In this document: one piece after another, positions 1 through 64,000 of the stretch
How positions within the stretch are numbered: the stretch's first letter is position 1
How the letters are laid out: each line of letters begins with the position of its first letter
Assembly (NCBI GenBank): GCA_017591395.1
Contig: WEDG01007661.1
Span: forward strand, 62,001-126,000
Length of the DNA: 64,000 nucleotides
Source: Schistocephalus solidus
Taxonomy: Eukaryota; Platyhelminthes; Cestoda; Diphyllobothriidea; Diphyllobothriidae
Direction of reading: 5' to 3'
Program-made: the position numbers and the translations under genes
Notes under the pieces: generated by a model
What the model was told of the DNA's origin: nothing
Databases searched by the model: none
The model's input: only the letters and a program-made list of their open reading frames with translations

Positions 1-167
1 TGACCTTTATGCATCAGTGGTTCAGTGTGCACCACATGCCGACACACAGGTACTGTTCCGGCTGTATAACAGCCGCGGCCGCTATCGTCACCGCCACTTC
101 CGTTTGTAGCTGACGCCGCGCCCTTTTTCCGTTCCTAGACCGGGCGCGCACGTGTACGTCTGTTCAT

Positions 168-194
168 CCTCCTCCTCCTCCTCCTCCTCCTCCC
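168..194. repeat. (CTC)n microsatellite
   Basis: An uninterrupted CTC/CCT run of about nine units in a GC-rich stretch. A second CTC tract lies at 37850-37900. Confidence 0.95.
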
Positions 195-645
195 CTCTAA
201 CCCCCTCGCGTCCTTTGCAGTATAACGGTGCCCCTGTGTGCATGAGTGTTAGCCTTCCAAAGACGTACGAGGCTATTCACTAGGTCACTAGGACCAAATA
301 GGCGCCGACGGCAGTGCAAATGTGCGTGGATGGACATACACACACCGCCACTGAAAGCGGTGTCTGCATGACAGCGGCACCGACCACACTAATGACTGAT
401 CAACGGCACACAATTAAAATTAAATTTCTTCCTTTCGAAAAGAAGCACGCTAATAGGTACTTAGGACGCAATCTACGAAGACCGTAGCCCGAGAGGTTGC
501 AAAAATATCTCCGCCTTTCGGTTCTGGTTGACAGGGTTACCTCCTCAGAGCTATGTTCCCGGAATGAAGATGGAGCCAGGGATCACCAAAAGAGAAAATA
601 ATTTGAGACAGTGGTTCAATGGCATGTTGCATGAGCTTCGACCAA
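195..645. other. no recognisable gene
   Basis: Moderately GC-rich at first, then mixed sequence. No ORF of note and no repeat that I could match to elsewhere in the window. Confidence 0.6.
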
Positions 646-647
646 AG

Positions 648-1012
648 GAATGATGGGTAGGGATGCCTTGTACGACCGTCTAAACAGGACACGGAAATAG
701 GAACCACCCAACATACATGTGTGTCTTTGTGTCCAATTGCGGGGGACTGAGGTTTAAGCTTAAGATGAGTGTTAGAGCTAAGTTCAGGGCTAGGTTTAAG
801 ATAAGAAGTTAGTGTTAGGGACAGGAGTATATCAAGGGTTAGGATGTGGGTTTGTGCTAACTGTAGGGTTTAGGTTTATGGAGGGGTAGGGTTAAGATAA
901 AGGTTAACGTTCAGTTTTATTTAAGGGTTATTGTTAGGGTTAAGACACGGGAGTATTTGCCTATCCTTACTTTTGTCGGGAGGCCAGCCATTTAAGGTGG
1001 GCAGGATGGTTC
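648..1012. mobile_element. MITE-like inverted-repeat element, copy 1, telomere-like interior
   Basis: The left end (GACCGTCTAAACAGGACACG at 674, then AATAGGAACCACCC) matches, with few changes, the inverted right ends of copies near 51 kb and 44.9 kb. The interior (about 750-945) is a degenerate run of GGTTAG/GGGTTA-type words. The right end is eroded: the GTATTTGCCTATCC region near 951-965 is only loosely related to the inverted terminus. There is no ORF, so it is presumably non-autonomous. Its superfamily cannot be told from the sequence alone. Confidence 0.6.
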
Positions 1013-2285
1013 TGATTCCCGTATCACTCTGCCAGACAAGGCATTTTTACCGAAGGAAGATTAATACTACTCTGAACATATGTACTGGCAGACTGAGACA
1101 TTGATAATTTTTATGTTGGATACTTTCGACAGGATAAAAAAGGCTTCGTGGAGCAAAATGGTCTATTAGTTAACTCATGAACTCACATCTATCAGGTATT
1201 ATCATTTTCCGATGTTGAATATTTTATGCCTGAGATTGTGGTATTTATGGTCAAAGATGGAGACAGATCATAAATGACCGTTCAATTCTTTCATACTTTG
1301 TCATTAATCACTGCTGGTTATCGCACTCTAGTTGCCGGAAAGGCACTTAAACGGATTTTTAAGATAAAACGGTGGTCTGTACCGAGTTCTACGCGCACAC
1401 GGAATTGGAAATGACATCACAATGCAGTTTAAAATGGAGTCCCCCTCAAAGGGTTCGAACTCCTGAAGTGCGAGCATTAAACACGTTCTGTGTTCTACTG
1501 GGTTGTGGCCTTCCTTGTTCTGTCTAACAAAGCGGGGTAAGACAAAACACATTAAAAGGACGAAAGGAACACCTTCCACACAGAAATAAGTTTCCATTAG
1601 GTGCAGATTGAGGAGCCTTTAGGCTTATTCAGAACGGATTACTATCAATGGTAGTTCTTCATCGTGTCCGAATAAATGTGTGCTGTCCACTCACTTACTT
1701 CGACATTCCGATTCCAACCAGTAGCGCTACCTCCCATCATAACTCGGCTTTTCTTGCTTCAGGTAGACTTTTCAAACATTCCTAAGGCCAGTTTGCCAAT
1801 TTTTGAGGCTTCTAGTGAAATCGTGAATTGAAGTACAATCTTATAAGCGGAAGAGGTGAGCCGTGACACTGGTCTGATGACGCACTCTATTCAGAGTCGT
1901 GTCATAAAACATATCCTCGCTTAATTATGAGGATGTTTACTCAAACGAGCTATCGGATGCCAAGTTTTTTACACAAAGTTCCTATGACAACGAATTCTCG
2001 CAGGATCTGAAGGAACAACCACCCGATTAGAGAAATTAATCTTCGGAACATAGAAGACCGTCGCGTAAACCCTACGTCCACTATGACCCACCGAAGGCCC
2101 ACCTGGCTCACAGTTCCTGAATTATGCTCTGTGTTTTCTCATTCCTTACTTAAACCTCTAATTCCAATGCCATTTACTCAAACTCTGCTTTCTTTGCTGA
2201 TGCTACCGCCTTCTCTCCGCGCGCCCTATGGATGGAAGCTGCAATACTTCCCAAAGGTGGGAATATCTCTGTCCATGTCATTAGC
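1013..2285. other. no recognisable gene
   Basis: Mixed unique-looking sequence. Short ORFs such as the one at 1328-1597 (minus) resemble no family I know. CTGATGA at 1874-1880 is followed by a small hairpin but lacks the GAAA part of a hammerhead. Confidence 0.55.
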
Positions 2286-2289
2286 CCAG

Positions 2290-2410
2290 GAACTGGGCAG
2301 TTCTAAAGAATTTACGCTATTCAATAAGGACATTCAATTTTTAGTATACCTTATTTGCGAAAGCTCTCCTTACCAACGGGGACCTCTATGGTAAATTATG
2401 CACCGAAACT
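2290..2410 (-). repeat. dispersed repeat copy, related to 3178-3290
   Basis: The stretch from CAGTTCTAAAGAATTT through the start of ATGCACCGAAA is repeated with scattered changes at 3178-3290. There it lies directly beside the PLE remnant, so this copy is probably a detached PLE-associated fragment on the minus strand. Confidence 0.6.
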
Positions 2411-2828
2411 CACCAATATATTTACACTTCCTTAAATTTATCACAAGGCCATCTAGTTCAAATGGGCTGGGAGGTCCTGCTGAGGCGGCCACACAATTCA
2501 TCCTTACCGGCCAGTACGTTTATATGCGAACGGGTACAAGTTAAAAGATGCGAGCAATAATGTTCTTTTTTCATACAAGTGAGTCGTATGAGGGGGGTAA
2601 TAAGAGACAGTGGAATAGGCGGCAGCGAGCGTTAGGTGGAGCCTTTCCAGGTGGTTGTTGCTAGCAGAGGCTCACTTAGTGGCTTAGGGTAGTCTGTTGG
2701 GACCTTGTAACTTATAAGGAAGGCTTCTTTGGGGTCCACACGGTGCCCGAAATCCCCTATGTGTGCAAGAATCGCGCTGTTTATGCTCCTAGCTGCGCCT
2801 TTTCTCAGTCATACCAGGAGGTGTTCCC

Positions 2829-3230
2829 TTATTCTGTTCCAAATGAGCATGTCAATAAGGAGATGCACATGGAAGTGGTCTGAGCTGGCAACCTATCGCT
2901 AGCTTTTCCATTTAAAACCGGGTTGGTTGACAGTACTATCCCAACTCTCGCTGCTGGGAAGACTCGTGAAATGGCTTGGCCAAGGTGTCTTCCCAGAAGT
3001 TCGCTTGCCACACTTCCTTGAAAGGAAACTTTGGGGAATGCGATTCCATTTTCCACAGTAAGTGTGATTTTGCAACCATATTCTTTTTAATAAATCTGTC
3101 AGGATACCCGTTCTTGCTAAGCAGGTCCTCGATCTCTCTAAGGCCTTCCATGATAGTGTCTGGCGCATTAGGAAACTTGTCAGCTCTAAAGAATTTGCGC
3201 TATTCAAGAACGGCATTCATTTTAAGGATT
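2829..3230 (-). pseudogene. Penelope-like element fragment (linker and start of GIY-YIG domain), decayed
   Basis: Minus-strand reading gives, across at least two frames, the same order of words as the better preserved copy at 33.3-34.2 kb: an EIEDLLSKNGYPDRFI-like block (about 3075-3150), then a segment beginning MENG and reading VSFQGSVA, then VLSTNPVLNGKASDRLPAQ and TSMCI leading into the Cys-rich start of a GIY-YIG endonuclease. In animals such a domain follows the reverse transcriptase of Penelope-like retroelements. The Tyr-rich catalytic part is missing: the reading ends at 2829, just after a CSFG-type word. Frameshifts and truncation make it a dead copy. The repeat at 3178-3290 continues into it on its N-terminal side. 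Confidence 0.75.
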
Positions 3231-3359
3231 CATTTTTTGCAAACGCTTTCCTTACCTCTGGGGACATTATGCACCGAAATTCGTGAAACGTTGATTAAAG
3301 CGCTTTAAACGTCTTTCAAACAGAAAGTATCATTGCAATAATCATTAGCACTAAACAGA

Positions 3360-3705
3360 TTTTGATTTGCATGGCTGCCAAAACAGGACGCAGGGACCGC
3401 GGCAATACATGTGACTTTGAGCCAAATTCCGGAGAAAATAGGTTTAGATTAAGGTGAGGGTTAGGGTTAAGCTTAGCGCTTGAGTTAAGGTTGGAATTAC
3501 GGTAAATCTTGTTGGAAGTATCAAGATTATGCTGAAGGTCACGACTTGAGATCAGGTTATTTTTTTGGATTTTGGTTTAGGATGAGGCTAGGGTTAAGAT
3601 TAAAATGATAGTTTAGTTTTATATTAGGGTTAAGAAACGGGCCTATTTACCCTTTCTGATGTCCGGTTTAAGGGACCTTACAAGTGATCCGTACCCATAA
3701 TCCAA
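3360..3705. mobile_element. MITE-like element, copy 2, strongly diverged
   Basis: AAAACAGGACGCAGGGAC at about 3383 resembles the family's left end. The interior (3440-3640) is rich in GGGTTAGGGTTA-like words, and TGTCCGGTTTAAGGGACC near 3660-3678 resembles the inverted right end. No coding potential. Confidence 0.45.
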
Positions 3706-4360
3706 GGCACCTGGCTGTCAGCTACAGAACTCTATTATTTTAGTAAACCTTTCATAAATTCCGGGGCGCAGTACACACATCTGTTTTAGAACTGATGCCA
3801 TCGGCGTTAACTTAACCAGCTGCAGGTCTTATTGTCACAAACTGCGGGGCTCTCCCTAAGATGGAAAATTACGCGCCCGTCAGTAAAATGGAGTACTTCC
3901 CCGTGTAGGCAGTTCAGTTAGGTAGACCGTTCCACGCATGTGCACGCTTGCTGTAGTTATTGACTAACCACGCCGCCTCCTATCCTTCTTCCCACTCGCT
4001 CGCCAGACAAAATTCACGTTTTTGCGTTAAGGCTCTTTCACAGAAAAATGGACAAATTTTCTAGTCATCTAACATTTTGCACCCATGCACAGCAAAAGAA
4101 GGCTGCGGCGAAAAGAAGGGTGAGAAAACGGCCTCAGCCTAAAGGTCACTTGAAGCTGACTCTGTGAGTGAACACTGCAGTCGGTAGGCGCAAAAAGCCC
4201 AGCTGTACGCACACGAAAACAGAGACCTCCTTTGAAGTCCCAGTCGCCGCATCAAAGGAGCCCAGCCCCGGGAAGGGAATTAGACTTTTCGCAGCAGTGA
4301 AGACGAATACTTCGCCCTCTGTCTCCCATACGTCCTCTGTCTCTCCTCTCCTCTCTACCA
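3706..4360. other. no recognisable gene
   Basis: Mixed sequence. The two small ORFs facing each other at 4146-4449 show no family resemblance and sit at the edge of the LINE-tail repeat. Confidence 0.5.
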
Positions 4361-4368
4361 CACGACAG

Positions 4369-4555
4369 TTCGACCATCGTAGTCCGACGATGTCCACCGT
4401 AGGCTCCATGGGAAAGTGGAGCAGGGACGGTGACTTGCGCGTGATTTAGTTTAAAGTGATAGTAGACTTACGCTGCATCTACCGCACTCTGTCTTCCCTT
4501 ACCCACCTGTGCCCGGTGTCAAGATATTATCAACAAGACCGGAGGTGGGGTTAGC
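4369..4555 (-). repeat. LINE 3' tail repeat, partial copy a
   Basis: It shares a run of words with copies at 4758-5430, 7971-8480 and 17066-17230: CATCGTAGTCCGACGATG, GCAGGGACGGTGACTTG, GTTTAAAGTGATAGTAGACT and CTACCGCACTCT. Orientation is set by the coding LINE next door, whose tail this is. Confidence 0.7.
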
Positions 4556-4599
4556 CGCAGGTGATTCATATCTAACCATAACCATAAAATGACAACAAT

Positions 4600-4752
4600 G
4601 GGTGGTGGGACATGAGTTTACACCTATGCATGACCAGGTTCGGCATTTGTTATGGGAGCTTATCCCAAATAAGAACAACGCCTGCCGTACCCTGATTTTG
4701 TCCCCACGTTGGTCAAGCACATCTACCACGCGGCCGTTTAGGGGGCACACAC
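4600..4752. repeat. dispersed repeat shared with 63155-63310
   Basis: Words such as GGCATTTGTTATGGGAGCTT, a CCCTGATTTTGTCC block and GCACATCTACCACG recur in the same order near 63.2 kb with about the same spacing. No coding capacity. Confidence 0.6.
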
Positions 4753-4757
4753 GGCAT

Positions 4758-5430
4758 TTTGACCGTCGTAGTCCGATGATGTTCACCATACGCTCTAAAG
4801 AATGCTGGTGCAGGGACGGTGACTTGCACGTGAATTAGTTTTAAGTGATAGTAGCCTTGCGCTGCAGCTACCGCACTCTCTCTCCCCCCCCCCCACCTGA
4901 ATCCGTTGTCATGACAGAGTCAAGAATACCGGAGGTGGGAGAGGACGCAGGTGGCTGGCGTGGCCGGAGCCGCCCCTGGGCGTACCACCACACCTGGCTC
5001 GGATCCCACGGAGTGGGAGTGCCATAAAGGCCACATTAAGAAGGAGCCATTGCAGCCTGACTCTCAGTTTTACAGTTAGCCACTTCAGACAAAACACACA
5101 TTGGGCGGACCATACGGTCCGAGTTATCCCGTCAGTTGGCAGCCTTCCAAGCCACAGTTTTAAGCACACAGTGAAAGTTTAAAGCGCGTCAGATTGTTTA
5201 TAGTGAGAAAAATACGCTGAGCTGTTGACCTCACTCTCTCCCCCATCCCCACAATCTGACCACCATCCGAGCCAGTCAGTTGTCTGATGTGGGAGTGGGC
5301 GCATTGGCTGACGGGTCGGCGTACCCGTCTTCGCGCGCCACAGCACGACCTGGCTCCCATAACGCACACACCAGGATTTACTTACACAGGGGATATGGAG
5401 GAGCTATCGCCGTCTGACTCCCAGTCAACT
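4758..5430 (-). repeat. LINE 3' non-coding tail, copy b
   Basis: This segment is repeated in parallel orientation at 7971-8480, with shared blocks around AAGGAGCCATTG, CACACATTGGGC, TTGGCA.CCTTCCAAGCCAC, the region around 5180-5215 and AGCCAGTCAGTTGTCTG. It also appears inverted at 25390-25765 behind the plus-strand LINE, so it is the element's 3' region rather than an unrelated repeat. Confidence 0.8.
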
Positions 5431-5609
5431 AGTCAGCCACTCGACACGCACAGCACATACATTGGGCCGACGGTGTGGTCTGGTGTAAGCGTCAGATTGA
5501 CAACCTTCCAAGCCACTGTTTCTAGAACCCGTGATATTCTCAGGTACATGATGATGATGGTAAGGGTGTTGTCTATATATTGGTGTAGGTAGAGTGCGCT
5601 GATGTAGCT

Positions 5610-6535
5610 TAGCCTCCGGTGGTTTACCGGAGGTTGTCGTGGAGGCGCATGTGTCCTAATAGGCCCATGCAGTGTGTAAATGTGGGGAGCAGTGAGGGCA
5701 GTGGGGGCGGGCGTGGCGACTCTATGTCGGAGCCCCAGGCACTGGTTCATCAGCCTCCATGCGATGGATTCACAGGTGACCGACCAGGCCGATGCGTGAG
5801 TTGAAGTTGTGGGCACAGTGTGGGCAGGATAAATCGGGAGAGGCTGGGGTGATGTCATTCGTGGAAGTGGGGGTGGGAGTGGCAGGAGCGGAGGTTGTGC
5901 ATGGTGTATCGGTGTTGTCGGCATTGTGGTAAATTCCGCTGTCATGGATGTGCATGTGACCGAATAGGCCCATGTGATGAGTGAATGCGCGAGGGCAGTG
6001 AGGGCAGTGGAGGTGGAAACCTCTGCTGTGTGTTGGTGCTCCAGGCACTGGTTCATCAATCTCTGTAAGATGGATTCGCAAGTGACCAACTAGGCCGATG
6101 CCTTTAGGTGAATGTGCGGTCGCATTGAGGACAGTTTAGGAGAGAGTCCCCATCGCTGATGGTGGCGGTGGTCTTAGTGAAGGCGAAGTCGGTGGTGGTT
6201 GCGGTGGTGGGGGTAACAGAGGATGAGTAGATGGATGTGGTCTCTATGATGGTGGGAGTAATGGAATTGATGCCAGGAGTGAGGGTGTGGGAGTCAGAAG
6301 GAGGGTTGGCAGAATTTGACGTAGAAATTGGAATTGTCGGATTGTTGGTGCATTGCGTCCGAAGATGTCTGACCAGGCCGATTCACGCGCTGAAGTTGCG
6401 TTGGCAGCGCGGGCATGTTGAAGTGGCCTGAGCATGAGGTGTTGGTCCGGGGCATTGGTGACTTTCGTGCCACTCTTTTGGCCCTTGTGGTGGTGATCCG
6501 GTTGGCCTCATAGATTGCTTCACTGGTCTTCACGG
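5610..6535 (-). pseudogene. LINE C-terminal C2H2 zinc-finger region, decayed
   Basis: On the minus strand, 6081-5770 reads as finger-like units: CPHCPRAFTHHMGLFGHMHIH and CPHCAHNFNSRIGLVGHL, both with C-x2-C and a His-ended half, joined by Pro/Thr/Ser-rich linkers. Further eroded finger pieces lie at 5640-5770 in other frames. Upstream, 6533-6294 gives EAIYEANRITTTRAKRVARK, the basic linker that follows the RT thumb. Fingers C-terminal to RT probably bind the element's RNA or target DNA. Frameshifts separate the pieces, so no full protein is possible. Confidence 0.75.
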
Positions 6536-6552
6536 ATCTTCTCTATTCCGGT

Positions 6553-7965
6553 TTATCCTGGGCGAGGTCCTCCCAGGTCACCGGGTTCATATTCAGTTGC
6601 TTCAGAGATTTCTTCAAAGTGTCCTTTTAGCGTCATTTTTGACCTCCCTGTCGGCGAGCAACGGTAGTGACATCTCCGTAGAAAAGTCGTTTGGGTAGTC
6701 GCTCGTCGTCCGTTCTCACCAGATGGCCGCTCCATTGCAGTTGCACTTGCCTCAGCATGGCGCGGATGCTGAGGATTCCGGTCCGCTCCAGGACTTCCGT
6801 GTCCGGGATCCTGTCTTGCCATCTCAGCTTCAGTATTCTGTGGAAGCAGCTGAGATGGAAGTGATTCAGCTTCCTGGCTTGGTTGAGTAGATGGTCCAGG
6901 TCTCCGCTCCGTAAAGGAGTGTCATCAAGACGACGGCCTTGTACATCTTCAGTTTGGTGTTCAGAAGAATACCGTTGCAATTAAACAGCGTGCTTCCTCA
7001 ATTAGCGAAGTTTTCCACATTTTTGATTTGAGCACCGTTGACATTGCTTCGGGGAGCATTATATTTCGCGTTGGGTGGCGGCTGGTGCATGACAACCGTT
7101 TCGGCTGTACTTATTATTAATCCAAAATTGGTACAGCCTGTGGTGAAAAGGTCCATGCTCATTTGCATGTCCTCATCCGTCACGGGGTTGAGGGCGCAGT
7201 CGTCTGCGAAGAGCAAGTCATGGACTGTAGCCGTAGACACGTGCGTTGTGGCCTGCATACGTCGACTGTTAAGAAGGTTCCCGTCAGTTCTGGAGGCGAT
7301 GCGGATCCGAGGCTGTTAATCACGGTAGGCGTCCATCAGCATAGCCGAGAACATGAGGCTGAACAGGGTAGGAGCCAATACGCAGCCCTGCTTCACTCTG
7401 TTGGACACTGCGAATGCTTCGAATACCGTCCCGTTGTAAGTGATGCACGCCGTCATCCCGTCATGAAGCTGACACACCATGCTCGTGAACCGCTCAGGAC
7501 AGCCGAATTTCTGCATGACTTTCCACAGTCCGTCACGATTCACCGTGTCAAAGGCTTTCGTCAGATCCACAAAGGTAGTGTAAAGGTGAGTTCACATCTC
7601 CTGGCATTTATCTTGTAGCTGGCGGGCGGCAAAGATCCTGTCGGTTGTTCCACGGTGTCGGCGGAAGCCATATTGGCTTTCCGGGAGTAGGCCCTGTTCT
7701 AGGTGACCGTTCAGACGATTGAGAAGGATATGGGCAAAGATCTTCCCGGCGATGTTGAGCAACGATATGCTTCTGTGATTATCACAGAGTTGCCGGTTGC
7801 CCTTCCGTTTGTGGAGATGGACTATGGTCGCGTCTTTGAAATTCAGAGGAACTTGTCCTTGGCACCACATCTCCTGGAAGTGTTGCGAGTTCTGCCATCA
7901 GCCGGGGCCCACCGTGCTTGTAGACTTCGGGTGGGATTGCGTCGGTGCTTTACCGCTGGAAATCT
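6553..7965 (-). pseudogene. LINE reverse transcriptase, frameshifted
   Basis: Successive minus-strand frames give a recognisable non-LTR RT. 7870-7592 has FKDATIVHLHKRKGNR and SISLLNIAGKIFAHILLNRL, then a YGFRRHRGTTD word. 7570-7316 has motif A, DLTKAFDTVNRDG, and motif B, VKQGCVLAPTLFSLMFSAML. 7258-6998 has motif C with an intact catalytic pair, LLFADDCAL. 6980-6633 is the thumb, with [33 protein letters not shown] and [16 protein letters not shown]. At least three frame changes and gaps break it, for example just after a SSGKAP word near 7950. It would synthesise cDNA from element RNA if intact; this copy cannot. Confidence 0.9.
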
Positions 7966-7970
7966 GCTGC

Positions 7971-8480
7971 GCGTGATTTAGTTTAAAGTGATAGTAGACT
8001 TGCGCTGCATCTACCGCACTCTCACCTCTTCCCCCACCTGAGTCCGGTGTCATGACTGAGTCAAGAAGATCGGAGATGGGAGACGGCACCGGTGGTTGGC
8101 GCAGCCGGAGGCGCCCCTGGGCGATACACCACACCTGACTTGGATCCCACGGAGTGGGAGTGTTATAAAGGTCACATTAAGAAGGAGCCATTGTAGCCTG
8201 AGTCTCAGTCCGCCAGTCAGCCAGTCAGCCACTACACACAAAACACACATTGGGCTGACCTCGCGGTCCTAGTTATCTCGTCGGTTGGCAACCTTCCAAG
8301 CCACGGCTTTTAGCGCACCGTGATAGTTTCAAGCGCGTCAGATTGTTTATAGCGAGGAAAATGCGCTGAGCCGTCGACCTCACTCTCTCCCCCACTCCCA
8401 CAATCAGACCACCGTCCGAGCCAGTCAGTTGTCTGTTGTGGGAGTGGGTGTATTGGCTGACGGGTGCGTGCAATGTGCGA
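7971..8480 (-). repeat. LINE 3' tail, copy c (second, nearly coding-less LINE insertion)
   Basis: Collinear with 4820-5330 over about 500 bp (see the blocks listed for copy b). It begins exactly where the RT pseudogene stops, so two same-orientation LINE copies are joined head to tail. The homology fades at about 8480. Confidence 0.8.
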
Positions 8481-11384
8481 CATGCAAGTGACGTCGGTCA
8501 GTTATACTTGTCCTCCCCCCCCCGAGGGCTCGTGGACTATGCCCCGAGGCATTTCGTTGCAGCATTGGCAGCCATACGCCCTGGAAAAGAGCATGTCTTT
8601 GGAGCTCGAGACTCTTCGAAGAGAACGCGTGCAACTGTGCTAATTAAAAGAAGACGGTTTAAGTAAAAATATTTGCCACGGAGTATATATTTAAAGGCGT
8701 GGTGCTACAGCGAAACAATTGCCGCAAAGAGGGGACACCACCTTCGCTGCAGCGATTTCACGGTGTAGGACGCCCTTCGCCCCCCAATAATCACCCCCCA
8801 CCCTTTATTTGCTCGTCCGCATTCCTCCTTATCACCCTGTGTACGTCGAGCTGTTTTGGATCTAGCACGGATTGCTTTTGGTTGATACTAATTGATAACG
8901 AGTCCGTGTGAAGGGTGTAAGAACGCTCGCTCCCGTGGACCAATGGCCAAATAATACAGGAACGCGCACGGTACGCAACTGCAAGTGCACCATTCTCTAA
9001 GAAGGTACATGAGCTAGTGATGGGAGGACTTATGATCAAAGCACACGACCGATCATCCAGAACAGGGCATCAATAAACCACAATATATTTTCGAAAGGTG
9101 GAATGAGGATTGTAAATTGGCTAGCCTTCCTAAAGTTTTCGTACTATTCATGTGCCATGTTTTGGTAGCCCTGAACCACGTCCTTAACTGCCCTACGCCT
9201 ATTTTCTTCACCGAGTTTAGCTTATCAATCAAGATGTCTAGCAAAATTCACTTTTTGAAATACGTGGCACAGCACCCAGTTTAAAATCACGGGCATTAGT
9301 TATTTAGTAAATCTAAAGCGTATAAGGATAGTCGTTGTTGAATATTCTCTTGAAGCGAACCCACAAAAGAAAGGGTTATGACTTTTAGCTGTTTTCGACA
9401 GCTGAACGTGTCAAAAACCTTGAGGAAATAGGAATTAGAAAGGAGAATCGTTACCGTATATTATGCTAATAGTCTCACCGAAATGAACAAGAACTTGTTC
9501 CCTGGCATCTTGGACGCTGGGTATTGCTTCACAAAGTCTGAAAGCTCACTCGGATATCAAATTCTTCGTGTGCTGCTTTTAGTTGCTCAATGTGCAAACT
9601 ACATTGATTTTAAGGGGTTTCTAAAGTAATTGATTGATGACTAGATTGAGCATATCACACCTGTCTTGGTGAAACTGATATGGCGGTCATTGATAACTTT
9701 GAAGTAATGCGTGCGAACATTTTAAGGTTTACCGAAAATCATACCGTTTGTAGTCAAACATATTCAGCCGTATTCGTTCGTACCACTGTGTATGGAGTTA
9801 TCGTTAGGGCAGATGAAGTCAATTTAGGCTTATTTGTTGATCCAGCAGTTCGAGCTTATGAACCTAGTATCTGCTTGTATGTGTGTTTGCACCAAGTTTC
9901 TAGTGCAAAGTTCTCTCGTCTACGCACCACAGTAAAGTTAATAAAATCCCTTTTTATGCATGTTGGCGGGATCGAGTAACCTTTAACAGGGTGATACGAT
10001 ACAATTTATAGGAACAAGCAAGAACATTTTGAGACTTATAAGCGACAAGTATGGGTGCATTGGAATGACCATGTTGGGATTGTTTGTCTTGATCAGCTAT
10101 GCACATGCCATCTGCCATCGGGACACGTCAGGGTTTCAAATCGGGTCCATATTTTCCTTAATTAATTAATTATTTTTTTTCTTTTGACCATGAATTCGTC
10201 CTCTCTCAGCCCCGATCGGGAGCTCTTGTAGGGGTATCAAATTCAAAATTTAACGGTCGTAGCCCAAAGAGCGTGAAAGTCGGTCACTTCGCAGTACGTC
10301 TGACTCAAAAAAATTGAGATTTCCCTTCAACCACAGTACCCCTTACTCTTGGGCTCGAAAGTAGCTAACTGCTTACCATAACGAAGGCAAAAAAATCATC
10401 GTTTTAGGCTCCCTCAGTTTTGGCGCGAGTACTTTTGAATTACCAATTGCTCGAAGATATGCGAGCACCTGCGAGCATGCTAAACCGACTCTCTAAGGCA
10501 CACCGTCCCAGAATCAGTCCGAAGCGGTAAGCACCGTAAAATTCCAGTGGCACAGTTGGCAGTTTTTTTCGGTCCTGGCACACTGCGTGACAATTAGAAC
10601 AGAAGCTATGAGGAAAGAATTTAAAATATTGTTGTTAGAGTCTAATTTTAAAGGATTTCAAACTTTTAGGCTTAAGTTGGGAACTAATCGGATTTAGGGG
10701 ATGGATAGTTAGGCGTTTCTGACAAAGCCTATCGAGAAGTAGCATGTTTTGTGTTCATGACCTCACCAATGACGACAACATAATGATTATCTAGGAATTG
10801 AAAAAAATATTTTGCTTGCGTTCACATGAAGCTTATCGGCATTACGTGAAGGCGAAAGACACGGACTCTGAGCACACAGTTTTTCTGTATTTTACGAAAC
10901 TATACTGTTTTAATTTAATCAGAACAGCTCAGTGGATATCACACTCCACAAACCGGTATGTATAGGGATAATTTGGACCAGAGCTCCAAATGCATTTTAA
11001 AATGCCGAATTTCTTTTAAATATCTTGCTTTAGGGTGTGTTACCTGCGGAATATGTGGTTCTTAAGGCAACCCACAGAAGATAACCGAAACATAAATTTT
11101 TGTACGTGATGCGATACGGAGAAGTGCTCATAAATATAAACCCTGGAATTTCAGGAAAAAATGCCTATCCATCGCCATACATTTTCGATCTTGGGCATAT
11201 TGATTGGGTTAGATAGAATAACTGCTAGGAAAGATTTTGTTTGCTCACAGGAATCCACAGTGATATTATGTACGACATAAGCGAATGATTGTGTTAATAA
11301 TCGAATCCGTTTCTGAAGGATCAAACGGCTTTGTTCGGTAGATGAACTCAATAAAGACTTCATATTAGTATCACTTGCCGGCAA
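8481..11384. other. no recognisable gene
   Basis: A C-homopolymer near 8513-8522, then AT-richer sequence. Small ORFs (for example 9053-9244 minus and 9680-9979 plus) match nothing I know. CCGAAACATAAATTTTTG at about 11085 is faintly like the end of a PLE hammerhead motif but lacks a core. Confidence 0.5.
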
Positions 11385-11385
11385 C

Positions 11386-11758
11386 GGTGGGTTACGCACA
11401 GCACCAAGAAAGCCAGAAACACCAGGTTCATATTTTGCTTTATGCCTGACGATGGATAAGTGTGCAAGTCATTAATGTTTCACGCGAGAACAATTATCCT
11501 CTTTACACCGATGTCGAAGCGACTGGATTCTTCCGAAGTCTGCGCTGGTGAAACCGGCAATGAAGTCATCCCTGGGCTTTCTAGCTATGACTACCCAATT
11601 CTTGGAGCCTTTATAAAAGAAGCACACCCTCGAATTCGTAAATATAATTAGCAGAAAGAACAAGACATACAATTCGACAAGTACCGTATACACCTTATAT
11701 TACCCGCTGTAATAACCCACGAGTCTGGGTTTTCTAGCCTTCTTGGTACTGTACATAA
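11386..11758 (+). repeat. 0.4-kb duplicated repeat, copy X1
   Basis: Aligned over its length with 14452-14860. Shared blocks include AACAATTATCCTCTTTACACC, TTCTTCCGAAGTCTGCGC, AATGAAGTCATCCCTGGGCT and CACACCCTCGAATTCGTAAA. Copy X2 has about 13 extra bases in the middle. Strand is given relative to the downstream PLE pieces and is a convention. Confidence 0.85.
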
Positions 11759-12500
11759 CCTACCGTTACCAAGGTCTCTCCAACTCCTCCACTTATGATC
11801 CGCGTGTCGCAAGCGCCTTATCTCTGGATCAACATGCCGCAGCGCACGTGCCATGGACGCTTTGAACGTCGTCCATTGAACCCACATGACCCTGTTACTC
11901 TGTGGTGACCCTCTGCGTTGGCCATAGCAACTCGTTGATTTATTTTCACGTAACTATGCCTTAACAGCATTTTCGTCACCTTCTCTTACCTCCTTCACAC
12001 TACATTTTATCAGGTCTTCTTAAATCAAGCTACCGTATGCCCATTCAAAGTAACCTTTCAAATTTTTGGGGATAAGCGTTGCTTGTAGGGCTAATGGTGA
12101 AGCCTTACGGTCGAGCGTAAGTAGTATAGTAGTTTTACTTCCTATCTAACATCCTCGGCGAACAGCCTACTCATCTTAGAGTTCAAGGGAGCATTTTGCT
12201 ATACAAAAGTGTGCTGCAATGAGTTTAGGAATTACTTGTGTTTACCAAGAACGAGGGAAGATTTCAAAGCAAAAACTATTAATATCTAGTCGAAAACATT
12301 GTTTTGGTAACAATATATCAAAAAGGGCTATGCTATGTAACCTGTGCAGCCAGGCTTCGCGTAATAGCGAAAGGCATATAGCGGAATATTTTATAGCGAA
12401 CAAAATTTGCAAGAACGAATTCTTCAGATTTTGTTTAAGTTAAACAGTATTCAGGTTCTGAGAAAATGCAGTTGATAAAAGGAAGAGATTTTCAGTGCTG
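11759..12500. other. no recognisable gene
   Basis: Mixed sequence between the repeat and the GIY-YIG fragment. It may include decayed PLE sequence, but no motif is clear. Confidence 0.45.
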
Positions 12501-12519
12501 CTCACGTTTCGAAGATCTT

Positions 12520-12840
12520 GTTCGGCCTTTCGAGTAGGATGCAATGATGAAGACTGCCACTTTGTTGGGGGAAAATGAACGAAAATCACCGACCCGCCTA
12601 TATGAGCACAAACTGGCGGCTCCGAGGCTAGACCCAAACTCAGAGCTTGCAATCCATATTGGAGAAACTGGTTATAGCATTGACATTCGAGTAGCAGCCA
12701 AATTAGGTCAAGGCACTTAAAAAACCGAAAGACTTACGCTGGAGGCAGGATATTCCGTTTTCAACTCTATCATCAGGCAATTAGACCTTCCTGCAGCTTA
12801 ACGAACCCTACATTATTATGTGCATAAAGACCAGGCTAAG
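12520..12840 (+). pseudogene. Penelope-like GIY-YIG C-terminal fragment, decayed
   Basis: Plus-strand frames give SPTRLYEHKLAAPRLDPNS, ELAIHIGETGYSIDI, RLTLEAGYSVFNSI and a final RQLDLPAA/LHYYVHK segment. This is the order seen after the GIY-YIG Tyr motifs of PLE endonucleases: an R..EH pattern, an H...TGH-like pattern, and the late E in LTLEA. Frameshifts separate the parts, and no intact N-terminal GIY or YIG word was found. Confidence 0.65.
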
Positions 12841-14451
12841 GTGGTCACACCAAACTTAAGAAATGCAAACGAACACTACCTCGTGACGAAACCACGCTAA
12901 GAGGAGGCAGACTTACCAGCATCCCCCATCGAGTTGACGATTCGCAACGCCAGTGGCCCTTAAGTCCAACAAACATGCATCAAAGGGTCAAGACAGCGAG
13001 AGAGAACAAAAAGCGATCAGTCCAATGCCAACCAGTTTGGCCAGTCCTTTATATGTCTGAGCGATAGTTGGCATTAAACACTATCAGAACGGAGAGGTGA
13101 CGAAGCTCTTTGAATGTCGGCAATAATGTAAATCGATTCCGGTAGGCAAGTTCAATTTATCCGATTTTCAGCCAAGAGCTCTCATCTTCGAAAACGCGAG
13201 TATTTTGATTTAAAAAGTTCACTAATGCCGACATATTTTGGACACAGTCTGCTGCTTCACTTGTTCTGATGGTTTCCAAAATACCTACAACGGGCTTTCT
13301 TTGTGGTACATTTATACAGTCTCACATGTCACTATGTAGGGGGACTCCTGGTGTTAAAAACTTAATGCACAGGATTAATAAATTTAAAAAAGCACTTGTT
13401 ACCTGAATACTTGTTCAATAATCTCAAAAATACTCCTCACTGCGTAGTTTGTGAACGATATACTTTCCTACAAAATTCGCATATACCACTCAACATATGT
13501 GCATCCCTTCCAAAAATATTCCTATCAAAATTTCAATGCATATACTACTCTCTAGTGGCAGATTTTTTCTAATGTGGTTTACACAGGCGGCTGAAAATCG
13601 ATTCAATCAAGAACCGGTAGTTCACCATGTAGGCATTAACTTACAATTGTGTTCCACCCGAATCGGCTTTGTAACATCATTCCCCTTGTTCGGTTTATTT
13701 GGAGGTGCATAGAAAGCTGTTTCATCTATCCCTGAGAGCTGTTCTCCAGCCAGTAATATCCTTGCTGCATACCTAAAATCCACCATCGGTACAGCTGATT
13801 TTGTCCCAAGTGTGATTCTCGAGGAAATTTCTCTATCAGAGCTATTGAGCAATATTTAAGTTTTTTATGGTTGTTTATGTCCCTCTACTGTTATTTCAAA
13901 CAATTTTCTATTGAAAAATATTTGACGAAATATAAACATCGCGTGCGATTAAACTAATAGATCCAAGATATCTATGAAAGGATCTTACATTGGCCCTTAT
14001 GTCATTTTACGGAGAAAAAATCGCTCCTATTGGTGGCATCGGCAGGCAAATATAATCTGTAAAAATGGCGGAAAGCTACTAATCAGATTTTCATGCATTG
14101 GGTTTTACGATTTGAAGTGACCGATTTTGACGTCCAAATCTTAATCCGCATAAGGCTCTGCAAGAAAACTGTGTCAAACGAAATTAAAACCACATAAAAC
14201 CCTATATGCTTGTTCAAAAACAGAATCCTTTATAAAGCGAGGTTAAAACATTGTGCAGCCGAAAGATTCTTAAAAAAAGTAACTTTGACTGAAAAGTATG
14301 AGAGGCGATCGCTGGAACAGGACCTTTATTCACCCGACTTTTCGAGTTCTCATTGCACAGATGTCTCTGTGTCGCAAAAATGCGTTTAGTACGAAGCCCC
14401 AGTCAGGGCGGAACTGGTGACACGCGCGGCATTTTAGCCCAGCGAACGGTA
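12841..14451. other. no recognisable gene
   Basis: AT-rich with short ORFs only (for example 13622-13852 minus). No repeat or motif identified. Confidence 0.5.
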
Positions 14452-14860
14452 ACAGTAGGTTACGCACAGCAGCAAGAAAGCCAGCAACAACAGGCTGGTA
14501 TTTTGCTGTTTGGCTGACGATGGACAAGTGTGCAAGTCGTGAATGCTTCACACCAGAACAATTATCCTCTTTACACCAAGGTCAAAGCGACAGGATTCTT
14601 CCGAAGTCTGCGCTGGTGAAACCGACAATGAAGTCATCCCTGGGCTTTCAAGCCGCCATCCGCTATGACTATCCAATTCGTGGAGCCTTTATAACATAAG
14701 CACACCCTCGAATTCGTAAAGACAATTAACAGAAAGAACAAGACATGCAATTTGACAAGTACCGTATGTATTACCCGCTGCAATGTCCCATCCATAAAAT
14801 CCCTAGTACCACCGGTCCCGTCTTACATGAGACTGGGGTTTCTGACATTCTTGGTACTTC
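14452..14860 (+). repeat. 0.4-kb duplicated repeat, copy X2, directly upstream of a PLE
   Basis: Second copy of X1. It ends about 130 bp before the first recognisable PLE coding sequence and contains GGCTGACGATGGAC near 14510, a CTGANGA-type word. It may therefore be a PLE terminal (pLTR-like) region, but that is inference. Confidence 0.8.
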
Positions 14861-14989
14861 GCCAATATCGCCAGACAATTAACCAGGAAAAGACTAGGTT
14901 CGGTTAGTTCAGGAGAGAGAGAACGGTGCGAAACTGCTTTAGTAGAGGATGACTGAAGGAGCCTATGAACACGGTGCAACACTGAAGAA

Positions 14990-16880
14990 TGTTTTTTTTT
15001 AAATTGCCTGGTAAAACGTTATCCGAAGACGATAAATTGATACACAATCTGTCATCAAAAGAAATGACAGGACAAGAAGTGCAGGTTTTGTGGCATGAAG
15101 CCTCATTCAACACAGCCAACACAATCGTGCCAGTGGATCAATCCTTATTCAAGTCGAAGCGACAGAGGAGAAAAAGCTTGTACGACACGAAGTGTTGTCA
15201 CTGCTCATGGATCACGAGCCACATGAAGTGCTCTCCAAGGTCAAATTTGATGCGCGGAGTAAACTCAAGGCTCACAACGGCCTTGTTACCAAATCCGCGG
15301 ATGAGGAGCATTCCACTGTTCTATAAAGCAAAAAAGGACTATTTTCAGAGAGATTAAACCTTAGTTGAGGGCCGCTAGTTCTATCTACGATGTAAATTCA
15401 ACTCCATTAAAAAGCTGACACGCGAAACTAATAGGAAGTTGTTGTCGATGGCGAACTGAGATGCAATACCGCTAACGAACCTACGCAGGGAAACATTTCA
15501 AGAAACGCCTATTCTCCGATGCTTTGGCTTTCCTAAGGGCGCAAAAAGTACGCTGCTGACTGGCCTATCGTACCAGTAAAATGCATTCCAACTGATGGAA
15601 CCGGCAAAGTGGCTGCTTTGGGGTCTCCACTTTCTGACCCCTTAGTCCGTTTGTCAACGTAGTTCCTGGAGACCCTGAACGGCATAAATCTATTGCCACA
15701 AGTGATCATGGTACCTTTTGTTTTTACGTCCCCTTAACATAGATTTATCAGGATTTGGCGGTCGAGACCATTGAATTACTCTTGCAAAGCAAATGCAGTG
15801 AAATGCAGAATCACCTCGGTCGGGCACAGATCCGGCAAATTTTTAAGTTGCGCCTCAAGACGTATTCCACGTTCGATGAAATAATCTAGGATCAGGCCAA
15901 AGCTGCGCCAATGAGTTCATCCAATTTCGGGACTCATAACCGAGACGGACACACAACGGCTGGACTTCCAATATGAAAAACCAAAATTATAACCTGGATA
16001 GATGGAGGATACATTCCTCATAAAAGAAAACAGTTGAGTGTTGACATTCAAAGAACATCTCAACATTGTCGTCCCAGGCATAAAATTTACGATATATAAA
16101 GGAGAAAGAACCAATTAACCTTGATTTCCCTGTCTGTCGCAAAGACTGTAGTGGTCTAAAAATAGCGTTCTGTAAATCTATGAATGAGAGGCCAATATCG
16201 ACTTTCACAAGCAACCATTCAATCGAATACAAGGGCAGTTGCCGAGTTGAGACGCGTTGAAGTGAACCCAAAAACAAACTTTACTTTCGAGGGGTGTTCA
16301 GAGCGAACAGCTACCCACACAAGGTTTTCAGCAAGTGCCTGAGCCAACGAGACAAGGGACCAGATCGCACCAACCACAGATTTCGGTAAGCTTTCCCTTA
16401 TGTCAAGAAAGTCTGGGAAGTAGAAAGGCACTTTCGCGTACCAATTGAAGTTAGATTTGCATGCAGAAAACTAGAGGCAACTATAAGGCACCAATGAACT
16501 GGGCAGAAAGATCCTCTGCCCCGGCAAGAAACAGCTGAAGGTATTTGCCGGATCTGGGTTAGTTGGGTACCAATCTCGGAAAAAAAAGGAGCTTACTTCA
16601 GACAAGGATGGCCAAACATTCAGCAGGAATAAGGAGGAATTATGCCAGCTTTCCGGTCGCAACTAACTCAAATGGGCCTAGCCACCGCTGCAAAGTAGGG
16701 GAGGACGACATTCATGCGAAGGTAGACACCGCGAGTGCCACGAGCTGCTCTAGTCATGGTTATTCGCTCGCAGTAGAGTAACAAGCGCAATGACATTTCC
16801 CGCCATATTCGGCGCTGCGATTTTGCCGGGGTAAAATCGCTGGCCACATGGGGAGGGCACAGGCCTACGCGTCTTGAGCA
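14990..16880 (+). pseudogene. Penelope-like retroelement, RT plus GIY-YIG, long but decayed
   Basis: Reading across frames gives an ordered series typical of PLE polyproteins. LSSKEMTGQEVQVL (15042) is followed by LSLLMDHEPHEVLSKV (about 15195) and an STV/DYFQ remnant (15308-15350). Next come LTRETNRKLLSMAN (15415), RCFGFPKGAKS (15517, fingers), PAKWLLWGLHFLT (15600) and DLAVETIELLLQ (15755, after motif A). NHLGRAQIRQIF (15808) precedes the PMSS equivalent of motif B (15910). Beyond these are FKEHLNIVVPGIKF (about 16047), CRKDCSGL (16134), VFRANSYPHKVF (16295) and the linker QKDPLPRQETAEG (16503) that leads into a GIY-YIG domain, whose tail runs to about 16880. The catalytic YVDD position (near 15980) is unrecognisable and many stops and frameshifts are present. 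A dead copy of a different subfamily from the 33-kb one. Confidence 0.85.
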
Positions 16881-17065
16881 ACACAAACGGGGATCCAAAT
16901 GACCGTTTACTTATCACGTCAAGGCTCAATACTGATTATTAAAATATAGCAATTAAGGAATCGAATGCGAACTGACCAGCCATCATTGCACCAGTTACGA
17001 CAAACGGCGGTGAATGCGGGGACTGCTAATTGTGGCAGTTCTGTGGTAGCATAGCAGTGTCAGTT

Positions 17066-17230
17066 CAACCATCGAGTTCGATGACGTCCACCACATGCTT
17101 CACAACAGGCTGGAAGCAAGCGCGGTAACTCGCGCGTGAATTAGTTTTGAGTGACAGACAGAGTCACGAAGACCGGAGGCAGTTGGCACGGTGAAATCCG
17201 CACCTAAGCGTACCACCCGACTTTCTGGGG
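17066..17230 (-). repeat. LINE 3' tail fragment, copy d
   Basis: Shares CATCGAGTTCGATGACGTCC, GCGCGTGAATTAGTTTTGAG and GAAGACCGGAGGCAG words with copies a to c, in the same order and orientation. Confidence 0.6.
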
Positions 17231-17234
17231 TAAC

Positions 17235-17400
17235 ATGGCAGTACAGCTTGCTTGTATGGCCCCCAACAGGAAAAGGGAACAGGAGCCACCTGTAATAATA
17301 CATGTAGTTTTTAGGGGTAGGATTAATCTAAAGTTAGCATTAGAGTGGGTTTTAGGGTTAGGATACTGCAATAGGCACCCTTCGCGACATCTAACGCAAT
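17235..17400. mobile_element. MITE-like fragment with GGTTAG-rich interior
   Basis: AACAGGAAAAGGGAACAGG followed by AATACATGTAG resembles the family's left end (AACAGGACACGGGAATAGG, then CAATACATG). A short GGGTTAGGAT stretch follows. The right end is not clear. Confidence 0.4.
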
Positions 17401-17547
17401 GCCACCTACATTACCGGGGGGGAGGACGCTTCCTGTGCTCGTGTTTTCTCGGGGGTGGGGAGGGGGAAGCATATAAACAGCAAGCCACCTCCACCCTATA
17501 AACATTTCGTCCCTTGTACGTTCATCACTCCTTGTCTGCGATTGACT

Positions 17548-17600
17548 CTAATGAGGTATTAGAACAAGAAGCCGAAATGTCAGGCAAATAAACATTTTGT
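17548..17600 (+). ncRNA. hammerhead-like PLE terminal motif, degenerate
   Basis: CTAATGA (17548-17554), then GCCGAAATGTCAGGCAAATA (from 17571) and AAC. Compare the better copy at 39043. The core has G5 changed to A and stem II is poor, so it is not expected to be active. The AATAAAC tail is shared with copies at 46.9 and 59.6 kb. Confidence 0.4.
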
Positions 17601-19005
17601 TTTAGCGACCACATCTAATGCTTTTGAATTGCTACCTAAAAATTGCCTCACATCTTCTATGGACATTTCACCCTGTGTTTTCATTGGGCAGAAATTCTTT
17701 AAAAACGTGATTCAGCTGCAAAAAGTTTAGTTTATAGGCCCTAGGTACAGGTTTAGGCTGCATGGGATAGGGCTTCACACTTCAGCTTGACAACAGTGGC
17801 ACGTGAAATACTCGGTCAGGTCTTGTGAAAGGATCGGACCCGCTCGGTTCACTACAAGCAGTTTTACTGATAACTTTTGCTGTATTTCTTTACTTGAATG
17901 AAAATAATTTTCTACCATGATTTACTCCTCAGTCAGCGGGAGGCTGAGTTGAACAACGCGTACAACGGACCACAATACAGTGACCTTCCATAGCTGAGAG
18001 CTAAGTTTTGTGGAGCTAGTGTGCCGATCAGCAAATACTGTCCTACTGTACCTGCTTTTTGTCACAAGTTATGTTATATTGCACAAACGACCGTTGTTCT
18101 TACAGATAAGCAGCGTTGAAGATATAAATAAACGAAGAATTAAGGTTTTCTTCAGGCTGTGCATATTTTTTTGTTTTTTGTTGATTAGAGTTATAGGAAA
18201 ACCGCTATGTGCAATACTCCCCCTTGGTATGCAATCCCACCGGCCGTTTAACGGACCTGATTTGGCAAGAACGTAGTAGGGGACCCAAATCAGGGAAGAA
18301 TAAGTTGGTCAGCGTGTAATACGCGACCATGCTACATGCCAACATAACCTTAACTATATTTTTTTGCTCGTTGCGTTAGCATTCGTTGCCAGGCTAGTAG
18401 GGTCGCACAACATTTCGTTGGCGGTAGGACGAACGAAGTATCGGGTCAGATGACAACTTTCTAAGCGGCGACTATAAGGACGCCGCGGTAATTTAAAGGT
18501 GCATCCATTTTACTTTGCTATCGAAAGATCGCACAGAGCGGGCCTCATTCTTGCTCCCATCGAGGGTTCAAATAAAAGTTGGTCACACCAGCTAGGAATG
18601 ATATAGCGCATATTAGTAAGCGTTAGGCAAAGCCACCAGATCTCACAATACGCACACTTGTCGGGGCAACGAACTATTCTGTGACCCTACTTACCCGATA
18701 ACGAATGCTAACCCTAATGAAACAATGAATAGGGTTAGGATTAGGTTCGGGTTCTCCTTTTTTCGTTCAACCCCAATAATAAAAATCCTATTATCACCGT
18801 TCCTGTAACTCAATCATTGTTCCCCAAGTTGGGTCACCTATTACGTTCTTGCCCCTGATTTAACCACCAAGCTAAAAAAGTTTCTTCTTTAACGGCACAA
18901 GTAGACACACCATGCTCCTTATTTTTCAGGACTGGTTTCGCAGTCAATTTTTACGAGTCCCAAAAAGCCCTTTATCATCGAGCTCAAGTATTTATTGAAG
19001 GAAAG
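17601..19005. other. no recognisable gene
   Basis: Mixed sequence. A short patch near 18700-18760 has TAACCCTAAT and AGGGTTAGGATTAGG words and may be a remnant of the telomere-like MITE family. Confidence 0.45.
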
Positions 19006-19009
19006 GATT

Positions 19010-19505
19010 TATCTCAATCAGTTTACACTAAGTGTTGAGATATGTGAGGTTATTTTCGTTGTCATTTGACCCAGTTGTGAACCCCTCGGTGGCCGTGGTG
19101 GGATTTGAATTCACATCAGCAAAGGGAACGTTGTAGTACAGCCAACGCTTGGACCAATTGAGCTACGAGGCCCCACCGGGAGCCATTAGTTTAATAGCAC
19201 TGGAGTCAATTTACCCAGTCAGTCTACCGAAACGTATGGACTTCACCAATTCTGATACAGTAAGCTGACTGTCTAAGCAGGATTTCCTAATCAATCAATC
19301 TAGAATCTACCAGATGACTACCAGGTGCAATTAAGTAATTAAGGTTTTGACGGATTTGAATAATTCATTCGACGAAATTGTGAAAAACTCGGTGGCCTCG
19401 GTGGGATTCGAACCCACGTCAGAATGAGGTAGGCTCTCTATTTGTCCTCTGCCCAGTCTTAAAAAAAGCCAACATGCTACTTAGACCTACGTAGCCATGA
19501 AACAC
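19010..19505 (-). repeat. tRNA-derived SINE-like tandem dimer
   Basis: Two units about 305 bp apart share a TTGTGAA...CTCGGTGGCC block (19075-19095 and 19378-19400). On the minus strand each carries a Pol III box B-like word: ATTCAAATCC in the first and a perfect GGTTCGAATCCC (19403-19414 in plus coordinates) in the second. The first also has a box A-like TAGCTCAATTGG (about 19150-19161). Neither folds into a complete tRNA by eye, so I call them SINE-like and not tRNA genes. Confidence 0.55.
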
Positions 19506-21530
19506 CTGTTACGTAATCGGATCAAAGCCTTCCGGAGGCATCGGTGCTGGTTAAGAACGCTAGTGAAAAATCATGCCACGTGGACGCAGTAGAACTGGAG
19601 ATCCCTATTGTAGGGAAGTACAGTAGATTACCTAACGCATGAAATGTCGAGGTCAAAATTTTAGGTGGTAGTATGGCACAAACGTTATGTGGATTATTTT
19701 TGTTCGTTGCATTTAACTGATGCCGAGAAAGTGGTTCATTATTGAGGAGTTCACTTCAGATCTGTTTATTTAAGGGAAAACGGGACCAAACAGGGCCAAA
19801 TCGCACATTTTTTTGCTAAACAGTAATTTTCCTAGGTTATTGAAACTTTCAGATAAAAATATTTTGTTTCAATGTGTTGTACTATAAACTGGCATTAATA
19901 TAAGACGGAACAATTTCCAATATCTATTTTGAGAGAACGGAAATTTGGTTTTGCTTTCAGGAATATCAGGTAAATGCAGGTATGGGAAATTACATTGTTT
20001 CCAGGAGATCAAGGACAGATTCAGTTTAAAAAATTTGGTTTTGAGAATTTTTGAATTTTTACACCAAAAAAATAAGTAATAAACTTGTGTGACTGCACTG
20101 TGTGAGGAACTTAAACACGCATATATATGAGAACCTGTGACATGACGTCCACGTTCTCCGTCACGGTGTACGCGAAAGATGTCCTGATAATTTATATTTG
20201 CATTTGACTGAATGAATAAGGAAACTAAAAACGAGAAGGGCACAAGATTGAAATTTCTTCGCAAAATTTTAGTATATATTCGGAAAATAGGTTGTGCTTT
20301 TGCAACCTTAAAACGGGGCTGAAATGTAAGCAAATACAGCGAAAAACGCGCCAATAGAAAGTCATAAATGAGTTCTTTCATTTTCAGCAGACATTGTATC
20401 CCTTATTTTCAGCAAAGTCGCAAAACCGGTCAAAAATCCCCATTTTTTCCTTGACTTGATCTTCAAAAAGGGCTAATAACGCAAACACTCGACAACTAAA
20501 TTGTTAATTAAAGTGTTTGTTAAAAAGGTAACTTATTATAAGGTTTTTTTAAATTGATCTTAGGCATATTAATTGCCAAATTACGGTGTGGGTGTTTATT
20601 CTTCTCGGCAACGAGGTTTAGTGTTTGGGTGAGCCTACAAATATTACCAAACGGCCATCTGCATTAGAAAGGACGCCTCAAAACTCACTATTTCAAAAAA
20701 TGCCTTTAAGTATTATCTTATTTTGAAGGTTTTGATAAGCGCATACAACAGATTCTACATTTATGGGCAATAGACAGAAAACAAAATATAACGTAAAGCA
20801 TTCACCGCCATTTCAAGGATGATCTGAAACTTATCGTAATCCAACACCCGAAATACTTATGAAGAAATTTAATAAAAGGAAAGTCCTCTTAATATGCGTA
20901 AAATGGTACGTTAACGATTTTATCTGACAATTATATTTAAATTTATTAGTCACTGGATGACCTGTCAGCATTTCAGCTTATAAAATATTTTACTCCTGTG
21001 ACGTCTCTGCCGCCACAATCAAGCGAAAATCTATTTGCCTTAGTCAAACTAATCTTAAACAATGTATAACCGGAAGAAGCAACTGTCAATTCTCGTGAAA
21101 CCGTGTTGGAATACGTACTCAAAATTTAGGCTGTTTGGTAACGGCCATACTTTACCTTGCCCTTAATTTGGAAGACAACTTCTGTGGAATATACACAAAA
21201 GAACTATTTTCAAAAGTAATTGTGGTTGTGCTGTTTTATTTACTCGTTTGTTTATATGGGCAAGCATTCTGTACATTTAAAACTGCAGTTTAATTAGCTA
21301 ACCCATTTGTTACCTTTTCGGAATCTGCCACTTTTCTAAAAAAATTAGTGATTCTAACCAAAGTAATATTATTTTTAAGCCACAATATGCCTTCATTTTA
21401 AGAACTGTCGCTGGTTTACTGCTGTAAAACTTTGAGGACGCCGTATGGGCTGATTTCGCACAATGGGCCTTTTCCCATGAGATTTAATGAGATAGGGCAC
21501 GTCCTGTTGATGTGATCGCTTGGACAAGAT
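19506..21530. other. no recognisable gene; AT-rich, one 170-codon ORF
   Basis: The 170-codon open frame at 19869-20381 (minus) is long for AT-rich DNA, but its composition (Phe, Leu, Ser, Lys, Tyr) has the look of translated AT-rich sequence and no family is recognised. Nothing else stands out. Confidence 0.4.
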
Positions 21531-21538
21531 ATTTAGTC

Positions 21539-21580
21539 GTCTGACGTTTCGGATTCCAGCTCGAACCCATCATGAGAGAC
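21539..21580 (-). ncRNA. hammerhead-like PLE terminal motif with good stems
   Basis: On the minus strand: stem I 5' strand GTCT (21580-21577), core CTCATGA (21576-21570), a T, stem II GGGTTC/GAATCC, then GAAACGTC, with the stem I 3' strand AGAC at 21542-21539. All helices pair, including a G-T wobble in stem II. The only break in the core is G5 changed to C. Stem III is the two-pair ACGT palindrome with no loop. Probably a once-functional PLE hammerhead. Confidence 0.55.
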
Positions 21581-21714
21581 AGTAACAGATACGCACTTAT
21601 TTCCACGATTAGAATATGGAGGTGTCAAGTTAGGGGTTCCACCGTGAATTTCGGAGTAGCGTGCATCATGTGCCTCGTGGAGGTTGTGATTACGCCTAAG
21701 GTCCCAAAGGCGAA

Positions 21715-22105
21715 AAAACGCGTTCCCCTTGGCAACTTCAAACTCCTCGTCGGGACAGGCCACACTAACTGGGAGGAAGTGTTGGGTCCCTGTGGTCTTG
21801 GCGGCTGTAAAGACATCAGTCTCCATCTTCAACCCCCCGAGGAAATCCAAGGGTACGCTGACCGCAACGAAAAGTATAACTTTTTCGACTCAATCAAGAG
21901 CATATATGACCCCCGCATAAAGAGGACCACGCCGATGCTCACCTTTGACGACATAACCCATCTGACGGAGGAATCTCAAACTCTGAGGTGCTGTGCCGAG
22001 CACTTTAAAAGTATCCTCAATCGTCCATCCATAATCTCCGATGCTGCCATCAACCGGCTCCCCAAGTGGAAACAAAGTATGATGTGTATCTCCCAACTTC
22101 CCTAG
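21715..22105 (+). pseudogene. LINE endonuclease end joined to EN-RT linker by internal deletion
   Basis: VPLGNFKLLVGTGHTNWEEV then LGPCGLGGCKD (21723-21815) corresponds to the LGDFN..VG block near the end of an APE-type endonuclease. About ten codons later the reading resumes at EEIQGYADRNE and FDSIKSIYDPRIKRTTP, then AEHFKSILNRPSIISDAAINRLP, the linker just before RT. The usual stretch between them is absent, so this copy has an internal deletion. It is open as a 177-codon frame. Confidence 0.75.
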
Positions 22106-22198
22106 CAGAACCTGTTCATCGGGAAAGAACCGGAATCCGACATGATCATAGCCGTAGTCTAAAAGCTCGGTGGCCCTCGGCTAATAGATAAAATTATT

Positions 22199-23310
22199 AT
22201 GATATTCCAGAAGATTTGGCATCAAGCACAAATTCATCAGAATTTCAAGGACGCCGTCATTGTTCATTTCCACAAGCAGAAAGGAAACCAGCTATCAAGT
22301 GAAGACCACGGGGGCATCACGTTGTTCAACGTCGCCGGAAAACTTTTCACACGCATACACCTTCATTGTATTAACGGCCACCTAGAGCAGGGACAGTTCC
22401 TGGAAGGCCACTATGGATTCCGAAAACAACGTGTAACCGTCTAAATGACCTTCGCCGCCCGTCTGCTACAAAGGAAGTGTCAGGAGAGGCGAACCAACCC
22501 CTGTATTACCTTCTTATTTCTAAAGAAAGTCTTCGTGGGGTGAATTTCAATGGAATTTGGAAACCGTATAGCAATTCTGCTGTCCTGAGCGGCTCATGCT
22601 CATGGTGGCTCAGCTCCTGGACGGGATGATAGGGCGCGTCACGGACAACGTGGCAGTCTCCGAAACATTGGCGGCGAAAAAACAGAGTGAAACATGGCTG
22701 CATACTCGCACCTACCCTCTTCTGGCTCATGTTCCCTGCCATACTGATTTTTAACTCTACCATGATGATCAGCCTAGGATGCGCACTAACTACGGGACTG
22801 ACGGCCATTTTCTTAAAAGGCGGCGCACACAGGCCCCAACTGGCCTATCCACGACCACCGTCCACTATCTGCTCTTCGCGAACGACTGTGCACTCAATAC
22901 CGCAACAGAAGAGGACATGCAAAGGAGCATGGACCTCTTCACCGCCGGTTGCGCAAGCGTTGGACTGACCATCTACGACCAGCCAGGTCTTCGACTGGCT
23001 ACAAGCCGCCATGTGAAATCGTCACCAATCTGAAGATTTGCAAGGGCATCGTCTGGACCACGCTATTGTATGGTGCGGAAACCTGGACTGCCTACTCCAA
23101 CCAGGCCAGGGGCTGAAGCATTTCCATCTCAGCTGCCTCCATAGAGTACTAAAGCGGAGATGGCATAACAGAATGCCGGACAAGGAAATCCTGAAACTAA
23201 ACGGAATCCTCAGTATCTACCCCATGCTGAGGCACCTGCCACTGCGATGGGGCGGGCACTTGGTGTGGATGGACGACCAGTGGTTATGCAAACGACTCTT
23301 ATATTGAGAT
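22199..23310 (+). pseudogene. LINE reverse transcriptase with mutated catalytic motif
   Basis: NFKDAVIVHFHKQKGNQ and GITLFNVAGKLFTRIHLHCI lie at 22232-22370, and HLEQGQFLEGHYGFRKQR follows. Motif B remnant CILAPTLFWLMFPAIL is at 22697-22744. Motif C reads LLFANDCALN (22869-22898), so the first Asp of the FADD pair is Asn, which should abolish polymerase activity. The thumb region KHFHLSCLHRVLKRRWHNR and LNGILSIYPMLRHLPLRWGG spans 23110-23255. Motif A is not recognisable, and frame changes separate the blocks. Confidence 0.85.
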
Positions 23311-23439
23311 GTCCGGGCGTATGCTCGCCGATAAGGAAGCAAATCACACAGCTACAAGGGCAGTTTTGAAGAATTCTCTGAATTGACCGCAAATAAACCC
23401 CGAGAGCTGGGAGGACCTCGTCCAGGACTGACAGGCCTG

Positions 23440-24950
23440 AAGAAGAACAACGCAGACAGGCGCAACAATTTACGAAGCTAAGCAGCTTGCCGCTGTCAAA
23501 GCCAAAAGGGTGGCCCACAAGTCACAAACGCCATGGATTCACAACGCCAGTGCCCAACACCTTCCAATATGCACACGCTACTAATTATTATTCGGCGACC
23601 GAGTCGGCCTTATCGGGCATATCCGTACCGAATGCAGCAACAACCGGAAAATGCCACTGCTGCATTCACAAATGTCCCCTATCCACAAACCTGCCTTGAC
23701 CCTCACGGCGTCTACGGCAACGACCATTCCCCACCATCAGCGATCACACTTCTTATGCCCCGCCGCAGTCGAGCACCGTCACCACCATTCCTACCACAAT
23801 CTTTGCGATGACAACGACGGTGACGACTAACACCAACACAACCACGTCTCCCACGCCCACCATCGGTGAGATCACGTCTGACGCCCTGTCAACAACGACC
23901 ATCACCACGAGCACACATTGAGGGCTTTTGAAATTGCGCCAACATTTTTTCTGCTGTCCATTCGCATGTACATTTTCTTATATGTAAATCAGTTGGCCTA
24001 TGTCACCCATTATATAACGCTTAGTAACCATCTTTGTTTATTCGAACTACAGAAATGAGGTTATCAGAGCATGACGCTGGCAGCATTTTGAAGGAAGTCC
24101 AATTTGATCTACATTTTGAGTCATTTAAGGACGATTCTTCATGATGTCGATAGCTGCAGACTTCGACCATTCGTTCGTGATCTGCCGGGGTTATTTGGTT
24201 TGTGTGCCCGATCTTATTCACGGTGAATGGATGACTTTTATTGAAAAAATTGGAATTAAACTTTCAAAATAAAGCACACCTCTCACTCTGCTCTGTTAAT
24301 GATCCCATAGTCCCTCATTGCGGTCGCAAATTCATCTCAGGTATCAGACCCTTGTAAATCTACCGCACTGTGACCGGCGGACTAGTGTCAGGAGCCCCCG
24401 ACAAATAGTTGCCGCATTTCCCTCCACTTTCCACACTATCCACGCACATTCACTCGATGCATTGGCCTAGTTGGTCAAATGTACATCCACGAAAGTGGAA
24501 TTCACCGCGATAACGACACGCCAAGCACATGTCCGACAACCCCAACCCCACCCATTTCCAGCACTAACAAACCCCCATCCAAAAGCGCGGTCACTACTAG
24601 TAGCTTAATCGCCGCAACTGAGTATACAGTCCCCAAATATCCTGCCCTCATTGAAACCACACGTACACATCACACATCGGTCTGATGGGTCACTTGCGAA
24701 CTCATCGCACAGAGCTCGATGAACCAGTGTCAGGAGCACCAACATACACCCAACACACCCCCTCAATTTTCCACACTGTTCACGCACATGAGCCCATTAG
24801 GTCACAAGCGCTTCAGAAAAACCTGCAGTAAAACACTGCTGGTCATGAGAACTCACCATATGCCCCCTCCCCAGCACTTCATCAAAACTGATTACGGCCA
24901 GCATCACACAGCACATGTTGGCAAACGGCAGCTCTCACGTGAGAGGCCAG
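23440..24950 (+). pseudogene. LINE basic linker and C2H2 finger tail, decayed
   Basis: A basic linker (IYEAKQLAAVKAKRVAHKSQ, in mixed frames, 23468-23526) is followed by a remnant with FGDRVGLIGHI at about 23595. MYIHESGIHRDNDTPSTCP (24479) and MGHLRTHRTELDEPVSGAPT (24685-24745) repeat the finger-end and spacer words seen at 5770-6081. The cysteine halves of most fingers are lost. Confidence 0.65.
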
Positions 24951-25019
24951 TATGATCCTCCGTTCCTTCTCAGTCCGACTCCTCTGCTATATATAGGATC
25001 TTAGCCTGAGCTTATCACA

Positions 25020-25770
25020 GTCCACTAAGCGAAACGGCTTGGAAAGTTGCCATTTGAAGGGATACCTCGGACCCCGTATTCAGCCCAGTGTGTGCTTGTA
25101 TGGAGAGGCTGACCGGAGGTTGCGATGGCTTCTTCTTTACTTGACGTCTGGCATGCTCACACATTTGAAATGTGAACCGCTCACCCCCTTTCGTGAGAAA
25201 GCCCAATGCTGGTGCTTGGAGGAAGGGCCAGGTCGTGTGCGTGGTACACGCTGACGAGGTCATGGAATTTATCAGCTGTTGCGCCCATTCTCCGCACTAG
25301 TTCACTGAACGGCTCAGACGGTTGCTGAGGCCTGGGAATAGGAATAGAGAGTGAGGTCGGCGGGTCCGCGCAGTTCCTCATTATTATCAACCTAACGCGC
25401 TGTGCCGGGCCTTGGAAGGTTGCCAACTAACGGGATAACTCGGACCGGGATGTCAGTCCGTAGTGTTTTTAGTTTAGTGGCAGACTGCAATGGCTCTACG
25501 GCATCCCCACCGCGTGGGATCCGAGCCAAGTGTGGCCGCACGCCTTGAGGGGGGTTAGTGGTGGTGCTATGGCCGCGCTACTCAACCGCGCCCTCTCTCA
25601 CCTCCGGTTCTCGACTTTGCCATGACAGCGTGCCCAGGTGGGGCAGACAGGAGTGTGGCCAATGCAGAGCAAGTCTGCTAGAACTATAGCTTAACTCACG
25701 CGCTAGTCACCGTCCCCACGCCACCATGCTGTGGGACACATGGCGGGTCTCGTCGAAACCGACGGTTGAA
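25020..25770 (+). repeat. LINE 3' tail, copies e and f
   Basis: GGAAGGTTGCCAACTAACGG and GGGATAACTCGGACC (25411-25446) are the reverse complement of the tail seen at 5119-5150. GATACCTCGGACC at 25060 is a second, more diverged copy about 370 bp upstream. Matching continues to about 25765 (AACCGACGGTTGAACTG, TAGTCACCGTCCC). This fixes the tail as the element's 3' region on both strands. Confidence 0.7.
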
Positions 25771-27780
25771 CTGTAATGTCATGTGCGCGTTTCCGACAAC
25801 TGGAGTCCGATGCCGTTTCGTTTGCCTATTCCATTACTTGAATCTTATGCAGGTGTCACGATCCGCGCACTAGTAGCCGAAAGTGGTCCGTTTACCTTTG
25901 GCACGGGCACAAAGAGGCCGCACATAGAGCCAGTCCTTCACGTCATCCAGCGTCCCGAGAATTTTTTTTATTGTAGTAAAAGGCCTCGTAGACAGAAAAT
26001 AATCGCAACTACTCTGTTAGATAAAAGGTAACTCTAATAAAGTCGCTTCTGGCGACGAAAGTTACATCGAGATTTTGGTGTTTTACCCCTCTACCGTCCG
26101 CTCCAGAGGAAATAAAACGCTAACAGTATCTAATAGTGTGACTGCATCTACCTTGCTAGTTTGCAGATACTTACGGTTAGTCTCCTTTCTGCTTACCTTA
26201 AAGAGACCGAAGATTTTGAGCTGCCAGGATGAATTACTCTGCTTCAATGAAAGTTGCAGGGGTATGGAAAAAGGGTGTTATTTATGCCTGAAAAATTTTC
26301 AGCGGGCGTCCAGCCGGCATGGTTGGATGCTTAGATGCCCAATTAGGGCAACTTTTCTGGCCCGTCCTCCCGTGACTGACTGGGCATACTAGGCAGTTGC
26401 AACACTCACGTCGGACCGCCATGAGTTCAGTGATTTTGGTATCCGAGTTCGTCTGGTCATCGCTTACCTGCTCTAACCCTTACCCGGTTAGTTGGCCATG
26501 GCAAGTGGGAGTTTGTGCTGTCTTGGCCGAAGGTTTCCGTCTAGAGCTTTGCATACGTGAACTCTGGAATCGAAATACTGATTACCTTATGGTCGCACTA
26601 AGGAAAAAGCATTGTAACCTGTACTTCAGTCCGTACGGTGACAAAGTTAACAGGTCACCTGATAACCATTGAAGCCACGATAACTGACTCGTCCGATTTT
26701 CGAAGTGAGGAACCGGACGCCATGCTAGCTCCGCTAACTTGCCTCCTCCGTCTTCCAGTGGCAAGTCCGATTCAGGTGCAGTGGTCGTTCAAAAAGGAAG
26801 CCCCATCTACAGCGTTGCGCAAACCTGGGTTGTCCCTAAATACAGCATACACCCGGCTGCAAACCGTATGAAGAAATATCTTTTTTGCATCAAGTTCGGA
26901 TAAAGACGTGGCCTGGAACATTCACATGTGCGGGATTTTGTTCGAAACTAATGCCGAACTTTCTCTTGCGGCGATATCGTCCACATGTCTTTTTGGTTCT
27001 TCATAAGAGGCAGTCCGAGTGGATATTTTTGGAGATCCGCGTTTATCTGCTCTGCTGAGTAATAAACTTAGGGCTTCATTCTAGCAGAACTCGCCCACTT
27101 CTTCCCGATACACTATCTTATTACAGTAGGGCATCTTGGTTTCTGTTAGTGCGTCGGGGTTAACTCTTAACTGCCTCCAATACCACCATAGGAAATGGTC
27201 AAAGGTTTAGCATTTAGCTGTTTACCGTGTCTTAGTGATTCATGTTTCCAACAAGATCAGTGTTTCGAGCTTACTTCGTTGTCCTTGTCGTTAAAACCGG
27301 ATTGTATCTATGGGCTCTATATCAATTTATACAGCCTGCTAAACACGTGGGTTCATAGTTTTTCAGTCATGGCCACCTGGAGAAGTGCGAAGTTAGTACC
27401 ATTTCCGTCTTCATTATTAGTTGGCTTCCAGGCTAGTGACATTTCCAAGAGGCAATACGAAGGCCTTATTTGATGGTGACGGCTTTACAATGTTGTGCTA
27501 TTCAATATTTTCTTAGGATGGAGACCCGTCTTCCCACTGGGATGGTGGCCTGAGATCTTTATCATTCAACTAGCGTTCTACAGGCTGCCGGTCGTTACTA
27601 CAACTAGAACGAGAACCAGCTACAAATGCGGAAAACAAAGTACACTTGTCCACATAGAACGGCTGTTGGATGCATTGATTCTACTGGCCGAAGCCAACGA
27701 ATTAGCAGTCCCCGGTACTAGGCCCTGTATGACAAGCAGACGCACGGTGTAGCGCTGTGCCGATGGACCCCTATCCCGAC
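25771..27780. other. no recognisable gene
   Basis: Several 80-105-codon ORFs on both strands, none with family resemblance. Confidence 0.5.
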
Positions 27781-28700
27781 AACCTTCGAGAGGCCGGAGC
27801 GCAGTTTATATGCTGATAATCATAAATACGGTTGTAGCAGCTGTATGAGTGGCCTATAGACGTGTTTTAGGGGTAAACGAAGATCGAGCGAACCGACAGA
27901 GCCCACGAGGTCCTTTTGATGTGGCCCGGGGTGCAGCCTGTTGCCTGCACATACGTCTGTGTCTGCACGCTGGCCATCTGGGAATGCACGTAGGTGACCA
28001 CATACGAAGTCGGCTGCATGATATTCTCCCCGCCCCCCGCTCTCGGTCTTTTCAGCACACCTCGCCGCCCCCGCGATCACAACGTCTGATGCCACCGGTT
28101 CACTGGTGACTCTCACCCTCAGCTAACCCCCTCCTCCCTCCTCATCAGACAAGCATGTTTGACATGCCGACACGCGACTTAGGCGTGGGCGCGTATTCAC
28201 ATGCTAGCGAAACCAGGTGACTGTGTGATGCCAATGGAGACGGCTGTGGTGGCGGGGGCGGCGGACATGACGCCGACGACGACGACAACAACGAAGGCAG
28301 ATATCTAATGCGAAGGTGATTGTAGGGGTGGCGGTTAAGCGCCGTTAAAATGGATGGAGAATACTGGCCACGGCAGCCTATTCGCTGGCTAGGTTACACT
28401 ACCTGGGCTCACCCTGCCATAGGCTGCATATTCTCTCAGAAAAGGACTCAATTCTAGACAAACCCACCCGCGGTCAGTGAACGGTCCACTGACTTGCCAC
28501 TAGTGGGTCCTTCTACATGGTAAGTGAATTGCGGCGAGCTTGGCAAATTTCATCACCAGGACACCTGGACGAGCTTTTAGGCCTAAGAGACAGGCCTGCC
28601 TCGCCGCGTTCCTCCCCACACCGACATCAACTTTACGTCCATCAAATATCAGCGAAGGAAAAATGAAGGTGTAAACAATGTTTGCGCCAGTGCTTTAGTC
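27781..28700. other. GC-rich patch without recognised gene
   Basis: Rich in CCCGCC, GACGACGAC and CTCCTCC words. Overlapping ORFs on both strands (27820-28116) follow from the base composition. It lies 1.3 kb beyond the end of the Hox coding region and could be regulatory, but nothing specific shows this. Confidence 0.4.
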
Positions 28701-29700
28701 TGCCATGAAACACACAATTATTTTTCGCACTTTGATGTCCTTGAGACCGGGCCAAAGGCCGTCTTTGTCATTTTTTTATTCTTTTCCTATCGCCTCCCCG
28801 TTAAAATGCCAGTAAGAAGTTTATGCAGAAAGATTTGTGGTCCACCAAGTACTCGTGGCCTATCGAGGCTAGCCCTACCTTGTGCCCTCATTATCCATAC
28901 GTATGAGACTATTGATTACTCAAACTCTCTACAGGAGACGGATTAGATGATTTGAGTGAAAAGACACCCATAATAACTGAAACTTATCCAGACATACTTT
29001 TGATTTCTGACTCGTTGATATTAGAATTTGAGGTTCATCTTTCCTCGGGTGATGTTACTATACATATGTTGTCTGTGTACTTTTATCCTTCGTTAACTTG
29101 GAAATAGTCTGATAATTTTAAATTACAATATATTAAAACAAGCTGAGTTTTAGCAGGAACTGATATTCTGTTACACATGATAAGTTGTATGAGTCGGCAT
29201 AGTGCGCTGGCCATACTCATTCAGTTTTTTTTACTCTCGGAGTTTTTCGCCTAGTCATTTTTAACTTTAGTTGGCATAAACGGGTACATTATATCTCACT
29301 AGCAACTACGGATGAGTTGATTGTTATCCGCATTTGAAGGCCAAGAAACTGGCATATTATCAAACAACAGAGCAGAAACATTAAATAAAAGACCTGATTG
29401 GCACCAGTAAATGCACCTTACATGGGGACTGTTATCGTTTGTTAAATAAAAGGTGAATTCTGTCAGAGGCGCATTTGCTTATCGTTCAGTAAATCGTAGA
29501 AGAGAAAAGCATATCGAGAAAATCTTAAGCCTGATTCAAAAAGACTTTCCCAAAACGTTTACTTCATATGATATTATTTTGCAAGACACAGCCATAAACA
29601 CCCGAATCTTCATGATATACATGTGTATACGAAAATTTGCTTATTTTTCTTCTTCTAGGTTATTAAAAAAGGGATGTCCTCAAATCCACGGGAAAAAAGG
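28701..29700. other. 3' flank of the Hox gene, nothing recognised
   Basis: AT-rich. The 140-codon ORF at 29453-29875 (plus) is antisense to the presumed 3' UTR and matches nothing I know. Confidence 0.45.
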
Positions 29701-29704
29701 GTCT

Positions 29705-29710
29705 TTTATT
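29705..29710 (-). terminator. candidate poly(A) signal for the Hox gene
   Basis: AATAAA on the minus strand, about 315 nt after the Hox stop codon at 30024-30026. Such hexamers are common by chance in AT-rich DNA. Confidence 0.3.
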
Positions 29711-30023
29711 GCCTCTGATAAATGCTGTCATTGGCAAAGTGTGGCGAAGCGTAGCTTTGGTTGGCGTGAACCTGGACTATTTGCTCAGTTTCCAGCGAGC
29801 GCTGCCTGCTTTGGTGTCAGATCCACCTACTTGCGGAGAAGTTATATTAGTCAACTTTACGCGCAAGCACGGTAGTTGGGTCCCTCACGCACTGACCGTT
29901 CACCCACCCTCACAGGTGAATACGTCCACATACACGCACACGCACAAACACACACATACATATGAAATAGTCAGCAAATGGAAGCCTGGAACAAGGGTCT
30001 TCTCGAGTTCCATCATTCCAGCT

Positions 30024-30177
30024 CTACTTATCCACAGGACACTGTTTTTTCAGACCCAGATCGGGCAGGTTGGGATCCATGCGCGGAATGTCGAGTTCCT
30101 CCTCGGAGGCGAAATGTTGCTGCATCCGGGGGAGCTGTAGGGGAGACCTCAAATTGGACTTGTGGATAAAGAATGTG

Positions 30178-30209
<32 letters not shown>

Positions 30210-30932
30210 GTGTTGCGGTAGGGGAGGTGACGGTCGATTTAGATGCGTGTAATGATCTTTCTCATAGCTGACCGTGGAAGATAGTTCACCACTACCCGAC
30301 CGTAGGTGAGAAGTTGGCTTTAAGGGCGGTGTGGGGGGAATGGGAGCGACAGAAGTAATGGAATTCATGGGCCAGTTTGTCAGAAGACCGGAATAGAAGT
30401 TTCCGGGAGGGAAAGCGTTGGGTGAGGCCTGTGTGAATGTTGACTGGGCGGTCGGGGGTTGTTGCTGCTGCTGTGGTGGTTGTGGTGGTGGTGGTGCTGA
30501 CAAAAATCGAGGACCACTGAGATGTGTCTGTGCAATGGGATGATAACAGCGATCGTATTCACCCGCCGTTAGGTGAGACTGCTTAAACTGACCATCTTTC
30601 TGTGCACTTCCGTCCCAACTGAAATCTGGATTAAGTAAGAGGTCCCCAGGAGTTCCACATAGTTCCATCAATGTGGAGTTGTCGCTTGTAAACTTTGCAT
30701 CAGATAAATGACAGAGTCTCTTCGGTATGCCTTGATCCGGTGGTGACTTTGTTGGGATGTACTTTGGTAGACCGAGCGATAGGAAGCGGTTGGAACGAAC
30801 TAGGTCCGCACCATTAGTGGCCATATCAAAGGGATTCAGAGGGCCAAAGTGCATGGATGCCAGCGAGTCAGGATTGCGCATGTGAAAGTTCGGTGTTGGT
30901 AAGGTAAGGAGTGGTGTTTCTGATAACCTTTG
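30024..30932 (-). CDS. Hox4/Dfd-like protein, C-terminal coding region
   Basis: Minus-strand frame open from 30932 down to the TAG at 30024-30026. From its first Met (30881) it gives 285 residues. It follows the homeobox immediately but in a different frame (see the adjoining entry). It is low-complexity and proline/serine/glutamine rich, as Hox C-terminal tails often are: [14 protein letters not shown] in the middle and a run of ten glutamines encoded by CAG repeats (30179-30208) near the end, followed by acidic [16 protein letters not shown]. No domain is recognised. [10 protein letters not shown] word and regular codon usage argue that it is truly coding. The C-terminus is CPVDK. How it is joined to the homeodomain is unresolved: sequence error, or a short intron at 30800-30927. 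Confidence 0.7.
30179..30208 (-). repeat. CAG repeat coding polyglutamine
   Basis: A near-perfect CTG run on the plus strand, read as CAG on the minus strand, inside the Hox C-terminal region. It codes for about ten glutamines and is likely to vary in length. Confidence 0.9.
30800..30927 (-). other. possible 128-nt intron or frame break in the Hox gene
   Basis: Removing the GT at 30927-30926 through the AG at 30801-30800 joins AAA-G to TT-CGT in frame. The donor (GTTATC) is weak and the 3' end lacks a clear pyrimidine tract. Alternatively an indel lies between 30836 and 30932, where both frames are open. Confidence 0.35.
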
Positions 30933-31422
30933 TTATTTCCCGGAAGACAGTGCTCCTTCTTCCACTTCATTCTACGGTTCTGAAACCAAATTTTTATTTG
31001 CCTTTCGGAGAGATTGAGCGTATGCGCAATTTCCAACCGTCGTTTACGAGTGAGGTACTTGTTATAGTGGAATTCCTTCTCCAACTCGAGGATCTGCTGT
31101 CTGGTGTACGCAGTTCTTGTACGCTTGGAGTCACCCGAGGAACCGCCGATATCCATGCCAAGGTCATCTGCCCCATTGTGCCCGTCCACACCACTAGCTG
31201 CATCACTATCATCGCTGCCTTGATGTGCTGATCCGATAGATCCGCACGCATTTCCGTCCGTCCCCTGCTTCTCGGAGTCCGAGAGTGATCTCCTGGAGTT
31301 GACTGACGACTGAACTTCATCATCCGTCCCTGATGCACGTTTTCGATTTTTGGCATTTTCACCTTTGTTTGCGCCCGCGGATCCGTGCCTCTTGGTTTTC
31401 ACAGGCGTTTGCGTCACAGAAC
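30928..31422 (-). CDS. Hox4/Deformed-type homeobox exon
   Basis: This exon encodes a 60-residue homeodomain (31129-30950) that starts [20 protein letters not shown]. Helix 3 holds [16 protein letters not shown], with Trp48, Phe49, Gln50, Asn51 and Arg53, the Antennapedia-class recognition set. [19 protein letters not shown] and the LPGNNK after the domain resemble Deformed/Hox4 (LPNTK) more than Hox3 or Hox5, so the paralogue call is Hox4-like. The ~100 residues before it are acidic and Ser/Gly rich. The exon opens at a good acceptor (TTTACCTTGCAG, AG at 31424-31423) in phase 1, so an upstream exon must supply the start codon and any YPWM hexapeptide; neither was found in the window. The protein would be a nuclear DNA-binding regulator of axial patterning. 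The frame runs on to 30836 but there loses continuity with the long C-terminal frame. Confidence 0.88.
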
Positions 31423-33270
31423 CTGCAAGGTAAATGAGGCCGTGATAAGCTGCTTGCCAGCTGGTAATCCTGAAAAGATCCGTTCATTTTTACTTCATGG
31501 TAATAATTTATTTGCCCCCGTGCCGATCGGGCGAGGAGCACAGTGAAATCCAGTTTGTTTATTACTGTGACGCAATAATTGCCTAAAATTTCTCCAGAAT
31601 TCGTTCGATTTAAGGCGAATGAAGATCACTTTGCTTGTAAAAAATATATAATATTTTGAGACTGAAGGTAGTAATTAAAATGGAATGGACACTAGTTTTT
31701 AACTCAAAAACTAGATTCAACCTTCGAGAAGGTGTTCAAACTCGTTATGGCCAAGCATATGCTCTGCACACCCAAAAATTTCGGTCGCAATGTTTGTCAT
31801 GCAATTTGTATCTTGCTGTGGAATAAGCTCTCTGGAGGCTGGGTTATGAGGCGGGGAGGGGAGTGGTTCCTGCTTTCGTGTCTTCCCGTTGGTGGATATT
31901 AGAGGCAGACATCTGTTGTGGGCAGAAACGAATCGGAAGGCTAAACTTTAAACCTGAGCCGAAAGGAGCAAAATTACGATAACCAAGGACGCATGCATTA
32001 TTGATGGGGGTTTGGCGAAGCATTTTACCAAAAAGCAATTCACCAGATCATAAAGATGTTGTTAATATTTGCTTATCGGAAGCTTCAACGCATACTGAGC
32101 GTTGACAGAGTACCACAGTGAGAAGCTAATACGTTGAACCGAGGGTTACTTCACCTGAGCAGGTTAATGGCGCCAGATGGCCTTCCCCAGTGAAATGAAA
32201 TTTAACTTGGATTATTGGGATGGACAGTATTTGCCTATAGGCCACGTGCCTATGTGGAAGTAATGTCTTTTCCTGCAAATCGACAGGCCCAGTCATCAAT
32301 GCAGTCACGACCTACCCAACTGCTGCTAATCCTGAGCCCATTTGGTGGCGACTCCGCGTCACTTTAACGAGATAACATTGTCGTGCTTGCGGCACAAAGG
32401 ATAAAAGAATGATTAACGAGCAACCACCGAGATGTGATGACTTGGTTACCGCTGACACTACATCTTAATCCAGTTGAGAAGTTATGCTGACTGGTAGCTT
32501 GGTGTAAATACTGTAAAAACGAAAATTAATTGCCGAAGACCTGACTGCAGGAAGCTATTTAACAGACGTGGAACTTTTCAACGGAAGCTGAATTTAAAGG
32601 TATGAGTAAAAGTATTAATTAGTGCGTTGAAATCCTGGAGTCCAGTGAAGATCACATACAATCTGGCCTACGTTTAAACGATTTCAGTGAACTATTATTT
32701 ATGTATTTAAATTTCATATCAATACCTGTTGTATTGTTTACTTACGACTTTGCCGAATCCATCTTTGGTTGACGATATGTTCAGTGCTTCCGGTGAATAA
32801 TCGTGAATAAAACCGAAGCAGAAAATAATAAAGACGAGAGTGCTTATTTCGAGTGGTTAACCCTTTGTAACCGTGATCAGCTTCGCAAACAAAAGACACG
32901 TGCCCCAGTTGGCAAGGGCAGAAAGGAATTATTTAATTACCCAAAGCCCATCTTCAGTTACTTAACTGCAATCTGACTTACACAGCGTACCATTCCATCA
33001 TTTTAAAGAGCATAGACGGGAGGTGAATCTTAACCTAAAACAGCATATATACCAAAGTAGATTTCCTCGAGTGAATTTATTTTTGAGACCTAGATCACAT
33101 TTGTTAGCCTCAGGTATGCACTTTGCTGCGCTGCAGTGAGGTCTTCGGCTTCTACTTCGCGAGAGTTTGGGCAAGTCTGCGACTGAGTACGTTCTGGAAT
33201 CAGTGATAGATAACTCTTAGTGGTGGAGGCAGATGGCGGTCTCTGTATACTAAGGATATGGGAACCCTTC
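31423..33270 (-). other. presumed intron upstream of the homeobox exon
   Basis: Begins at the acceptor with a pyrimidine-rich CCTCATTTACCTTGCAG (minus strand). No exon with a hexapeptide was seen here or further right. Small ORFs only. Confidence 0.55.
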
Positions 33271-33289
33271 TAACCATGGGTTCCTGCGC

Positions 33290-34200
33290 AACAACATGAA
33301 GCTCTTAAACACTGTAAACCAAGCACATCCGTCGATCAAATTCACAGTGGAGATGGAAAGAGTAGGTTCACTCCCTTTCTTAGACGTCCTTCTAAGAGGA
33401 AGACCTGATGGCAGCATCCGAAGGAGCGTTTATCGAAGAAAACCTGGTCTGGGCAATATATGAACTTTAGCAGTTTCATACCTCTCCAACAGAAACGCAA
33501 TCTACTCCATTGCTTAACGCAAAGGGCCAGAAAAATTTGCATGGCAGATAGTATCGAGGAGGAGCTTGGGAAGATCCAGAACCTACTTCGAGAGAACGGA
33601 TACCCAGATCGGTTTATTACAAAGCATCTTGTCGCAAGACCAGTGAAACATGCCAAGGTTACTATGGAACAGAAAACTCTATTCATAGAAGTGCCCTTTC
33701 AAGGGGATGCGGCTAATGTTCTCCTGAAAATACGCCTTTACCAAGCCGTTACACAAACTTTCCCCGCAGCGAAACTTCAGATAGTTTTCTCAACCAACCC
33801 TCTTTTACGAGGTGAAGGCAAGGATAGGTTGTCGCCTCAGACCACCTCGATGTGCATTTACTCATTTAATTGCTCCTGTGGAGCAGATTATATTGGTCAC
33901 ACGAGTCAACGCTTATCCAAACGAATAAAAGAACACATCCAAGCATGGCTCAGCAAAGGGGAAGTCAAGAGCATAAAAAGTGCCATCCTTGCAAATATTG
34001 TTTATACCGGACATAGTGTGGAACCCAGCGAAGCTTTCCGTGTAATTTATAAGGTCCCACCAAACTACCCCAAGCCACTGAGTCAACGTCTACTAGCAGC
34101 AGCAGCAGAAGCGACTGCCATTAGGTTGAAGAAGCCGGTCTTGTGCGCACAAAAGAACCTCGTACAAGCTCCGCGCTTAGCTTGGCCAACGGCCGCTTAA
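33290..34200 (+). pseudogene. Penelope-like element, 3' part of RT and GIY-YIG endonuclease
   Basis: 33298-33460 reads LLNTVNQAHPSIKFTVEMER, LPFLDVLLRGRPDGSIRRSV and YRRKP, the end of a PLE reverse transcriptase. A single-base frameshift near 33450 leads into a 246-codon open frame (33460-34200): NFSSFIPLQQKRNL, RARKICMAD, IQNLLRENGYPDRFITKHL, then STNPLLRGEGKDRLS and SMCIYSFNCSCGADYIGHTS. The Y..(x)n..YIG spacing, the Arg of QRLSKRIKEH and a later Glu (AAAAEATAIRL) fit the GIY-YIG nuclease fold, with a Cys pair in NCSCG as in PLEs. The domain ends in a regular stop at 34198-34200, so the 3' end looks natural and the 5' end truncated. It lies within the presumed intron or upstream flank of the Hox gene, on the opposite strand. 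Confidence 0.88.
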
Positions 34201-34419
34201 CTGCATGCATCCCCCGCGCCATCTCTGTCCTCCCCTTCTCCTAGAACGGCTCTACCAAACACTTACTGCCGCCGATCACACTGTCTCTTATCATCCTCCC
34301 CATGCACATTTCTCTGATAACCCACACAAACGGACGAACATTATCGATTTAATGTTTTAAATTTCTACTGCGTTCCAACGTTTCCCTATAACTGTACTGG
34401 CCTGAAGAGAAGTTATCGA

Positions 34420-34480
34420 AAGCAGCGCATATGCTCACCAAGTCATCTTTTGAATAAGAAAAATCCTTAAAAATAAGCTG
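34420..34480 (+). other. possible decayed PLE terminus
   Basis: CTGAAGAGAAGTTATCGAAAGC (from about 34403) has a CTGANGA word and CGAAA at suitable order, about 200 bp after the PLE stop codon. Stem II would be only two pairs. Weak. Confidence 0.2.
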
Positions 34481-34483
34481 AGA

Positions 34484-34572
34484 TAGTATTAGTAGCAGTA
34501 GTAGTATTATTAGAAGTTGTAATATTATAAGTACTATTAGTAGTATTATTTGCAGTTGCAGTAGTAAGTAGG
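34484..34572. repeat. degenerate (TAG/TAT) trinucleotide tract
   Basis: A run of AGTAGTAGTATTATTAG-type words, imperfect. Confidence 0.8.
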
Positions 34573-37500
34573 ACCCCCAAAAATGGGCGATGAAGACCTT
34601 AGCATAAACAATTCAAAGGTGTAGTGCGCGTGAGGTGCAGGTTTTGCAGAACATCAACCGTTGTGCTCAACGTAATCTTTGGTCAAGTTGGCTTAGACTT
34701 CGCAATGATAAAAGGAAAGCGGAAAGATGCTAAATATACGCGACTGTATGTCGTAACTATAATAAATTCTGTGCAGGTATTAACTAACGTATAATTCTTA
34801 AAGTCGTTACTTAGAAGACGTCATTTTGCGTGATAATTAATCTATGGATCCCAAGTGCGCCTTCTTGGTACGGCTTTATGACAACTATCATCTATGCGAG
34901 GTCCGAGTTTATCAAGCCTGGTCGGTGTGGGCTGAGTGACTGACAGTTCTACCGTCACACGCGACGTCCTTCACTGTGTACCTCACAGAGTTGGTGCATC
35001 ACCAGTGGCTGGCGAGTGAATTCACTTTCAGTGAGGCGGGCTTGCATAACATTTACCACGTTCGCTCCTTTCTCAACCCTCCGACTCACAGGGCAAAACA
35101 ACGCGCAGAAGACCGAAGACAGGCTCAGGCGTAATGACTGATAAATCTCAACAGCCTGTCTACGCGGACCACACGACCTGGCTCCCAACACGTGTGCCAG
35201 GCTACAATGAAGGTGAGCCCAATAAAACGATGTATCCGGTGATGAATGAACTGGCCACCAGAACAGTGCGCTAACAATTGAAAGAAAACAGTATGTGTGT
35301 AACAGGCACAGGCGGGGCTTGCTACTGGGGGCAGTCACTACGTCCAAGCCAAACACAGGTCATCTCGATCATATCTGGGCATTGGATGAGATCGATGCTC
35401 CTTGCGTTTTCACCACTAGGAGCAAACTCACACTCAAGGCACCGCCGCCTGCGTATGCAGTAGTGATGCGCTTCGATTCCAAAAAAACAAACTACTTGCT
35501 CGTAAAGAGCCACAGGTTTCCCACCACAGTTGAACCATTTGTACGCCCTAGACTTGACACCAGGGCGATATGGAGCATTTTTCAATGCCGGTTCGACCCC
35601 TAGAGCATGGCATCCAACCAGTCGGCACGTTATTCGTTGCCGCTGATGTCGACCTCCCCACACCCACAACCACCCCGGTCCCTCCCCCATAGTGAATCAG
35701 AAGCAGACATAACATACGTCCTCCAGTGGTATATAGTCGAGCGGTGTGCGCGCGCCCGTCTACCGGCTACACTTGCGTGTTTCCGCATACGCTTCGCCAC
35801 ATCGAGCTTTGCTCTTCATCCTACCGCGCCGTCGCCTCCGACGGCGGCGGCTACCGTACCCTGTGCGCATGCAGGCACGCATACATGCCCACCGACATTT
35901 GGTCCGCCTAATCGTCTTTGATCACTGGAATGTGTGCGCGTTTCACACGCAGAAGGACGAAAGTTCATCGATCGGAGGTGGAGGGAGAGTAAGACACACA
36001 GTCGCACCTTGGGTCTGTCTTTCTGTGTGTGCTAGTGGTAGTCAGCCCGTGACGACTGTGACCACCGGTCTGTGGGTGTTTTTAAGAGCGGCGGGTTGAA
36101 GACGAGTCACGCGACTCTTACGCCCGGAGTAAGTTTGCGTGCTCCACCTCGTTCCATCAAATGCACACGTGCGCAGTTGGGCACACGAGAGAACCAGAAG
36201 GCAGAACGGCGGTTTCTTTTATATTTTTTTGCCACGCCTAGATGAACTACAGATCGCACATCTCTCATCCCCCAAGCCGGCGTTGTTGTGGCTGGAGTGG
36301 CCGCTGCCAGCCTTCTGTCAAGTCAACTTGACGGCCGATTGTCAGGACATCAACACGCGAGGTAGTGTCAAAGTGCCCTGCCTTTACAAATGCGCAGGTG
36401 CAGTCAGAAGATCGCGTGACTACCTGGGGATATGAACAACACCTACCGTTATCAAAGCTACGCAGTGCGCGGCCTGAGAAATGAGGTGCGAGGGACTACC
36501 GGAGGGCGACGTTGAAAGCCCATTGGCTGACCTTTCGATAGCTAGGATTGGCGAGAACCAATGGTACATGAGAACCATGGTAAACAGGGCATCTCAGCGT
36601 AAGTCTTTCAGGACTTACAAACATCTCCGTTGGGTTTTTTTTAGAATTTGATCATCGGTGCACGCTCCATCCTATAACTTCTCCCTTTAATCAAAAGGGA
36701 TAAACACCGAGGAACACGATCTTGGAATTTCTCGATAAAAGGGCGATGGGAATACGCAGACCTAGCGGCAGTCGCACAGAAAGAATGTTTGGAATATTTA
36801 TTTTCAAAACATCCTCGGTTCATGTTATCGAGCGTTTAGACAAGACATATTGGTTGGTGTGGGCAATGTATAATCCAAGCGCTCCGCTAAATCCCCATTA
36901 GTTACTGCCGGAAATCTTAGTTCCTCTTCGGAGAAAAATGTTTTTTTGTCTAGTTTTTTTCTTAAAGCAAATTTAAAGCCTGTTATGTCAGTTACTGAGC
37001 CATTCTAGCCGGACCGCTAGGGCATGGAGTGGAACCCCCTATTTTAACCAAAATACGTCTTCGTCAAGAATTTTCCTCTAGGGATTGCACAAGTCTTTCA
37101 CACAGAGGGCAAACGAACAGTGCTCAGAGGGCGAATTTGCCGTTCCTTGGCAAGGATTGGCGTCAGCTTTTATTGTAATTCTGATGCCTTCATTGAAAAG
37201 GGACCTCAATAGGGAATGAACGTGTAGTCCTTTTTTCTGCATGAGGGACGAAATTATGGATTGTAGGGTATTGTTGGTAGTTTCTGCAGTGGAACAGATG
37301 CGCTCTTGAGTCGCCTCCTTAAGTTAGATAAACTTGAGAGTAAACTGCATAGCATTTCGAGCCTTTTCTGTCCACGAAATTTTATAGCACTTTGCACCGC
37401 GATCCGCCTAGTAGACCAAAGTCAGAAGAGGCGGCACAGGAATGTCAGTGGGCTGACACGACCTGCGAGACCCCAAGCTTACGTCTGAGGGCCGGGTTTG

Positions 37501-37848
37501 TTGAGGGTGTTCGCGAGAGGTTGGCAGACACACACTCCGGACACTATTCATTCAAGCCCTCGGTGACGGCGTGGTCCGGAAGTGTAGAATTCCGCTGTCT
37601 GTGCCTGCGCCGCGAGTTACCAGTCCTGTTAGTAAAAGCCCGAGTGCTCTTCCTTAACTTTTTTACCCTTGAAGGCCGTGGGTGGAGCGGTGGGGGCATC
37701 AAACTTCAAAAGAACGACGGCATCCACGCCGTATGAATCACACGCGTGCACTGCATGCGCTTTCCAGCTATTGGCCTACGATGAAGGGGCAGCGGAGGAG
37801 AAATGCGCACGCCCCGAAAACACAGTAAGTGTACCTCTCCTTATTCTC
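34573..37848. other. no recognisable gene; GC-rich patch 34.9-36.2 kb
   Basis: Words such as CACGACCTGGCTCCCA at 35172 also occur in the LINE tail at 5344, so part of 34.9-35.3 kb may be an old LINE-tail fragment. The GC-rich ORFs at 35.3-36.1 kb overlap in several frames and on both strands, as expected from composition. Nothing is recognised in 36.4-37.8 kb. Confidence 0.4.
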
Positions 37849-37849
37849 T

Positions 37850-37900
37850 TCCTCCTCCTCCTCCTCCTCCTCCTCCTCCTCCTCCTCCTCCTCCTCCTCT
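37850..37900. repeat. (CTC)n microsatellite
   Basis: About 16 uninterrupted CTC units. Overlapping polyproline and polyleucine ORFs are artefacts of this tract. Confidence 0.97.
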
Positions 37901-38990
37901 CCTTCATAGCCCTCTTCCTACTCGTATTCCTTTTCATCCCTCGCCTTCTTGCCTATGCGCCACAAGCACACAGTGGCGCCCGTTATTGCCAAACTGTCGT
38001 CGCTCACGCTTCGCCGCACGGCGTCCGTTGTGCTTAATCGGTAGCATGCATGCGTGTTAGTATGTGCCCTCTCAAATAACCTTCGCTACTTTCGGTTTGG
38101 CATTTCTCTCGCATACAAAACCACACAAGCGCCTACTGCAAACAGAAAGGCAGTAGCGCATGTGGACAGGTTGTGTAAGGAGATACTACAGGAACTTGCG
38201 ACCACTATCTCGGTGGGTTACTCCAAACACGTGGAAGGCGTGAACTCCGTCAGGAGCTCAAACAACCCGTGCTATCTACGTTTCTCCTTAATTGGCGACT
38301 GCATTTCCAAATAACGATGACTTTCCTCGTCCTCTGACCACCGGCTCCTGTCCGTCTCTGAGGTATAGACAACATTAGAAAAATGAAAATTTGTTTGCGC
38401 GGGTTCTGCACGGTTGATCCCTAGTGCTCCATTTGCACACTTACGCACACGCAAACCTCCGGATTCCACCACTTAAGCTAATTAAAATAAACGCGGCCTC
38501 CCAAACCGACCTTCCATCAAGCCTTTCTGCGCGTGTGAGTAAATCTCTGCTTCTCGTGCCTACAAGTGCATACCCGATTTGAAAGACAAAATGCGAGATA
38601 GTTCGCGGTTTGGGAAACCTAACACAGAAGAGGCTTTATTTTATTAAAGTGGCCTAAACATAGATGAGTCAAACTGCAATATATTTTTGCTGATCATTTC
38701 GACTCAAGTTGACTGTACCTATCAAAGTGGGCTGGTGTTAGATGCTTTATGCAAAAGAAAATATTGCAATTAACCCGTATCTTCACTAAATAATTTACAT
38801 GAATTGAAAGCAAGGCTCAAGTTTTACTGTTACTGCTGGCAATATTGCTACGAAAACGTTCGAAAAACAAGTCCACGTTCTCTCATAACAGATCTGGAAG
38901 TAAGGTAATATTTAAAAAATAGTACGAGATGTACGAGATGCAAGATGTAAAAGCAGCTACTTAGAATAAACCTCCTTAGTAAACATTGGA
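37901..38990. other. no recognisable gene
   Basis: Mixed, then AT-rich. No motif identified. Confidence 0.5.
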
Positions 38991-38992
38991 AG

Positions 38993-39010
38993 ATATATAT
39001 ATATATATAT
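38993..39010. repeat. (TA)n tract
   Basis: Short dinucleotide run 30 bp before the hammerhead-like motif. Confidence 0.9.
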
Positions 39011-39037
39011 CTGAAAGTCAAGACCAGCAGAACCACA

Positions 39038-39081
39038 GAACTCTGATGATGGAAACGAGGGGGTTTCCGAAACGTCAGTCC
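39038..39081 (+). ncRNA. hammerhead ribozyme-like motif at PLE end (best dispersed copy)
   Basis: Stem I 5' strand GAACT (39038-39042), intact core CTGATGA (39043-39049), a T, six-pair stem II GGAAAC/GTTTCC with a GAGGGG-type loop, then GAA (39069-39071) and ACGT as a loopless two-pair stem III. The GTC cleavage triplet ends at 39076, and the stem I 3' strand AGTCC pairs with one mismatch. The extra T before stem II recurs in related copies. Such a short stem III would need a dimer to be stable. Confidence 0.65.
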
Positions 39082-39142
39082 AAATACATTCCGGTCCATG
39101 AACTCGTCCCTTCTTCTTCGTCTTCTTCGGGGGATGATGAGC

Positions 39143-39146
<4 letters not shown>

Positions 39147-39198
<52 letters not shown>
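39147..39198. repeat. (TA)n microsatellite
   Basis: About 26 uninterrupted TA units, directly before the GIY-YIG coding region. The truncation point of the PLE is inside or at the edge of this tract. Confidence 0.97.
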
Positions 39199-39200
<2 letters not shown>

Positions 39201-39908
39201 ATGGGGATCGGCATCGCCCACCGGCCGGAGTCAACCATTCGACATCTGGTTATGAGGCCTAAGGCCCCCCTGCCCCGAGGTGAAACCACAAACGTCATCT
39301 ATCGGGTTCAATGCAATTCCTGCGCAGTCAACTACATTGGAGAAACCGGGAAACGTCTGCAAACCCGGGTCGGAGAACACATGAGGGCGGTAAGAAGAAT
39401 GGACCCGCTGTCTTTGGTGGCGGACCATTGCGCAGACTCTGGACACACGTTTGCCTTCCAGAATGCTGAAATTCTTGGTCGGGGAAGTGACCGCGTGGCA
39501 AGGGAAACCATCGAGGCTTGGCACACGGGAACAAACCCTCATAAATCGTTGTGTGACGCTTCCTACGGCCTACCAAGCCTCCGGACGCAGCTCAATGATC
39601 GAAAGAGCCAACGTGAACATGGGCCTAACGTGCATCCGAACATGGGTGAGTCCATGGCGGACACGCACGCAATTGCAACACAACCCAGACCCGACGAAGG
39701 AACAGTTATCGCCTCGGCCAGCTCAACCACTTATCCGGCAGGGGCGAATACACACGGAGGTGCGATCGCAACCAAGATTAACAGCCTGGGGCGGCAGCTT
39801 CGGTCGATGAGGGTACTGACGACTACTGCCAACGCGCGAACTCCGGCCCCCGACCAGATTGAGAACCAGTCATCACCGCCCTCCCCCAGTCCACCACGGA
39901 CTCAGTGA
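39201..39908 (+). pseudogene. Penelope-like GIY-YIG endonuclease domain, 5'-truncated ORF
   Basis: A 235-codon open frame ending in TGA at 39906-39908. It opens with GIGIAHRPESTIRHLVMRPK and PLPRGETTNVIYRVQCN, the linker also found in the decayed 15-kb element, then CNSCAVNYIGETGKRLQTR (GIY-YIG with the Cys pair and the conserved Arg) and EHMRAVRRMDPLSLVADHC, SGHTFAFQNAEILGR and RETIEAWH with the late catalytic-type Glu. The remaining ~100 residues are hydrophilic and unrecognised. The RT domain is missing, so the first ATG near the TA tract is probably not a natural start. The domain itself looks undamaged and the copy is the youngest PLE in the window. Confidence 0.85.
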
Positions 39909-40087
39909 ACAGGCAAAGGATGATCGCCAAGAATGAAACACCACCATGCTCATCAAGCAGCAAGATGACTGAGAATCTCCACCCCCAACCCGGCCCCTCC
40001 TCTACGCAAATTCAAAAACCTTAGTAATCCCGTATTAGCCGAAATGTTACCACCTATAAATACTGTGAGGCGCGGTACAAAAATTTA

Positions 40088-40128
40088 CCTCCGACGATGA
40101 AATCTTGTTTGATTTTGAAACTTCAGGA
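40088..40128 (+). ncRNA. hammerhead-like motif at PLE 3' end, one core change
   Basis: Stem I CCT/AGG (40088-40090 with 40125-40127), core CCGACGA (U4 changed to C), stem II GAAATC/GATTTT, then GAAACTTC. It is followed by ACAATAAAACC and a GTGATCGCC word also present after the copies at 46.9 and 59.6 kb. Probably inactive. Confidence 0.5.
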
Positions 40129-40165
40129 CAATAAAACCATGGTTCCCGTGATCGCCTCTTCTTCT

Positions 40166-40182
40166 CATATATATATATATAT
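40166..40182. repeat. (AT)n tract between PLE end and ~354-bp array
   Basis: Short dinucleotide run. The first array monomer starts at its right edge. Confidence 0.9.
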
Positions 40183-40413
40183 GGGGTAAATAATTTCTGA
40201 AATTATTAAGTGCAGGACATGGAGTCATGTGCTTCGGACATGACTTTTTAGGGTCACACCCGAAATTTCAATGAACATTTGGGTCGAAGACAATCAACCA
40301 CTGTGGAATAACCACGTAATGCCCATTCTACAAACAAGTAGTACTACAAGTAGTATGAATCTTATATGGCAAAGACGTTATACCGTACTTCCGACATAGA
40401 TACTAGCTAAAAG

Positions 40414-40485
40414 CCCAGACACGTGTTTCGCCGATGTTTCTGCTGCTGTGTGACACAGCAACGAGGGGTTCGGCTCCTCAGTGGG
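40414..40485 (-). ncRNA. hammerhead ribozyme-like block, array 1 monomer 1 (intact)
   Basis: Read on the minus strand from 40485: CCCA, CTGAGGA, GCCGA...TCGGC, GAA, ACACGTGT, C, TGGG. All core and stem positions are as in array 2. Confidence 0.7.
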
Positions 40486-40765
40486 TCCCCCAGCGTTCTC
40501 TATGCGGTTTCTGGTATATGGACTCCAGAGAATAATCGGGTAAATAATTTCTGAAATTATTAAGTGCAGGACATGGAGTCATGTGCTTCGGACATGACTT
40601 TTTAGGGTCAGACTCGAAATTTCAATGAATATTTTGGCCGAAGTCAATCAACCACTGGAAAAACCACGTAATTCCCATTCTACAAACAAGTAGTACTACA
40701 AGTAGTATTAAATGTATGTGGCAAAGATGGTATATCGTACTCCCGACATAGGTACCAGCTAAAAG

Positions 40766-40837
40766 CCCAGACACGTGTTTCGACGATGTTTCTGCTGCTG
40801 TCAGACGCAGCAACAAGGGGTTCGGCTCCTTAGTGGG
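40766..40837 (-). ncRNA. hammerhead-like block, array 1 monomer 2 (decayed)
   Basis: The core reads CTAAGGA (G5 changed to A), and the closing strand of stem II is TCGTC in place of TCGGC, breaking a pair. Expected inactive. Confidence 0.6.
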
Positions 40838-41119
40838 TCCCCCAGCGTTTCCAATGTGGTTTCTGGTATATGGACACCAGAGAATAATCGAGGAAATAAT
40901 TTATGAAATTATTAAATGCAGGACATGGAATCAGGTGATCCGGACATGACTTTTTAGGGTTAGACCCGAAATTTCAATGAAAATCTGGGTCGAAGTCAAT
41001 CCACCACTGTGTAATAACCACGTAATGCCCATTTTACAGACAAGTAGCGCTAAAAGTAGTATGACTCTTTTATGGGACATATATTATACCGTACTTCCAA
41101 CATAGGTACTAGCTAAAAG

Positions 41120-41191
41120 CCCAGACACGTGTTTTGCCGATGTTTCTGCTGCTGTGTGACGCAGCAACGAGGGGTTCGGCTCCTCAGTGGG
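41120..41191 (-). ncRNA. hammerhead-like block, array 1 monomer 3 (decayed)
   Basis: The CTGAGGA core and the stems are kept, but the GAAA element reads AAAA (G12 changed to A), an essential position. Expected inactive. Confidence 0.6.
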
Positions 41192-41473
41192 TCCCCCAGC
41201 GTTCTCTCTGCGGTTTGTGGTACATGGACTCCAGAGAATAAGCAAGGAAATAATTTCTGAAATTATTAAGTGCAGGACATGGAGTCAGATGATTCGGACA
41301 TGACTTTTTAGGGTCAGACCCGAAATTTCAATGAACCTTTGGGTCGAAGACAATCAACCACTATGGAATAACCACGTAATGCCCATTCTAAAAACAAGTA
41401 GTACTACAAGTAGTATTAAATGTATGTGGCAAAGATGGTATATCGTACTCCCGACATAGGTACCAGCTAAAAG

Positions 41474-41545
41474 CCCAGACACGTGTTTCGCCGATGTTTC
41501 TGCTGCTGCCAGACGCAGCAACAAGGGGTTCGGATCCTCAGTGGG
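41474..41545 (-). ncRNA. hammerhead-like block, array 1 monomer 4 (stem II altered)
   Basis: The core is kept, but stem II begins TCCGA in place of GCCGA, losing the pair next to the core. Confidence 0.6.
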
Positions 41546-41823
41546 TCCCCCAGCGTTCCTTATGCGGTTTCTGGTATATGGACACCAGAGAATAATTGGG
41601 GGAATAATTTATGAAATTATTTAATGAAGGACATGGAATCAGGTGATCCGGACATGACTTTTTAGGGTTAGACCCGAAATTTCAATGAACATCTGGGTTG
41701 AAGACAATCAACCACTGTGTAATAACCACGTAATGCCCATTCTACATACTAGTAGTACTACAAGTAGTATGAAATGTATTTGGCAAAGATGGTATACCAT
41801 ACTCCCGACATAGGTACTAGCTA

Positions 41824-43030
41824 TATATATAGCTGCATAGTCAGACCTGTGCTTTAGCGTAGAGTGGATCCTTTCGGGCGCAACTAAGCCGATCCCTTCA
41901 GGTGCTGCAGTTTGTCTCCTGGTAATTAATAATGAGTTCCGCAGTCATGGAACCAAACACCTCTTCGAAGAACCACCAACCATCACCCATCTCGTGCTTG
42001 CACCTCCTTTCGGTCGACCGACCGAAATTCCAACGACAACGCTACCTCCCCTTCCTTGCCTCTCAGACGTCAGTCTAAGGGGAACTCGAGCGCCGGTCTA
42101 CACGTGTCTGACAGTCCTGCCATCCGCCCCTTTGACCTCGCATCGTACAGCAAACAGCCCCAGTGACCACAGCAAGATCGCCGCGTTGCCATTGTGGCAA
42201 CACGCTCACCGTTACCCACCCACCCTCCCCCTTCAGCCGTGCACGCACCTTGGCGAAGTTCAACAACTATAGGCTAATTGACTACATGAATGCACCTCTT
42301 CCTGTCACCTCACTTCTTAGACGTGCTCGATCCATGTTTTCTACTTCACGCCTCTGCTCCCACTCCACTAGGTTTCCCGTTCGGCAGATGCCTACACAAG
42401 GACGTGCCCAAAAGCACTAGATCCGTACTGTTCATGAAGGAGGTCCTCCAGTTGTACTGACAGAAAAGACCACTGTAGGCACAGTAAGCACAAATTATCA
42501 GTTACTAAGGTCAGCCAAGTTAATCATTAAGCTTGATAACTTAACACGAAATATCGATAAATTACACAAAATCGAGTTGTTAAACTGCACTGTCATATGG
42601 TAGCACCAACTTTCACCTGAGGAAGATATCGTACGCCGCTTACGCCATTCCTGCCAATCGCTTTATACAAATAGTAAATAATGTAATCGTCATTTGGGCA
42701 AACGTGCATTTTGGTTCACCAAAACTCAAGCTTGCTATCCACCTTACAAGATATTGAACTCGTATTGCACTGTAAACTTCATGCAAACTAATTTTCGGAC
42801 TCTGTTTTCTATCGTGTTGGGTACATATGTATGTTTGTGTCGGTTAATGTTAACGCCGAAAAGGAGCCAACAAACGGGACAGTGCATGTTTCAATGGTGT
42901 CATTCAGGAAATCGAGGTGATGCAGGCCAACTAGATCGCTGTGAGCGCGGTACGCTATAAAGCAAGACTCGGCAAAGTCCTTTTTAAAGTTTTCTTTTAG
43001 ATGACAATGTAAACTGTAAAAAGATCGCTA
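41824..43030. other. no recognisable gene
   Basis: A short TATATATA, then mixed sequence. CACCTGAGGAAGATATCG at 42614 resembles the start of the hammerhead-like motif at 43838 but has no GAAA partner. Confidence 0.45.
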
Positions 43031-43035
43031 AGGGT

Positions 43036-43392
43036 GACTTCTATTGCCGTCCAAACAGGACACGTGAAAAAGAACCCCCCAATACAAGTGGTTTTGTGCT
43101 GAACGCGAGGTAAATGAAGGGTAGGATTACGTTTAGGGTAAATGATAAGTTTAGGACTAGGTTTAGGATAAGGGTTACGAATGAGACCAGGGCTAGGGAC
43201 AAAATTATGTTTAGGGTTAGGGTTAGTGTTAGTGTTAACGGAAAGGTTTTGTCTAAGTGTAGCATTATGGCTAGGATTAAGACTATGGTTAAGGTTTGTT
43301 AGGACTAACTTTAGGAATTGGGTCTTTATTACTCCGGCCGGTGTTTCTATTCCCAAGTCCAGTTTAGGGTGCCATATAAGTCATCATTACCA
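43036..43392. mobile_element. MITE-like element, copy with telomere-like interior (43 kb)
   Basis: The left end, TGCCGTCCAAACAGGACACG at 43044, faces an inverted right end, GTTTCTATTCCCAAGTCCAG then TTTAGGG (43343-43372). The interior has TTTAGGGTTAGGGTTAGTG-like runs, so its overlapping ORFs on both strands are artefacts of the hexamer-like pattern. Confidence 0.65.
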
Positions 43393-43837
43393 AGAAACCA
43401 ACAAACTTTAACAATTGGTGACCCTTACAGCAAATATTAAATATACCCCTGTGACCACCTCCTATACGTTCTGCTATAAGGACCCCACTTAAAATTTGCC
43501 TAACATTCGAAACTGATGACACCTACCCTGCGTTCTGTAGGTTTTCAAAAGGATTCAAGTCCTTGCCCCGACAATATTAACATGCTACCTAGATAGTGAG
43601 CATAAGGACGGAGGAGACGATGCAAAGGGTTATAGTATACTCCAGCGTCTCAGAGATGTCGACGAAAATTCCCTCCCAAATAATTCATGAGTGTCCGAGA
43701 ATGCTGTGCAAGGTGGATTCCAAAACGCCCCACATTCTGACAGCTCGACTTTCGTGAATGACTGGTGATGAGATTGAGCCCGGTGGCTAACGCGATCTGA
43801 AGGTAATACCACCTGAGTTCTCTGTTTGGTTTATCTC

Positions 43838-43880
43838 CTGAGGAGGATCCCGTACAAGGTTTCGAAAAGTTGGAGTTCTA
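43838..43880 (+). ncRNA. hammerhead-like motif, weak
   Basis: CTGAGGA (43838-43844), stem II GGATCC/GGTTTC with a wobble and a mismatch, then GAAAAGTTGGAG. No clear GTC triplet; probably an old PLE terminus of another subfamily. Confidence 0.3.
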
Positions 43881-44273
43881 AGCTATTCATAGCCGGAAAT
43901 CACCTCGGTTTCCTTATCTAGTAAACTGTTGGACACTTGCACAGGTTCCAACCTCCGATAGGTAAATGCGCCAGGACCCGCGGACATGGAAACAAGACAA
44001 CCGCTCGGCTTGACGTCACTTCAACAATTTACGGGATGGGGGAGGAGACGGAGAGGTTGAGGCATGCAGCAGGCTGCTCAACACACTTAGACGCCAGCAG
44101 ACAGACCTGTAACCATCTCGTCTGGGGATGAATGCACATGCGCACCCGTCCAGCCGCCTTTCGGCGTAGCCGCTTGCCTGCGCGCGTTATCCACAGTCCG
44201 GTTTTATGCCTAAAATCTGCCTATGAACGGTCTTAACAACACCCCCTTGTTTGGCCAAACAGTTTTGTTGTGG

Positions 44274-44320
44274 CTGAAGAAACGCACTACCGAGAAGCGA
44301 AAACGTTGAATTCCAAGGAA
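44274..44320 (+). ncRNA. hammerhead-like motif of PLE type, degenerate
   Basis: CTGAAGA (44274-44280), then CGC/GCG as a short stem II and GAAAACGTTG. The CTGAAGA...CGAAACGTTG arrangement is familiar from animal PLE ends. An extra A and a short stem make activity unlikely. Confidence 0.35.
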
Positions 44321-44649
44321 GTCCTCAGTTAAAATCGGCACCCGACAGGTTTTTGGGCAATGTGAAGCTGATTGGCTATTGCGAGGTGTTTTCAAAGCTT
44401 CAAGGCTTTCTACGCCTACTCCGCTCTTCCTTGTGGCTATTGTTCGCGGGTTAAAGAACCCGCCCAACAGAAAGTGGCTTGATAACGACTGAGGAATATG
44501 TCCCGACGCGTTGTTGGTGAACAGACTCCGAAAAACAATCGTGAGTCAACTAAATTAGGATTGGCTAATGCAACCGTAGCTCTTAAAATATCTAATTTAT
44601 TCTCAGCAGACACAGTCTGCGAACACAGTTCACACTGCCAAGCCAAAGG

Positions 44650-44988
44650 TAGGGATGCCGTGTGTGGCACGGGAATAGGAATCGTCCTGCCCGCTTAAAA
44701 TAGATAGGGTTACGGTAGATTTCAGAAAGAGCAAATATACCCATTTGTTATAGCTAACAGTTACCTTAACAGAAAAATAAACTATCACCTTAATCTAAAC
44801 CCTAGCCGTACTCTAAACCTAAATCCTACAGTTAACACGATAAAAACCGTAACACTTAGCCTAATCATGACCATAACCCTAACTCTGATCCTAATCGTCA
44901 CCTTAATCCTAAACATAATTTCCTTGGAATTTGGGGCAACACCACATATATATTTCCGTGTACTGTTTGGGCGGTCATAAAAGGCAAG
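44650..44988. mobile_element. MITE-like element, copy with telomere-like interior (44.7 kb)
   Basis: The left part has GGCACGGGAATAGGAATCG at 44666. The right end, TTTCCGTGTACTGTTTGGGC then GGTCAT (44953-44978), is the inverse of the 674-bp left end. The interior is rich in CCCTAA-type words, for example CCATAACCCTAACTC. Confidence 0.65.
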
Positions 44989-46900
44989 CAAAATTCTTGC
45001 AGTGCTAAGAGGGGAAAATTAAAATTCTACAAATCACCTCAATAGTGACTGGAGAGCCCAGAGTTTACAGGAAGAAGGAAAAATGGCCCAAAGTTCTATG
45101 GATCTCTTCTCCAGTTCCCAACCTGGGTCATAAGCATTAACTTACCTTACAATCTATAGAATGTTTGCAATTTAAAATTTACAATCTGCAGCAGAAGGCT
45201 TACGGCTTGTATCAGATTGCACACAAGGACATTTTTAACTTTCATAGAGCATGCAACGACTAACTTTCAGCTTTCCATACTTTTGTACTGAAGGCTGGTG
45301 AGGGAAAAAGGAGATGAAACACATAAAGACTATTTCAGTTCCCTTAGATGATATGAACATCAAACATATGCTGAAGCACCATAGGGCAGAACACTGCTGA
45401 GGGAAAATGCGCTGAAAAACAGTATCGTCTCTGAGCTCGATTCCCGGCTCTGGTCACGTGCAGCACGTCCACAGTTTTCGGGCCAGGCTGTTTAGCAATG
45501 GGAACCATTAAATAGCAGGGGGCATTTTTGCTAATAAACCCCGCAAAAGATCAAATTTCGGAATCCTATCAATTCAGAGGATATTTCTATCCAGATCATT
45601 GAGGAAAATGACATGATAAATGTAGACCAGTTAGGGAGAGAGGAGTAAAAAGCTTTCACATCAGATGGTCCAGATATTTTTGAGAGTCCAGGCATTTCTC
45701 TTTATTTATTTAATTCAAAATCGTATGACCCAGGTTCTCTAGGGCTAAGCGTTTCTTCGATGTTTACAGCCCCACTGGACATTTGATTTTTGTCTCGTTC
45801 GTTCGATTTAAAAAGCGTCCAGTGGGTAATTGAACTCAATCTAAAACGTCATAATTTCCTAAACCCAGTATCACATGAATCGTTGCCGAAAGGTCCCTTG
45901 AAAAGAACTCCTTTCTTGAGGGTATAATTTTCAAAGAAAGTCTGCAACAACGTCGAAACTGAATGCTCCTTCGCCAGGTGGGCTGTGAAGTAATTGCCTT
46001 ATCCGGTCTATTACCCTACTGAAGCTGCACAGTTGTATGTCACCTAGATCAGCATTATTACAGTCTTCAGGTTTAATGGTAGCGCACACAACCTCACATC
46101 ATGACTCGTCTGTAAGCGATCGACCGGCCGCCAATTGAATGCTCCATCATCAGCCCAAGGAGCAGCCATAGCGGAGGGGTGGGACAGGCTCCCCGCACCA
46201 AGCTCCCGCCCTCCCAGCTCCCGAACATAACTCTACAATTCACAACCAACCGCAACTCTAGGTAGGCACTGCGTGGTGGATTTATAGTGTCCTAAGGGAT
46301 GGCAGCTTTCGTGCGCACATTCCAGCTCTCGAGCGTTATATGCGCATCCGAGCCTGCGTGCGTGCCAGCGGGTCTATGTACCTGGGCCTGTCGGGATTGC
46401 AAGCACTACTACTTCTACTACCACCACCACCGACAGGGCTATCCTTTTTAAGGCCACATTGGACTGGGTCCCTCAGCTGTCCATTACTATGAATGGCGCT
46501 TCCTCTAGCTACAAGCGCAGTCCGTGATAGGAGCACTGGTTGGACACACGACACTTCGTCTGAGGAATAACAACGACCGGATCGATATCGCGCACAGAGC
46601 AGAGTCACAATCCGCCTACAGCAAGCAACACCATGACGCCAAGTAGGCCGGGATTTGATCAAAGTGGTTAAGCCAGAAGACAGAGAACGACATTGATTGG
46701 CGTGCGTTCCGTTTCAACTGAGGAAGTAGTTCAAGTCACGTTCGGGAGTAGGTTGGCGAAATTGGTAAGGTGAGCCAGGGTACAAGTTATCACTTTTTAT
46801 TTACTTCGAAGTGTACTATCTCTTTGCTCTTGTCGGGGTGTGATCATAAGCCAGAGTTCACGGGAACCTTTAGTGCCTATACTGAGCTCTAAAATCCCGT
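44989..46900. other. no recognisable gene
   Basis: Mixed sequence. GAGCTCGATTCCCGGCTC near 45436 is box B-like, but no box A was found at the right distance. Confidence 0.45.
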
Positions 46901-46904
46901 TTTC

Positions 46905-46990
46905 GACAGATGATGATGGGTTAGAGGGAGAATCCGAAACGTCAGGCCAATAAACACCATGTTCCATTGATCGCACCTTCTACTTCTGCG
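46905..46990 (+). ncRNA. hammerhead-like PLE terminal motif with tail
   Basis: ATGATGA (C3 lost), T, stem II GGGTT/AATCC around 46918-46935, then GAAACGTCAGGCCAATAAAC and a TTGATCGC word. Same arrangement as 39043 and 40091. Confidence 0.45.
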
Positions 46991-47424
46991 TTACTTTCTG
47001 CAATTCACCCTTTCGCTTCTATTAATACACACGAATAGAGTAATCGTCGGTCCTCTTAAATAGTTAGAAAAAATATAAGGTTTAATGTTGCGTGTGTGCT
47101 CACGATGAGAGACCACAGTTTGTTAATCCACATATCGATAAAAGTTGGAGTACAGGAGGGCTTTAGATGTAGGAAAACTTCAAAAAGCGGATTATTTTAA
47201 ACCATAAACATTGCCAAATTTACACCTAGAACTATTTTGCCGTACACACAGTTTGTTCTGAGAGTTATACGGAACCAGCTCTCTCTCACTCTCTTTATAG
47301 GGCTTACGTCAAACTAGAAAACATTTACAATAAATTTTGACACCAGTCTATCGACACCCCAGACTTGGCAGATGTCATTGTTTGTTGCGAAGAAAGAGAC
47401 GCGGTCGATATAACAAGATCTTTA

Positions 47425-47480
47425 TTAGCATGATGTTTCGGATTATCACTCGAATCCACTCACTTGACTTCTTCCTGGAA
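47425..47480 (-). ncRNA. hammerhead-like PLE terminal motif, degenerate
   Basis: On the minus strand: GGATTCGAGTGATAATCC as a clean stem II hairpin, then GAAACATCATGC and TAATAAAGATC. The CTGANGA part is eroded. Confidence 0.35.
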
Positions 47481-49690
47481 CGTGCCTATTTGCCTCTATT
47501 AACACACTGCTATTACTGGTTTAGACCACAGTCAAAAGCAGGGATTTGACATCAAATGCGGCCTTATTCTAACCTTTACCGAGATGCGGGATAGATGACT
47601 TCTATTGTCTTATTTAGTGATCAAATGCGCATGCCAGACAGCCCACAGAAGACGCAGCCTCGTTGAAAAATTTAGAAGTAGACAAATTACATTAGGCAAG
47701 GCATAAATTAATTACCGAGGCTTAGTATACATACGGAAATGTGCAGATTCCCCTAGCTTGACGCACGGCGTGGGGAAGAAGTCAGAAAAAGGGTGCTGCT
47801 CGTTGGACGACGTAGATCAATCGAACCATGCTGTTTAAGTTCTTTTGCTTTAGGCAATGGGAAAGTATTAGCAAACCAGCGTTCTCCATTCATATGGTTC
47901 ATGATACATGCACCCTTTGAAGGCATTTAACGCCCGTGGTAGTTCAACTTCATCGAAAAAAATCGAGCATAGCGTGTCTAGGTGACATCGAGGTAATTAA
48001 GAGGGATTAAATTAAAATAAACATAAGCACAACAGGATACGACACGCAACCAACAGCCTATTGTATTTATGAGGTGGCCCAAATCGGATTCATGCAAAAA
48101 TTATTTATCAAGATGACATGTTAGCGGCCATAGACGCCATTGTTAACAAAAGCTTTTACACTGTTTCCTGTTTTTTATGTGTCAACAGCTTTGTTTCACC
48201 ATTCAACGTAACACAAAAGAACACCACCGAAGTATCTGAACCGTCATCTGTCGAGTTCATAAACAAAGGTGTGCTACTTGGATTTCGGTGCCAAGGTTGA
48301 TTTATCAATTTTCCATAGCACTATATAGGGAAATTAAAAACAGAGTCTTGGGTTCAATGTAAGGATTTGCAAGGCCTCTGAGTAAAGTTAACTTCATCCA
48401 ACCGTCTCATCCATATAAGCGACACTCGTTATTGAGAGGACCGAGCGGTCAAAAACATATCGCTGTAAATAACTAAGCGTTCCCGCTAGATTGCACCGCT
48501 GGTACCGGAGTTTGTTCTCCTTACAAAATTTACTGTCTGAGCCTACCTCTTTGCATCCAGGCAAATTTCAGCCTTAAGGCATGAAGGCTAGATCAAAATA
48601 CTACTCCTTGTCGTCAGATGGATGCACTTCCCGCAGCTTCTATAGACTGCACTTTTGTGTGCCCTGGTGTTTACGGTCAACAAAGGCGCGAGTATGCGTT
48701 CTGTAGGTCGTCGTCGAGACAAACAGGAGAAACTGTGAAAAGCTTATCGATGACCTTGGAAGGGCAATATAGACGGCTATGAGTCAAGGAACTGACATTT
48801 GAGTCAGAATTTCATAATGTTGAACAAAGTTATAATGTGTGTGCCACCTCAAAGCTGTTTTCGCCATCCTAGGGCTCATCGCTCGATCCTGTCTAAGTGA
48901 GCCACTGAGCAACTGAGATCAAATTTCTTTGTTGCGACTTTAGAAGGGAACGAAAATTCGCAACAGCCAGGTAAATAGGCTCATGTGCGATTGCGCACAT
49001 CTGGAAACTGTTCACATAAGGTTTTCCAAATGTCATGAAATGACATTTAAAGCAATTCAGGACTGTGAATTTTGGCCGTTGCTACTTCCTTTGGTCAGAA
49101 GTGAAAGCCGCCGGTTCTCAATATGGTTGAATTACTTGAATCGGCTCCAGGGGCTACAATCTGTAGCACATGAGCAACCTTGTCCTTAAGAGAGGCATTG
49201 TCTCATGAGTTTTAAAATACAAAAGCACCACAAAAATGACAATGTTCATAGTGTGAGCACCTACTCCAAGGAGGACAACCGATTTGGGCTGTTGAAAATC
49301 TTATCATTGAGTAAATGAATATGAACTGAAGGCTCCCAGTTTTTTAGCTGCTGTATCCCCTCAAAATTTAATCGCAGCTTTGAATGAAAGAAAAGGGAGC
49401 CGACTTATCAATATTTTTCAGTACTCGGCACAAACGATTGCTTTGCATCCTGCTCCAGGAAATAGAAAAGCTGACAGCACGGTGAGCAAACCATGTGTGT
49501 CTAGAAGGGTGTTAGCAGGCGTTGCCGCCACAAGATAACATGCTACTCACTGAAATCCAATCAAACGTTGATAACTTTTGGGGAAGGGGATGACGGCAGC
49601 GGCGGGTAAAGTCATTCCCTCTACCGAAGCCCGTCGGATTAGCAGTTCGGACGATGGCTAATTATAAGGAAGCAGGAGTGCCGAATAGTA
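47481..49690. other. no recognisable gene
   Basis: AT-rich. A KFAWMQR-like reading near 48555 (minus) was considered as a Hox hexapeptide and rejected. Confidence 0.5.
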
Positions 49691-50930
49691 AGCAGCCATC
49701 TGATCCCTCAGTCGCCTCTAGGCCTGGAAAACAACGTCGGAAACAACGAAGTAATCTGCCTCTGGTTGAAACACGCAGACACAAAGCGAGTTGTATATGA
49801 GGCGGCCCCCCTCTGGCGTTCTGTTGTACGCCATAGACGCACGCAAGGCCCCTGTCCAAGGGGACGGACGACACTGGAGTTTCCGGGCGCCAAGGCACCC
49901 CGACACAGGCGCCCTGTTTAGGCGAAAACGGACCCAGCCCAGGCCAGCAGAGGGGCCCATGTCGGAAAATACAAGGCCCGGGGTGGCACGACAGACCTTG
50001 GACACATTTGAGGCGCAAACGTCCGTGGCTTGCGCCACGCTCATAGCGAGCGTCTATTGACAGTTAGTCAAACGCTAGGCTCTGGCGGCGGTAGGTGTGG
50101 CGGGCGGAAGCGAGCGTACAGCTTCCGCCGACCATTGTGTGAGCGTGCCGACTCCGATTTGTCGGCTCAGCACCCTCCACCACACAAACAAACACACACA
50201 CACACACACACACAACACACACCCACACACTCACGCAACACAGGCATCAAGCTGAGCACACGCTGAGCGCACTCAGTCTACCTGCTAGGCCTAAGCTGGG
50301 GAAATTGCTGTGGGTGGTCTCATTTGACTACAGTTGCGGTAGGTTCGGTTCTTTCTGACTTCAAGACATTTTTTGCCACCTAGGGTGTTGAGTTGCCCCT
50401 CTGGCTTACTCTTTTTGCAAGTCTTAGACATCAACATTCCAGCAATGAAAGGGGGTGTGGTAATAAACAGGAAGGCAGAAGGAAGGAGTGTGACCTGCGG
50501 TGGGATAAGGTGTTTGATAAGTACGTGCATTTTCTCACTCGAGGGCAGATGGCTAGATGTGACGAAGCACGTCAGAAAAGATTCAAAACCAGTCTCTTAT
50601 GCTACTCCACACGAACCCTGAATCAAGCATTTAGCAAATTGCCAGTACGCAACATTTTTGCTTTCTTGAAATGCTATGAGATCTCTTAATAATGGGGGCA
50701 ATTCCTTACAGGTGAGTGAGCTGAAAGTATTAACCCTTGGGTTTCTTCCTGCCCTGCGTTGACGAGACCTAACCACATATGGGAAATGTGCGTGTTCATT
50801 TGGATACAATGAGGGCAAACATATTGTCCGGAGAAGCAGAAATATTTTTTAAATTACATGGGTGAAAATTTCAATCTCATCGATTGCAAATGCATTCATA
50901 GGCTTTAATAAAAACTTGCCAGAGTAAAGA
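49691..50930. other. GC-rich patch without recognised gene; (CA)n at 50192-50220
   Basis: Overlapping ORFs on both strands at 49.66-50.06 kb come from high GC content. A CA dinucleotide tract follows. The rest is mixed. Confidence 0.45.
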
Positions 50931-51285
50931 TGCCCTGTACTGCCGCCTAATCAGGACACGGGAATAAGAACGCCCCGGCCACTTTACCTAAGTGGCTTTG
51001 CGGTATATTTCAGAGGAGTAAATTTTGCCATGTTTTAACGCTAAAATAAAACCTAACAGTAACCTAAACCCTACATTTAAAACGAATCCAAATGGTAACC
51101 CTGAGCACAATTCGGACCCTAACCCGGACTCTTATCTTAACCCCAAATCTAAACCTAACCTTAAACCTAACCCCAACCCGTATGTTAATCGTAAAATTAA
51201 TTTCTCCGGAATTTTGGTGCAGTTACATGTATTGTGGGCGGTTCCTATTCCCGTGTCCTGTTCAGGTGGTCATCCAAGGTATCCT
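50930..51285. mobile_element. MITE-like element, best inverted ends (51 kb)
   Basis: Left end TGCCGCCTAATCAGGACACG plus GGAATAAGAACGCCCC (50941-50976). Right end GGGCGGTTCCTATTCCCGTG plus TCCTGTTCAGGTGGTC (51237-51272) is its inverse with few mismatches over about 35 bp. The interior has runs of AACCTAAACCCTA and CTAACCTTAAACCTAACCCC words. It has no ORF of its own; two overlapping ORFs simply read the repeated pattern. Confidence 0.8.
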
Positions 51286-54200
51286 TACCATTGCTAGGAA
51301 CCCAACTTTTACTAGGTTTTCTAAAGAAAGCATTTGCAGGAATTTATAATTTTTGAAAGAGGTCTTTTTTTATAAAAAAGTATTCTGTTTATTCTTCACT
51401 GAAGCAGGGGCATCAGACGCTCTAATTTTAGCTTGAAGTGATAGTGAGCACTGCCACGTAATTATTCTTAAGTTCATATCGTCATTTACATCGAGGCAAG
51501 TAAATTAGTGAAATTTGAAAAAAGAAGTCTTCACTTGTCTTAAAAGAGTGGAGCTTATAAGCAGGTTGTTCAGGTTGTCCTCTGACCAATCGCGTATGAA
51601 GAAGAGGAAGCAACGCAAATAGGCATACTGATGATTGATGATAGTTAGATTGTTGAAACCAAATTATTCGTGCCACTGAATAGACTGTCATTTAAACCTG
51701 TATAAATATACAGTGTCCTCCTTTCATAAACACGCGTACATACGAGTACAAGTTAAAAATGTAAAAATATGGAAGACATAAACGCAGCCAACTGGTGCAA
51801 CCCATCTGACTCCTCCTCAAGTCAATTGTGTATGCAGTCAATTACTCTACCACGTATTCTATCCTCACGTTAGAATCACGCGATATAGGGATTTTATCCA
51901 GTAGTGGTTTAAGCACAAAGCAACCCCCAACTGTTTTTACCCCCACATGGTCCGATTGTTTCAAATAGCCCTTTTGCAAATAGATTAGTTAAGTTTCTAA
52001 GAAGAAACTTCGCCAGCAACGGACGTTAAACAACTGGAACTGTTGGGTTTCTGTATGAAGTCTCCTTTAGGGGTCATAGAGACGACAATGGTGCAGATTC
52101 TGATGAAAGAATAACAAAGATCTGAAGGAGGGGATTTCAGATGTGGACGTGACAGAAGAGTACCTGAGGTAATATGATTAATCGTTACCTGTAGCCCTAC
52201 TGGATTTTTCTACGCGGACATAACACTGGACAATGGAAACAAAACGTCCATTAATGGCTACCAACGGCAAGCGAGAGCAAATACTCTCCACGTCAAATCC
52301 TTACAAACCGAAGAGATTCAATGTTTATACTGATGGCATCAATGAATTTTACACTGCGTGAAGCCTGAGTAAATGAACCAGGCTTCCAACGAACTAGGAT
52401 GAGACAATTTGAGTATTTGCATGGGGTTTTGCTCAAGTTTATGCCCTCTTCTACACAATGACCATGTACTTAAAGTTGCAATTTTGAAAAATATAAATCC
52501 GCTTTGTAGATGGACATGGAAAAATGCATAACCGAGCTGAAACATTTCTGTCTGGATCTTACGCCTCACAATGAAAAATCAACACATGTGTTTTTATGTT
52601 GCGTAAAAGGTCGAATGCACATGGTAAACCGAGACGGGCTGGCACATAGGTAAGTAAATGTTGCTCATGGTCTTAGATTGACCTCCATGATGAGAGGAGT
52701 CTATGCAATCAAGGTGAACTTTGTTGACTTAGACTTACCATTTATTCTACCACATCCACAGCTGTAAACTCGGTCTCTGGTTGGGAAGAGGTCGTAAACA
52801 TTCCTTAGGTTTAGTCGCTCAGGCGGACCTCAAAATGCGCCTCCTGTTCGCCGAAGGGACTTTACTGTGATTTCTCGTTTTCACGTTGGGCATTCCTTTA
52901 ATCTTTTCATGGTAGGTGGTCTTTTTTACAGGGATATAGTGCAAGAAAAGGGTTGTCTCTGTACAACCCAGCCAGAAATGAGCCCATGTCATCCAGCCAG
53001 CAAAGATTACGAACATGTTACATTTTAAAAGTTCGTAAGTTGTGTTTCGGAAGCCGCACTAAATTGCATCATCACAATACTGCTATCAGGAGAGGTACGC
53101 AATGGTAAGCAAAACACGAGTGGTGGGGGGTGGGAACATTCGAAACGCATGCACGCTCCCTCCGTAGAAAGCAGTGAGAGGACGCTCAAGGTCAGTACCT
53201 CTAGGGCCAATCATTTAAGCAAATCAAGGATCAAAGAATAAAACTTAAAGACGTCTTTAAGCATTACCAATGAAATATATAGTAAAATGTAAAAACGCGT
53301 AAGTATTTCAGTCGAGTTGCCGGTCCAATTAATTATGAAGAAGAGTTGTGCCTTTGTTCACAAGTCCAGAATTTCGGTAAAGAAAGGTACTACAGTGGCT
53401 ATACCTAGGAGGCAATCATTGATGTCACCTTCATGCTACCGAAAACGCTAACATTTTACAACAATGTGGTAGTCACTCTTTATTTCATTTTCTTGAAATA
53501 ATTGGGTTTCCTTTATGTCTAAAACGTTTCACTTATTGTCCAAACAGAATATGGACATTACATTATCGACGGCTGTGGTAGAGTTGAGCAGAAAGAGCAC
53601 GATCTAAACAGCCAGATTGACTGACGTTCTTTCTAAACGTCATGATAGTTTTGAAACTGCTTCCGATCTGCTCATAGTTTTGGACATTAAAACTGCCATA
53701 AAAATCTTTATTGCTCCCAGTAAGCCCTGGCGCATGATAAAAGATAGTTGCTGCGACCGAAGCTCTCAATTATAGGTTGACCTGCACACTATTTGGCACT
53801 ATGGTTTGCAACACCCTTTATGCTCTTTGTCACTTTCTCTGGCTACAACGAAAGATGCTGGAGTACTAACTTCTAACATGCATTTTGTACACCTTGAAGT
53901 GCGCAATTCTGAGGTACGAGAAAGCATAGAGTACTAAGCTGAGCCCAAACGTCCTTCGTGAGTGCAAAACCACGGGTATGATTTCTGACAAAATCCTGTC
54001 AACCGCTGCCTTCTAGCGACCACGCATACAGAATTCACTTGAATACACAAATTTGCGTGGATGGCTCTTGCGTGTGTCTGACAAGCTATGTTGACGGGTC
54101 ACCGGAAATAAAACGGAAAGGGTCTGCCACTGCTGCTGCAATAAACTGAAAGAAAGGGATCAGTGGTCTAGGACGGTTTTCATAAGGCGACTTACTGGAT

Positions 54201-57200
54201 GCAACAATCTCTATGCGTCTATGCACGCATAGAGATACCCATGTAACTTCCTTCGATTGTACCATGAGCCCCTGATTCAGACATTCGATTTCAGGGAATC
54301 ACGGGCTACGTTGGGCTAATTTGGAAATCCCTAAACCGAAAATTGGGATTTCGTACATTGAAAGCTTCAAGCACATAAACGGGTATCTGGTTTTTCTAGC
54401 CTTCATTTGCATTTATTTACAAATTGGTACCACTTAAAACAAATAGTTTGATAAAATAGAAATAGAGTACAAGATACAACTAGATGTAAGAGTAGTAATT
54501 TTTTCCTTATCATCTGAATAAATAGAGCAGGTGGGATAAGAGAATCCCGTGAACTGTGAATCATCATTTCTGCGAACCTTTAGGTGAATTTCGAAAAGAG
54601 TAGTGCAGGCTCATGTTTGCGGATTTTTTAACAAGCATAAGTTTCTCAGCCAGTGTTTTAACTAGAAAACAGCGCATTTATTGGGAAGCACTGCAGTCCA
54701 GCAATCGCATCGATGATAATTTCCCGAAAAAGGAACATGAGTATTACCCCAATACTGCAATAGGGAGAGGCCAGTACTATTCTACAGCATGTATCGTTTT
54801 TAATAAACAAAATATACGCAGGACTTGTGAATGAAATGATCTCAGAGTATTCATGGGCATTTGAATTTTTCCTCAACTGGTTTTCGAATACTACCATTAA
54901 CTCCCTCACAAGTGGCAGTCAACGACCTTCCTAATATATATCTAGAGGAAACACTAAAGCGATGTACCAGAAAAACTTGCAACATTATTCTTAACTTTTA
55001 TTTCATTTTGAACTAATTTTTGTTTAGAGTAGAGCCACATCTGTTTACCAATTGTTGCTTGGATTTTTCTAATTGCTCTTCTGCCGATAAATGCACCCAA
55101 AGGCATTTTAAGACCACATAAATTTGTCCGTACTTTAGTGAAACGAAGTGTCTGGAAATACTCCAGAAAAACAAGAAAATGGAAGGTTACCCCGACTGAC
55201 GCCTTTTGCAAGACGGTTAAGTAAACGTGGAGATAGTCCAAAATTTACGTAAACGTGGAGATAGTCCAAAATTTGTGAACGATTGGGGAGATCAATGTCT
55301 CCCCTAGTCACTCAGTTTTATGGCAGATCAGAATGCCGAGTCCATGTATTACCTTTATGTTTCTTTACGCAGAACCTTGGGGAAAATAGCAAGTGCATAC
55401 ATTTTCCACTTGTGAGGCGATCACTAAATGCACTCAAGATGGGAGTAATCGCTGAAGTTTCATCTGAATTTACACAACTTTGTACGAAAATTTAATGTAA
55501 TTTGACTTGATTTTTCAGAAAGGACATTTCACTAAAAGGCAGAATCTCATATCCATATTAATGAACAGAGCAGAACTCATAAAAATGGGTTAAATTTCCC
55601 CTCACGTAGTCATCTTCAGAGGTTTTATGGGGGTTCGAAAAAAACAAGAGAACCCATGAAACATCAAATATTTTTCCCTATCCTTTTCAATTTTAACGCT
55701 GGTCTGACATTTGCGATAGTCAACGAGCAAATAGGTGCTTTAAATAATTGACCCATTTCTTTACTTCTCTTTATTAAACATTTGAATATGAACATGATTT
55801 TAATACTAAGGGGATATATGTGCAATTCAAAACCCCGATTGAAATTCCCAATCGGCTTTTGGCAGCGAGTTGAGGACAGCAGTCTTGCAACCTTTTGTTT
55901 CAATCAAAAATCATGATCTTTGACAGTCTTTTTATCAAACTTCGGGGTTATTTTATTTAACAACAACCTCACTTAGTTCAAAAGAGGCTTGAACTATATA
56001 ATCTAGTCAAAAATGCATGTTTTCGTCAGAAGATGTGTGAATGCTAGCCATCCTGATATCAGCGCACGGAAGGACCTGTTTTAACTAGTTACTATGAGGA
56101 ATGCAAAAGGATGTTCCAGATATAGCAACACAAAGGGTAAATGTTGACAAGGGAAGCCATCCACTCGAAATCTGAGTTAGACGAGGGAAAGGATCGTTTC
56201 CCAGAGTGACCTCACTAGAAGATATTTTTATTAAAAGTTAAATTTTATTGGTCGCGGGAACTGCTTTACTGAGGTTGTACAGTGGAAGATAGCGCAGTTA
56301 GTCTTCTGGACTACAAGCTTTTGTCTCATCACTCGGACAAGGGCTTAAGAAAGAACAATAAATTTAATTAGATTTTAGGCTGAAATTTTTCGATAAAATA
56401 GAGCGTGAGTAATTGAAAACTCTTGACTCAAATGAAATTGAAATACAAATAACTCTAATATAACAGTCTCAACAAGAGAGCTAGAATGTTCTTCCCCTCA
56501 CCCCTTCAACTCAATACTACTCAAGTGGAAACCTCGTTGAGAAGTAGTGACCAACACAGGACATGTAAGCAGGTTCACAGTGCAGAGAAGCACATCACAG
56601 AAATCCGATATGCAATTTTAAAAACCGTTGTCAGTCCATTATCACTGGTTAATTAATCACTGAAAACCCCCAATCTCCTGGCCGTTAATTAAGTCTGCGA
56701 TTAGTCATGTTTCGTTGTACACACTGAAGTAAATATTGAATTAAGATTAGGAATGATTTAAGTTTAGCAACAATAAAAACTTAAATCTTACTTTACCCGC
56801 TTTGTTCGATTATATGCCCATTGTTTTTGTAAAGTCTTCAATAAGTCTTTGACCTCCGAACCTGTTCGCTGACTATGAGATTGGAAACGTAAATGCCAGG
56901 TTAGGCTTATAAAATCCTCACTTTGGGAAAAACAGATGGAACAGGTTAAAGGCCAATAGTAACAGCGGAAGAGCTTTCACCGACGAATGTGAAAAAATAA
57001 ATATCTTTTCGGTTGAAAGGATATACTCGGACGAAGTTTCCGTGGCAAAGTAAAGACGCCGAGGCTTAGCTCCTAAAGGCTCGCTGCTTGCGACAGCTCA
57101 CGTACGCCTTATAACCAGCGGTTGTTTTTGCGGTCAAATTCATTCCTAGCTTCACCAAGATGTGGAATTGCAAAACCTTCATGAAATTTACTTCGCAAAA

Positions 57201-59620
57201 TTTTGTCCATCAAGGATTATCCACGCATGAATAGGAGGATTCCCAGAAGATATACACAGCCTCAAATTTATGGGAAGACGTTCACAGTGTCGGTGCCCAA
57301 AATGCCTTTAGTGCCCTATGTATTTAAAGTTTTGATGTCAGAAAAATTTGATCTAGAGCCTTCATCCGTTAGGATTTATTGACCAACGCAATCCAGAATT
57401 TGTCAACAGGCCCATTGATTACTTCTTAGAGTGAGACAGAACAGTCTTCGCCTCTACGGCTGGGACTAACAGTGTTCCTGTCAAAACAAAGGTTTTCTTT
57501 ATAGGAAAAACTAACGCCCTCTAGCTTCAAAGAACTGCAATTTCAGTGCTAAGCTGTGAAAGAGCAAAATATGTTGAAAAATTTCGTCAGGACAAGGAAG
57601 TATGGAAGGAGATTCGAAGCAAACGATGAAAGGGAGATGGAGCCTCGAATCCTCAATGCTCCATACACGAGGCCCGCGTGGGATTTCATGTATTTGTCTG
57701 CGCCAGGCTTTCCGTCCCCTATATTGATTGCGTAAAAGACTGCGCTTTCTAATGTCAGACAGGAGGTTCTGCTTATATTGACTTTGTTATTTTCAAAATC
57801 CTAAATGACTTGAAGATATAGTAAGAGGGAATACCAGTTGTTTAAACCCTGAAATATTATTTCGGACGGAATAAAGCTCCTTTCTCTCGGACCTTTAATA
57901 GATGCGCCTGCTTGTAACCCAATTATCAACGAAGTTCTAGATTTGTCGAAAATGCGGATCTAGACACGCACGCCAAGCTGGTGAGTGGACGCCATCTGAT
58001 GTCATTTGGTTATTCAGACGAGAACCGGTAGTGAGCTGCTCACACTGGACAAGGTTATTCTTCAGAAGAGTACTCCTCCAGAATATTCCTTCTCTCAATT
58101 ATTTCCTGAGACTGGCATTTTTGCTTGTATCGGCAAAATTACTCCAGGCTGTCAGAGGGCTCCCGCTAACTTGTTCACGACCTAGGGCGTGAAATGGAGT
58201 AAAATAAGAAGACCATCTGCTATTGAAGTCACGAGCATCATTACTACCACTGAAAGTGTGCAGCAATACGGAATATGTTCTCATAGTTACGTGTCGAGCC
58301 ATAAAAATAGCAAAGATATGAGGGCTTTTGTAGACTTGTGTGTGTAAAATACATCAGATATCACTGCTGGTTGCTAATCAAAGTCACTACCGACACAAAT
58401 GTATGAAACACAATTTCGTCGGAATATCTGAGTGAAGGTCTATAGGGATGCTTGGAAAGAACAAAGAAGAGGATACATTGAGTAAACTTGTGCGCATGTC
58501 TAAGTGCATAGGGCTACGCATGGGAGTCCTCTCGTCAGATTCAACAAAGACCATCGCTACGCAGAAGCGGTGATGGTTTGCACTTTGAATGGATTAAAGT
58601 GAGGGCGATTTACTGCTTACAGACTTCATTCAATTCCAACCTTCAACATGTTCTAGTGCAAGACGAGGGCTGGAATCCGAAGCTGAGCTTGGACACAATG
58701 ACCAACCATGCATTCGCCCTCGTCTGATGCGCGCCACCCACCGCGTGCCTATCAAACGATGCCCTCCGGACTTCGCTCGTACTTTCGTCGGCTAACTTAA
58801 TATGACGTGGATTTTAGACTGCATGCAACAGGAAAGCCTGACCGTGAGGACCGAGTCTCTGTATTTGCGTCGATTGAAAAGGTTTCCCACAGACGGGGTA
58901 GATCCTCAGGATGTGTTCAAAGGAAGGGGTCAGAAAAGCCTGAATGATGGCTGCTCGTTCAAATACTTTAACTGTATTCATTATTTATAAGTGGGACGTG
59001 CAGTAACATTCACGAAAATTTGCAATTTCGTACGCGGGCAAAGCCAAGAAACGTGGTCAGTCGTTATTATCACTTCCGATTTATTGCGGGAAATGGTAGA
59101 ATATATCAGCTATTCCGCTTTAATTGTGCTTTTAGTATAGTATCCAGAGGTGGGTCGCAATCGAAAGATACACCTAATAGGGGTTCAGATATACATGACA
59201 AGCGACAATAAGTGAGGTCAGGGTTTCATCAGAAATGAAAGCACGGACTCAAAATAGTATTTTTGAGATAGTAATATAGTTGGGACGAGGTATTTATTAA
59301 TCCTACGTTTCGAACTCTCATGTAGACTCTCGTTCGAAATTGCACGAGCGCTAGTTCGCTGAGAGATGGAAGGATAAGCTTTCCTTGGTAGCCGCCTACG
59401 CGTCCTCGCCAGGGCACGGCTTAGACTTCGAGTGGGTGCGAATATTGCGCCAGTCGGAATGCCGAAATTCACGCCTGCTGCCAAAAGTGTGGCACTCAAC
59501 CGAGAACGCAATTAATAGCTATATCGATCTGCCAGCTGCTTAGCAGACCCTGTGTGAACAAATCAATGAGGCAGCCGAAGATCATACCCGATAGAGGTGA
59601 GTTAAATATGCATTGCATTG
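51286..59620. other. 8-kb AT-rich stretch without recognised gene
   Basis: Only short ORFs (up to about 100 codons), none recognised. A 28-bp unit is tandemly duplicated at 55221-55276 (GTAAACGTGGAGATAGTCC followed by AAAATTT). It may belong to a Hox intron, the upstream flank or an intergenic region; I cannot tell. Confidence 0.5.
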
Positions 59621-59629
59621 TACAATCTC

Positions 59630-59705
59630 TTATTCCTTGATGATGGGCTCGCGGGAGAGTTCGAAGCGTCAGATGAATAAAAGTCTGGTCCCAGAAATCG
59701 CCTTG
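59630..59705 (+). ncRNA. hammerhead-like PLE terminal motif with tail, degenerate
   Basis: TTGATGA (59637-59643), T, stem II GGGCTC/GAGTTC with wobbles, then GAAGCGTC, AGATGAATAAAAGTC and an AATCGCC word. Two core changes (C3 and A15). Confidence 0.4.
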
Positions 59706-59732
59706 CCGAATTCTATCCAATTGCCTGGGCCT

Positions 59733-59737
<5 letters not shown>

Positions 59738-59780
<43 letters not shown>
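59738..59780. repeat. (TA)n microsatellite
   Basis: About 21 TA units between the hammerhead-like motif and the SINE-like unit. Confidence 0.97.
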
Positions 59781-59784
<4 letters not shown>

Positions 59785-59920
59785 AGTGTGTGGCTCACCG
59801 ATCTGCTTAAGGAACATTTACGTTCCGTTGTGCCCTGGAATTCAGACTAGGGCCCTCACAGGCGGTCGCATAGCGACGTGTGGCATATGTTGATAATGTG
59901 GAACCGACAAAGACAAGGGA

Positions 59921-59959
59921 GACCGGAATGGCCATTTCTGGCTTATTAGCCGTCATCAG
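59921..59959 (-). ncRNA. hammerhead-like core in SINE-like unit, copy 1
   Basis: Minus strand: CTGATGA, C, GGCT-AATA-AGCC hairpin, A, GAAATGGCCATTCCGGTC. Core words are right, but C and A face each other at the first stem II pair and no flanking stem I is seen. Copy 2 at 60226-60264 has GAAACGG in place of GAAATGG. Confidence 0.4.
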
Positions 59960-59984
59960 CCAGTCATACCCAATCCCAAGTGTG

Positions 59985-60056
59985 GCACACCTGGGATTTG
60001 AACCCGTGACCTTTGGTAATTGAGTCGAATGCTCTACCATTGAGCCACGGGCTCGC
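59985..60056 (-). ncRNA. tRNA-like Pol III promoter region of SINE
   Basis: The minus strand gives a box A-like TGGCTCAATGGTAGAGCA and a box B GGGTTCAAATCCC. Acceptor and anticodon stems do not pair well, so it is tRNA-derived and not a functional tRNA gene. Confidence 0.55.
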
Positions 60057-60225
60057 TATTTTGTCGGTTGCGATCATGAATATGATGATAGTGTGTGGCT
60101 CACCGATCTGCTTAAGGAACATGTATGTTCCGTTGTGCCTTAGAACTTAGACTAGAGCCCTCACAGGTGGTCGCATAGCGACGTGTAGCATATGTTGATA
60201 ATGTGGAACCGACAAAGACAAGGGA

Positions 60226-60264
60226 GACCGGAATTGCCGTTTCTGGCTTATTAGCCGTCATCAG
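60226..60264 (-). ncRNA. hammerhead-like core in SINE-like unit, copy 2
   Basis: As in copy 1, with GAAACGGCAATTCCGGTC. A stem III of AC..GT plus GG..CC with one bulged G is possible. Confidence 0.4.
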
Positions 60265-60416
60265 CCAGTCATACCCAATCCCAAGTGTGGCACCTCCTAA
60301 AAAGTCATGTCCGAAGCACCTGACTCCATGTCCTGCACTTAATAATTTCAGAAATTATTTACCCGATTATTCTCTGGATTCCATATACCAGAAACCGCAT
60401 AGAGAACGCTGGGGGA

Positions 60417-60488
60417 CCCACTGAGGAGCCGAACCCCTCGTTGCTGTGTCACACAGCAGCAGAAACATCGGCGAAACACGTGTCTGGG
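60417..60488 (+). ncRNA. hammerhead ribozyme, array 2 monomer 1
   Basis: Stem I CCCA (60417-60420)/TGGG (60485-60488). Core CTGAGGA (60421-60427). Stem II closed by GCCGA (60428-60432)/TCGGC (60468-60472) and containing an inner hairpin GCTGTG-TCA-CACAGC. GAA (60473-60475). Stem III palindrome ACACGTGT (60476-60483). C17 at 60484, cleavage expected after it. The nucleotides that define the hammerhead core are all present. Stem III has no loop, so the active form would be a dimer or a multimeric transcript. Confidence 0.8.
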
Positions 60489-60772
60489 CTTTTAGCTAGT
60501 ATCAATGTCGGAAGTACGGTATAATGTCTTTGCCATATAAGATTCATACTACTTGTAGTACTACTTGTTTGTAGAATGGGCATTACGTGGTTATTCCACA
60601 GTGGTTGATTGTCTTCGACCCAAATGTTCATTGAAATTTCGGATGTGACCCTTAAAAAAGTCATGTCCGAATCACCTGACTCCATGTCCTGCACTTAATA
60701 ATTTCAGAAATTATTTACCCGATTATTCTCTGGAGTCCATATACCAGAAACCGCATAGAGAACGCTGGGGGA

Positions 60773-60844
60773 CCCACTGAGGAGCCGAACCCCTCCTTGC
60801 TGTGTCACACAGCAGCAGAAACATCGGCGAAACACGTGTCTGGG
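60773..60844 (+). ncRNA. hammerhead ribozyme, array 2 monomer 2
   Basis: Identical layout to monomer 1. One change inside stem II (CCTC-C in place of CCTC-G). Expected cleavage after 60840. Confidence 0.8.
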
Positions 60845-61127
60845 CTTTTAGCTAGTATCAATGTCGGAAGTACGGTATAACGTCTTTGCCATATAAGATT
60901 CATACTACTTGTAGTACTACTTGTTTGTAGAATGGGCATTACGTGGTTATTCCACAGTGGTTGATTGTCTTCGACCCAAATGTTCATTGAAATTTCGGGA
61001 TGTGACCCTTAAAAGTCATGTCCGAATCACCTGACTCCATGTCCTGCACTTAATAATTTCAGAAATTATTTACCCGATTATTCTCTGGAGTCCATATACC
61101 AGAAACCGCATAGAGAACGCTGGGGGA

Positions 61128-61199
61128 CCCACTGAGGAGCCGAACCCCTCGTTGCTGTGTCCCACAGCAGCAGAAACATCGGCGAAACACGTGTCTGGG
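61128..61199 (+). ncRNA. hammerhead ribozyme, array 2 monomer 3
   Basis: Intact core and stems. Inner hairpin loop TCC in place of TCA. Expected cleavage after 61195. Confidence 0.8.
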
Positions 61200-61481
61200 C
61201 TTTTAGCTAGTATCAATGTCGGAAGTACGGTATAACGTCTTTGCCATATAAGATTCATACTACTTGTAGTACTACTTGTTTGTAGAATGGGCATTACGTG
61301 GTTATTCCACAGTGGTTGATTGTCTTCGACCCAAATGTTCATTGAAATTTCGGGATGTGACCCTTAAAAGTCATGTCCGAATCACCTGACTCCATGTCCT
61401 GCACTTAATAATTTCAGAAATTATTTACCCGATTATTCTCTGGAGTCCATATACCAGAAACCGCATAGAGAACGCTGGGGA

Positions 61482-61553
61482 CCCACTGAGGAGCCGAACC
61501 CCTCGTTGCTGTGTCACACAGCAGCAGAAACATCGGCGAAACACGTGTCTGGG
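61482..61553 (+). ncRNA. hammerhead ribozyme, array 2 monomer 4
   Basis: Intact core and stems; loop TCA; one fewer G just before the block. Expected cleavage after 61549. Confidence 0.8.
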
Positions 61554-61835
61554 CTTTTAGCTAGTATCAATGTCGGAAGTACGGTATAACGTCTTTGCCA
61601 TATAAGATTCATACTACTTGTAGTACTACTTGTTTGTAGAATGGGCATTACGTGGTTATTCCACAGTGGTTGATTGTCTTCGACCCAAATGTTCATTGAA
61701 ATTTCGGATGTGACCCTTAAAAGTCATGTCCGAATCACCTGACTCCATGTCCTGCACTTAATAATTTCAGAAATTATTTACCCGATTATTCTCTGGAGTC
61801 CATATACCAGAAACCGCATAGAGAACGCTGGGGGA

Positions 61836-61907
61836 CCCACTGAGGAGCCGAACCCCTCGTTGCTGTGTCCCACAGCAGCAGAAACATCGGCGAAACACGT
61901 GTCTGGG
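61836..61907 (+). ncRNA. hammerhead ribozyme, array 2 monomer 5
   Basis: Intact core and stems; loop TCC. Expected cleavage after 61903. Confidence 0.8.
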
Positions 61908-62188
61908 CTTTTAGCTAGTATCAATGTCGGAAGTACGGTATAACGTCTTTGCCATATAAGATTCATACTACTTGTAGTACTACTTGTTTGTAGAATGGGC
62001 ATTACGTGGTTATTCCACAGTGGTTGATTGTCTTCGACCCAAATGTTCATTGAAATTTCGGATGTGACCCTTAAAAGTCATGTCCGAATCACCTAACTCC
62101 ATGTCCTGCACTTAATAATTTCAGAAATTATTTACCCGATTATTCTCTGGAGTCCATATACCAGAAACCGCATAGAGAACGCTGGGGA

Positions 62189-62260
62189 CCCACTGAGGAG
62201 CCGAACCCCTCGTTGCTGTGTCCCACAGCAGCAGAAACATCGGCGAAACACGTGTCTGGG
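62189..62260 (+). ncRNA. hammerhead ribozyme, array 2 monomer 6
   Basis: Intact core and stems; loop TCC; one fewer G before the block. Expected cleavage after 62256. Confidence 0.8.
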
Positions 62261-62490
62261 CTTTTAGCTAGTATCAATGTCGGAAGTACGGTATAACGTC
62301 TTTGCCATATAAGATTCATACTACTTGTAGTACTACTTGTTTGTAGAATGGGCATTACGTGGTTATTCCACAGTGGTTGATTGTCTTCGACCCAAATGTT
62401 CATTGAAATTTCGGGTCTGACCCTAAAAAGTCATGTCCGAATCACCTGACTCCATGTCCTGCACTTAATAATTTCAGAAATTATTTACCC

Positions 62491-62494
62491 TATA

Positions 62495-62558
<64 letters not shown>
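62491..62558. repeat. (TA)n microsatellite at array 2 end
   Basis: About 34 units with one TG interruption near 62500. It abuts the array at the same monomer position (TTTACCC) as the (AT)n beside array 1. Confidence 0.97.
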
Positions 62559-62561
<3 letters not shown>

Positions 62562-63154
62562 TGGAGGGCAAAAACCTCAGTTTTAACTGAACAATCGCAT
62601 AATGTCCATGATATGTAATCAATTTCGAGACATGTTTCTGGAGATCCCCTGCCATTGTATACCGCACCTTCGAGGCTTTTAGTTACCCGGTATTTGCCCC
62701 AACATTTACACTCTGGTTTTCTGGATCAAATGCCAGAGTTAAGATGATATTACAGGGAATACACCGAACTTATTTATTTATACAGCAGACAATCAGCGAA
62801 ATATATCTGGTCTATTCGATTATAGAGGTAAGTCATTTGCCATGTAAAATAATTGCTAGATATCAGGAGCACAGAAGGTTTCCGGCACTAATTATGTGAC
62901 TCTGGTAAAATACCTACGCAAAAGGGAGCTTAAGTTACTATGCGTCCAGTCAGGATTAATTACATTGTCTCAACTGAGAAAGTCAAAAATTTATTAATTA
63001 GATAGGATGGTAAACTTGGTGCATGTTTCGGATCCCTGAACTACAAAAATGCAGTGCATTTTGGACACTTTGTCATAAATGTCTTAGGAAGTCTGTCCAT
63101 ATGCATAGAGAATACAAGCTATTTTGAAAAGTTAACCAACGAAGAACGGGGTGC
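62559..63154. other. no recognisable gene
   Basis: AT-rich. GGATCCGAAACATG on the minus strand near 63030 is faintly like a PLE terminal motif, without a core. Confidence 0.45.
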
Positions 63155-63312
63155 GGCATGAGCCTGCACCTGCTGGTCGCGCGCATCCCCTCATATTCGA
63201 CATTTGTTATAGGACCTCATCCCATTTAATAATAACGCTTGTCTCATCCTGATTTGGTCCCGTGTTGGTCCAGTGCATCTACCACGTGGCGCATTTAGTA
63301 GGCAGGGCTAAT
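63155..63312. repeat. dispersed repeat shared with 4600-4752
   Basis: GACATTTGTTATAGGA, CATCCTGATTTGGTCCCGTG, GCATCTACCACGTGGC and the spacing match the 4.6-kb copy. Confidence 0.6.
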
Positions 63313-64000
63313 ATTAAAGACCCCAAACACATGAGCAATGTTGGCAGCCAATAAAAAGTGGACTAAATTACACCTTTCTGTCTTCCATCAACAATTAACA
63401 CACCAACCAGGGATGGGCATGTAGGATTTGAACTCAAGTCAGCTGGGATTCGACCCATCACTTTGGTTTTGGCTCCACTCCTTGTTGAATGTGATCGGGA
63501 AGATTAAGAGTTTTATGGGAACCACAAATAGTGCAGGCAATTGCCTGTCTTGCGTGAGTTTCCATCTTCATGCACTTTTTCATAGACGCATTATAAAAGA
63601 AACACCAAACAGGTCGGTAAATGTCCCCTTGATGCTCAAGAAATTCTCAATAACCTACCAAAAATGTGATCAAAGCTCCTTGGGGCAGGAATGTTTGGAA
63701 TCGAGCTGAAAGTTTTAGTAATTATTTACGCCAATCCTTGTCAAATGAAAAGTATCCATGCAATTTTTGCCATTGGTATATTGCACCTGCATAAATTTAA
63801 TAGAGAAAACGCTAACTCAGCAATATACCCCAAAGTCTTATGTGTTTTTTTCGAGTATAACCACGCGCACCAACGTTGTGTTGGATTGCTTGTCAAAACA
63901 TCACCCTAGCCAGCATTAATCTCGGGTTCGATAGTAGAAATATGCACTGAGGCAAACACCTTCCGGTTCGACTGATTGAACATAAAGGACGGAAACGTTG
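63313..64000. other. no recognisable gene
   Basis: Two ORFs of 93 and 72 codons (63428-63709 and 63691-63909, plus) overlap slightly and resemble nothing I know. GGATTTGAACTCAAG at 63423 is the inverse of a box B-like word. Confidence 0.45.

Follow-up and report, generated by a model that had tools for sequence, protein, structure and literature searches.

The window, the whole 64-kb stretch of Schistocephalus solidus DNA that was analysed, contains two tandem arrays of one repeat family. Array 2 lies on the forward strand, and its features are the following (window positions throughout):

60296..62490, + strand: array 2, 6.2 head-to-tail units (unit length 353-356 bp); six type I hammerheads, all intact; ends 3' in ...TTTACCC
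60405..60500, + strand: hammerhead 1, predicted cut after 60484
60761..60856, + strand: hammerhead 2, predicted cut after 60840
61116..61211, + strand: hammerhead 3, predicted cut after 61195
61471..61565, + strand: hammerhead 4, predicted cut after 61549
61824..61919, + strand: hammerhead 5, predicted cut after 61903
62178..62272, + strand: hammerhead 6, predicted cut after 62256
62467..62490, + strand: 3' end of array 2, a perfect 8-bp hairpin with arms AATAATTT and AAATTATT (62467-62485), then TACCC

Tandem Repeats Finder (TRF) gave a period of 354, 6.2 copies and 98% matches for 60296-62490. Phased at the hammerhead cut, array 2 consisted of a 5' partial unit, five whole units (356, 355, 354, 354 and 353 nt) and a 3' partial unit. 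The whole units had a pairwise identity of 98.6-100% (gaps excluded), and the unit had a GC content of 44%. An earlier note, made from the sequence of this locus, had described near-identical monomers of ~354 bp in tandem, and these figures agree with it. The same note had proposed recent amplification or homogenisation. The high identity speaks for this. However, at two G-run indel sites the five whole units showed every one of the four possible combinations, and an A/C change recurred among them. With polymorphisms reassorted in this way, there are simpler explanations than one rolling-circle pass round a single circle: the pattern fits better with slippage that happened repeatedly, with a multimeric template of mixed units or with gene conversion at a later time.

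The hammerhead blocks of array 2 all carried CTGAGGA, GAAA and GTC, together with pairing stems (6/6). A pattern search that covered the window on both strands returned exactly seven motifs, the six of array 2 and one of array 1, and the same pattern was found in none of 30 order-1 Markov windows of equal length. The type I core (CUGANGA, GAAA, NUH, three stems, stem I open) was thus present in 6/6 hammerheads of array 2 and in 1/4 of array 1, and the six intact cores of the earlier note were recovered. With Rfam at gathering thresholds, the whole window gave no match. In E-value mode, 60200-62600 gave a full-model Hammerhead_1 match for each of the six copies, at 22.8 bits and E 0.021 (computed over 4227 families), compared with a curated cut-off of 34 bits. 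The check by covariance model suggested in the note therefore succeeded in model coverage and fell short in score. The low score is associated with a long insert in stem II, which has 5 bp by the core, an internal loop and then a 9-bp helix. We still call the fold a hammerhead, because the cut-off is a curator's score and not a property of the molecule.

When the proposed structure was applied to the hammerhead units, 96.8% of the cells paired, against 33-42% when it was slid by one to three columns. The ten units are near-identical, so that covariation among them was uninformative (one compensatory change, reached by 189 of 500 shuffles). Isolated blocks were mildly more stable than shuffled ones (z -0.83, -1.42 and -1.98 for three stretches), and the centroid fold was a hammerhead with stems I and II. 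The best single-copy fold paired core bases in place of the 2-bp stem III; at -30.1 kcal/mol, the full single-copy hammerhead was 1.8 kcal/mol less stable than this best fold (-31.9 kcal/mol). The stem III sequence, ACACGUGU, is self-complementary, a short palindrome as claimed before. An unconstrained co-fold of two copies gave a dimeric hammerhead with an 8-bp stem III (-75.3 vs 2 × -31.9 kcal/mol), and these folds predict that the hammerheads may work as dimers via the palindromic stem III. More speculatively, the GGGG run of stem I might pair with the CCCC run of loop II, a duplex of -8.1 kcal/mol; in the predicted fold, the GGGG run is mostly paired with UUUU. None of 100 shuffles matched the stability of one 354-nt unit folded as a circle (z -2.8).

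A model built from ten hammerheads (R1) re-found those ten only. A 19-mer of the hammerhead had no match in viral contigs. Its five matches in bacterial and archaeal genome contigs extended over 19-23 bases and no longer, and were taken as chance.

The second array, which looks older, lies on the opposite strand and is more diverged; it was absent from the earlier note, as were the (AT)n borders and the common 3' end described below:

40183..41823, - strand: array 1, same family as array 2, 4.6 units, (TA)5 at the 5' end, 3' end ...TTTACCCC
40402..40497, - strand: intact hammerhead of array 1, predicted cut at 40418
40754..41558, - strand: span of three damaged hammerheads
40754-40850, - strand: damaged hammerhead, core CTAAGGA
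41108-41204, - strand: damaged hammerhead, AAAA in place of GAAA
41462-41558, - strand: damaged hammerhead, first pair of stem II broken

One of its four hammerheads was therefore intact, and this was the only array 1 hammerhead listed by Rfam at E 10 in 38300-42300. Between the first three units and the whole units of array 2, identity was ~88-92%. The last ~422 bases were ~98% identical to array 2, and diagnostic sites switched from old to young between alignment columns ~143 and ~187. Array 1 is thus a mosaic of diverged and near-array-2 sequence. The young sequence looks as if it had been added at the 3' end. A common 5' boundary is suggested by the start of array 2 at column ~167 and of the young part of array 1 at ~143-187, a coincidence with a high probability of chance. 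Apart from its young 3' part, array 1 showed an alternating ~708-bp pattern of older units.

Metazoan non-LTR retrozymes are recognised by tandem units of ~150-450 bp that each carry a type I hammerhead, and by the absence of coding capacity. Units of this kind were found here. None of the window's 27 stop-to-stop open reading frames (ORFs) of at least 120 aa lay inside 60296-62490 or 40183-41823, so that both arrays, judged on ORFs of this length, were non-coding. Unit length, tandem layout, type I hammerhead, weak palindromic stem III, low divergence and lack of ORFs of at least 120 aa together bear out the retrozyme-like anatomy of the earlier note.

The two arrays had the same 3' end. Both stopped after TTTACCC, at one alignment column, 234 nt 3' of the predicted cut (n=2), and in both (AT)n followed directly. 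The junction of array 1 had one extra C compared with that of array 2. The outer flanks and 5' ends of the two arrays were unlike. We infer that the terminal segment of array 2 (62467..62490) is where reverse transcription started. The 16 positions of the hairpin arms were invariant, as opposed to 80 variable positions among the 354 of the unit (hypergeometric chance 0.015, ignoring the relatedness of the copies); this count used 10 of 12 rows, leaving out the two 3'-partial ones. In the literature surveyed, mostly titles and the beginnings of abstracts with subscription journals largely outside, no report of a fixed retrozyme 3' end was found.

Could the arrays be an ordinary satellite, grown and homogenised by unequal crossing-over or reinsertion of circular DNA, with the hammerhead a relic that has no role in spread? 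The high identity and reassorted polymorphisms of array 2, the alternating older pattern and mosaic of array 1, and the damage to 3/4 of the array 1 hammerheads would all suit such a history. The 6/6 intact cores of array 2, an identical 3' base at two loci with unlike flanks, and the occurrence of two short opposite-strand arrays in place of one long block do not, and we regard it as improbable. Hardly better is the prospect that DNA recombination carried array 1 sequence to the site of array 2, or supplied both arrays from one source locus, which would make the common 3' end one event that was copied. The ~98% identity between the last ~422 bases of array 1 and array 2 is in keeping with this, and the (AT)n tracts could recombine. 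However, the sequences past (AT)n and past the 5' ends were unlike by eye, a self-BLAST of the window at E 1e-5 found no match between the loci outside the arrays and (AT)n, and the extra C sits at one junction only; seeding of this kind therefore appears quite unlikely.

The (AT)n tracts were themselves unevenly placed:

62491..62558: (TA)n tract adjoining the 3' end of array 2, interrupted once close to its beginning and perfect from 62501 on
59736..59781: (AT)23 tract, beyond the SINE-like block as seen from array 2
40167..40182: (AT)8 tract, between the 3' ends of array 1 and of Penelope-like element (PLE) remnant B
39146..39198: (AT)26 tract, between PLE remnants A and B
38993..39010: (AT)9 tract, before PLE remnant A

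These were the only five perfect (AT)n tracts of at least 12 bp in the 64-kb window. All five lay at, or at most 10 bases from, the ends of arrays, the SINE-like block or presumed PLE fragments; one sat 10 bases away and the others at the ends. The chance of this placement was 6.4e-07 for both array ends lying beside (AT)n and 0.001 for the closeness of the tracts to PLE tails, figures that are post hoc and non-independent because the thresholds were set after the data had been seen and the (AT)n may have been made by insertion. The tracts could, in other words, be insertion products. AT repeats stand on both sides of array 1, one of them being (TA)5, and on both sides of the block formed by the SINE-like repeat and array 2; at these two loci, such a repeat tract is indistinguishable from a target-site duplication.

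Upstream of array 2 lies a repeat that resembles a SINE:

59782..60295, - strand: SINE-like repeat, two tandem copies at 305-bp spacing, the array-side copy 5'-truncated

The 5' end of this block was joined to the 5' end of array 2, and its 3' end adjoined (AT)23. A tRNA-like stretch within it (59991-60047) scored 22.2 bits with Rfam, for a cut-off of 29. The repeat also has a degenerate CTGATGA...GAAAC...GTC stretch, which we take to be reminiscent of the Schistosoma hammerhead SINEs. It was rejected as a hammerhead, as its stems are imperfect and no Rfam hammerhead row appeared up to E 10 in 59700-60320. The other sub-cut-off Rfam rows fell mostly on (AT)n, with mir-1814, SNORD69, Plastid-ycf2 and SNORA38 among those off it; all except the tRNA were discarded.

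Several fragments in the window are presumed to be Penelope-like elements:

39011..39145, + strand: presumed PLE remnant A, a truncated copy between (AT)9 and (AT)26, with a minimal hammerhead motif at 39043
39199..40166, + strand: presumed PLE remnant B, flanked by (AT)n at both ends; its GIY-YIG-like ORF runs to 39908, and a degenerate motif like a minimal hammerhead stands at 40093
59301..59735, + strand: presumed PLE remnant C, ending at (AT)23; 59301-59570 is a degenerate protein remnant, and 59639 has a motif like a minimal hammerhead
46909 (+ strand) and 21574 (- strand): further presumed PLE tails with a minimal hammerhead signature, without (AT)n

Array 1 stood tail to tail with remnant B across (AT)8, and array 2 was separated from remnant C by (AT)23 and the SINE-like block. 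The remnants are truncated and not active copies.

The tails were sought with the signature CTGATGATGG...GAAACGTC, which gave 22 rows at up to two mismatches. Five were kept (39045, 40093, 59639 and 46909 on the + strand, 21574 on the - strand): four with zero or one mismatch, and that of remnant B, which has two mismatches and a flank that aligned with A at a score of 43 (maximum of 38 in 100 shuffles). The remaining 17 rows, all with two mismatches and one of them inside the SINE-like block, were dropped. Among the five tails, 96.7% of the cells of stem II paired. For stems I and II together, the value was 91.1%, compared with 74.6% in shuffles, and none of 500 shuffles reached the covariation score. 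Selecting the tails by a common sequence does not itself create compensatory changes. One of the five tails, that of A, had an intact hammerhead core. In the motif of these tails, one extra base preceded stem II. Neither Rfam at E 10 (38300-42300) nor the pattern scan of the window returned a hammerhead in tails A and B. (AT)n adjoined three of the five tails, at the varying distances of 69, 42 and 65 nt from the hammerhead cut, and was missing from the other two. No resemblance was seen between the ends of the PLE tails and the retrozyme end.

The protein evidence for PLEs consists of GIY-YIG-like ORFs. The ORF of remnant B scored 14.5 bits (E 0.044) and that at 33409-34200 scored 17.6 bits (E 0.0049), both below the Pfam cut-off of 22.6, and neither had a family match at E 0.001. 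They matched each other over the GIY-YIG stretch (E 2e-08), and beyond the Pfam scores we presume a motif resemblance to GIY-YIG endonucleases. The predicted structures of two GIY-YIG-like pieces had a mean pLDDT of 41 and were set aside. A second family of GIY-YIG-like ORFs comprises 33409-34200 (+ strand) and a diverged copy at 2659-3187 (- strand; tblastn 4.9e-39), with no (AT)n of at least 12 bp near either. ORF-related remnants at 12565-12924 and 16474-16637 were likewise without (AT)n.

The family shares features with known retrozymes. Like the metazoan non-LTR retrozymes described in PMC7229834, where platyhelminths are named among the holders of such repeats, it has a type I hammerhead, tandem units (~170-400 bp in that source), a GC content below 50% and a self-paired unit. 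Unlike them, array 2 has a long stem II with an extra 9-bp hairpin, which explains the Rfam score below cut-off, and a common 3' end against (AT)n; no such end is described in the available text of that paper. The hammerhead HHR_Amex1 of the amphibian retrozyme and newt satellite, as presented in the same source, shares the weak stem III, the palindromic tetraloop and a ~330-350-bp unit. It works as a dimer, as the array 2 hammerhead is predicted to; its stem II layout differs (compared by anatomy). The Schistosoma W elements, from their description in the accessible part of PMC8490949, are also flatworm satellites, with functionally supported hammerheads in some families and mobile-looking copies. 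The available part of PMC12274263 has nothing on hammerheads. What we have here is an animal-type retrozyme family whose stem II is unusual and whose stem III is of the dimer kind; such elements are already known.

How animal retrozymes move is less settled. PLEs are named in PMC7229834 only as a strong candidate for their mobilisation, and a 2020 review (PMC7761336) states, in the text available, that retrozyme repeats show no motif that reveals the mobilising enzyme. PLEs with minimal hammerheads (PMC11167929, PMC7761336) are described as having an AT-rich target, reverse transcription that begins internally on the 3' side of the hammerhead, and partial tandem copies, all as proposed here; array 2 differs from them in lacking a long ORF and in its three-stem hammerhead. 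According to the accessible text of PMC11167929, a purified Penelope protein of lizard origin cuts both strands of AT-rich DNA in vitro and is able to extend both of them as well. Reverse transcription starts internally, at an AC-rich stem-loop 3' of the hammerhead that is non-homologous to the target, and genomic Penelope copies end at this internal start site. Hammerhead cleavage was dispensable for insertion in vitro, so that an uncut multimeric transcript would be as good a template as a circle.

We consider it probable, with moderate confidence, that array 2 is an animal-type (non-LTR) retrozyme that was spread by PLE machinery starting reverse transcription internally. The tandem locus would be transcribed. 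Neighbouring hammerheads would pair by the palindromic stem III, as the fold predictions have it, and as dimers would cleave the RNA to ~354-nt units, which a host ligase may circularise, by analogy with known retrozymes. A PLE protein would nick an AT-rich site, often (AT)n at a PLE 3' end, to judge from the positions of the arrays. Reverse transcription would then begin inside the RNA at ACCC, one base past the 8-bp hairpin and 234 nt downstream of the ribozyme cut, the common end being seen at two loci. Copying of several units of circular or uncut multimeric RNA would produce a new tandem array, its 3' end fixed and its 5' end variable.

The obvious other candidate for the mobilising enzyme is a LINE of the RTE or CR1 type, with target-primed copying and a microsatellite-like 3' tail as in SINEs. 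LINE copying normally begins at the 3' end of the RNA. From a LINE, one would therefore expect the copies to end at the ribozyme cut or at the transcript end, not at a fixed internal base, and no (AT)n of at least 12 bp lay near the two LINE remnants noticed in the window. That such remnants of LINE reverse transcriptases are present at all counts in its favour, as does the SINE-like repeat, which is fused to array 2 and has (AT)n at its own end too. According to the available text of PMC8166898, RTE-BovB, CR1 and Penelope have similar abundances in Sparganum proliferum and Spirometra erinaceieuropaei, which would add to this case if the genome analysed here is comparable. Mobilisation by a LINE seems unlikely to us. 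We prefer the PLE machinery because the fixed 3' end is internal, as in Penelope copies, whereas a LINE acting on ribozyme-cut RNA should end at the cut. The link to PLEs, which the earlier note had mentioned, has thus gained positional and junction evidence in the form of (AT)n and the common internal 3' end; against this stand an array number of two, weak GIY-YIG scores and PLE motifs without an Rfam match.

A broader idea, which we put forward tentatively and regard as rather doubtful, is that the hammerhead-bearing non-coding RNAs of this genome parasitise one PLE machinery. The retrozyme would hold the internal start (hairpin and ACCC), and the PLE enzyme would have joined SINE-like and retrozyme RNAs at one (AT)n break, resulting in a 5'-to-5' composite (59736-62558) with both 3' ends on (AT)n.

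The fixed internal 3' end at (AT)n, in a position like that of the presumed PLE tails, can be counted as a signature wherever a genome contains retrozymes. It also makes the question of the retrozyme mobiliser testable in vitro with the existing purified Penelope protein.

Other features of the window were recorded as well. The LINE remnants lie at ~6.3-8.2 kb (7001-7897, - strand) and ~22.1-23.7 kb (22152-23656, + strand) and are 70-71% alike; Pfam identified RVT_1 in the first (7001-7897, - strand; E 1.1e-13). Diverged repeated ORFs with zinc-finger-like spacing occur at 5433-6135 (- strand), with one Pfam match of 20.6 bits, below the cut-off of 27. A homeodomain ORF is located at 30839-31483 (- strand; Pfam E 6.9e-24).
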